Assembly (NCBI GenBank): GCA_903831455.1
Contig: CAIKXV010000282.1
Coordinates: 1 to 42,522 of the forward strand
Direction: 5' to 3'
Length of the DNA stretch: 42,522 nucleotides
Source: an uncultured Pseudomonadota bacterium
GTDB lineage: Bacteria > Pseudomonadota > Gammaproteobacteria > Burkholderiales > CAIKXV01
Part shown: positions 1 to 42,522 of the stretch, in pieces
How the letters are laid out: each line of letters starts with the position of its first letter
How positions within the stretch are numbered: the stretch's first letter is position 1
Notes under the pieces: generated by a model
What the model was told of the DNA's origin: nothing
Seen by the model: only the letters and a program-made list of their open reading frames with translations
The model's database searches: none
Position numbers and translations under genes: made by a program

Positions 1-175
1 GGCGCAGCGGACGGGCCGGGAAAGCCGCCGTCGTCGACTGGGCATGCGCAGCCGGCGCGACTCCGCCGATCCCGTCCATCGACAGGCCGATCAGGGCGAA
101 GACGATCCGGGCGAAGACGATCCGGGCGAAGCCGATGGACATCATTCCGTGCGGTCCTCGAGGCTTGGGTCTCAT
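1..175 (-). CDS. Bug/TctC-family periplasmic receptor, 5' fragment
   Basis: This is the first 58 codons of a gene that runs off the left edge. It reads as a signal peptide with a positively charged start, a hydrophobic core and an AHA-like cleavage site, followed by the mature start FPARPLR, the usual opening of tripartite tricarboxylate (Bug) solute receptors. The start at 175 is chosen because GGAG lies about 8 bases upstream; a double ATG at 145/142 is the alternative. It follows the FAD oxidoreductase by about 80 bases on the same strand, so the two may be co-transcribed. The substrate cannot be told from this fragment. The signal-peptide core contains a 15-base tandem duplication, listed separately. 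Confidence 0.75.
   Translation of the reverse strand, partial: MRPKPRGPHGMMSIGFARIVFARIVFALIGLSMDGIGGVAPAAHAQSTTAAFPARPLR
94..131. repeat. 15-bp tandem duplication inside a signal peptide
   Basis: The unit gggcgaagacgatcc occurs twice head to tail (94-108, 109-123) and then partially again. Read on the minus strand it duplicates the five residues ARIVF in the hydrophobic core of the Bug receptor signal peptide, so the frame is kept. Confidence 0.85.
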
Positions 176-255
176 CGGGTTCTCCAGGCGGGTGAGGAAC
201 GGGGCCGGCTCGGGTCGGTCACATCGCGGCGCTCGAGCCGCCCTTTCTCCGTCGG

Positions 256-1632
256 TCATCCCTCGACCCAGTCGACGCCGGCGCCGGCGAGCGCGGGCTC
301 ACCCGGCTGCAGCAGGGCGCCGGCGTTCGCCAGAGTGGCACGCAGGCCGGCCACGTCCACCTCGCGCGCGCGGCAGCCCGTCGTGGCGGCCAGCGCGGCG
401 GCGGTCCCCGCGGCCTCGCCCATCGCCATGCAGGTGGCCGCGACCCTCGCCGAGGATTGCGCGACGTGTTCCGCAGACAGGTTCCGGCCTGCGACCAGCA
501 GGTTGTCGAACCCGCGGACCGTCAGGCATCCATAGGGAATGCCGTACCAGTCGCCCGCGGGCAACCAGTCCCAGGTCGTGCCGCTGCCCTTGCCGTGCTG
601 TTCCATCGGCCATGCGCAGCAGGCAATGGTGTCGGCCGGCTTGAGGCAGCCGCGCACGGCCGCCTCGGTCAATTGCCGATCGCCGTGCACGAGGCGACTT
701 TCGCGAACGCCCAGCTGCGCGCCCATGTCGACGAGGCGCGCGTGCTCGAAGCCGGGCATGTACTCGCGCAGGACGTGCTCGTACAGGGACGCCTGTCGCC
801 GTCCTTCCGCCTCGGCCGCGGACAGGGACCACGGATCGAGCAGGTCCGGGCTGCTGCCGTCGGGCTCGCGGATCCGGGTGATGTTCGCGTGCACGACACC
901 CGTGCCCGGATGGACCTGCAATCCCGCCGAGGTACGCGGCAGCGCATGGCCGTCCGCGGCGGCCTGTTCGAGACGCTCGAGTCGTTGTGCCCGGGTGATC
1001 GAGAGAAACCGTTCGATGTCCACCCCTCCGAGTCGGACCATGGTCGAGGCGAACTGCGTCGAGCCGTCATCGCCGATGTCGAATCCGGCGCCGGCCCGCG
1101 CGCACAGGTCGGCATCGCCAGTGGTGTCGATCACCATCTTCGGCCGGATGGCCGCACGGCCGCCCTTGTGCTCGACGAAGGCGCAGGCGACCCGATCGCC
1201 GTCGACCTGTACCGAAGTCAGCAGGCAGTGCAGCAGCACGCGCACGCCGGCGGCGGCCGTGAGCCGGTCGGCCTGTTCGCGAAGCGCGATCGGGTCATAG
1301 GGGACCGACACGTTCCGCAACCAGCGTCGCGGCGGCAGCGTGGCCCCTTGCGCGCGCAGGGCAGCGACCAGGTGCGCGTAGAAGCCTCCCACCAGCGCGT
1401 GGACGCGCCCGCCCTCGCCCTCGACCCGATAGCCGCCGCAGAGCGTGCCCAGCGTGACGGCGCTCAGGGTTCCGCCCAGGAAACCGTGCCGCTCGATGAG
1501 CAGGGTGTGCGCGCCCGAGCGCGCCGCCGCCACTGCCGCCGCCAGCCCGGCCGCGCCACCGCCGACCACCAGCACGTCGGGGTGCGCGATCACCGGCGTG
1601 CGGCGCGAGGGTTCCAGGACGCTATCGGGCAT
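256..1632 (-). CDS. FAD-dependent oxidoreductase (FAD_oxidored type)
   Basis: 458 residues. A dinucleotide-binding motif, VVGGGAAGLAAAVAAARSG, lies at about residues 22-40, followed by a conserved E at the end of the second strand (LLIERHGFLGG). A typical second FAD contact, DNLLVAGRNLSAEHVAQSS, lies near the C terminus. This matches the family of FAD-dependent dehydrogenases that often sit beside Bug or TRAP receptor genes in catabolic clusters. No signal peptide or membrane segment is seen, so it is probably cytoplasmic. It is followed by the Bug receptor fragment and preceded, after about 300 bases, by a cupin gene on the same strand. The substrate is unknown; a hydroxylated or carboxylated organic acid is a guess from context. 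Confidence 0.85.
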   Translation of the reverse strand: MPDSVLEPSRRTPVIAHPDVLVVGGGAAGLAAAVAAARSGAHTLLIERHGFLGGTLSAVTLGTLCGGYRVEGEGGRVHALVGGFYAHLVAALRAQGATLPPRRWLRNVSVPYDPIALREQADRLTAAAGVRVLLHCLLTSVQVDGDRVACAFVEHKGGRAAIRPKMVIDTTGDADLCARAGAGFDIGDDGSTQFASTMVRLGGVDIERFLSITRAQRLERLEQAAADGHALPRTSAGLQVHPGTGVVHANITRIREPDGSSPDLLDPWSLSAAEAEGRRQASLYEHVLREYMPGFEHARLVDMGAQLGVRESRLVHGDRQLTEAAVRGCLKPADTIACCAWPMEQHGKGSGTTWDWLPAGDWYGIPYGCLTVRGFDNLLVAGRNLSAEHVAQSSARVAATCMAMGEAAGTAAALAATTGCRAREVDVAGLRATLANAGALLQPGEPALAGAGVDWVEG

Positions 1633-1928
1633 GCGTGTGCTCGCTCGTCATGGCGATCGCGCCAGCCGCGGGCGAACGGGCCGGCGGGCAACGCGGGGAG
1701 TGGCGCTGCGAGCCCGACGCCCGGCCCTGTCGAGACCGGGATGGTCCGGGCGGCGGATCGCCCCGCGAGGGGGCTGCGTTCGCGAAGAGGCAGGGGAGCG
1801 ATGTGTCGCGGCGCACGTCGCGCGGCGATCGCTCCCCCGCAGAGCCGTCGATGCCGAGGGCTCGCCGAGGGTGCCCGGTGCCCGACTGGGAGCCGAGGCG
1901 CCATGGAAGTGGAGGTGAACCACGGAGG
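1633..1928. other. Intergenic region with an inverted repeat at 1793-1837
   Basis: No convincing gene is seen. The arms ggggagcgat (1793-1802) and atcgctcccc (1828-1837) are perfect complements around a 25-base loop. The hairpin lies downstream of the cupin gene and could end or attenuate its transcript, but there is no T-run beside it. Confidence 0.4.
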
Positions 1929-2564
1929 TCAGGTGTCGATCGGCTCGTCGATCACGAGCCGGTAACTCTGTCGCTTGGGTTTGTCCTGGTCCTCGGGGAG
2001 CTCGTAGCGGATCGAACTGCGACCGAGCAGTTCCGCGGGCAGCACCATCACGCGCGCGAAGGCCGAGGGCACGGTCGTGGAGGCAATGGCCAGTACCGGA
2101 TCCGGGCCTGCTTCGAACCAGGGCTGGCCCGGGACGATGTCCTGCCCGTGCCCGTTGACCTCCACCCGGATCGTGCCCTCCAGCAGGCAGCGGATGCCCG
2201 GGCCGCGGTGGGTGTGGGTCCAGGCCACGCCGCCCGGCGGAAAATCGACGCGATCGCAACGGATCAGCCAGCGGGTGCCCGCGTCGAGCGAGATCGGCGC
2301 GACGAGATCGGCGGGCTCGTCCGGCGTCGCGTCGACGCGGTGCAGTTCCCAGCGGTGCACGATGGTTTCGCCTGCCGAGAGGACCTCGGTCTCGCCCGAG
2401 GCGAGGCAGGCGGCGTTCGGACCGAGCCCGGCGGCGGTACGCGCGGCGCGTATCCGTGCCACGCCTTGCTCGATGAAAAGAATCCGGGCGATGCAGGAGG
2501 GCAGGTTCACGCGTGCGCCCGCCGGGTGAGTGTCGCGATGGAAACGCAGGTGGTGGGTCGACAT
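1929..2564 (-). CDS. Cupin-domain protein
   Basis: 211 residues. The core reads as a single small beta-barrel of the cupin superfamily: WTHTHRGPGIRCLLEG at about residues 114-129 gives the first cupin motif with two metal-ligand histidines, and the second motif region (PGQPWFEAGPDPVLA) follows about 18 residues later. The N-terminal half has no motif I recognise. No signal peptide is visible, so it is probably cytoplasmic. It lies 213 bases downstream of the TRAP large subunit gene on the same strand. It could be a small dioxygenase, isomerase or sensor acting on the transported compound. The family does not tell which, so only the fold is called. Confidence 0.75.
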   Translation of the reverse strand: MSTHHLRFHRDTHPAGARVNLPSCIARILFIEQGVARIRAARTAAGLGPNAACLASGETEVLSAGETIVHRWELHRVDATPDEPADLVAPISLDAGTRWLIRCDRVDFPPGGVAWTHTHRGPGIRCLLEGTIRVEVNGHGQDIVPGQPWFEAGPDPVLAIASTTVPSAFARVMVLPAELLGRSSIRYELPEDQDKPKRQSYRLVIDEPIDT

Positions 2565-2777
2565 CGTCGGAATCGGCCTGGGGCGGCAGCGGAAATATGC
2601 GAAGCCAGCAGTATAGACGCCGCATCGCGCATCGACTCCGTGCCGACCGATGCGGTGCCTTCGGCACGAGGCCTGCCAGGGGCAGCGGACCCGCCGCGTT
2701 GCGTCTCGGCGCCCGATGTCGGTCGGCGGCGCCGGCCGGTCGTCGCACGCGGCGGCTATCGACGGGGTAACCTGCTG

Positions 2778-4088
2778 CTACTTCGGCACGCCCATCAACG
2801 CATTCGGAAGCCCGGTGGCGATCTGCGGGAATACGGTGACGAGCGCGATGGCGACCAGCATGCAGGCGAAGAAGGGCAACGTCACGCGCGCGATGCGGTT
2901 GCTGTCCACGCCGGTCATGTTCTGCAGCACGAACAGGTTGAAGCCGACCGGCGGGGTGATCTCGGCGATCTCGATGAGCAGGATGATGAAGATGCCGAAC
3001 CAGATCAGGTCGAAGCCCGCCGCCTGGATCATCGGCAGCACGACCGCGCTGGTGAGCACGATCATCGAGATGCCGTCCAGCGCCGTGCCCAGCACCAGGT
3101 ACACCAGCACCAGTACCGCGATCAGCGCGTAGGGCGACAGCCCGAGTGCTGCGACGAATTCCGCCAGTTCGCGCGGGATGCCGGTGAAGGCCATGGTCTT
3201 GGTGAGGAAGGCCGCGCCGGCAAGGATGAACATGATCATGCAGCTCAGGCGCGTGGCGCCGAGCAGTCCATCGCGGAAGCTCTGCCAGGTCAGGCTGCGA
3301 CCGGCGGCGGCGATGGCCAGTGCGCCCACCACGCCCCAGGCGGCGGACTCCGTGGCGGTAGCGATGCCGGCGACCAGCACCCAGACGATGAACACGATCA
3401 GCAACGCGCAGGGGACCAGGCTGGCCGAGCGGCGCAGTTTCTCCAGCAGCGGGGCGGGCGGGTCGGCGGCGGGAACCCGTTCGGGGTGGCGCAGGCTCCA
3501 CCAGCCGATGTAGCCCGAGAACAGCAGCATCAGCAGCAGGCCGGGCAGGAAGCCCGCGAGGAAGAGCCGGATCACGCTCGCGTCCGCGGCGACCGCGTAG
3601 ACCACCATGGTGATCGACGGCGGGATCAGGATGCCCAGGCCACCGGCCGCGGCGAGCGAGCCCAGCGCGAGATCGCGGTCGTAGCCGCGCCGTCCGAGCT
3701 CGGGCAATGCCACCTTGGCGATGGTGGCACAGGTGGCTGCCGAGGAGCCCGACACCGAGCCGAAGATGCCGCAACCCAGCACCGTGGTGTGCATCAGTCG
3801 CCCGGGCACCCGCGTGAGCCACGGCGAGAGCCCGTCGAACATCTGTGCGGAGAGCCGCGTGCGGTACAGGATCTCGCCCATCCAGATGAAGAGCGGCAGC
3901 GCCGCCAGTTCCCAGCTCGCGGCCGTCTCCCAGAAGGCCGAGCAGAGGTTCTTGCCCGGCACCGTATTCGTGAAGAAGGCCTGGCCGACCCAGCCGACGA
4001 TGGCGAGCGTCATGGCGATCCAGACGCCGCCGGCGAGCATCAGCAGCATCAGGAAGAGCAGCAGCGCGCCGATCTCGAGCAGGCCCAT
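2778..4088 (-). CDS. dctM: TRAP transporter large permease subunit
   Basis: 436 residues with about a dozen hydrophobic segments. It begins MGLLEIGALLLFLMLLML and contains typical DctM stretches such as FGSVSGSSAATCATI (about residues 109-123) and a GILIPPSI motif. DctM is the ion-coupled channel of tripartite ATP-independent periplasmic transporters, working with the small DctQ subunit and the DctP receptor. All three genes are here in the order dctP-dctQ-dctM with short gaps (33 and 12 bases), so they form one operon. Length is normal for the family. Specificity lies in DctP and cannot be read from DctM. Confidence 0.95.
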   Translation of the reverse strand: MGLLEIGALLLFLMLLMLAGGVWIAMTLAIVGWVGQAFFTNTVPGKNLCSAFWETAASWELAALPLFIWMGEILYRTRLSAQMFDGLSPWLTRVPGRLMHTTVLGCGIFGSVSGSSAATCATIAKVALPELGRRGYDRDLALGSLAAAGGLGILIPPSITMVVYAVAADASVIRLFLAGFLPGLLLMLLFSGYIGWWSLRHPERVPAADPPAPLLEKLRRSASLVPCALLIVFIVWVLVAGIATATESAAWGVVGALAIAAAGRSLTWQSFRDGLLGATRLSCMIMFILAGAAFLTKTMAFTGIPRELAEFVAALGLSPYALIAVLVLVYLVLGTALDGISMIVLTSAVVLPMIQAAGFDLIWFGIFIILLIEIAEITPPVGFNLFVLQNMTGVDSNRIARVTLPFFACMLVAIALVTVFPQIATGLPNALMGVPK

Positions 4089-4100
4089 GGGGTCGACGAC

Positions 4101-4634
4101 TCAGAGGTCCTGGGAGAAATCACCCTGGGCGTGGCGCTGCGCGACGCGAGTGGTGTAACTCGGTTCGCGGCCGCGCAGCACGCACAGGCAGTCGTCGAGC
4201 ACCGCGACGAGCAGGATCACCGTACCCAGCGCAAAGCTGGCCTGCGGAATCCAGATCGGGATCGCCACCATGTTGTTGGCGATCTCGTTGAACGCCCAGC
4301 TCTCCCAGGTGAAGCGCACCGCCCACCAGGCGAGGTAGCCGGTGGCGAGGGCGGCGATGACGAGCGACGCGACTTCGAGTATCCGGCGCGTGGGCCCGCG
4401 GACGGTCTCGAGCAGCAGCGTGACCCGGACGAAGTCACCGTTGCGGAAGCTCCAGGCCATGCCCAGGAAGGCCGCAGCCGCGCACAGCCAGGACACCACG
4501 TCGTTCACCCAGCCCACTCGCCAGGCGAAGGCGCGCCCGAGCGAAGCCCAGACCATCAGCGCGAGGATCGCGAACACGCATCCAGCGGCCAGCGCGCCGG
4601 CGAATGCGTACAGCCCGTCGAGGGCGCGGCGCAT
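4101..4634 (-). CDS. dctQ: TRAP transporter small permease subunit
   Basis: 177 residues with four predicted membrane segments (about residues 8-30, 46-64, 86-108 and 130-152) and the conserved tryptophan-rich pattern of DctQ subunits. It partners DctM in the inner membrane. The start at 4634 leaves 33 bases after dctP, and the stop is 12 bases before dctM, which fits translational coupling within one operon. Confidence 0.9.
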   Translation of the reverse strand: MRRALDGLYAFAGALAAGCVFAILALMVWASLGRAFAWRVGWVNDVVSWLCAAAAFLGMAWSFRNGDFVRVTLLLETVRGPTRRILEVASLVIAALATGYLAWWAVRFTWESWAFNEIANNMVAIPIWIPQASFALGTVILLVAVLDDCLCVLRGREPSYTTRVAQRHAQGDFSQDL

Positions 4635-4667
4635 GGTGTCCGATCGACCGGCGGGTGGCGCGGTCGG

Positions 4668-5648
4668 TCAGCGGATGTAGGCTTCGTACAACGCCTTGCC
4701 TTCGGCGCCTGCCCGCGACAGCCATTCCTTCAGGATGGTGTCGCCGACCTTGCGCAGGTCGGCGCGCAACTGCGGGGAGGGCGGCAACACCTCCATGCCG
4801 TTCTTGCGCAGGATCGCAAGGGTCTCTTCGTTCACCCGTCGCGAGTCGGTCCAGCCGCGCGTCTCGGCGTTTGCGGCGGCCTTGAGCACGGCTGCCTGCG
4901 CACCCTTGTCGAGCGCGTCGAAGGCCTTGCGGTTGACCATCACGGCGTTCTTCGGCAGCCAGGCCTGCACGTCGTAGTAGAACTTCAGGTGCTCGAAGAG
5001 CTTGCTGTCAACCCCGGTGGCGCCGGAGGTCATGTTGGCCTCGACCACGCCGGTGGCCAGCGCCTGGGCCAGTTCAGCCGCCTGCACGGTGACCGGCTGT
5101 GCGCCGACGAGTTCGCCGATGCGCGCGGTCATCGGGCTGTAGGCGCGCCACTTGGAGCCCTTGAGGTCGGCCGCGCTGGCGAGCGGACGGCGGCTGTAGA
5201 TGCCCTGCGGCGGCCACGCCACCGAGTACAGCAGCATCATGCCCTGCTCGGCGAGCTTCTTCTCGATCAGTGGCCGCTGCACGCGATAGAGCTTCATCGC
5301 CTCGTCGTAGCTGTCCGCCAGGAACGGCAGGCCATCGGCCCCCCAGATCTGCCACTCGTTCTGGAAGTTGGCGAGCAGGATCTCGCCCGCCTGCGCCTGG
5401 CCGCCCTGCACCGCGCGCTTGATCTCCGGGGCCTTGAACAGCGAGGCATTCGGGTGGACGGTGATGCGGAGCTGGCCGCCCGTTGCCTTCTCCACCTCGG
5501 CGGCGAACGCGGTGAGGTTCACCGTGTGGAAGTTGGTGGCCGGATACGCGGCGGCGAGGTCCCATCGGACCTGCTGGGCGCGTGCGAGACCGCTCGACAG
5601 CAGTACGGGCAGGGAGGCGGTGGCCAGCGAAAAGGCTCGACGCTGCAT
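4668..5648 (-). CDS. dctP: TRAP transporter periplasmic substrate-binding protein
   Basis: 326 residues when started at 5648, where AGGAG sits about 7 bases upstream. The longer open frame reaching back to 6020 is unlikely because its extension is low-complexity and arginine/proline rich. An N-terminal signal peptide (MQRRAFSLATASLPVLLSSG, cleavage after ARA) is followed by a DctP fold: AAYPATNFHTVNLTAFAAEV, then LRITVHPNASLFKAPEIKRA, then a central SKWRAYSPMT stretch. The arginine there is in the position that usually binds a substrate carboxylate. The likely ligand is an organic acid, but which one is open. First gene of the dctPQM operon and divergent from the acyl-CoA synthetase gene. Confidence 0.92.
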   Translation of the reverse strand: MQRRAFSLATASLPVLLSSGLARAQQVRWDLAAAYPATNFHTVNLTAFAAEVEKATGGQLRITVHPNASLFKAPEIKRAVQGGQAQAGEILLANFQNEWQIWGADGLPFLADSYDEAMKLYRVQRPLIEKKLAEQGMMLLYSVAWPPQGIYSRRPLASAADLKGSKWRAYSPMTARIGELVGAQPVTVQAAELAQALATGVVEANMTSGATGVDSKLFEHLKFYYDVQAWLPKNAVMVNRKAFDALDKGAQAAVLKAAANAETRGWTDSRRVNEETLAILRKNGMEVLPPSPQLRADLRKVGDTILKEWLSRAGAEGKALYEAYIR

Positions 5649-6018
5649 GTTCACTCCTGGACGGTTGGCGAAACACGATGTCCGGTCGAGGCGCGGCCGG
5701 AACCCCTCGTCGGCATGGTGCGGGTTTGCGGCAGCCGGGTCAACGCACGGGCCGCGATGCCGCGCCGCGCGTGTTCGACGGCCGGCCGCACGCCGGCCGC
5801 CGTGCTGGCCCTGGAGGCCCCGGCGCGTGCGGCTGGCCCTGCGTACCGCAGGCGACGAGCGCGGCGATCGGCAGGCGCCCGCCGCGCCCCGTGGTCGGGG
5901 TCGCGTGCATGCCGATCGGGGGGGGGCTGCGCCGGCCGGAGGCGACTGCGGCGGTGTCTGGAGTCCGGCCCCTGTGCTACGGTAGCCCCTGTCAGATCCG
6001 GGACTTCGAACCGCCCTC
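5649..6018. other. Divergent intergenic region with a strong hairpin
   Basis: This 370-base stretch separates the TRAP operon from the plus-strand CoA ligase and should hold both promoters, though no clear -35/-10 pair stands out. A perfect 8-base inverted repeat (cggccggc 5779-5786 and gccggccg 5792-5799, 5-base loop) could be an operator or an RNA hairpin in the leader of the TRAP mRNA. Confidence 0.4.
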
Positions 6019-8175
6019 ATGCCTGCCGCCGCACGTCATCCGCTGGAACCCGTACTCAACCCGCGCAGCATCGCCGTCATCGGTGCCTCGCGAGACCCGT
6101 CCAAGCGCGGGTATCGGGCCATTCTTTCGCTTCAGGCCGACGGGTACCTCGGCACGATCCTGCCGATCAACCCGCGCGAGCGCGACATCCTGGGGCTGCC
6201 TGCCTATGCCAGCGTCGCCGACGCACCGGGCGAGATCGACCTGGCGATCGTCTGCACGGCCGCCGCGACCACCCCGGACGTGATCGAGGCCTGCGGGGTT
6301 CGCGGCGTCAGGGGTGCCATCCTGCTCGCGGCCGGTTTCAGCGAGGCGGGCGAAGAAGGCCGGCGCCTCGAGGAGCGCACGCTGGAGGTGGCGCGCCGGC
6401 ACGGCGTGCGGCTGATCGGCCCGAACACCAATGGCATGTTCAGCGCGCGCATGCGCTGCAACGCCTGGGGACTTCCCGACATCCCGGTCGGTCCGCTTGC
6501 GCTGATGTCGAACTCCGCGAACGTGGTCACGTCCCTCGTGCTGCAGGCACGGGTGCTCGGCCACATGGGCCTGCATACGCTGCTGAGCGTGGGCAACCAG
6601 GCCGACATCCTGTTCCACGAGTATCTCGACTGCCTCGGCAGCGACGCCGACGTGCACGCGGTGATGATGTACCTGGAAGGTTTCAAGGATGCGCGCGCCT
6701 TTGCCCAGGTCGCGCGTCGCACCACGCCCGACAAGCCGGTCGTGATGTATGTCGCGGGTCGTACCGGCGAGGGCAAGCGCGCGGCGAAGTCGCACAGCGG
6801 ATCGCTCGCGGGCGCCTACCCGGTCAATCGGGATCTCCTGAGGCAGTCGGGCGTGACGGTGGTCGAGAGGCTCTACCACCTGTATCCGGTCTCCGAGGCA
6901 CTGTCGCTGTTCCCGCCCATGCGCGGTCGGCGGGTCGCGGTGCTCTCCGAGGGCGGCGGTCCGATCACCGTGGCGGCCGATGCCCTCGTGGAGGCGGGGC
7001 TCGAGCTTGCGCCGCTCACCGAGGCGACGCAGGCGTTGATCCATTCCGTGGTGCCCAACGCCACCGCCATCTCCAATCCGGTCGACGCCGGGGGCGGCAC
7101 CGACCCGCGTGCCGACTACTATCGGCCGATCACTCAGGCGATCCTCGCGGACCCGAACGTCGACGCACTGCTGATCGTCGGCATCTGGGGCGGCTACGCC
7201 GAGCGGTTCAGCGCCGCCGCATCGGCGGACGAGGAGCCCGTCAGTCGCCTGCTCGGCGATCTGATGCGCGAGCACGGAAAGCCGGTGATCGTGCAGAGCC
7301 ACTTTGCCGATCTCCGGACGAAGGCGCTGGGCGTGCTGCGCGAGGCGGGCGTTCCCTACCAGCGGCACGTTGAAGTGGCCGTGCAGTGCCTGGCGGCCGC
7401 GGCCGACCGCTCAGCCGCGCTGCGTCGACTGGCCGGCTCGGTCGCAGCCGCTGCGACGGCTCCCGCCGCTCCCGCCGAAGCCGACGCGCTGATCGCACGC
7501 GCGCGAGCGGAGGGACGCCATCTCCTCGAACCCGAGGCCCGGGAACTGCTGCGCGCGCACGCGATCCCGGTGCCATCGCACCGGATGGTCGCGAGCGCCG
7601 CCGAGGCGGCGGCGGCAGCCGCCGAGTTCCCCGACCGGTTGCTTGCGATGAAGGTGGTGTCGCGCGACATCGTGCACAAGTCCGAAGCCGGCGGCGTGCA
7701 GTTGCGCCTGCGGGGGGGCGAGGCGCTGGCCGGGGCCTTCACGACGATCCGCGAGCGCGCGCAGGCGTGGCGCGCGGACGCGCGGCTCTCCGGCTGCCTG
7801 GTGACCCCGATGGCCGAGCCCGGCGTGGAACTCATCGTCGGCGTCATCCGCGACGGGCAGCACGGGCCGGTGGTGGTGGCCGGGCTGGGGGGCGTGTTCG
7901 TCGAGCAGCTGGGCGACGTGGCCTTCCGCGCGCCGCCGCTCTCCCGCGAGGACGCCCTGTCGATGCTCGACCAGTTGCGCTTCCGCTCGCTGCTCGAGGG
8001 CGCAAGGGGTGCCGCGCCGGTCGATCGCGAAGCGATCGCCGATCTCATCGTGCGTGTGGCGCAGGTGGCCCTTGCGCACCCGGATATCGTCGAGATCGAC
8101 CTCAATCCGGTCATCGCGCACGGCAGCGGCTACACGCTGGTCGATGCGCGGATGCTGCTGGAGGGCGTCGACTGA
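6019..8175 (+). CDS. Fused ADP-forming acetate/acyl-CoA synthetase
   Basis: 718 residues. The order is a CoA-binding Rossmann domain (NPRSIAVIGASRDPSKRGY, about residues 14-32), succinyl-CoA-ligase-like domains with a probable phospho-histidine at about residue 259 (SHSGSLAG), and a C-terminal ATP-grasp domain from about residue 490 with MKVVSRDIVHKSEAGGV and the VAGLGGVFVE motif. Enzymes of this fused alpha-beta type convert acyl-CoA, ADP and phosphate to acid, CoA and ATP, or the reverse. The position usually reading SQSG is SNSANV here, which I note without interpreting. It is followed after 121 bases by a Bug receptor on the same strand, so it may activate an acid imported through that receptor. 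The acid is not determinable. The ribosome-binding site before 6019 is weak. Confidence 0.88.
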   Translation: MPAAARHPLEPVLNPRSIAVIGASRDPSKRGYRAILSLQADGYLGTILPINPRERDILGLPAYASVADAPGEIDLAIVCTAAATTPDVIEACGVRGVRGAILLAAGFSEAGEEGRRLEERTLEVARRHGVRLIGPNTNGMFSARMRCNAWGLPDIPVGPLALMSNSANVVTSLVLQARVLGHMGLHTLLSVGNQADILFHEYLDCLGSDADVHAVMMYLEGFKDARAFAQVARRTTPDKPVVMYVAGRTGEGKRAAKSHSGSLAGAYPVNRDLLRQSGVTVVERLYHLYPVSEALSLFPPMRGRRVAVLSEGGGPITVAADALVEAGLELAPLTEATQALIHSVVPNATAISNPVDAGGGTDPRADYYRPITQAILADPNVDALLIVGIWGGYAERFSAAASADEEPVSRLLGDLMREHGKPVIVQSHFADLRTKALGVLREAGVPYQRHVEVAVQCLAAAADRSAALRRLAGSVAAAATAPAAPAEADALIARARAEGRHLLEPEARELLRAHAIPVPSHRMVASAAEAAAAAAEFPDRLLAMKVVSRDIVHKSEAGGVQLRLRGGEALAGAFTTIRERAQAWRADARLSGCLVTPMAEPGVELIVGVIRDGQHGPVVVAGLGGVFVEQLGDVAFRAPPLSREDALSMLDQLRFRSLLEGARGAAPVDREAIADLIVRVAQVALAHPDIVEIDLNPVIAHGSGYTLVDARMLLEGVD

Positions 8176-8296
8176 GTCCGTATCGGCGCGCCGCGAGGGG
8201 GTGCCCGCCGAGCCGCGTGGCCGGCGCGACCCCTGGGTGGCGCGACACCGTTTCCCGCAACGTCCTCGAGCAGGATCCGCTGACTGGAGAACCGAG

Positions 8297-9274
8297 ATGA
8301 ACAGGTCCATCGTTTCCGTCCTTGCCGCCGCGCTCGGACTGGCGGCCGCCCCGGCGTTCGCGCAGTCCTCCGGGTTCCCGAATCGTCCCGTCCGGATCAT
8401 GGTCGGGTTCGCCCCGGGGGGCAGCGTCGACCTGGTGGCGCGTGCGCTGTCCCAGCGGCTGTCCGTGATCTGGGGGCGACAGGTGGTGGTGGAGAACCGT
8501 CCCGGCGCGGCCAGCCACATCGCGGGGCTGGCGGTCTCGCGCGCGGAGCCCGATGGCCACACGCTGCTGGTGACCAGCATGGGCGCGCTGGGCACCAACC
8601 TCGCGCTGTACCGTACGATGCCCTACAACCCCCTGAAGGATCTCTCGCCGCTTGCGCTGCTGGTCAGCCAGAACCTGGTGCTGATCGTCAATCCCGCGCT
8701 ACCGGTGAAGACCGTCCGGGACTACATCTCGCTCGCCAAGGCGCGCCCGGGCGAGGTGACCTACGGCTCGGCCGGCTCGGGGGGGCCGCTGCACCTGTCC
8801 GCGGAGATGTTCGCGCATCGCGTCGGCGTACGGCTCTCCCACATCACCTACAAGGGTGGTGCGCTGGCCGCGGTCGACGTGATGGGCGGCCAGATCGCCT
8901 CGGCGTTCCAGCCGGAGCCCGAGGCTCTGCCGCACATCCGCTCCGGTCGCGTGCGCGCGATCGCCGTGACCGGCCCGAACCGCTCGCAGCAACTGCCCGA
9001 CGTGCCGACCATCGCCGAGTCCGGAGTCCCGGGCTATGCCTTCGTGAGCTGGACGGCCGCGGCCGCTCCCCCCGGGATGTCGCGCGAACTCCAGGAGCGC
9101 ATCAGCGCGGACTTCAACGCGGCGCTGAAGTCGCCCGACGTCCGGCAACGGCTGAATGAAGTGGGGCTGGAGATCACCGGAGGCACCCCGGAGCAGATGG
9201 CGACCTTTGCTCGCGCGGAGGTGAGCCGCATCGCCGAACTCGTCAAGGTTGCGGGCATCCCGCTGCTCGACTGA
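8297..9274 (+). CDS. Bug/TctC-family tripartite tricarboxylate receptor
   Basis: 325 residues from the ATG at 8297, preceded by GGAG. The open frame extends upstream to 8009, but that part lies within the CoA ligase gene in another frame. A signal peptide (MNRSIVSVLAAALGLAAAPA, cleavage after AFA) leads into FPNRPVRIMVGFAPGGSVD, the receptor hallmark, then VENRPGAASHIA, AEPDGHTLLVTS and YGSAGSGGPLHLSAE, all usual Bug motifs. It binds a small organic ligand in the periplasm. No TctA or TctB membrane subunit is encoded in the window. Probably in an operon with the CoA ligase 121 bases upstream. Confidence 0.92.
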   Translation: MNRSIVSVLAAALGLAAAPAFAQSSGFPNRPVRIMVGFAPGGSVDLVARALSQRLSVIWGRQVVVENRPGAASHIAGLAVSRAEPDGHTLLVTSMGALGTNLALYRTMPYNPLKDLSPLALLVSQNLVLIVNPALPVKTVRDYISLAKARPGEVTYGSAGSGGPLHLSAEMFAHRVGVRLSHITYKGGALAAVDVMGGQIASAFQPEPEALPHIRSGRVRAIAVTGPNRSQQLPDVPTIAESGVPGYAFVSWTAAAAPPGMSRELQERISADFNAALKSPDVRQRLNEVGLEITGGTPEQMATFARAEVSRIAELVKVAGIPLLD

Positions 9275-9404
9275 CGCAGTCGCCTTCGCCGCTGCCCAGC
9301 CCGCTGGCTGCGCGCGGGCCCTGGACGGACACGGGCAGGGACGCGCGGGCAAGCGGGTCGTGGCCGCGGATGAGCCGGTGGATCGGTGGGCCCAGCCGCC
9401 GTCC

Positions 9405-9567
9405 GAGGAACCGTCGTCGCGCCGGATGGCCGGGGCGACCGCGTTGCGATCGCCCGGATGAGCCCCGGGCCGGGCGCCGCGCGGGCCTCGCCGGCCCATT
9501 GGGCGTACCCGACCGCTCGACCGAGGTACGGTCGTCGCGCCGGGTTGCCGAGTCGACCGCGTTGCGA
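9405..9567. repeat. Pair of 45-bp imperfect direct repeats in a gene-free stretch
   Basis: Copies at 9405-9449 and 9523-9567 match at 39 of 45 positions by eye and share the blocks gtcgtcgcgccgg and cgaccgcgttgcga. They start 118 bases apart. They lie in the 339-base gap between the Bug receptor and doxX, which holds no convincing gene. Origin unknown. Confidence 0.75.
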
Positions 9568-9613
9568 CCACCGTGCTCGCCATCGCGTCGGACGCAGCAC
9601 GGGCCGCGTGGGG

Positions 9614-10048
9614 TCAGGCGCGTGCGCGGCGGGTGTCCAGGCCGAACCGGCCGGCTCCGGCGACCGCCAGGGCCAGCAGCCCCCCCACGACCGCGATGTT
9701 CTTGGAGAACATCAGCCGCTGGACGAACTGCTGGTCGACCGGCATCGCCCACCACGCGTGGAACAGCAGGGTCGCCGCGAGCGTGAAGGCCGCGAGCACC
9801 AGGGCCGCCACGCGCGTCCGGTAGCCGGCCAGCAGCGCGAGCGAGGCCGCAACCTCCACGGCGATCGCGATCGTGGCCCCGAGGACGGGCAGCGGCAACC
9901 CCACCGATCCGATATGGCCGACGGTTCCCGAGAAGCCGCCGATCTTCCCGATGCCGGCGGGCAGGAACAGCGCGACCATTGCGAGGCGCGCGAGAAGCAG
10001 CGAGAGGTCATCGAAGCGGTTGCGGGCGGGATCGCGGGAAGAGGACAT
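9614..10048 (-). CDS. DoxX-family membrane protein
   Basis: 144 residues with four hydrophobic segments. LLLARLAMVALFLPAGIGKI near the N terminus matches the DoxX opening, where the first helix carries an R and the loop reads GxxK. The family includes the small subunit of thiosulfate:quinone oxidoreductase but is mostly of unknown role, often linked to redox stress. The start at 10048 has AGGAG about 6 bases upstream. It lies downstream of the pirin remnant on the same strand; pirin-doxX pairs are common, so this may once have been a two-gene operon. Inner membrane location is expected. Confidence 0.85.
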   Translation of the reverse strand: MSSSRDPARNRFDDLSLLLARLAMVALFLPAGIGKIGGFSGTVGHIGSVGLPLPVLGATIAIAVEVAASLALLAGYRTRVAALVLAAFTLAATLLFHAWWAMPVDQQFVQRLMFSKNIAVVGGLLALAVAGAGRFGLDTRRARA

Positions 10049-10214
10049 GGAGGCTCCTGGAAAAGGGCGGCGGGTCGACCGCCGTGGGCAGGGATGCGGG
10101 CGCGGTCGGACGCCGACGCGGAACAGGCGGGGCAGGCCGGGCTGTCGTTACATGAGGGGAGAGGGGCTGTGCGGCGGATGGGGGCGTTGAGGGTGGGTCA
10201 GGGATATCGCGCGA

Positions 10215-10559
10215 TCATCGAGCCGCCAGGTCGAACACCAGCACCTCGGCATCGCGACCGTCGGCGAGTTCGAGCCGCATCTCGGCGTCGAGCATCGCCG
10301 CATCCCCGCCCGCCAGCGGATGGCCATTGACCGAGAGTTCGCCGCGAACGAGGTGGACGTAGGTGAGCCGGTGCGGTTCCAGCATGAGTTCCGCATGCTC
10401 CGCGCCATCGAAGAGTCCGGCCCGGATCACCGCATCGGCGTGCAGGCGCAGCGCGCCCGCGCCCACGAGGTCGTCCTGCCCGGCGGCGATGGGTACCAGG
10501 CGACCGCGCCGGGCCTGCGGATCGAAGTGCTTCTGCCCGAACCCCTGGCGCGGCCGCAT
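10215..10559 (-). pseudogene. Pirin family, C-terminal domain only (remnant)
   Basis: The 114-residue frame matches only the second half of a pirin: GFGQKHFDPQARRGRL opens the C-terminal cupin domain, LTYVHLVRGELSVNG lies in its middle, and DAEVLVFDLA is the usual end. The N-terminal domain, with its metal-binding HPHR-type motif, is missing. I read the frame upstream to about 10690 and the other minus-strand frames to 11088 and found nothing pirin-like. Intact pirins of this type are about 230 residues. Either this is a decayed gene that lost its 5' half, or a short protein starting at the ATG at 10559. The upstream residues in frame (ACDPLHHE) resemble the interdomain linker only weakly. 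Loss of function is the likelier reading. Confidence 0.65.
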
Positions 10560-11142
10560 CTCCGGGCGGGGCGCCTCGTGGTGAAGCGGGTCGCACGCCC
10601 CGAGCGCGTTGCCCGACCGGCCTATGCATGGAATGCCGGGGTCGGGCGCGGCCGGGCCTTGCAGTGGTGGTTGGGTCGGCTCGAAGATCCGCGCACGCGC
10701 ACGGCCCTGCTCGACCGGGCCGCCCCGTCATCCCTCTCCACGCGGATCCGCCCGGGACACAAGGTCAGGGCGTCGCGGACCGAGGTGCCGCGTCGCTGAA
10801 CTCACCGCCCCTGCCGGCGACATGCGGGCCGGAAGGACAGGCGTGCCGCGGCTCGGGCGGGACGGAATCGCCCGAGGTCACGGTCGAGGTGACGGTCGAG
10901 GTCGCGGTCGAGACCGCGCGGCCCGTCGTGTCGTCACGCGCGTGGAGATATCGCGCGACGCATGGTCCCGGCCTGCGCGCGGATACGAGGAAGAGACTCG
11001 GATGCGCGCTGCCGTCGCTTCCCGATGATCGTGACGCGGATGTCAGCGAACACGGGGCGTGACCTGCGACGGGTGCATGACCGTGCACGCAAGGCGCGTT
11101 GAAACACGCCGTGCAGGATGTCCGTCGAACGAACGGGTGTCG
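10560..11142. other. Gene-free region
   Basis: About 580 bases without a gene I can support on either strand. It holds the 12-bp tandem repeat at 10873-10912 and ends at the promoter of the glycosyltransferase gene. Confidence 0.5.
10873..10912. repeat. 12-bp tandem repeat, about 3.3 copies
   Basis: Units cgaggtcacggt, cgaggtgacggt and cgaggtcgcggt follow head to tail with one or two changes each, then a partial fourth. There is no coding context. Confidence 0.85.
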
Positions 11143-11172
11143 TTGAGCCGAATGGGATGCACTGTCTATAAT
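11143..11172 (+). promoter_or_regulatory. Predicted sigma70 promoter of the glycosyltransferase gene
   Basis: TTGAGC (11143-11148) and a perfect TATAAT (11167-11172) are separated by 18 bases in an AT-rich patch that stands out from its surroundings. Transcription would start near 11179, leaving a leader of about 55 bases before the ATG at 11236. Confidence 0.7.
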
Positions 11173-11235
11173 GGATTTACAATCTCACTTTGTAGCAATG
11201 CTTTCAGGGCGTCAGGAACAAGCGAGAGTGCGGCC

Positions 11236-12045
11236 ATGGCGGAGGAGGCGAGCGTCGAGTTGCCAGCGGTGATGCATGCTCGCGTCGAGCGCGCCGAGGC
11301 GAGCCGCATTCCGCGCGTGATCCACCAGACGTTCCGCAGCCGTCGAGTGCCCGGGGCGATGGCCTCAGCGGTGGATACCTGGATCTCGATGAACCCGGAC
11401 TACGAGTACCGGCTCTTCGATGATGCAGACATCCACGCGCTTGCAGCGGGCTTCGATTGCTCGGACCTCCCGTTCGACCGTGACGCGCTGTGCCGTGCCC
11501 TGCACACGATCCGTCCCGGGGCAGGGAGGGCCGATCTGTTCCGCTACCTGCTGCTCTACGAGCGGGGCGGGGTCTACATGGACATCGATACGGTCTGCCT
11601 CGCTCCGCTGAGCCGCTTCGTGCATCCGGCCGACGATGTCGTCAGCGGGGTCGGATTGCGCGGGGACTTCCATCAGTGGGGGCTCATCTACTCGCCTCGG
11701 CATCCGTTCATGAAGAGGGCGCTGGAGAACGCGGTCTCGAACGTGCTGCGACGGACGTTCGTGGCGGGATTCGAGAACACGCTCGAGGGACTCTGCGGTC
11801 CTCCCTGCCTCGACCTGTCCATCAAGCAGGTCCTGGGGATTCCCGCCCAGGCCCGGTTCAGGCCAGGGTTCTACGAGTTCCCGATCGATGGACGGGTGCA
11901 CCGCATCCGACTGCTCGAGGGTGATTTGTTCGGTGGGCAGGTAGCGTTCAAGTACGACGGCTACCTCGAGGACCTCGCGCAGTTGGGTCTTCGGCACTGG
12001 ATCGAGGAAGCCCTGTTCGACGATACCGGGGACGGGCCGCGGTAG
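11236..12045 (+). CDS. Glycosyltransferase with DXD motif (GT32/OCH1-like)
   Basis: 269 residues from the ATG at 11236. IPRVIHQTFRSRRVP (about residues 25-39) is the usual opening of GT32-type enzymes. NPDYEYRLFDD follows, then RADLFRYLLLYERGGVYMDID at about residues 98-118, where the aspartates at 116 and 118 form the DXD motif that binds metal and nucleotide sugar. Such enzymes transfer a hexose to glycans or lipids. Neither donor nor acceptor can be read. There is no signal peptide or membrane segment. The gene stands alone, with a strong promoter upstream and no glycan cluster around it, which suggests acquisition as a single gene. The longer frame from 11059 is rejected because it would start upstream of the promoter. 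The ribosome-binding site is weak, and an ATG at 11272 is also possible. Confidence 0.82.
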   Translation: MAEEASVELPAVMHARVERAEASRIPRVIHQTFRSRRVPGAMASAVDTWISMNPDYEYRLFDDADIHALAAGFDCSDLPFDRDALCRALHTIRPGAGRADLFRYLLLYERGGVYMDIDTVCLAPLSRFVHPADDVVSGVGLRGDFHQWGLIYSPRHPFMKRALENAVSNVLRRTFVAGFENTLEGLCGPPCLDLSIKQVLGIPAQARFRPGFYEFPIDGRVHRIRLLEGDLFGGQVAFKYDGYLEDLAQLGLRHWIEEALFDDTGDGPR

Positions 12046-12176
12046 ACCGAGCGCCCGATGCGCCGCAGATGGGGGGCGGTGGCGGAGTGGCGCGCCTCAC
12101 GGCGTCGTGCATGCACGCCGACGGGCGCACGGCGTCGAGTGACGGCGGTGGCGCTCCGCGCGTGCCGCCGATCGAC

Positions 12177-12740
12177 CTACCAGTCGGTCGCGATATCGGG
12201 CACCAGGGCCTTGGGCGAGCGACTGCCGGTCGGGCGTGTGGGAGTGCCGAGCACGATCCAGCCCACCAGCGTCTCGCCCGGCTTGCAGAAGGCCTCCACT
12301 ACCGCCGGATGGCGCACCTTGCGACCGGAGAGCATCTTGCCCGCGTAGCCCAGGCCGTGGGCTGCATTGAGGTAGTTCGTGATCGCCCCGCCGACCGCGA
12401 TCCACTGTTCGTGCTGGGGCACCAGCGGGTGGCCCAGGTCGATGCGGGCGATCACGGCAACCGTGACCGGGGCGCGCAACGCGCGCTCGCGTTCGATCGC
12501 CACCGACTCCGGGTCGCGCCCCGCCGCGTCTGCGATCTGCCCGAAGAGGGTGGCCAGGCGCTCTCGCGCCGCACCGCGAACCACGGAAAAACGGAACGGG
12601 GTGAGTTCGGCGTGGTCGGGCGCATGCAGCGCCGCCTCGGCCATCAGCGCGAGCGCGGCATCGTCTGGCGCCGGCTCGGTCAGGTGTCGCACGCCCAGCG
12701 AGTGGCGCTCGATCATCACGCGTACCGCGTCCGGGCACAT
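12177..12740 (-). CDS. Nitroreductase-family flavoprotein (YdjA-like)
   Basis: 187 residues from the ATG at 12740. The N-terminal extension of the long open frame to 13337 lies in other genes and is rejected. Family features are the RHSLGVRHL opening, the AALHAPDHAELTPFRFSVV motif (compare the APDHG...PWRF of YdjA-type enzymes), AVGGAITNYLNAAHGLGY and the C-terminal GWIVLG. These enzymes bind FMN and reduce small electron acceptors with NAD(P)H; the true substrate is seldom known. The start is 2 bases after the stop of the DsrE-like gene, so the two are translated together. Last gene of the minus-strand block that begins at fdh alpha, though it need not share its promoter. Confidence 0.85.
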   Translation of the reverse strand: MCPDAVRVMIERHSLGVRHLTEPAPDDAALALMAEAALHAPDHAELTPFRFSVVRGAARERLATLFGQIADAAGRDPESVAIERERALRAPVTVAVIARIDLGHPLVPQHEQWIAVGGAITNYLNAAHGLGYAGKMLSGRKVRHPAVVEAFCKPGETLVGWIVLGTPTRPTGSRSPKALVPDIATDW

Positions 12741-12742
12741 GG

Positions 12743-13141
12743 TCAGTACACCAGGGTGCGCCAGCGCAGATCGGCGGCGCGAGCCATGAACTGCACCGTG
12801 CCTCCGAGGCCGGCGCACTCGGGAATCAGGCGGTCGGGCGCGAGCCGGTGCGCCGCCAGCGCATCGGCGCAGGCATAGAGCCGTGCTCCGTGCGCGATGG
12901 CCTCGCGCATCGATGCGAGCACGCTCTTGGGATGCGAAGGATTCGGGCGAAGTCCCTCGGCCACGCCCGGCGCGAGCAGTCGTACGCTGGCCGCGGTGAA
13001 GTAGATCTCGACGGGCAGGTCCATCGCCGCCGCGGCGGCCGCGTGGAAGAAGGGCGTTGCGAGCCGTTCCGGCACCGTGGGATCTGCTGCCCAGAGCAGG
13101 ATCGCCACGCCCGCCGCGGGCTGATCGACGTAGCCGCTCAT
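12743..13141 (-). CDS. DsrE/DsrF-like protein
   Basis: 132 residues. It has the small alpha/beta DsrE fold pattern: a hydrophobic first strand (VAILLWAADP), LPVEIYFTAASVRLL in the middle, SVLASMREAIAHGARLYAC, then a C-terminal CAGLGGTVQF stretch. Cys91 in RLYACADAL is where DsrE/TusD-type proteins carry the cysteine that can hold a persulfide, and Cys109 is a second candidate. Members relay sulfur in sulfur oxidation or tRNA thiolation; others have no known role. It lies between the GcvH-like gene and the nitroreductase gene. A sulfur-relay role here is inference. No signal peptide. Confidence 0.75.
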   Translation of the reverse strand: MSGYVDQPAAGVAILLWAADPTVPERLATPFFHAAAAAAMDLPVEIYFTAASVRLLAPGVAEGLRPNPSHPKSVLASMREAIAHGARLYACADALAAHRLAPDRLIPECAGLGGTVQFMARAADLRWRTLVY

Positions 13142-13243
13142 GGCGTGGCCCTGCGGTCAATCGCGCCGCGGCCACTGCGGCAGGCACGTGCGTACGGGCC
13201 GGATCGGCCGATCGTCGCTCGCCTGCCGGGTGGCTTCGCTGCG

Positions 13244-13285
13244 GCGCGCAGGTGGAGGAGGGCTGCGCCCCCCGTGCCTGCGCGC
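13244..13285. other. Inverted repeat between the GcvH-like and DsrE-like genes
   Basis: The arms gcgcgcagg (13244-13252) and cctgcgcgc (13277-13285) are perfect complements, and the intervening sequence can pair further. It lies in a 202-base gap within a same-strand gene series. It has no T-run, so it may be a processing or attenuation hairpin rather than a terminator. Confidence 0.45.
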
Positions 13286-13343
13286 GGGCTCCATCCCTCC
13301 CTTCGTGGAAGTTCGACCGCTGACAACCCTCGCCCATCCCGAT

Positions 13344-13805
13344 TCATGTGCCGCCCTCGTGCGCGGTGCCGGCATCGCCTTCCCCGCGTCGATACAGCCA
13401 GGCGTGGTGCGCCATGGCCGGCGCCACGGCTGCGCCGTGCAGCAGCCGGGCGCGATCGCCGTCCCAGGCAGACAGCCGCACACGAGCGAGCCATCCCGAT
13501 CCGTACGGGTCCTGGTGCACGCGCTGCGGCTCGGTGGCCAGGTGGGCGTTGATCTCCACCACGGTTCCGGTGACGGGCGATCTCACCGAGACGATGGACT
13601 TCGCAAGTTCCGCGACCGCGATGCTCTTGCCCTGCTCGACGCGGCTGCCAGAGACTTTCGGCCGGCACATGTAGAGTTCCCCGGACAACTGCACGCCCAG
13701 CGCGGTGATGCCGACCACCGCTGAGTCGCCCTCCCGACGCGCCCAGACCTGCTCCTCGACCAGATAGTGCAGATCGTCGGGAAACTCGAGCCCGTCCACG
13801 GTCAT
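13344..13805 (-). CDS. GcvH-like lipoyl-domain protein
   Basis: 153 residues. It has the GcvH fold pattern: VVGITALGVQLSGELY at about residues 30-45, then VAELAKSIVSVRSPVTG at 64-80 where Lys69 is the expected lipoyl attachment site, then VEINAHLATEPQRVHQDPYG and GWLARVRLS. Classic GcvH has ESVK at the modified site; here it is ELAK, so the lysine is kept but the context differs. About 40 extra residues follow the domain. No gcvT or gcvP is nearby, so a role in glycine cleavage is doubtful. GcvH-like proteins (LbpA type) are known as sulfur carriers in sHdr sulfur oxidation, and a DsrE-like gene follows here. GGAG about 6 bases before 13805 supports the start. It begins 75 bases after tRNA-Sec. 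Confidence 0.8.
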   Translation of the reverse strand: MTVDGLEFPDDLHYLVEEQVWARREGDSAVVGITALGVQLSGELYMCRPKVSGSRVEQGKSIAVAELAKSIVSVRSPVTGTVVEINAHLATEPQRVHQDPYGSGWLARVRLSAWDGDRARLLHGAAVAPAMAHHAWLYRRGEGDAGTAHEGGT

Positions 13806-13880
13806 CGCGCGACTCCGGGCGTGGGTTCACCGGACAGCGCCGGGTTGCCCGAAAGATAACCGGGGCCGTGGGTACCGGGA

Positions 13881-13976
13881 TGGCGGAGGGGAATGGGAGT
13901 CGAACCCACCCGGCAACGCATAGCGCCACCCACCGGGTTTGAAGCCCGGCCGATCCACCAGGACCGTCTCCCCTCC
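13881..13976 (-). tRNA. selC: tRNA-Sec (UCA anticodon)
   Basis: 96 bases including an encoded CCA. An 8-bp acceptor stem pairs GGAGGGGA with TCCCCTCC, the long form specific to selenocysteine tRNA. The anticodon TCA is at 13942-13940 within CTTCAAA. A long variable arm follows, then a GGTTCGACTCC T-loop region. SelB carries this tRNA to the UGA codon. The 5' end is 16 bases after the selB stop, so selB and selC are probably one transcript. Confidence 0.96.
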
Positions 13977-13992
13977 GCGGGACTGGACATCT

Positions 13993-15945
13993 TCATGCTC
14001 GCGAACCCGATTGTGACACCGTATCGGATACCTCGGTGAACAGCGCGCAGTCCGGGCGAAGCCGGTGCCCATCACCGACGCGCCGGGTGACGCCGATCCG
14101 GTCGAAGTATTCCAGGATCTGGATCGCGCGCTTGCGCCCGAGTCCGGTGGCATCGCGGAAGGTGGCAGCGGTGACCGTACCGTCGTTCGCGGCCGCCAAT
14201 TGGCGTGCCAGTCCAGCGAGCGAGCGCATGGTCGCCGGCGGGTACACCAGGTCGTGAACCACCTGGTGGACATCGCCGCGCTGGGACAGGCGCGCGAGCG
14301 TCACCCGCATCAGCGGCTCGCTCTCCTGGGTGGCGCGGGCCAGATCGCGCGCCCATGCACCCTCGAAGCCCGCCTCCGCAAGTCGCGGGGCGATCTTCTG
14401 CGCGATCCGCTCGTCGACGCCGGACAGGCGCAGGCCGTGCGCAGGCAGGTGTACGCAGGCGCCGCGCGCGGCGAGGACCCCATCGCCGATCATCCAGGCG
14501 AGCAACGCCCTCCAGAGCGGCTCGGCCAGGCGCGGGAGGGCGAGTCGGCGCAGGCGCGAGGCATCCGGGCCCAGTTCGTCCGGATGGGCGGCGTGGAACG
14601 TTTCGAGCGCCCCGAGTATGCGCACGGCCGCCGCGTCGCGGTGCGTGTTCGCGAGCGCGTGGGAGGGTTCCCCGCCCGTCGTGGCGCACAATGCCATTGC
14701 CGGTGGCGGCAGCGTGCGGTGCAGCGCCTCCGCGCGCCGCCAGTGGCGCAGATCGACCCCCAGCGGTGAGACGGCGAGCAGGGCGGCGCGCCGAGCCTCC
14801 GGGGTCGGGGCGTCCCACGCGCTCAGTTCGGCCAGGCGCTGCGCCGTGCGGCGGTAGCGTGCCGGGCCGGTCGGATCGATCACCGTGCCGCCGGCAAGGG
14901 TGCGGGTCGCCGCCGCATCGCGCAGCACCACGCGATCGCCCGTCCAGGCACCGATCGGCTGGCGCAGGACCAGTTGCACCCGCGCACGCTCTCCCGGCGC
15001 GATGGACTCCACCGGGTCGAGCAGCGCCACCGTGCCCAGCGTGGAACCCGCGCCCAGGTGCACATGTACCGGAGTGCCCCCGCGCAGCGGTCGGGACTCG
15101 CCCGCCCAGACGGTGACGTGCACGTCGATCCGGTCGGTGGTCAGCGCGACGGCAGGATGCACCAGCCAGTCCCCGCGCCGGATCGCCTCCTTCGGGAATC
15201 CCGCGACCGCGAGCGCGCAACGCTCGTGCGCGTGGGCGCGTTCCACGCGCCGGTTCTGCGCGTGCACGCTGCGCACGCGCGCGAGCGGCAGCGATGTGGA
15301 GCCCGGCAGCAGCGCAAGCTCATCGCCGACGGCGATCGATCCGGCGTGGAGGGTGCCCGTGACGACCGTGCCCGTCCCCTCGACCGTGAACACGCGGTCG
15401 ACGGCCATGCGAAAGGCGAGGTGATCCTCTTCCCGCCCCGGCTGTGACGCCTCGAGCTCGAACAGTCGGGTCAGCAGCGCGTCGATGCCCTGTCCGCTGG
15501 CCGCGGACACCTGGACCGCGGGCGAGCCTTCGAGCGGGGTGCCCGCGAGCAGATCGACGGATTGCGCCGTGACCTGGGCGATCCGATCCGCGTCCACCCG
15601 GTCGCACTTGGTGACCGCCACGGTCGCCGACTGCACGCCGAGCAGCGAGAGCACCGCGAGATGCTCGCGCGTCTGCGGCATCGGGCCGTCGTCCGCAGCC
15701 ACCAGGAGCAGCGCGTGGTCGATACCGGTGGCCCCGGCGAGCATGGTGTGCACCAGCCGCTCGTGCCCGGGCACGTCGATGAATCCGATCCGCCGTCCGG
15801 AAGGGGCATCCAGGAACGCGTAGCCCAGTTCGATGCTGATGCCGCGCTGCTTCTCCTGCGGCAGTCGGTCGGTATCCACGCCGGTGAGTGCCTTCACCAG
15901 CGTGGTCTTGCCATGGTCGATGTGGCCGGCGGTGCCGATGATCAT
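13993..15945 (-). CDS. selB: Selenocysteine-specific translation elongation factor SelB
   Basis: 650 residues. The N-terminal GTPase has GHIDHGKTT (residues 7-15), DVPGHE (57-62) and TKCD (112-115), followed by EF-Tu-like beta barrels ([20 protein letters not shown] and later). The C-terminal third consists of winged-helix domains, which in SelB bind the SECIS hairpin. It delivers Sec-tRNA to the in-frame UGA of fdh alpha, encoded upstream on the same strand. The length is near the usual 610-640 residues. Its immediate neighbour upstream is fdhE rather than selA. Confidence 0.96.
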
Positions 15946-16222
15946 CCGGGCAACCTCGCCGCATGGGAGACCCTCCGAAACTTCGGGAGGACCCGGTCGC
16001 GGCCGATGGAGCCGACGGGACCCACGCTCATGCCGGCCGTGTCCCGGCTGGAGGGGATGAGCCGCACGACCGGTCGATCGACCTTTCGAGCGCCCCGTAT
16101 CGACGTCGCCCTCCGCGCGCGCACGGGTACGCGTCTGCTCGCGGCAACGGAGGCCGCGCAGGTGGTCGGGGCCTTGAATCCGGCCTGCGAACCGTCGACG
16201 ACGGATGGGTCAGGCCAGCGCA
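15946..16222. other. Gap between fdhE and selB; no selA seen
   Basis: 277 bases with no gene or recognisable fragment. selA (selenocysteine synthase) is often placed between fdhE and selB in related clusters. I looked through the minus-strand frames for a SelA remnant and saw none. The gap may hold a promoter for selB-selC, but no clear pair stands out. Confidence 0.5.
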
Positions 16223-17230
16223 TCAGGAGACTGCGGGATCGGGTGGCGGATCGTCCGGGCCCGGATCGCCGAAGAGCAGCATCAGGTTCACGCCGTGGCG
16301 GCGCTTGTCGGTGTCGGAGACGAGCAGGTCGAGCGCGAGGGTCGCGAGGTCGTCCGCTCCGGCCTCGACCTGAGGGTCGCGATCGCTGTGCACGATCTTC
16401 AGGTAGTGGCCGCACTCGTCGCAGGTTTCGGCCTGCACCGCCGCCGCGACTGCGCCCTGGGCGTCGTCGCTGTCGGCCGGCTGCAGCGACTGATAGGCGA
16501 GCGACTTCGAGGACAGGCAGTGCGGGCACCTGATGCGCACCATGTGCCACTGCAGGCTGCACAGGCTGCAGACGAGGTAGCGCTGACCCAGGGACTCGCC
16601 GGCCGAGCGGGTGAGGCTCGCCACCGGGCGGCTGCCGCAGCAGGGGCACAGCGTCTCGTCGCCAATGCGGCCGAAGGCCCGATCCCCGCTTTGCGCGCGC
16701 ACCCCGAGCGCGAGGTGGGTCCAGTAGACCTGAAGCGCTGCGGCGATCAGCGGCGCCGCCGCGAGGTCCAACCCATGCGTGACGCCGGCGAGCAGGCAGT
16801 CGGCCTGCTGCTCGAGTTCATCGTCGGTGGTCGCCAGAACCCGCTCGACGACCGCGACCGTGGCGGCAGGCGCCGCAGCGGCGAGGCGGGGCAGCATCGC
16901 CCGCAGCGCGCCGCGCCATGCCGGATCGCGGGGCCAGTCGAGCGCGGGCAGCGTCGGTGCGCCCTGTCGCGCCGCGCGTTCGAGGGCGGCCTCGTCGGGC
17001 AGCGCGACCTCGGGGAAACACTCCAGTGCCTCGTGCTGGGCCATGGCCAGATCGCCCATGAACGCGAGGAAATCGCCCATAGGGTGCTGGCGCGAGAGCT
17101 GTCGCAGTCGCATTGCGCGCTCGGCGAAGAGGCGCGAGCGCTCCGGCCACAGGAGATAGGGCGTGTCGCCGCCAGCACGGGCCGCGATCTCCTCGGCCGA
17201 CATCACCCGGACGGTAGCGGTGACGGTCAT
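16223..17230 (-). CDS. fdhE: Formate dehydrogenase accessory protein FdhE
   Basis: 335 residues. The C-terminal half carries the FdhE zinc/iron cysteine motifs: LCPCCGSRPVAS, then LVCSLCSLQWHMVRIRCPHC, then ETCDECGHYLKIV. The N-terminal half is helical (LWPERSRLFAERAMRLRQLS). FdhE is cytoplasmic and needed for maturation of membrane-bound respiratory formate dehydrogenase before Tat export. It lies 157 bases downstream of the gamma-subunit gene on the same strand, with a hairpin in between. Confidence 0.93.
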   Translation of the reverse strand: MTVTATVRVMSAEEIAARAGGDTPYLLWPERSRLFAERAMRLRQLSRQHPMGDFLAFMGDLAMAQHEALECFPEVALPDEAALERAARQGAPTLPALDWPRDPAWRGALRAMLPRLAAAAPAATVAVVERVLATTDDELEQQADCLLAGVTHGLDLAAAPLIAAALQVYWTHLALGVRAQSGDRAFGRIGDETLCPCCGSRPVASLTRSAGESLGQRYLVCSLCSLQWHMVRIRCPHCLSSKSLAYQSLQPADSDDAQGAVAAAVQAETCDECGHYLKIVHSDRDPQVEAGADDLATLALDLLVSDTDKRRHGVNLMLLFGDPGPDDPPPDPAVS

Positions 17231-17335
17231 TGCATCAGTCTCCTGGGAGGAAGGTCTGCGATCGGGGGCAGGAGGTCGGCTCGACAGCTACCGGTCGACC
17301 GACGATGGGTCGATTGCGGGCCGGACGCGACACGG

Positions 17336-17367
17336 CCCGTCCCGCACCGATGCCGGAGCGGGACGGG
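17336..17367. other. Hairpin between fdh gamma and fdhE
   Basis: The arms cccgtcccgc (17336-17345) and gcgggacggg (17358-17367) pair perfectly around a 12-base loop. There is no T-run on either side. It could be a partial terminator or a stability element that lowers fdhE expression relative to the subunits. Confidence 0.5.
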
Positions 17368-17387
17368 GTCGGGACGGCGTATGCTGC

Positions 17388-18008
17388 TCAGTTGCCTTTG
17401 CTGACCTGCTCGTGCCACAGCGGGTGGTTGACCTGAGCCCAGCCCTCGGTCACCGTTCCGCGGGTCATCGCGCGCAGCGTGCCCTTGACCCAGATGGCGG
17501 CATAGACGTGCATGATGGTCGACAGGATCAGCACCACGGCCGCGATCGAGTGCAGCAGCACGGCCACGCGCAGCAGGCCGATCGGGAACAGCGGAGCGAA
17601 CCACGGGCGCCAGAACATCACGCCCGTGACCAGCAGCACCGCGAGGCTGATCGCCATCGCCCAGAAGGTGACTTTCTGGCCAAAGTTGTACTTGCCTACC
17701 GGTGGCATGGCCGCCTTGTTGCCGCGAAGCATCTCACCCATCTTCTTCCGCCATTCGTGATCGGCGGCGTTGATCAGGTTGTCCCGCCACAGCTTCGCGA
17801 ACAGCAGTGCGAAGCCGGCCACCATCAGCAGGCCGAGCAGCGGGTGCAGGATGCGCGCCCACGATCCACCGCCGAAGAGGTTCACGAAGAAGAAGAAGGC
17901 GGGGTGGAAGAACGCAAGCCCGGACAGGCCCGCCAGCACGAATGTGAGCGCGATGAACCAGTGGTTCATGCGCTCGGAGTCCGAGTAGCGTTGCAGCATC
18001 CTGGCCAT
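17388..18008 (-). CDS. fdoI: Formate dehydrogenase gamma subunit, cytochrome b
   Basis: 206 residues from [17 protein letters not shown] at 18008. The longer frame to 18134 is the beta-subunit gene in another frame. Four membrane segments are visible, with histidines in and near the first (MNHWFIALTFVLAGLSGLAF) and in the last (VAVLLHSIAAVVLILSTIMH) that fit heme b ligation. It anchors the enzyme in the inner membrane and passes electrons to quinone. The ATG overlaps the beta stop codon (TGATG), so translation is coupled. Length is close to the E. coli FdnI and FdoI proteins; the choice between those two names is arbitrary. Confidence 0.93.
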   Translation of the reverse strand: MARMLQRYSDSERMNHWFIALTFVLAGLSGLAFFHPAFFFFVNLFGGGSWARILHPLLGLLMVAGFALLFAKLWRDNLINAADHEWRKKMGEMLRGNKAAMPPVGKYNFGQKVTFWAMAISLAVLLVTGVMFWRPWFAPLFPIGLLRVAVLLHSIAAVVLILSTIMHVYAAIWVKGTLRAMTRGTVTEGWAQVNHPLWHEQVSKGN

Positions 18009-18886
18009 CACGCCCCCTCCTTTTCCGTCTTCTCTTTCTCTTCGATCGGGCCGACCTTCATGTAGTGGAAGAAGCCCAGCACCATCGCGCCGAGCATGCT
18101 GGCGACTGCCAGTGGCTTGGTCGTGCCCTTCCACAGGGACACCAGCGGGCTGACCGACGGATTGGCCGGCAGGTCCTCGAGCTGGGGCTTGTCGGCATGC
18201 TTGAGCACGTACATCACGTGCGTGCCGCCAACACCCTCGGGGTTGTACAGCCCTGCGTTCTGGTGCCCCCTCTCCTTGAGTTCCTCGGCGCGCCGGTTGC
18301 CGTAGGCGACCATGTCATCCTTCGTGCCATAGGAGATGGCGCCGGTGGGACAGGTCTTCACGCAGGCGGGCTCGAGGCCCACGCTCACCCGGTCGGAGCA
18401 CAAGGTGCACTTGTAGGCCTTGTTGTCCTTCTGGCTGATGCGTGGCACATCGAACGGGCAACCCTTCACGCAGTAGCCGCAGCCGATGCAGTTCTCGGAG
18501 ACGAAGTCGACGATTCCGTTCGCGTACTTGACGATCGCACCGGGCGAAGGGCAGGCCTTGAGGCAGCCGGGGTCCTCGCAGTGCATGCAGCCGTCCTTGC
18601 GGATCAGCCACTCGAGGTTTCCCTCGGTGGGTTCGACCTCGAAGAACTTCATCACCGTCCAGCTGCTGGGGGTGAGGTCGCTCGGGTTGTCGTAGACGCC
18701 GACGTTGTTGCCGATGTCATCGCGCAGGTCGTTCCAGTTCATGCACGCGACCTGGCAGGCCTTGCAGCCGATGCATTTCGACTCGTCGATCAGCTTGGCC
18801 ACGTGGGGTGCCGCAGTGCGGATCTGCGGCGTGGGCAGCGTCGTGGCCGAGCGGGCCACGACGTCGAGGGATTGAAGACTCGACAT
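18008..18886 (-). CDS. fdoH: Formate dehydrogenase beta subunit, four [4Fe-4S] clusters
   Basis: 292 residues. Ferredoxin-type cysteine groups are at residues 38-48 ([11 protein letters not shown]), then [14 protein letters not shown], then [12 protein letters not shown], then CTLCSDR...CVKTCP. These give four clusters, as in E. coli FdnH/FdoH. A single membrane helix near the C terminus ([20 protein letters not shown]) anchors it with the gamma subunit. It carries electrons from the catalytic subunit to the cytochrome. The start is 10 bases after the alpha stop, with a GAGGAGG ribosome-binding site. Confidence 0.96.
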
Positions 18887-18896
18887 GGGTTCCTCC

Positions 18897-21800
18897 TCAA
18901 GCCTTCTCGATGTTGACCAGGAACGCCTTGAACTCCGGCGTCTGCGAGTTTGCGTCGCCCACGAACGGGGTCAGGGCATTGGCCAGGTAGCCGTTCTGCG
19001 TGACACCCTTGAAGCCCCAGTGGATGGGGATCCCGACGTGATGCACCTTCTTGCCGTTCACGTCGAGCGCCTTCATCCGCTTGGTGACCACGCAGGCCGC
19101 CACGACCTCCCCGCGGTTGGACTTCACCCGCACCCGATCACCCTGGCGAATGCCTTTCTCCTTCGCCAGATCGACCCCGATCTCGACGAAGGGCGCTGGC
19201 TGGACGATGGCATTGCTGCGGGAGTGCTTGGTCCAGTAGTGCAGGTGCTCGGTGAGGCGGTAGGTGGTGGCCGCGTAGGGAAACTCCTCCTTCCTGCCGA
19301 AGGCCTCGAGGTCGCCCTTGTAGACCCGGGCGGCGGGATTGCTGACCGCCTTGGCGTTGGTGGGGCACATCAGGTTCACGCCCACCGGGGTTTCGAACGG
19401 TTCGTAGTGCTCGGGGAAAGGGCCTTCCGCCATGCCGACGGCGTGCAGTCTTGCCACGCCTTCCGGGTTCATGATGAAGGCACCCACGCCCTGCTCGGGG
19501 GCTGCATCGGGCCGGATGTCGGGAATATCCGCGCCGCCTGCCCAGCTGCTGCCGTTCCAGGCAAGGTACTTGCGCGAGGGATCCCAGGGCTTGCCGTTCG
19601 CATCCGCGCTGGCGCGGTTGTAGAGGATGCGGCGGTTGGCCGGCCACGCGAATCCCCAGTTGGGGAACACGCCCAGTCCGGTCGGGTCGCTGTTGTCGCG
19701 ACGGGCCGTGAGGTTGCCCGTCGGACCCCAGCAGCCGGCGTAGATCCAGTTGCCGCAGGACGTGCTGCCGTCGTCGCGCAGCATCGCGAACCCGGGCAGC
19801 TGGTCCCCGGCCTTCACCAGCACCGTCGGCGGGGCAGCCGGGTTCTTCGGGTCGGGCGGCGACATCACGTCGGCCAGCGCGCGGCCGTTGATTTCGCGCA
19901 GCAGCTCCGCAGGGTGTGGCGCGCTCGCGTTGATGTACGGCCAGTTGAGCGCAGCGATCGGCTCCGGGAGCGTGCCGCCGTCCTTTGCGTACATCTCGCG
20001 CAGTTTCACGAACAGGCGCGCGATAATCTCGGAGTCCGGCTTGGCCAGCCCGGGCGGGTCGACCGCCTTTTCCTTCCAGCTGATCACCCGGCTGGAGTTG
20101 GTGAAGGTGCCGGTTTCCTCGGCGAAGCAACTGGTCGGGAAGCGGAACACCTCGGTGGCGATCTTCGTCGGATCGACATCGTTCAGCGGGCCGTAGTTCT
20201 TCCAGAACTCGCTCGTCTCGGTCTCCAGCGGATCCATCACCACCAGGAACTTCAGCTTCGCGAGGCCTGCCGACAGTTTCTTCTTGTTCGGCACCGCGGC
20301 CAGCGGATTGAAGCCCTGGCACAGGAAGCCGTTCATCTTGCCCTGGTGCATGCGCTCGAACATCGCGAGGATGTCGTAGGCGGCATCGCGCTTGGGCAGC
20401 CAGTCGTAGGCGAACTGGTTGTCCTTCGTGGCGGCATTCCCGTAGTAGGCCTTCATCAGGCTGGTGTGCCACTTGGGGAAGTTCTGCGTGAAGGCCATCT
20501 GGTTCGGCCGCAGAGGCTTGCCGGTGCGCGTCTCCAGGTATTTCGCCCGCGTGTCGTCCGCGTCGGTGGGGGCGCTGAGATACCCCGACAGCACCTCGGA
20601 GTAGGCGCACATGTCGGTGATGCCCTGCACGTTCGCGTGACCGCGCAGAGCGTTCACGCCGCCGCCCGGGCGGCCCATGTTGCCCAGCAGCAGCTGGATC
20701 ATGGCCATCGTGCGGATGTTCTGCGAGCCCACCGTGTGCTGGGTCCAGCCCAGCGCGTAGCAGATGGTCATCACCTTGTCCGGCGCCGAGGTGGCCGCCA
20801 GCATCTCGCAGACCTTCAGGAACTGGTCCTGGGGCGTGCCGGTGATCCTGCTGACCAGTTCGGGCGTGTACCGGGCGTAGTGCTTCTTCATCTGCTGGAA
20901 CACGCACAGCGGATTCTGCAGCGTGTCGTCGGTGAGGACGTAGCCATCCTTGCCGGTCTGATAGCCCCAGGTCGACTTGTCGTAGCTGCGACGCTCGCCG
21001 TTGTAGCCGCTGAAGAACCCGTCCTCGAACGCGTAGCCCTCCTTCGTCAGGAAGGTGGCGTCCGTGTTGAGCTTCACGTAATCGAGGTGGATCCTGTCCT
21101 TGCTCAGCAGGTAGTTGATGACACCGGCGAGGAAGGCGATGTCGGTGCCGACACGGATCGGCGCGTAATAGTCCGCCACCGCCGCGCTGCGGGTGAAGCG
21201 CGGATCGACGACGATCAGCTTCGCCTTGCGCTGCTGCATCGCTTCGGTCACCCACTTGAAACCGCAGGGGTGGGCCTCGGCGGCATTGCCGCCCATGATG
21301 AGGACGAGATCAGTGTTCTTGATATCCGTCCACGAGTTGGTCATCGCTCCGCGACCGAAAGTCGGGCCCAGACTGGACACCGTCGGCGCGTGTCAGATGC
21401 GCGCTTGCGTATCGAGCGCGACCATGCCCAGGCCGCGCGCTACCTTGACGCTTAGATAACCGGATTCGTTGGACGCGGCCGAGGACAGCAGGAAGCCGGT
21501 GCTGTTCCACCGGTTGACCGTCACGCCCTTGTCGTTGGTCGCCACCAGATTCGCATCGCGATCGGCCTTCAGGTGCCGCGCGACGCGCGTGAGCGCCTCG
21601 TCCCAGGAGATGTTCTTCCACGTGCTGGTGCCGGGTTCGCGAACCTGCGGCACCTTCACGCGGCCGGGCGACTGGATCATGTCCATGACTCCGGCACCCT
21701 TCGGGCACAGCGTGCCGCGATTGACCGGGTGGTCGGGGTCGCCTTCGACGTGGACGATCGACGCCTTGACGTTCTTCGCCTTGTCGCCGAGCGTGTACAT

Positions 21801-21980
21801 CACCAGTCCGCAGCTGACCGAGCAGTACGGACAGATGCTGCGGGTCTCTGTGGTACGGGCCAGCTTGAAGGCGCGCGTCTCGGCAATCGCCCTGGCGGGC
21901 GAGAAGCCGAGCGCGACGAGGCTGGATGCTGCCAGCCCCGCTCCGCTGACCCGGAAGAACTGCCTCCGGTCCATGTCCAT
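18897..21980 (-). CDS. fdoG: Selenocysteine formate dehydrogenase alpha subunit (read through UGA at 21395-21393)
   Basis: 1027 residues if the in-frame UGA at 21395-21393 is read as selenocysteine (residue 196, the same number as in E. coli FdnG). Without readthrough it would look like two ORFs, 21980-21393 and 21380-18897. A Tat signal, [13 protein letters not shown], leads the protein. Cys50, Cys53, Cys57 and Cys92 bind a [4Fe-4S] cluster. Selenocysteine, in ARI[12 protein letters not shown], ligates molybdenum or tungsten bis-MGD. The frame is unbroken across the UGA, and the sequence after it matches the family ([10 protein letters not shown]). The enzyme oxidises formate to CO2 on the periplasmic side. 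The start at 21980 is chosen from the Tat motif and an upstream GGAGG; the frame open to 22532 has a low-complexity extension. Confidence 0.96.
21361..21395 (-). promoter_or_regulatory. bSECIS element of fdh alpha
   Basis: Directly after the UGA the mRNA can fold: arms CGGUGUCC (21382-21375) and GGGCCCG (21369-21363) pair with one bulged U (21379) around the loop AGUCU (21374-21370). A bulged U and a GUCU-bearing loop are the features SelB recognises in the E. coli fdhF and fdnG hairpins. Confidence 0.85.
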
Positions 21981-22060
21981 GGTGATCACACTCCTCCCTG
22001 GGGACTGAGCTTCGGTTGATCGAAGTTCTTCGCGGGGCGGCAGCGCCGCACGTGCGAAAA

Positions 22061-22089
22061 AGTATCCTCCCGCCCCTTCGCATATGCAA
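22061..22089 (-). promoter_or_regulatory. Predicted sigma70 promoter of the fdh operon
   Basis: On the minus strand TTGCAT (22089-22084) and GATACT (22066-22061) are 17 bases apart, each matching consensus at four of six positions. The leader before the ATG at 21980 would be about 75 bases. The rest of the 431-base gap to the TauD-like gene holds no gene I can support. Confidence 0.5.
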
Positions 22090-22345
22090 GACGCGCTATC
22101 GGGCCGGACACGGGGTGCAGGCTTCCTGACGCCCGATACCGGGCTCGTCGCGAAAGCTGACGGCGGTGTGGAATCCGTGCCGTCGAGTTCGTCGAGCATG
22201 GCGCATCGCAGCATCGGGTGTGGCTCGGCGCAGGGCGCCGATGCAGGGGGGTACGCACGTACGCACCGGAGACTGCATTCGTCGAGTCGACAGTGGGGCT
22301 GCGCGGGGCTTCCGTCGATTCGGGGGGGGCGCGTGTGTGTCCGGT

Positions 22346-22365
22346 GGTTGCTGTTACAGTCAACC
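22346..22365. promoter_or_regulatory. Near-palindrome upstream of the TauD-like gene
   Basis: Outer arms GGTTG and CAACC enclose CTGTTACAGT, which itself pairs as CTGT/ACAG with one offset base. It lies 47 bases before the start codon, where an operator would be expected. The regulator is unknown. Confidence 0.35.
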
Positions 22366-22411
22366 GGTTCGACAGTGACCCGGACGACCGGGCGGCGCGA
22401 GGAGGGGGATC

Positions 22412-23371
22412 GTGACAGGCGGGTACGCAGGCATCGAGGTATTGCCGCTGAACGCGGCGCTGGGCGCGGAGGTGCGTTGCGGCGACATCCGTCGGTTGGG
22501 CGAGTCGGGCATACGCGAGGTCCGCAAGGCATGGCTCGATCACGTTGTGGTCCTGTTTCGCGACCAGCAGCTCTCCGACGAGGACCTGGTCCGCTTCGGC
22601 GAGCGTTTCGGCGAGTTCCAGGTGTCCAACGCGCTGCCCAGCCCGCTCGCTCGGGAAGGGCGCGTGCGGCAGGGGGCCGGGCGCGACGAGCGGTTCCCGC
22701 AGGTGACGGTCGTGTCGAACGTGGTGGAGGACGGGATCGCGCTCGGGGGACTGGGTGACGGTGAGCTGGTGTGGCACACCGACATGAACAGTTTCGAGAT
22801 CCCGCCCGACCAGACCATCCTCTACGGCATCGAGATACCTGCGGCGGGTGGGCGCACGGGGTTCACGAACATGTACGAGGCCTGGGAGTCGCTGCCAGCC
22901 GATCTGAAGGCGCGGGTGCGGCACCTGCAGATCAAGCACGACGCGACGATCGATGCGGCGGGCTACCTGCGCCGCGACTTCGCCGACGCGGCCGACGGGG
23001 ATATCCGCACGCTTCCGGGCGCGGTGCATCCGCTGGTGCGGACCCATCCGGAGACGGGGCGCGACAGCCTCTACCTCGGGCGTCGCACCCGCACCTGGCT
23101 GGTCGGGTTGCCGGTGGCGGAGTCCGATGCGCTCCTCGACGAGCTCTGGGCGCACGCGACGCGCCCGGCACTGACCTGGTTCCAGGAGTGGCGACCGGGT
23201 GACGTCCTGATGTGGGACAACCGCTGCGCGATGCACTACCGCGAGCCGTTCGACGAACAGGCGCGACGCACCCTGCACCGCGTGGTGATCCGGGGATCGC
23301 GCCCGTTCCACGACCCGGCCGCGGCGAGCCGCGGAGCGCATCCGCGGGGCCGAGCGCGGGCGAGCGCCTGA
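22412..23371 (+). CDS. TauD/TfdA-family 2-oxoglutarate-dependent dioxygenase
   Basis: 319 residues from a GTG start at 22412 with a GGAGGGGG ribosome-binding site. The Fe(II) ligands are His122 and Asp124 in LVWHTDMNSF and probably His275 in MWDNRCAMHYREPF. Arg290 or Arg286 in RRTLHRVVIRG should bind 2-oxoglutarate. These enzymes hydroxylate a sulfonate, aryloxy acid or similar compound, which then breaks down; the substrate is not readable. It converges on the Bug receptor gene, with stop codons one base apart. The last 20 residues are arginine/alanine rich and beyond the usual domain end. Confidence 0.9.
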   Translation: MTGGYAGIEVLPLNAALGAEVRCGDIRRLGESGIREVRKAWLDHVVVLFRDQQLSDEDLVRFGERFGEFQVSNALPSPLAREGRVRQGAGRDERFPQVTVVSNVVEDGIALGGLGDGELVWHTDMNSFEIPPDQTILYGIEIPAAGGRTGFTNMYEAWESLPADLKARVRHLQIKHDATIDAAGYLRRDFADAADGDIRTLPGAVHPLVRTHPETGRDSLYLGRRTRTWLVGLPVAESDALLDELWAHATRPALTWFQEWRPGDVLMWDNRCAMHYREPFDEQARRTLHRVVIRGSRPFHDPAAASRGAHPRGRARASA

Positions 23372-23372
23372 A

Positions 23373-24332
23373 CTACTCGAGCCGGATTCGCGCCTCGCGC
23401 ACCACTCGCTGCCAGCGGGCGACGTCCTCGCGCAGTCGCGCGGCCAGCGTCTCGGGCGTGCTGCCGACCGGCTCGACCATGCGCTCGAGGAGGTAGGCCC
23501 TCATCTCGGCGCCCTGGACGGTGCGCGCGATGGCGCCGCTGAGCAGGGCGATCGATGCGCCTGGGGTACCCGCGGGTGCGAGGACTCCGGACCACGCGTC
23601 GGCCGAGTATCCGCCCACTCCGGACTCGGCGATGGTGGGCAGGTCCGGCAGCACGGGCGAGCGCTTTGCGGTGGTGATCGCGATGCCCTTGAGCTTGCCG
23701 GCCCGGACGAGCGGGGTGCCCACGGAGGTCGGCAGGAAGGTGAAATCCACCTGCCCGCCCATCACCGCGCTCGCGGCAGGCCCCCCACCGTTGTAGGGGA
23801 TGTGGATCATGCGGGTGCCCGACATCAGTTTGAACAGCTCGACGGCCATGTGCGGATCGGTGCCCGCGCCCGGCGATGAGAAGTTCAGCGCATCCGGTTT
23901 CGCGCGCGCGAGCGCGATGAATGCCTTGACCGATCCGACCGGGACGGACGGGTGCACCGCCAGGATGTAGGACGAGGTGCCCACCCAGCTCACCGGTGCG
24001 AAGTCGCGGACCGGGTCGTAGGGCAGGTTCGGATAGAGCGCGGGGCCGATGGTGATCGCGCTGAGGGTCAGCAGCAGCGTGTGGCCATCGGGTGCCGCGC
24101 GCGCCACCGCCGCGGTGCCCAGCGTGGTGCCCGCCCCGGGGCGGTTCTCCATCACGAACGGCTGGCGCAGCGACTCGCCCAGCCGCTGGAACAGCGGCCG
24201 CCCCACGGCGTCCAGGCCACCGCCAGGCGCGTAGGGCACGATCACCCGAACGGGTCTGGCGGGATAGTCCTGGGCGTGCCCCGGCGAGGACAGCAGCGCA
24301 GCGGCCACCAGGGCGGTCATGATCGGTTTCAA
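23373..24332 (-). CDS. Bug/TctC-family tripartite tricarboxylate receptor
   Basis: 319 residues from a TTG at 24332, which has GAGGAG 7 bases upstream. GTG at 24335 is an alternative with spacing that is too short, and the ATG at 24317 is also possible. A signal peptide (MKPIMTALVAAALLSSPGHA) is followed by YPARPVRVIVPYAPGGGLD, MENRPGAGTTLG and APDGHTLLLTLS. It follows the DUF993 gene by 34 bases on the same strand and should be co-transcribed with it, so the two may act on one compound. Ligand unknown. Confidence 0.9.
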   Translation of the reverse strand: MKPIMTALVAAALLSSPGHAQDYPARPVRVIVPYAPGGGLDAVGRPLFQRLGESLRQPFVMENRPGAGTTLGTAAVARAAPDGHTLLLTLSAITIGPALYPNLPYDPVRDFAPVSWVGTSSYILAVHPSVPVGSVKAFIALARAKPDALNFSSPGAGTDPHMAVELFKLMSGTRMIHIPYNGGGPAASAVMGGQVDFTFLPTSVGTPLVRAGKLKGIAITTAKRSPVLPDLPTIAESGVGGYSADAWSGVLAPAGTPGASIALLSGAIARTVQGAEMRAYLLERMVEPVGSTPETLAARLREDVARWQRVVREARIRLE

Positions 24333-24366
24333 CACCGGACTCCTCGTGCAGGCATCGATACGCCCT

Positions 24367-25554
24367 TCAGTCGATCCCGTGGACCGCCAGCCACTGGCGC
24401 ATGCGGCGCACGGCCCGTTCGGGATGGGCGAGGCATCCGCAGGCGTCGGCGAGCCGGAAGATCCGGGCGAGGTGCGGCAGGCTGCGACTGGCCTGTTCGC
24501 CGCCGACCATGGTGAAGTGCGACTGGTGGCCGTTGAGCCAGGCCATGAAGACGACACCGGTCTTGTAGTAGCGCGTGGGTGCGTGGAACAGGTGTCGCGA
24601 CAGCGGAACAGTCGGCGCCAGGATGCGATCGAACGCCGCGCGGTCGCCCCGGCTCAACGCCCCAAGCGCGAGGCTTGCGGCCGGCGCGATGGCGTCGAAG
24701 ATGCCCAGCAGGGCGTCGCTGTGCTGCTGGCCGGGATGATCGCCCTGGCCGTCGCCCGCGATCAGTTCGGCATAATTGAAATCGTCCCCGGTGTACATGC
24801 GCACGCCCTCCGGCAGGCGGCGTCGCAGCGAGATCTCCGCAACCTTGTCCAGCAGCGAGATCTTGATGCCGTCGATCCGGTCCGCGCGGCCGCGGATGAT
24901 CTCGAGCACCGTGTCCATCGCAGCGCGTGGAGTGGAGGCCCCCCAGTAGCCGGCGAGCGCGGGGTCGAACATCTCGCCCAGCCAGTGCAGGATCACCGGC
25001 TGTCGGGCCTGGGACAGGATGCGGTCGTAGACCGCGAGGTAATCCTCGGGGCCGCGCGCGACCCGGGCGAGTGCCCGGCTGGCCATGATCACCAGCGGGC
25101 TGCCGGCCGCCTCGATCGCCTCCATCTGCGCCTCGTAGGCGGCGACCACGTCGGCCGTGCCGCGGGCCGCGTGTGGATCCAGCTGGTCGGTGCCGCACCC
25201 GGACGCCACCCGCGCGCCCGGATGGCGGCGGCTTGCCGCGACCGTGCGGCGGATCAGCTCGAGGGACTGCGGCCAGTCCATGCCCATGCCGCGCTGCGCG
25301 GTGTCCATGGCCTCGGCCACGCCGAGGCCGAGGGACCACAGGTACTCGCGGTAGGCGACCGTTCGGTCCCAGTCGACCGCGGCGCGTTCGCGCGGGTCGG
25401 TCGCAGCGAGCGGGTCGGAGACGACGTGCGCGGCGGCATACGCGACCCTGCAGGCCGGCTGCGACGGCGAGTGCTCCGGTTGGAGCGGCTGTGCGCGAAG
25501 CGTGTAGGGTTCCAGTGCTCCGTCGTACGTCGGCAGGGACAGCGTCAGCGGCAT
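24367..25554 (-). CDS. DUF993-family (dihydrodipicolinate-synthase-like) protein
   Basis: 395 residues from MPLTLSLPTYDGALEPYTL at 25554; the open frame reaching further upstream passes through a repeat-rich gap and is not used. It reads as a TIM barrel of the DapA/aldolase class: VASGCGTDQL, ARQPVILHWLGEMFDPALAG, a lysine in IDGIKISLLDK that could form a Schiff base, then MYTGDDFNYAELIAGDG. DUF993 proteins have no assigned reaction that I know of; a retro-aldol or lyase step in catabolism is plausible. It lies between two Bug receptor genes on the same strand. Confidence 0.75.
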   Translation of the reverse strand: MPLTLSLPTYDGALEPYTLRAQPLQPEHSPSQPACRVAYAAAHVVSDPLAATDPRERAAVDWDRTVAYREYLWSLGLGVAEAMDTAQRGMGMDWPQSLELIRRTVAASRRHPGARVASGCGTDQLDPHAARGTADVVAAYEAQMEAIEAAGSPLVIMASRALARVARGPEDYLAVYDRILSQARQPVILHWLGEMFDPALAGYWGASTPRAAMDTVLEIIRGRADRIDGIKISLLDKVAEISLRRRLPEGVRMYTGDDFNYAELIAGDGQGDHPGQQHSDALLGIFDAIAPAASLALGALSRGDRAAFDRILAPTVPLSRHLFHAPTRYYKTGVVFMAWLNGHQSHFTMVGGEQASRSLPHLARIFRLADACGCLAHPERAVRRMRQWLAVHGID

Positions 25555-25764
25555 GTGGACTCCGGCATGCCCCGAGGGTCGAGGCGCGCGTCCGGGCGTC
25601 GAGGCCTCGGCGCCGCAGGGCGGTTGTGCGGGGCTCGGTCCGCGGCGCTGCCGGGCCGCAGGACCGCCGGGACCGGGCGAGGGTTGCCGGAGACGATGGC
25701 CTGCAGCACGCGGGAGGGGGAGTCCCCGGACCGAACGCACGGTCCCGGATGCATTGTCGTGGCG

Positions 25765-25836
25765 CCGGGGACGCGAGCCACGCGCAGGCATGGCCGCCCG
25801 CCCGGGGCGCGGGCCACGCGCAGACCGGGCCTCCCG
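25765..25836. repeat. Two tandem imperfect 36-bp repeats
   Basis: The stretches 25765-25800 and 25801-25836 share ccgggg, gccacgcgcag and a final cccg with small differences. They lie in the 331-base gap between DUF993 and the next Bug gene, which otherwise holds nothing I can support. Confidence 0.6.
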
Positions 25837-25885
25837 CCGGGCCACCCACCGGGGGCGGCGCGAAGCCGTTCGCCGCGGACGTCGC

Positions 25886-26872
25886 TCACTGTGGCGCGAG
25901 TCCGGCCGCCTTCACCAGCGCCTCGTTGCGGCGGATCTCCTCGCGCAGGTACTCGGCGAACTGATCGGGCCGCATCGTCCATGCATCGGCCCCGAGCTTC
26001 TGGAAACGCTCCTTCACGTCGGGTTGCGCCAGCGCCTTGACCACTTCGTCGTTCAGCCGCTGCACGATATCCGTCGGCGTCTTCGCGGGTGCGAACATGC
26101 CGATCCAGAAGTTGAACTCCGATCCGGGCACGCCGGCCTCGGCCGTGGTCGGGATGCTGGGCAGCGCGCTCGCCCGGCGCGAGGACCCGACGGCCAGCGC
26201 CAGCAGTTGGCCGGACTGGATCTGGTTGATCACCGGCGCGATCGGCGAGAAGTAGTAGTCCACGCGGCCGGTGATGACCTCGGTGACCGCCTCGGCCGAC
26301 CCCTTGAACGGAACATTCACCGCCTCGATCTTCGCGGCGAGCCGGAACTTCTCGGCGTTGAGGTGGGTGGCGCTGCCCTGGCCGGCGGACGCGAAGTTGA
26401 GCGCCCCGGGCTTCGCCCGCCCCAGCGCCACCAGCTCCTGCAGTGTCCGGATGTTCTTCGCCGGCGAGATCACCAGCACGTTGGGCGTGCTGGAGATCGG
26501 GGTGATCGGCGCGAAGTCGGCCACGGTATCGAACGGCAGCTTGTTGAACGTCCACGGACTCACGGTGTGCGAGCTGGAGTGGATCATGATCGTGTAGCCG
26601 TCGGGTGCCGCGCGCGCGACCTGCGCCTGCCCGATGGTGCCGCTCGCCCCGGCCCTGTTCTCGACCAGCAGCGACTGGCCCATGCTCTGTCCCATGCGGT
26701 CGGCGATGGCCCGAGCGATGATGTCGGTGGTGCTGCCGGCCGCAAAGGGCACCACGACGCGGATCGGCCGGTTCGGATAGCCGGACTGGGCGATGGCCAT
26801 CGCCGGCAGGCTGGCGGCCGCGATGCAGGCGACGAGTCGGTACCGGCGGTTGCGCGGGCTTCGGATCGGCAT
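25886..26872 (-). CDS. Bug/TctC-family tripartite tricarboxylate receptor
   Basis: 328 residues from the ATG at 26872, with GAGGAG about 8 bases upstream. The frame open to 27142 lies antisense to nothing but overlaps the end of the next gene, so it is not used. An arginine-rich n-region and hydrophobic core (LVACIAAASLPAMAIAQ) form the signal peptide. Then come YPNRPIRVVVPFAAGSTTD, VENRAGASGTIG and APDGYTIMIHSS. The position that is usually proline-glycine-glycine reads AAGSTTD, a common variant. It lies 131 bases after the Old-Yellow-Enzyme gene and probably shares its transcript. Ligand unknown. Confidence 0.92.
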   Translation of the reverse strand: MPIRSPRNRRYRLVACIAAASLPAMAIAQSGYPNRPIRVVVPFAAGSTTDIIARAIADRMGQSMGQSLLVENRAGASGTIGQAQVARAAPDGYTIMIHSSSHTVSPWTFNKLPFDTVADFAPITPISSTPNVLVISPAKNIRTLQELVALGRAKPGALNFASAGQGSATHLNAEKFRLAAKIEAVNVPFKGSAEAVTEVITGRVDYYFSPIAPVINQIQSGQLLALAVGSSRRASALPSIPTTAEAGVPGSEFNFWIGMFAPAKTPTDIVQRLNDEVVKALAQPDVKERFQKLGADAWTMRPDQFAEYLREEIRRNEALVKAAGLAPQ

Positions 26873-27003
26873 GGGTATCTCCTCGGGGTGTGGGCAGGGC
26901 TCCGGACGGCCGCGCTCCGGGCGGGCGGGCCGCGATGCGGGATGCAGTCGTGCGTGCGGGACGGCGCTGGTTGGCGATACGCGGCTGGCCGGGGCGAAGA
27001 CGC

Positions 27004-28479
27004 TCACGCGAGCCGGGCCTCCTTCTTCACGCGCGCGAGCGTCGCCATCTCGGGCGACTTCTTGTACTGCGCGTCGAGCGGATAGCAGCCAGACACCAGC
27101 CCGTTGCGAGGCGCGGTCGTGCAGTCGCTGAACGTGCGGCACAGGCGCTTGCGCTGCATGTCCCGACCGGCGAGCAGGTCGGCGGGCAGCTCCGGGTAGG
27201 ACAGCATCAGGCGTCCGAGGCCGACGAAATCGGTCCAGCCTTCGCGCACTGCGGCCTGCGCGACATGGGGCAGGAACTCCTGCAGGTAGGTGTAGCCACT
27301 ACCGACGAACACGAGGTCGGGGAATCGATGCTTGAGATCGCGCACCGTGGCCAGGTGGCGCATTACGCCCAGCAGCGGATCTTCCGGCGGCTGGTAGCCA
27401 TCCGAGGGCGGGTAGATCGCAGGTCGAGTGAGGTGCGGGTTGTAGTAGGGGCTGCCCAGCGTGATGTTGAACAGCCGGATGCCGAGCGACCGCGCGATCT
27501 CGATGAACCCGACCGCCTCGGCCAGGCCGCACTGCGCGGGATCCGTCTCGTCGGTGCCGAAACCGTAGCGGTAGGGCAGGGCGCCTGCGAAATCGACCGG
27601 CACTCCGGGGCCGAGTACGTCGGGCGTCGATCGATCCGGGTCGGGGCGGAACGGCACCTGATCCATGGCGGACAGGCGCACACCGATATCCAGTCCGGGC
27701 GCCTCGGCCCGGATGCCGGCGACCAGTTCACGCAGGAAGCGGGTGCGGTTGTGGAGCGAGCCGCCATAGTCGCCGGCGCGCGTCTTGGCGGCGAGAAACT
27801 CGTGTCCGAGGTAGCCGTGGCAATGCTTGAGGTCGACGAAGTCGAAACCGATTTCGCGGGCTCGCTTCGCGGCGACGACGAAATCCTCGATCAGGGCCCG
27901 GATATCCCCGTCCTCGAGGATGCGGATGCGCTCGGGGGGGCCGAAGCGGCCATCGAGCAGCGGATGCCGGAACAGCACCCGCGGTTCCATGCGCGAGGGG
28001 TCATCGGGTTTGCAGAAGCGTCCCGAGTGGGTGAGCTGCAGGCCGATCATCAGACCGCTGTCGCTGCCCATTGCCCGCCGGTGCTCCGCAGCGAGCGTCT
28101 CGCGCAGGCGGGCGATCCCGGACAGGGTGTGGGGCTGCAGGACGAGCTGGCGCGGATTGGCGCGCCCGTCGTGGCGAACGGCGACGGCCTCGCCTCCCCA
28201 GATCAGCTTGGCGCCGGAGGCCCCGAATCGCTGCCACCGTCGGCGCGTGAGTTCGGTGGGGCGACCGTCCGCCTCGCCGTCCCACCCCTCCATGGGCTGC
28301 ACGCACCAGCGGTTGCCGACGGTCCGCTCGCCGAGCCGCAGCGGTTGCGCCATCGGCGATGCGTCGCCCTGCAGCGCCTCGTCGTCGCAGGGCATGTCCA
28401 CCTCGAGCCGGCGCAGGTTCTCGCGAAAGCCCGATGCGCTACCCAGCCCCTTGACCTTGATGAAATCACCGAACTTCAT
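27004..28479 (-). CDS. NADH:flavin oxidoreductase, Old Yellow Enzyme family
   Basis: 491 residues. A TIM-barrel flavoprotein: [17 protein letters not shown] opens the barrel, [17 protein letters not shown] carries the usual H-S-GR contact, and [16 protein letters not shown] corresponds to the substrate and flavin site. [19 protein letters not shown] and the late [12 protein letters not shown] are family hallmarks. It reduces an activated double bond using FMN and NAD(P)H, or demethylates like the 2,4-dienoyl-CoA reductase group. There is no C-terminal Rossmann domain, though a late cysteine-bearing stretch ([16 protein letters not shown]) resembles part of that group's cluster region. It heads the minus-strand series with Bug, DUF993 and Bug. 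Confidence 0.88.
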
Positions 28480-28890
28480 GTGCGTGGCTCGTGGATCGTG
28501 GATCCGGCGCGGGCACGATGTGCGGTCGCGCGCCGTGATCCGGCAGGATGCGAGCCGCGGGTCTTCGCAGGCTCCGACCGAATCTACCGGGGTGGGAATG
28601 GACGCGCAACGAACCCGTGGGCGGGGGGCCGCTGGCCGGCGCTCGGGTTGTCACGTCCGCGCGGCAGGGGGGCGCCTTGCGCGCGGCCGCGCGCAGGGCG
28701 GCATTCGCCTGGGGCCGGCTTCGGGCGCCCGAGGCCGGGACGGGCGCGGCGCTGCGGCGCGGTTGTCCGGGGCGGATGCGACGCTGCGACGGCGTCATCC
28801 GGGACATCGCGTCGGCGCCCGCACGCAACAGCCGTCCGGCGATGCGTTGCCTGTAGCATCGGTGCTTCGCCGACCCTGCCGGAGATCGAC
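28480..28890. other. Divergent intergenic region
   Basis: 411 bases between the Old-Yellow-Enzyme gene (minus) and a Bug gene (plus). I see no gene and no clear promoter; regulatory sites for both directions are expected here. Confidence 0.4.
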
Positions 28891-29862
28891 ATGCGCGTCC
28901 GTTCCCTTCCCCTGCTGCTGGCCGTCCTGACGGGAGTCATGGTCGGTGCCCCGTGCGCCATCGCGGAGCTGCGGCCCTCGCGCCCGATCCGGCTCGTCGT
29001 GCCGTTTCCCCCGGGCGGGCTGATCGACAACATGGCGAGGTTGATCGGCCCGCGCATGGCGCAGGATCTCGGCGTGCCGGTACCGATCGAGAACAAGCCG
29101 GGGGCGGGCGGCAACCTGGGCGCCGCCGAGGTGTCGCGGGCGGCCCCGGACGGCCACACGCTTCTGATGGCCTCGCCCCCGCTCACGATCAACCCGGCCC
29201 TCTACGCGAAGCTGCCGTACGACCCTCGCAGCCTCGTGCCGTTGGGACTGCTCGGCCGGGTACCGAACGTGCTCGTGGTGAACCCCGGATCGGGGCTGTC
29301 CAGCGTGGCGGAACTGACCGCCCGGGTACGCGCGCAGCCCGGGCAGTTGAACTACGGGTCCAACGGCAACGGCACGTCGCTGCATCTGAGCGCGGAGCTC
29401 TACCGCACGCTCACCGGTACGCAGGTGGTCCATGTCCCGTTCCGCGGCGCGGCGGCGGGTCTCGCAGGCGTGATGGGCGGCGAGGTGGCCTTCATGTTCG
29501 ACAACCTGCCCTCGGCACTCGGACTGATCCAGGGCGGAAAGCTCCGCGCGCTGGCGGTGACCACGCCGCAGCGCAGCAGCGTCCTGCCGCAGGTGCCGAC
29601 GATGCAGGAGGCCGGCATCGCCGGCTATCAGGTCTTCGCCTGGTTTGGCCTCGCGGCGCCGGCAGGATTGACCGCGGCAGTGCACCAGCGGCTGGAAGGT
29701 ACGCTCGAACGCATCGCCCGCAACGAGGAGATGCGCATCGCCGTCGCGAAGGCAGGGGCCGAGCCCGCATGGCTGGATGCGCAGGGAACAGCCGCGTTCA
29801 TGCAGGCCGACAGCGCGCAGTGGAAGAAGGTGGCCGAGTTCGCGAAGATCTCGCTCGACTGA
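28891..29862 (+). CDS. Bug/TctC-family tripartite tricarboxylate receptor
   Basis: 323 residues from the ATG at 28891, with CGGAGA 5-10 bases upstream. A signal peptide (MRVRSLPLLLAVLTGVMVGA, cleavage after AIA) is followed by RPSRPIRLVVPFPPGGLID, IENKPGAGGNLG, APDGHTLLMASP and YGSNGNGTSLHLSAE. It stands alone on the plus strand, divergent from the Old-Yellow-Enzyme/Bug/DUF993 group. A very long open frame from 26890 runs into this gene, but its first two thirds are antisense to other genes. Ligand unknown. Confidence 0.93.
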   Translation: MRVRSLPLLLAVLTGVMVGAPCAIAELRPSRPIRLVVPFPPGGLIDNMARLIGPRMAQDLGVPVPIENKPGAGGNLGAAEVSRAAPDGHTLLMASPPLTINPALYAKLPYDPRSLVPLGLLGRVPNVLVVNPGSGLSSVAELTARVRAQPGQLNYGSNGNGTSLHLSAELYRTLTGTQVVHVPFRGAAAGLAGVMGGEVAFMFDNLPSALGLIQGGKLRALAVTTPQRSSVLPQVPTMQEAGIAGYQVFAWFGLAAPAGLTAAVHQRLEGTLERIARNEEMRIAVAKAGAEPAWLDAQGTAAFMQADSAQWKKVAEFAKISLD

Positions 29863-29931
29863 TTCCTTGCGGGCTTCGGGCGCCGTTGCCGGGTAACGGC
29901 CCACCGCCCAAGGCCAGAGCCCACCGCCACT

Positions 29932-29952
29932 GCGAACCGCGAACCGCGAACC
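29932..29952. repeat. Heptamer repeat (gcgaacc, three copies)
   Basis: Three exact gcgaacc units in a row in the 147-base gap between converging genes. Probably replication slippage. Confidence 0.8.
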
Positions 29953-30009
29953 GCCAGCCTCCCCGCCGAACCGGTCTCGGTCTGCCTGCGTCGATCTTCG
30001 CCGGTATGG

Positions 30010-30711
30010 CTAGCGGGTGCCCGCGAGGTCGAGCGCCTCCAGCAGGGCGCGCGCGACCCGCTCCGAGGACTGCGGGTTCTGTCCGGTGATCAGCCGGCCG
30101 TCGCGCACGGCGAAGGGGCGCCAGCTGTCCGCCGACTCGAAGCGACCGCCCAGTTCGCGCAGGCGCGTCTCCAGCAGGAACGGCACGATTGCGTCCAGCC
30201 CGACTGCGGTCTCCTCGGCGTTGGTGAAGCTGTTCACGCGCAAGCCGCTCACCACGGGCAAACCATCGGGCCGCCGGGCGGAGACGAGGCCGGCGGGTCC
30301 GTGACAGACGGCCGCTATCCATCGTCCGTTCGCGAAGGCACGCTCGACGGCCCTCGTGACGCCCGGGTCGACCGGCAGGTCCCACATCGTGCCGTGTCCG
30401 CCCGGAAAGAACAGCGCATCGAAATCGGCGCCGTCCGACTCGGAGACCCGCCGAGTGTCTGCCAGCGCGCCCTGCAGGGTGGCGTCCTTCAGAAGGCGTT
30501 CGACGGCGGGATCGTTCCCGCCGGCGGGTTTCACGCTGCCCGGATCGATCGGGGCCGCGCCGCCGGCCGGCGAGGCGAGCGTCACGGTTGCACCGGCATC
30601 GACCAGCGCGTAGTAGGGCACCGCCAGTTCCTCCGCCCACAGGCCGGTGGGCTTGCCGGAGTCGCCAAGGCGTGCATGCGAGGTGACGATCATCAGTACG
30701 CGGGTCTTCAT
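30010..30711 (-). CDS. DJ-1/PfpI-superfamily protein (Hsp31-like)
   Basis: 233 residues. VLMIVTSHARLGDSGKPTGL opens the fold, Glu27 in LWAEELA and Cys136 in IAAVCHGPAGL are the conserved acid and nucleophile, and FPGGHGTMWDL is the family glycine loop. Proteins of this subgroup act as glutathione-independent glyoxalase III or deglycase/chaperone-like enzymes against methylglyoxal. The size fits the Hsp31 class of about 230 residues. It is cytoplasmic by lack of a signal. It lies 57 bases upstream of the end of the kelch gene on the same strand as that gene's neighbours, but no shared function is evident. Confidence 0.88.
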   Translation of the reverse strand: MKTRVLMIVTSHARLGDSGKPTGLWAEELAVPYYALVDAGATVTLASPAGGAAPIDPGSVKPAGGNDPAVERLLKDATLQGALADTRRVSESDGADFDALFFPGGHGTMWDLPVDPGVTRAVERAFANGRWIAAVCHGPAGLVSARRPDGLPVVSGLRVNSFTNAEETAVGLDAIVPFLLETRLRELGGRFESADSWRPFAVRDGRLITGQNPQSSERVARALLEALDLAGTR

Positions 30712-30768
30712 CGGGGGCGGCTCGCAGGTCTGGACAGGTGTGGAGTGGCCGTCGGGTTCAGCAACCGG

Positions 30769-31872
30769 TCACGCAAGTACGAACGCCTCGTGGATCGAGG
30801 ACTGCATCGATCCGCCGACGATCGGGCCTCCGCCGGCCACGTACAGCGTGTCGCCGATCGCCACTGCGCCCAGTCCATGGCGGGGCGTGGGCATCGGGGC
30901 ATGCGACTCCCAGCGATCGGCCTTGAAGTCGTAGCTCTCGTTCTGCCCGAACACCCGGCGCGTACCCTCGCCGCCAACCGCGTACAGGCGCCCGCCGATC
31001 AGTCCCACCCCGTGGCCGCTGCGCGGGGTGGGCAGCGGCGCGCGCTCGGACCAGCGATCGGTCTTCGGATCGTAGACGTGGTGCAGGCCGGTGTTGAAGT
31101 GGAACGTGTCCAGTCGGCCCCCGATGCAGTGGATGCGTCCCTCCCACACGCAGTGCCCGATGTGGTCGCGCTGGGCGGGGATCGGCGCTCGCGGGCTCCA
31201 GCGGTCCGTCTTCGGGTCATACACGTCGTGCCAGTCGATCGAGCGGGAGTCGCGCCCTGCGATCGCGTGCACCCGACCGTCGAGTACTTCCACGGCGATG
31301 GCCCCGCGCGGACGCGGCAGCGGCGCGATGCGACGCCACTCGTTGCCGTCGGCCTCCCACACGAAGCACTGCGAGTGCGGCGCACGGTTCTGCTCGATGA
31401 AGCCACCGATCGCGTAGATCTGGCGATCGTCCATCGTGCCGATGCCGATGTGATTGCCGCCGAACGGGATGGGTGCCGCGCTCTCCCAGCGGTTGGACTT
31501 CGGGTCGTAGACGTGGTGGTAGTTGCGATCGACGCGCTGCATGCCGTAGCCGCCGACGATGTGCATGCGTCCGCGGCAGACCGTCGCCCAGGCCATCTCG
31601 CTGCGGGGCAGGGGCAGGTTGGCGCGGGTGATCCAGCGGCCCTGACGCGCCGCGGCCGGTGCCGAGCTGGCGGTGTAGCGCACCTCGGCCGCGGCCGCCG
31701 GCAGGTCGCGGATGTTCGGATCGAACAGGTGCGAATAGGGGCTGTCATGGTGCGGCATCGCGTCCGCGCCCTTGGCGGGCATGGCGTGTCCGGCATGCTG
31801 GGCGTGGGCGAAGGGCGCGCTTGCGAGTCCGGCGGCCAGCGAACTGACGAAACGGCGGCGGGTCAACGACAT
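30769..31872 (-). CDS. Tat-exported kelch-repeat protein
   Basis: 367 residues from MSLTRRRFVSSLAAGLASAP at 31872, a twin-arginine signal cleaved near AHA. After a His/Met-rich stretch (QHAGHAMPAKGADAMPHHD) that could bind copper comes a beta-propeller with repeated blade ends such as VYDPKSNRWES, VYDPKTDRWSP, VYDPKTDRWSE and YDFKADRWES, and blade starts such as IHCIGGR and LYAVGGEG. About six blades are visible. Kelch propellers bind proteins or sugars, and some carry redox metals; its role here is unknown. It lies 190 bases after the DUF350 gene on the same strand. Confidence 0.85.
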   Translation of the reverse strand: MSLTRRRFVSSLAAGLASAPFAHAQHAGHAMPAKGADAMPHHDSPYSHLFDPNIRDLPAAAAEVRYTASSAPAAARQGRWITRANLPLPRSEMAWATVCRGRMHIVGGYGMQRVDRNYHHVYDPKSNRWESAAPIPFGGNHIGIGTMDDRQIYAIGGFIEQNRAPHSQCFVWEADGNEWRRIAPLPRPRGAIAVEVLDGRVHAIAGRDSRSIDWHDVYDPKTDRWSPRAPIPAQRDHIGHCVWEGRIHCIGGRLDTFHFNTGLHHVYDPKTDRWSERAPLPTPRSGHGVGLIGGRLYAVGGEGTRRVFGQNESYDFKADRWESHAPMPTPRHGLGAVAIGDTLYVAGGGPIVGGSMQSSIHEAFVLA

Positions 31873-32061
31873 CGGCGGCTCCGTGGGCGGGTGGGGGCGT
31901 GAGTCACGAACGGACCGCCGGATTATGCCCGGGGGCGAGCGGCGGGGGACGCCGCCGGGCCCGCGCTGCATGCGCCGCGGCCGCTCCGGGTCACGCCTCG
32001 AGCACCTGCGGCGGGTTCGATCCCGTCCACCGCGAGCCCGAATGATCCGCCGCAACCCCGA

Positions 32062-32472
32062 TCAGTACGTCATGCAGGCCGCGTTGAGCATGCCGGCTGC
32101 GAGCGACATCACCCCCAGGAACAGTCCATGCGCAACCTTGCCTTCGGGAATGCCGGTCACGATGCCCGGCATCGTGAGCCTCACGCCGAGATACACCAGC
32201 AACTGCACCACGAAGGCCACCGCGCCCCAGGACACCATGTCGAGCAGGTTCACGCTCTGCGCGACCGCGCGGGCGAGCGGCACGACGAAGCCGAAGAGCG
32301 CGCCGGCCAGGCTCCATGCAGCGGCAGTGTTGCCTTCCTGGATGAGCCGCAGTTCAGGGTAGGGCGTGATCCGGATGTAGATCGCGATGAACAGCACGAC
32401 CATCGCGAGCGTCGCCGCGAAGTAGGTCAGGAAGGCCGGCACGCCCATCATGTAGTCCAGCAGCACGCCCAT
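32062..32472 (-). CDS. yjfL: DUF350 membrane protein (YjfL-like)
   Basis: 136 residues with four membrane segments. YIRITPYPELRLIQEGNTAAA followed by a hydrophobic helix is the DUF350 pattern; the second half is a repeat of the first (LVYLGVRLTMPGIVTGI). The function is unknown. In E. coli the yjfL, yjfM and yjfC genes are neighbours, and here the counterparts appear in the order DUF1190, synthase-like, DUF350 with gaps of 2 and 30 bases. Confidence 0.85.
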   Translation of the reverse strand: MGVLLDYMMGVPAFLTYFAATLAMVVLFIAIYIRITPYPELRLIQEGNTAAAWSLAGALFGFVVPLARAVAQSVNLLDMVSWGAVAFVVQLLVYLGVRLTMPGIVTGIPEGKVAHGLFLGVMSLAAGMLNAACMTY

Positions 32473-32502
32473 CGGGTGTCCCTCGTCGTGTGGATGATCG
32501 GT

Positions 32503-33666
32503 TCAGTCGAACCAGTGCGGTATGAAGTGGCTGCTGTTGCGGGTGATCGGCGAACCATCCTCGCGGATGCCCATGCCGGCTGCCCGGTCGCCGACGATCC
32601 ACGAGCCGATCACCGGATAGCGGTCGTCGAAGCGCGGCAGCGGGGCATAGGCCTGGTAGATGTAGCCTTCGGCGCCGTAGCGACCGCCCTCGTGGTGATT
32701 GCCCTGCGCGGAGCGGATCGTCACGTTGGCACCCTCGCGCGAGTACAGCGGCTTCCTCACGTGGTTCGACGCCCAGTCCCCGGCGCTGGCGGCCAGGCCG
32801 GAGGCGTCGAAGCTGGCGGGCAGCAGGTTCGGATGCCCGGGGAACAGTTCCCAGAGCACCGGCAGTATGGCCTTGTTCGAGAGCAGCATCTTCCACGGCG
32901 GCTCGATGATTCGGGTGCCCGAGCCGGCGATGCAGGGGCCGAAGGCCTCGCGCAGCATCCACTCCCAGGGGTAGAGCTTGAACAGCGACTCGATCGGCCG
33001 GCCGTCGAGGTCGACGAAGCGGCCGGCGGATTCGCGCTCGCCCGCGCCCGGTACCGGTACCCAGCCGATCGCCTCGATGTCGATCGCGCGCGCGTCCAGT
33101 CCGGCCTGCAGCGCGGTGTCGAGCAGGTACTGCAGGGTATCCGCGTCCTCGTCGTTGCCCATCGAGCAGGTGAGGATGAGGTCTCCGGGCAGCCCCATCG
33201 TCCCCCAGCGTTCGACGAGTTTCTCGTGCAGCGAGTTGAACTGGTCGCGGTCGGGATGAACGTCCTGCAGCCAGTACCACTGGACCACGGCCGCCTCCAC
33301 CAGCGAGGTGGGGGTGTCGGCGTTGTACTCGAGCATCTTCGGCTCGCCGGTGCCGTCCCACGAGAAGTCGAACCGGCCGAACAGGCTCGGTTCGCTGCGC
33401 CGCCACGAGTCCACCACGAGCGGTATCGCAGGCTCGGGGAGGCGGAAGCGATCGAATGCGCCGGTGGACACGACGTGCGCGACGGCTTCGAGGCAGAGCG
33501 CGTGCACCGCTTCGGTGGCCGCTTCGAGCGCATCGATCTCGCCGGCGCTGAAGGCGTAGCAGGCCGACTCGTCCCAGTATCCGCCGTCGGCGCTGTGGAA
33601 GCTGAAGCCGACGGCCTCGCATCTCCGCTGCCAGTCAGGGCGCGGCGTGCGGCGTTCGCGGCGCAT
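32503..33666 (-). CDS. Glutathionylspermidine synthase family, ATP-grasp (YjfC/YgiC-like)
   Basis: 387 residues from MRRERRTPRPDWQRR at 33666. It matches the synthetase half of glutathionylspermidine synthase: WDESACYAFSAGEIDALEAA, then FGRFDFSWDGTGEPKMLEYN, then EPPWKMLLSNKAILPVLWEL (the lysine region that contacts ATP), and GIREDGSPITRNSSHFIPHW at the end. Family members ligate a polyamine or peptide with ATP. YjfC and YgiC themselves have no proven substrate, and E. coli YgiC does not make glutathionylspermidine by itself as far as I know. It starts 2 bases after the DUF1190 lipoprotein stop. Confidence 0.9.
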   Translation of the reverse strand: MRRERRTPRPDWQRRCEAVGFSFHSADGGYWDESACYAFSAGEIDALEAATEAVHALCLEAVAHVVSTGAFDRFRLPEPAIPLVVDSWRRSEPSLFGRFDFSWDGTGEPKMLEYNADTPTSLVEAAVVQWYWLQDVHPDRDQFNSLHEKLVERWGTMGLPGDLILTCSMGNDEDADTLQYLLDTALQAGLDARAIDIEAIGWVPVPGAGERESAGRFVDLDGRPIESLFKLYPWEWMLREAFGPCIAGSGTRIIEPPWKMLLSNKAILPVLWELFPGHPNLLPASFDASGLAASAGDWASNHVRKPLYSREGANVTIRSAQGNHHEGGRYGAEGYIYQAYAPLPRFDDRYPVIGSWIVGDRAAGMGIREDGSPITRNSSHFIPHWFD

Positions 33667-33668
33667 CG

Positions 33669-34082
33669 TCAGCCACCGCTGCTGCCGCGCGCGCTGGCGC
33701 CGAACCCCCCGCGCGAGGTTCCCGACGAATCGGTGGATACGGTGCCGCGTTGTGCGGCCGCCGCGCGCGCGTTCCAGTTCTGCACCAGCATGTTGCCGCG
33801 GCCGTACTCGATGTTGCCGTTGCGTGTATCCACGACGCCGTAGCGGTTGTCGCGCCCGTGGGTCCTGCGCTTGCCATGGGGATACGTCGGGCCGTACCAG
33901 CCTGTTCCGCCGCCCGCCGTGGTCGTCGGCTCGCAGGTGGCGCTCTCGCCCCAGTCGGTCCGGCAGTCGGCCTCGCGCAGGTACAAGTCGCGCAGCGGTA
34001 TGGGCGCCTGTTCGCAACCGGCCAGCAGCGAGCCGGCCAGCAGCAGCGGTACGCAGGCGGATCGGCGGTGTTGCGGGCTCAT
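33669..34082 (-). CDS. DUF1190-like lipoprotein (YgiB/YjfM-like)
   Basis: 137 residues. LLLAGSLLAGC ends in a lipobox whose cysteine (residue 23) should be lipidated, so it sits in a membrane facing the periplasm. The mature part is short, glycine/serine rich and low in complexity, with an early pair of cysteines (ADCRTDWGESATCEP) followed by GWYGPTYPHG. This agrees with the DUF1190 proteins encoded next to ygiC/yjfC in other bacteria. First gene of the set. The function is unknown. Confidence 0.75.
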   Translation of the reverse strand: MSPQHRRSACVPLLLAGSLLAGCEQAPIPLRDLYLREADCRTDWGESATCEPTTTAGGGTGWYGPTYPHGKRRTHGRDNRYGVVDTRNGNIEYGRGNMLVQNWNARAAAAQRGTVSTDSSGTSRGGFGASARGSSGG

Positions 34083-34315
34083 GCGGGAAGGCGCAGGCGG
34101 CGGTGACGGTGGCTGTGGTGGTCAGTATACGAGACCGGGCCCGGGCGGACGATACGGACGAGCCGCACGGGGTGCCGCGGCGGGGCGGCCCATCGACCTG
34201 CCACTCCGGGCAGGTCAGTGGCCTGGATCGACGCCATGCACCTCATTCGCTGGACATCCGGGTCGCCGACCGCGCTCGGGCGGTGCGGGTCGCCCTGCCG
34301 GCGAGCGGCGCGCGG

Positions 34316-35374
34316 CTATTCGAGCCTGACGCCCGAGGCCTTCACGACCTTCGCCCATTTCGCGATCTCCGAGCGGATGTAGGCCGCGAACTCATCGGGC
34401 GTGCTGCCGACGAGTTCGAATCCGACGCCCTCGAGTCGCTGCCGGACATCGGGCATCGCGAGCGCCTTGACGGTTTCCGCGTGCAGCCGCGCGACGGCCG
34501 GCTTCGGTGTTCGCGCGGGCGCGAGCAGGCCGTACCAGGCGGTCGCTTCGAATCCGGGGAAGCCCGATTCCGCGATGGTCGGCACGTCGGGCACCGCCGT
34601 GCTGCGTTTCGCGCTGGTCACGGCAAGCGCGCGCAGCTTGCCCGCCCTGACGTGAGGCAGCGTCGATGACATGCCGCTGAACATCGCCTGCACCTGACCT
34701 CCGACGAGATCGCCCACCGCCTGACCGCTCCCCTTGTAGGGGATGTGCACCATGTCGATGCTCGCGAGGCCGTTGAGCAGTTCGCCGGTCAGGTGTCCGA
34801 TGCTCGCCACGCTGGCCGAGGCGAAGTTCACCTTGCGCGGATTCGCCTTCACGTAGGCGACGAAGGCCTTGAAGTTGCCTGCGGGCACCGACGGGTGCAC
34901 CACGAGGATGTTGGGCGCGTTGGCCAGATGCGTGATGGGCGCGAAGTCGCGGACCGGATCGTAGGGCATCTTCGCGGTCACGGCGGGGCCGATGCCGAGA
35001 TTCGCGATGTAGCCGAGGACGATGGTGTGGCCGTCCGGCGGGGCGCTGGCGACGATCTGCATGCCGATGTCGCCATTGGCGCCGGCGCGATTGTCCACCA
35101 CCACCGGCTGGCCCAGCCCGTCGGCCAGCCTTGCGCCCAGCACGCGGGCCAGCGTATCCGTGCTGCCGCCGGGCGCGAACGGCACGACGAATCGCACCGG
35201 GCGGGTCGGGAACGATCCGCCGGCGGTCGTCGCGAGGACCGGCAAGGCCGTGGCGCAGGCCGTGATCGCCAGGCAGGCTGCCGCCAGCGACGTGTGCACG
35301 GCTGTACGCCGGTCCCTGGTCGGTCGATGGGCGCGGGGGACTGCGCGGCACTTCGGCGTCGTGTTGTCCGACAT
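34316..35374 (-). CDS. Bug/TctC-family tripartite tricarboxylate receptor
   Basis: 352 residues from the ATG at 35374, the only ATG between the upstream low-complexity part and the signal. The n-region before the hydrophobic core (VHTSLAAACLAITACATALP) is unusually long, about 25 residues, so a later GTG start at the valine of AVHTSL is possible. The mature part has FPTRPVRFVVPFAPGGSTD, VDNRAGANGDIG and PPDGHTIVLGYI. It stands alone, next to the toxin-antitoxin islet. The 233-base gap downstream to the DUF1190 gene holds nothing I can support. Ligand unknown. Confidence 0.9.
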   Translation of the reverse strand: MSDNTTPKCRAVPRAHRPTRDRRTAVHTSLAAACLAITACATALPVLATTAGGSFPTRPVRFVVPFAPGGSTDTLARVLGARLADGLGQPVVVDNRAGANGDIGMQIVASAPPDGHTIVLGYIANLGIGPAVTAKMPYDPVRDFAPITHLANAPNILVVHPSVPAGNFKAFVAYVKANPRKVNFASASVASIGHLTGELLNGLASIDMVHIPYKGSGQAVGDLVGGQVQAMFSGMSSTLPHVRAGKLRALAVTSAKRSTAVPDVPTIAESGFPGFEATAWYGLLAPARTPKPAVARLHAETVKALAMPDVRQRLEGVGFELVGSTPDEFAAYIRSEIAKWAKVVKASGVRLE

Positions 35375-35504
35375 GTCGTCGATTCTCGAGTGGAGGGCGC
35401 TCGCAGTGTAATCGAGCTGCCGCCTGCACTTCGAGCGCGTGGCGGCGTGCGAACAGCGCCCGAGTTGCAGGGATACGCGCAGCGCGGCGCGCGGGCCGTG
35501 ACCG

Positions 35505-35666
35505 TCAATGCGCCGACGGGCGATACAGGTCTTCGAACTCTGCAAGACTGTCGACGAATGCCTGATCAATGGCCGCAGGCAACGTGACAATCGCTTCGCG
35601 CTGCCCGGTCGAGGATCGCACCTGTCCATTCTCGCGGGTATCAGGCAACTCGTTGACTTGTGTCAT
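35505..35666 (-). CDS. Small ORF coupled to the toxin gene, unknown function
   Basis: 53 residues, beginning MTQVNELPDTRENGQVR and ending EFEDLYRPSAH. The ATG (35666-35664) overlaps the toxin TGA (35665-35663) as ATGA, the same coupling as between antitoxin and toxin. The protein is acidic toward its end, with a probable helix (AAIDQAFVDSLAEFEDLY) and no cysteine or membrane segment. I do not recognise a family. Base composition matches the toxin-antitoxin pair rather than the flanks. It may be a third component or the remnant of another small gene. Confidence 0.55.
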   Translation of the reverse strand: MTQVNELPDTRENGQVRSSTGQREAIVTLPAAIDQAFVDSLAEFEDLYRPSAH

Positions 35667-36163
35667 CGGATGACCTTCCTCGCATCCTTGAGTAGCAGCA
35701 GCAATTGCTGCTCACGCAGTGGCGAAGCGATGAATCCGAACCGGGTGTAGAACCTCGCCGCGTCTTCATCGATGGGGTGAGTCAGCATCGCTCGGATGCC
35801 CGCTTGCTCGGCAATCAGCATCGTGCGCCGGATGGCATCCTGCAACAGACCGAAGCCGATGCCGCGCCCCTGATCCTGCTGCGACACAGCCAGCCTTGCC
35901 AGGATTACAACCGGAACCGGGTATTGCCCCATCCCTTTGCGGATGCGATCCGGAGCTTCCAGGGTGTCGACCTGGCCGACGGTCAAACTGAAATAGCCCG
36001 CCACGCGACCATCATCCTCGGCAACGACAAAAGTCTTGGCCGATCCACTGCCTTGGGCTTGCCGAGCGTGGCGCAGTAGCCAGTCGTCGAGCGCGGGCTT
36101 GCCGCAATCAAAACCTTCCAGCCGATGCTGCGCAGCCAGTGGCTCCGGTGCGCGCAACGTCAC
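35663..36163 (-). CDS. GNAT-family toxin (TacT-like)
   Basis: 166 residues. A GNAT acetyltransferase: FDCGKPALDDWLLRHARQ near the N terminus is typical of TacT-type toxins, ARLAVSQQDQGRGIGFGLLQ (about residues 89-108) is the acetyl-CoA pyrophosphate loop, and Tyr139 in ARFYTRFGF is the likely catalytic tyrosine. TacT toxins acetylate the amino group of aminoacyl-tRNA and stop translation. The ATG overlaps the antitoxin stop by 4 bases. Its AT-richer sequence suggests horizontal transfer. Confidence 0.92.
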   Translation of the reverse strand: MTLRAPEPLAAQHRLEGFDCGKPALDDWLLRHARQAQGSGSAKTFVVAEDDGRVAGYFSLTVGQVDTLEAPDRIRKGMGQYPVPVVILARLAVSQQDQGRGIGFGLLQDAIRRTMLIAEQAGIRAMLTHPIDEDAARFYTRFGFIASPLREQQLLLLLKDARKVIR

Positions 36164-36453
36164 TTCGTGTCCCAGGGCGCCTTGCGGGCAAACAGATCAC
36201 GTAAACCGTCGTTGGCCTGTTCGGGACGATCCAGCAGATCCATCAGTGCCTGGTAATGGCTGCCCGAAACCATGAACAGGCGCTGATCCAGCAGGGTTTG
36301 CTCGGCAGCCAGGCAGGCGCTATCGAGGATGAAGTCGGTCAGCGACTTGTGGGCGACCTCGGCGGCACGACGCAACACAACCTCCTGTTCGGGGGTGGCG
36401 CGCAGCCCGAGGCGGGCGGACCGTGCGGAAGGCAACGGTGCAACGGCAGTCAT
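36160..36453 (-). CDS. DUF1778 antitoxin (TacA-like), ribbon-helix-helix
   Basis: 97 residues. ARLGLRATPEQEVVLRRAAE and then SLTDFILDSACLAA form the ribbon-helix-helix DNA-binding part of DUF1778. The C-terminal part (ALMDLLDRPEQANDGLRDLF) should wrap the toxin. TacA-type antitoxins neutralise the acetyltransferase and repress their own operon together with it. First gene of the operon. Two direct repeats just upstream are candidate operators. Confidence 0.92.
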   Translation of the reverse strand: MTAVAPLPSARSARLGLRATPEQEVVLRRAAEVAHKSLTDFILDSACLAAEQTLLDQRLFMVSGSHYQALMDLLDRPEQANDGLRDLFARKAPWDTK

Positions 36454-36467
36454 GGCAGCACCTGTTT

Positions 36468-36498
36468 TGTTAGATCAACTGCCGCAATGTTAGTACAA
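36468..36498 (-). promoter_or_regulatory. Candidate operator: two 11-bp direct repeats
   Basis: tgttagatcaa (36468-36478) and tgttagtacaa (36488-36498) differ at two positions and start exactly 20 bases apart, two helical turns. They lie 15-45 bases upstream of the antitoxin ATG, where a ribbon-helix-helix autorepressor should bind and where the promoter should be. Confidence 0.55.
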
Positions 36499-36694
36499 AC
36501 GACGCACGCTGTCCAGTTGCGATGGTGACCGGTAGCCTTGGTTGACAACGAACCGCTGCGCGCAAGTTGTTGATTCGTAGAGACCGCTACCTGTGCCTAC
36601 CCGCAGGACAATAAGAAAATAGAGATGGCTCTGGCGGAGAACGTGGCCGATTTCGGGCGTGTCGGCTGGTGGCCGCCCGCAGCACGAGTGGCAG

Positions 36695-36718
36695 AAACCC
36701 CGCGTGGCGCGGGGATTT
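36695..36718 (-). terminator. Second terminator-like hairpin downstream of tmRNA
   Basis: The arms ccccgcg (36698-36704) and cgcgggg (36708-36714) enclose a 3-base loop. On the minus strand the stem is followed by TTTCT. It may be a back-up terminator for ssrA or serve either strand. The rest of the gap 36499-36694 holds no gene. Confidence 0.6.
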
Positions 36719-36725
36719 CAGGCAA

Positions 36726-36756
36726 GAAAAAGGGCCCGGAGATCATCCGAGCCCTT
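36726..36756 (-). terminator. Rho-independent terminator of ssrA
   Basis: On the minus strand AAGGGC-TCGG pairs with CCGG-GCCCTT and is followed by TTTTTCTT, starting 6 bases after the tmRNA CCA end. Confidence 0.85.
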
Positions 36757-36761
36757 GTGGA

Positions 36762-37124
36762 TGGTGGAGGCGGCGGGAGTCGAACCCGCGTCCGCAAGTC
36801 CTCTGCAGACAGGTCTACATGCTTAGTCTGGTCAACTGGTTTTAACCCTTGATGCGCCGACCGACAGGCTCATCTCCGGCGATCTACTGCGACTTTGATG
36901 CCGCACGTCGTAGCCCCATGCGACACGAGGTTCCTGAATGGCTTCGCTGCGGGTTGCCCCGCCCGGCCCGGAACCTGACCGGTGCGAAGTCCAGCCGGGT
37001 TAAGCGGCTAGAGCGTAACGCTCGTCGTTGGCGTTTGTAGCGTTCCGGCTGTTTTTACGAGGTGCTCCGGGCCTCGGCATGCACTGCTCTGTTTCGCGAC
37101 CCACGTCGAAACCGGGACGCCCCC
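36762..37124 (-). ncRNA. ssrA: tmRNA
   Basis: 363 bases. The 5' end GGGGGCG pairs with CGCCTCC before ACCA at the 3' end to give the alanyl acceptor stem. GGTTTCGACGTGGG follows near the 5' end and GGTTCGACTCCC near the 3' end, as in all tmRNAs. The tag reading frame is at 37032-37000: ANDERYALAA then TAA. It rescues stalled ribosomes and marks the product for proteolysis. The 5' flank up to gph (37125-37368) is 244 bases without a gene. Confidence 0.97.
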
Positions 37125-37368
37125 ATTGGAGTGAAGATGGTACCGCGCCTGCCGGATTCAAGGGGTACCGCCGGTCGGGTGTCGCCCGGCGTTCGCCGGT
37201 CGGTGGCGTGCAGGGGGCCGACGCCTGTCTCCCGAGGCCCGCGTCCGACGCGCCGTGGCGCAGGGGCCGTGCCCGACCAGGGGGCAGCGCGAGCGTCCAT
37301 CCGGACGTCACTCCCGGGCGGGCCGTCGCCCCCCCGGCAAGCCCCGGGCGTCGCCGACGGTCTCGCGA

Positions 37369-38040
37369 TCAGCCGACGCGGCCGACGAGCCCGTCGAGCA
37401 GTTCCTCGGGGTGCGCGATCATCCAGTCCGCGCCCCAGTCGTGGGGGTCTGCGCCGTACAGGTAGCCGTACAGCGCCACCACCGGGGTCATGCCCGCGGC
37501 CAGGCTGGCCTGAACGTCGCGCCGGTCGTCGCCCACGTACAGGCACTGCGCGGGATCGACGCCCACGGCCCGGGCGCCGGCGAGCAGCGGATCCGGATGC
37601 GGCTTGGCGCGGCCGGTGGTGTCGCCACCGACCAGGCACCGGCTGCGCGCGGCGACGCCCAGCGCATCGACCAGCGGCCGCGCGAGGTATTCCGCCTTGT
37701 TGGTGACGATGCCCCACGCGAGTCCGCGCGTCTCCAGCCCGTCGAGCAGCGCGGGCATGCCGTCGAACAGGCGCGAGTCGACCATGATGTCCTGCTCGTA
37801 GAGCGCGAGGAAGCGCTCGCGCAGCGAGTCGAACTCGGGCTCTCCCGGGCGGATGCCCAGGCCCACTTCGAGCATGCCGCGCGCGCCGTGGGAGACGTGC
37901 GAGCGCAGCTCGTCGATCGGCATCGGCGCGTGGCCACGCTCCACCCGCAGCACGTTGAGCGCACGCCCGAGGTCGGGCGCGGTGTCGGCCAGCGTGCCGT
38001 CGAGATCGAACAGCACGCAGCGGATCGGCGCGGCACTCAC
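37369..38040 (-). CDS. gph: Phosphoglycolate phosphatase
   Basis: 223 residues of the HAD superfamily. [10 protein letters not shown] holds the nucleophile Asp12 and the acid Asp14; IVTNKAEYL is motif II, the lysine in GRAKPHPDP motif III, and [11 protein letters not shown] motif IV. It hydrolyses 2-phosphoglycolate. The ATG overlaps the ubiG stop by 4 bases, the usual ubiG-gph coupling in this order. Some HAD phosphatases of this shape are named for N-acetylmuramate-6-phosphate, but the ubiG linkage favours Gph. Confidence 0.93.
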
Positions 38041-38741
38041 CCGGGCTTCCTCGCGTGCAGGATGTAGTTCACCGAGGCGTCGCGTCCCAGCCTGTAGACG
38101 CGGGTCAGCGGGTTGTAGGTCATGCCGGTGATGTCACCGGGCTCGAGTCCCGTCCGCCGGCACATGCGCGACAGTTCGGAGGGCGTGATGAACTTCGCGT
38201 ACTCGTGGGTGCCGCGCGGCAGCAGCTTGAGCACGTACTCGGCCCCGACGATCGCGAACAGGAAGGACTTCGGGTTGCGATTGATGGTGGAGAAGAACAG
38301 GTGGCCCCCCGGTCGCGCCAGCGCCGCGCAGGCGGCGACGGTCTGCGCCGGGTCGGGCACATGCTCGAGCATCTCCATGCAGGTCACCACGTCGTACGCG
38401 CCGGGCTGCTCGCGCGCGAGGTCCTCGGCGGAGACCGCGCGGTAGTCGACCTCGACCCCGCTCTCCAGGCGGTGCAGCTTCGCCACGGCGAGGGGACGCT
38501 CGCCGAGGTCGATGCCCAGCACCTTCGCGCCTCGCTGCGCCATCGACTCCGACAGGATGCCGCCGCCGCAGCCGACATCGACCACGCGCGAACCCGACAG
38601 GCGGGCCAGGCGATCGATGTGGTCGAGCCGCAGGGGGTTGATGTCGTGCAGCGGCTTGAACTCGCTGTTCGGATCCCACCAGCGGTGGGCCAGTTCGTTG
38701 AATTTCGCCAGTTCGGCGGGATCGGCGTTGACCTGGGTCAT
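38037..38741 (-). CDS. ubiG: Ubiquinone biosynthesis O-methyltransferase
   Basis: 234 residues from [20 protein letters not shown] at 38741; the longer frame to 38942 is rejected because family proteins start at the [11 protein letters not shown] region. The SAM-binding motif [13 protein letters not shown] is at about residues 53-65, followed by the GIDLGERPL acidic loop and [15 protein letters not shown]. It performs the two O-methylation steps of ubiquinone synthesis. Located between mtaD (100 bases upstream) and gph (4-base overlap). Confidence 0.96.
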
Positions 38742-38841
38742 CGGCGTGGCGTCTTCCAAGTGCGCCGGGGCGCGGGCGAGGCGAAGTATCGCGCGACGAG
38801 CGGCGGCGCGGTGAGGCTGGCGCGCTGGCGAGTGCGTCGGC

Positions 38842-40179
38842 TCAGCGCGCCGGTGTGATCCGGGCCTGCCAGGCGCGGGCGGTGAGGGCGAGCGCGTCGG
38901 GGTCCAGGCCCTGGAGTCGACCGTCGCGCACCCGCCGCGCACCGGCGACCCACACGTCGGTGACGTGCTCCCGCCCGGCGGCGTAGGCCAGATGCGAGAC
39001 CGGGTCGTAGCAGGGCTGGAGTTCGGTCGCGCGCAGATCGACCGCGATCAGGTCGGCCTGCTTCCCGGGTTCGAGGGAGCCGATCAGGGCGTCGAGTCCG
39101 AGGGCGCGGGCGCCGGCGAGCGTGGCCATCTCGACCGCGGCGTGTGCGGGCAGCGCATCGGCGGCGCCCGCGACTGCCTTCGCGAGCAGGCTCGCGAGGC
39201 GCCACTCGCCGAACAGGTCGAGCCGGTTGTTGCTGGCCGCCCCGTCGGTGCCCAGGCCCACGCCCACGCCCGCGGCGAGCAGGCGGGCGACCGGCGCGAA
39301 ACCGCTGGCGAGCTTGAGGTTGGACGAGGGACAGTGCGCGACATGTGCGCCGCGACGCGCCAGCACCTCGATGTCGGTGTCGTCCAGGTGCACGGCGTGG
39401 ACCGCGATCGTCTGCGGGCCGATCAGCCCGAGGCTGTCCAGTCGCGCGATCGGGCGCACCCCGTGCTCGCGCAGGCCGTCGGCCACCTCCTGCGCGGTCT
39501 CGTGCAGGTGCACGTGGACGGGAGCCTGCAACTGGTCGGCCAGCACGCGCAGCGTGGAAAACGTGGCGTCGCTGACCGTATACGGCGCATGCGGCGCGAA
39601 ACAGAAGGAGAGCAGGGGTTCGCCGCGCAGCGCATCGCGCGTGGCGAGGCCGCGGTCGAGATAGTCCTGCGGGTCGGACGCGTAGGCGGTGGGAAACTCG
39701 ATGGCGATCATCCCGATCGCGGCCCGCATCCCCGCGGCAAGCGCCGCCCGCGCGGTCGCCTCCGGGAAGAAATACATGTCGTTGAAGGTGGTGATGCCGC
39801 CACGCAGCATCTCGGCACAGGCGAGCAGGGTGCCGTCGTGGACGAATGCGTCGGAGACATGGGCGGCCTCGGCCGGCCAGATGTGATCCTGCAGCCATCG
39901 CATCAGCGGCAGGTCGTCGGCCAGTCCGCGCATCAGGGACATGGCCGCATGGGTATGCAGGTTGACCAGGCCCGGCATCAGCACCCGCCCCGCGAGATCG
40001 ACGCGCTGTTGCACCGGGAGCGTCAGCGATTCGCCGGTGGGAACGACGGCGGCGATGCGGTCACCCCGCAGCAGTACGGTGTGATCCGCCAGCAGCGTGG
40101 CGGCAGGCCGCACCGGAAGCACCCAGCTCGCGTCGAGCGCGAGGTCGAAGGGCGATCCGTCGAGGGGAAGGTTGTTCAC
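38842..40179 (-). CDS. mtaD: 5-methylthioadenosine/S-adenosylhomocysteine deaminase family amidohydrolase
   Basis: 445 residues from a GTG at 40179; the open frame goes 9 codons further but into the ompA terminator. It is an amidohydrolase of the TRZ/ATZ type: [19 protein letters not shown] gives the HxH metal ligands, [12 protein letters not shown] and [12 protein letters not shown] two further histidine sites, and [14 protein letters not shown] the metal aspartate. Members deaminate MTA, SAH or adenosine analogues. The ompA-mtaD-ubiG-gph order supports the name. No good ribosome-binding site precedes the GTG. Confidence 0.9.
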
Positions 40180-40192
40180 CGGGGCTGAAATG

Positions 40193-40220
40193 AAAAAGCC
40201 CCGCACCGAGGTGCGGGGCT
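40193..40220 (-). terminator. Rho-independent terminator of ompA
   Basis: On the minus strand AGCCCCGCAC pairs with GTGCGGGGCT around a short loop, followed by a T-run (40197-40193), 20 bases after the ompA stop. Confidence 0.9.
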
Positions 40221-40239
40221 TCGATCGGGGTGGACCCGA

Positions 40240-41022
40240 TTACATCTTCGCGGCAGGCTTCGCGGCGGCCGGCTTGGCAGCAGGCTTGGGCGGACGCGTA
40301 CCGGTGACCTCGACCGTGGTCCGGCGGTTCGGCGCCAGGCAGTCGATCAGCTGCTTGCGGTTCATCTTCGCATCGCAGAACTTGGTCACGTTGACCGGCT
40401 GACGCGGACCCACGCCTTCCCAGAAGATCAGCTTGGGATTGAGGCCGCCGCTGTTGACGAGGTGGTCACGCACGACCTGTGCGCGGGCCTCGGACAGCTT
40501 CTTGTTGTAGGCGGCGCTGCCGATCTTGTCGGTGTGGCCGGTGACGATCACGACGTTGATGGTGACCGGGCCCTTCTTGAGTTCCTTGAAGAGCTGGTCC
40601 AGCGCGCCACGGCCGTCGGCGGTGAGGTCCGACTTGGCGAACTCGAACGGGACGTCTACGCGGGTCTCGAACGGGGTCGGCTTGGCGGGCTTCGGCTTGG
40701 GCGCCGGCTTCATGTCGGCCGGCTTGGCCGCCGGCTTCATGACCGGGGCCGCGGGGGGCGTGGCAGCCCGCGGCGCGGGCGCTGCGGCCTTGCGCGGGAT
40801 CAGGTCGGGATCGCACTGCTCGGTGGCCTGGGCGGGCGTCCAGTTGTTGGACCGCACGCAGACGCCGTAGCTGGCGGCGCGAACGGCGTTGCCAGCCCCG
40901 TCGATCAGGTAGGCGCCCCGATCGGTTTGGGCCATCGCGGTGCCGGCGGCCAGCAGGACAGCCGCGGCGGACAACTGCAGGCCGCCGACGATACGGTGCT
41001 TCATGAACTCGCTTTGCTTCAC
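40240..41022 (-). CDS. ompA: OmpA-family outer membrane protein
   Basis: 260 residues from a GTG at 41022, which has a strong AAGGAGG 5 bases upstream; the ATG at the seventh codon is the alternative. A signal peptide (LQLSAAAVLLAAGTAMAQ) is followed by a short N-terminal part with two cysteines, a proline/lysine/alanine linker (MKPAAKPADMKPAPKPKPAK) and a C-terminal OmpA domain. The latter has VPFEFAKSDLTADGRGALDQ and VTGHTDKIGSAAYNKKLSEA, with the peptidoglycan-binding D and R positions. There is no eight-strand barrel, so this is the short Burkholderiales form. The C-terminal tail repeats KPAA. Confidence 0.93.
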   Translation of the reverse strand: MKQSEFMKHRIVGGLQLSAAAVLLAAGTAMAQTDRGAYLIDGAGNAVRAASYGVCVRSNNWTPAQATEQCDPDLIPRKAAAPAPRAATPPAAPVMKPAAKPADMKPAPKPKPAKPTPFETRVDVPFEFAKSDLTADGRGALDQLFKELKKGPVTINVVIVTGHTDKIGSAAYNKKLSEARAQVVRDHLVNSGGLNPKLIFWEGVGPRQPVNVTKFCDAKMNRKQLIDCLAPNRRTTVEVTGTRPPKPAAKPAAAKPAAKM

Positions 41023-41479
41023 GACTTCCTCCTTGTTCTTACGGGGCAAAGTACTGCTGCCACAAACCGGACTGTGTGCCGAAGCGTCGCGACCCGGCAA
41101 CCCCCGGCCCCGACCTCCACCGATCACGAGTGGAGTGTAGCAGCGGGAACGGCGTCCTTGTGATGGAAAGATGGCCCGCCTTCCGCGCGAATCCCGAAAG
41201 GCTGTCGAATTGTAGGGAGGATTGTGGCGTCGGCGCAACAGGTTTCGCGGTGGATCGTGCCGGACCCTCCGCACGCCCTCCGTGCGGACCGGAACCGCCG
41301 GGCGCGCGCGAAGCGGCGGCGGACGGCCAGCCGGCCGGGCGAGGCGAGGCCCTCCGCGAGAGGGAGGTGGGCCGGATGCTATGATATCGGGATTTTTACA
41401 ACGTCCGCCCGTCCGCGAGTCCGGGCCCGGCCCCTGGGGGTCGAGTCGGCTCGTCGCGGGGGCCAGCCAAAGCGTCCCG
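41023..41479. other. Divergent ompA/gyrA intergenic region
   Basis: 457 bases without a gene. A possible -10 for gyrA is tatgat (41380-41385), with no good -35. For ompA a TACACT on the minus strand near 41137 is a weak candidate. Both genes are expected to be well expressed. Confidence 0.4.

Positions 41480-42522
<1,043 letters not shown>

Follow-up and report, generated by a model that had tools for sequence, protein, structure and literature searches.

The window, that is the whole stretch of 42,522 nucleotides analysed here (contig G000:C282), carries on its minus strand a cluster of formate dehydrogenase (FDH) and selenocysteine (Sec) genes in the order fdhG, fdhH, fdhI, fdhE, selB, selC, followed by genes of a GcvH-like protein, a DsrE-like protein and a nitroreductase. 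The gene of the catalytic subunit, fdhG (18897-21980), is read through one in-frame TGA (Sec) in the same frame to give 1027 aa, and this TGA is also present in 61 Burkholderiales genomes of a 349-genome sample. It is followed by the genes of the Fe-S subunit (fdhH, 18008-18886; Pfam Fer4_11 and Form-deh_trans), the cytochrome b subunit (fdhI, 17388-18134; PF01292) and the FDH accessory protein (fdhE, 16223-17230; TIGR01562 above the cut-off). The Sec-specific elongation factor of 650 aa (selB, 13993-15945) was recognised by Pfam SelB domains, and tRNA-Sec with the anticodon UCA (selC, 13885-13976) by ARAGORN. Next come the GcvH-like protein (13344-13805, 153 aa; Pfam GCV_H, E=5.5e-25), in which an ELAK motif contains the putative lipoyl Lys69, the DsrE-like protein (12743-13141, 132 aa; Pfam DsrE, E=3.5e-9), with a putative persulfide Cys91, and a YdjA-type NAD(P)H nitroreductase (12177-12740, 187 aa; PF00881, E=2.7e-17). 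The sequence-only reading, which had drawn attention to these three genes behind tRNA-Sec, was right about their coordinates, common strand and order, as well as about the two bases that separate the dsrE and nitroreductase genes and the lack of a glycine-cleavage partner in the cluster, where gcvT and gcvP were not found.

As a point of correction, the gene selA is not in the window. The same genome carries a second selA-selB on contig C223 (L092:2990-6272), where neither fdh genes nor a GcvH-like/DsrE pair were found within the 14 kb read. The FDH cluster is flanked by at least five TctC-type binding proteins and a DUF993 protein (window 8009-9274 and 23373-35629).

The GcvH-like protein scored 74.9 and 92 bits, under the NCBIfam GcvH cut-offs of 115.85 and 117 bits. 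Its Glu66 and Lys69 are identical in all 93 relatives covering them among 95 loci, and in the AF2 model (pLDDT 95) Lys69 lies at a tip with strands 61-67 and 71-76 on either side, so that both the sequence and the predicted structure contain the ExxK lysine hairpin of lipoyl carriers. In a tree of 86 sequences the GcvH-like proteins of this gene pair (hereafter the module), together with LbpA, were split from GcvH with a support of 100; in the same tree LbpA of sHdr formed a group of its own (91), with the module proteins outside it. Neither gcvT nor gcvP was among the genes identified in the module clusters. The genome also encodes a canonical GcvH (126 aa, ESVKTASD motif) on a separate contig, C256, where the surrounding 3.3 kb that were read gave no gcvT or gcvP. 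Lys69 of the GcvH-like protein may carry a lipoyl group; this lipoylation stays putative, since no relative of the lipoate ligase of sHdr was seen near the module.

Cys91 of the DsrE-like protein is invariant (95/95), and no other cysteine is invariant across the 95 loci. In the AF2 model (pLDDT 96) this residue is situated between strand 86-90 and helix 92-97, and the top Foldseek matches of the model were the DsrE/DsrF structures 3mc3 and 2qs7, as well as DsrEFH. The predicted structure thus shows the DsrE/DsrF-like combination of fold and conserved cysteine at the strand-helix junction. A TusA-like N-terminal domain and a CGXC motif were not found in this single-domain protein of 132 aa. 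The module DsrE proteins form one clade (support 99) apart from the sHdr DsrE, and a related orphan DsrE of sHdr genomes falls outside this clade too. Both Lys69 and Cys91 stand where the sequence-only reading had placed them and are invariant in the relatives covering them.

Searching named genomes with the DsrE alignment gave 122 relatives, the best 80 of which were retained; these are betaproteobacterial, save for a handful of records whose titles are uninformative or odd. The records titled Bordetella parapertussis (L161, L197, L199, L200, L202) resemble misnamed environmental MAGs. Among these best 80 named loci, the GcvH-like and DsrE genes are adjacent in 79, and the loci contain selB (67/80), selC (66/80) and fdhE (54/80); all checkable FdhG of the named relatives read TGA. 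In 94 of 95 loci both genes are on the same strand, and they usually overlap, the median gap being -4 bp. The pair is split in one complete genome (G658): fdhE and selA flank the GcvH-like gene, dsrE faces selC, and both genes are still in the cluster. The 202-bp spacing between the GcvH-like gene and dsrE in the window is unusual, because in its relatives the two genes normally share about 4 bp; a search of this gap gave neither a terminator nor an inverted repeat. Beyond this gap there is nothing to suggest a chance neighbourhood or an annotation artefact, whose probability is negligible: such a reading is refuted by the conservation across 95 loci, with an invariant lysine and cysteine, overlapping genes and separate clades of both proteins. 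The arrangement, found in 79 of the 80 named loci and mostly beside sel or fdh genes, is far beyond chance.

Other genes were also met in these clusters. In 17 of the 80 loci (e.g. L217:3147-4499) selA and selB are separated by a gene of a sulfide:quinone reductase/FCSD-like flavoprotein with a Tat-like leader. A transglutaminase-like protein, also with a Tat-like leader, is encoded among the sel genes in several families (L047:5862-7067, L037:1221-2471, L155, L178, L185); a fixed role for it was considered and dropped, the loci being few.

The best PDB match of the window nitroreductase was YdjA (3bm1, 1.1e-24), and its NF008088 score was 104 bits against a cut-off of 183, so an equivalog-level match to YdjA was not reached. 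A YdjA-type nitroreductase gene is present in 26 of the best 80 named loci (of 122 relatives). Within 40 bp after dsrE the gene was found in 25 of 95 loci; the nitroreductase therefore accompanies the pair in a minority of lineages and is not the fixed third member that the sequence-only reading had made of it. In E. coli, ydjA adjoins selD.

The distribution of the module was followed in an order-wide sample of 349 Burkholderiales genomes, 70 of which encode a high-scoring FdnG-type FDH (with TGA in 61 and only Cys in nine). Of the 349 genomes, 16, from nine families, carry the pair, and all of them have a Sec-FDH or its remnant at a contig end (the contig of G030 stops short of fdhG, and the cluster of G671 is divided between contigs). 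In all 16 the pair adjoins fdh or sel genes. It was found in none of the nine Cys-only FDH genomes of this sample, nor in about 15 SelB-bearing genomes without an FdnG-type FDH, their sel loci included, and most Sec-FDH genomes of the order have no module. In a class-wide sample of 369 genomes, the best-scoring loci outside the order, which were read, showed DsrE alone, and no GcvH-like neighbour was found there. Six checked loci (L196, L199, L200, L202, L204, L205) have the pair with fdhGHI-fdhE and tRNA-Sec on another contig, and in two further cases (L203 and G083) the pair is beside sel genes with fdhG elsewhere. The neighbours at module loci include genes of TupAB-like transporters, ModE-like and MobA genes, and in 11 loci (e.g. 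L184:7442-8320) a gene of a putative selenate ABC transporter binding protein (TIGR04553, above the cut-off).

When co-occurrence and distance to the sel genes were checked across Burkholderiales, the pair was thus not mostly far from sel or fdh genes. An intact gcvTP lacking a gcvH of its own, which would likewise have spoken against the sequence-only reading, was not met either. The functional link to Sec-FDH, proposed as an inference from the window, is strongly supported by the conserved neighbourhood, the invariant lysine and cysteine, and the phylogeny. The association of the GcvH-like/DsrE pair with Sec-FDH is real, and no description of such a pair beside FDH or sel genes was found in the open-access literature searched.

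As for the origin of the cluster in this genome, FDH and the module DsrE are both lacking in the ten sampled genomes of the same genus, the window FDH shares 87% identity with the enzyme of a genome outside the family, and the cluster likewise has its closest relatives in other families (Piscinibacter, Rubrivivax and G672). Acquisition by horizontal transfer is the likeliest explanation. A mis-binned contig would likewise agree with the same-genus genomes without FDH, the second selA-selB and the cluster relatives in other families, but the tetranucleotide composition of the window fits the genome (mean correlation of 0.87-0.91 with the other contigs versus 0.84-0.93 for its own contigs), and the flanks are matched better by same-genus loci than by the loci of the cluster relatives. 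Transfer is therefore preferred over mis-binning.

LbpA proteins, which act in sHdr sulfur oxidation (PMC6067878), are among the nearest relatives of the GcvH-like protein, being 39-46% identical to the window protein. The comparison sHdr loci were verified via HdrA, HdrB and LplAB-type matches. The analogy with the sHdr lipoyl-carrier/DsrE pair, drawn already in the sequence-only reading, is strongly supported by the same three lines, gene neighbourhood, invariant lysine and cysteine, and phylogeny. It might be supposed that the pair itself works in a sulfur pathway, be it sHdr-like oxidation or a different one, and merely travels with the cluster, since sHdr LbpA and DsrE are its nearest homologues. 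This is highly improbable, as a search with five sHdr proteins, sLpl and LipT gave no homologue in 96 module loci, while the sHdr locus L052 scored as a positive control, and as the linkage to FDH is kept across nine families.

The betaproteobacterial pair probably hands sulfur or selenium to Sec-FDH. FDH requires a sulfido ligand, normally provided from IscS via FdhD (PMC12140954), and our preferred reading, held tentatively, is that the GcvH-like and DsrE proteins form a dedicated chalcogen-transfer pair for Sec-FDH that supplies sulfur for the sulfido ligand of the bis-MGD cofactor. Cys91 of DsrE would take sulfane sulfur from a cysteine desulfurase or a TusA-like donor and load it onto the dihydrolipoyl arm of Lys69. 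The resulting lipoyl persulfide would then deliver this sulfur reductively to form the terminal sulfido ligand, acting upstream of FdhD or, in genomes that lack FdhD, as its substitute. Sulfur as the cargo and the FDH cofactor as the target are suggested by the retention of the pair with fdhGHI-fdhE without tRNA-Sec, the Mo/W genes in the neighbourhood, the kinship with LbpA and the need of FDH for a sulfido ligand. Against sulfur count the presence of FdhD in most module genomes, the module apart from fdhG in L203 and G083, the genomes G639 and G590 without FdhD yet with no module, and the lack of a homologue of the sHdr lipoate ligase near the module.

In a somewhat unlikely alternative the relay would carry selenium: DsrE would hold a perselenide, the lipoyl arm would give reduced selenium to SelD/SelA, and the nitroreductase would help to reduce selenium species. 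It is favoured by the position of the pair directly after selC in most loci (selC is in 66 of the best 80 of 122), the pair with sel genes and fdhG elsewhere in L203 and G083, the TIGR04553 gene of a putative selenate transporter in 11 loci, and the nitroreductase gene ydjA beside selD in E. coli, as well as by the TusA-DsrE fusion YedF/FdhU, which is tied to selenium and FDH (PMC5322559). The pair never occurs with Cys-FDH alone, which also speaks for selenium. However, it is absent from about 15 SelB-bearing genomes without FdnG-type FDH, it remains with fdh where tRNA-Sec is elsewhere, and Sec is made without it in most Sec-FDH genomes of the order. Between sulfur for the bis-MGD sulfido ligand and selenium for SelD, sulfur is slightly more likely. 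The contrast of Sec and Cys FDHs was considered as a discriminator between the two and is uninformative, because the Cys-FDHs sit in the module-free half of the FDH tree. Protection or repair, in which the pair, with the flavoenzyme where present, would re-sulfurate or reduce O2-damaged FDH in aerobic hosts, is improbable. In its favour, many of the named hosts (Hydrogenophaga, Variovorax, Roseateles) are aerobic or facultative, and an NAD(P)H-flavin gene is coupled in 25 loci. The loss of the sulfido ligand of FDH in O2 (PMC12140954) also agrees with it, but the flavoenzyme is missing from about three quarters of the loci, and the repair reading stays conjectural.

Sulfur delivery in place of FdhD was considered separately. 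FdhD is kept in most module genomes (11/16 in the order sample and 26/35 among named genomes) and absent from the others (5/16 and 9/35). It is absent from all 13 genomes with an sHdr-type DsrE and a Sec-FDH (G014, G035, G045, G047, G050, G091, G095, G135, G604, G634, G694, G723 and G732), from two of 33 Sec-FDH genomes with neither the module nor sHdr-type DsrE, and from none of nine Cys-FDH genomes. G590 and G639 (L281 and L280) have a Sec-FDH and lack FdhD, the module and a detected sHdr-type DsrE. A naive Fisher test on the loss of FdhD, in which kinship is ignored, gave 2e-6, and a tree-aware pairs test had two informative pairs and almost no power. Since the module, sHdr and all FdhD losses fall in one half of the FDH tree, the pattern is phylogenetically confounded and is not independent evidence; FdhD replacement as an independent statistical result was accordingly rejected. 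As a lead and not a result, it suggests that FdhD can become dispensable where a lipoyl/DsrE system is present. That lipoate-dependent maturation of molybdo- and tungstoenzymes exists in this form, with a DsrE-loaded lipoyl persulfide or perselenide supplying Sec-FDH and FdhD being dispensable, appears rather unlikely.

The known roles of lipoic acid are in 2-oxoacid dehydrogenases, glycine cleavage and sHdr sulfur oxidation. If a lipoyl carrier does serve formate dehydrogenase or selenocysteine synthesis, this would be a new use of the cofactor and would help to explain how cells deliver selenium and supply FDH with its sulfido ligand. The module also opens a way to genetic work in genera of which isolates exist (Hydrogenophaga, Variovorax, Roseateles and Rhodocyclus), and it may be relevant to the production of active CO2-reducing FDHs in foreign hosts.

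Compared with known systems, the module GcvH-like protein shares the fold and the lipoyl-lysine hairpin with GcvH of glycine cleavage, but differs in its scores under the GcvH cut-offs, in a cluster where no gcvT or gcvP was found and in its separate clade (100). FdhD, acting with IscS, serves the same FDH sulfido ligand that is proposed for the module, although it belongs to an unrelated protein family and is usually co-present, sometimes missing. YedF/FdhU is likewise a DsrE-type protein with a genetic tie to selenium use and FDH (PMC5322559), whereas the module DsrE is stand-alone, has a single conserved cysteine instead of CGXC and is partnered by a lipoyl carrier. E. coli YdjA is the nearest solved structure to the nitroreductase and a neighbour of a selenium gene, but it is annotated merely as a putative oxidoreductase, and no GcvH-like/DsrE gene was found in the E. 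coli region viewed. With sHdr LbpA and DsrE the module has in common an adjacent GcvH-like carrier and DsrE-type sulfurtransferase and the conserved ExxK lysine, whereas sHdr subunits, an LplAB-type ligase and LipT are lacking nearby, the proteins fall into separate tree groups, and the linkage is to Sec-FDH instead.
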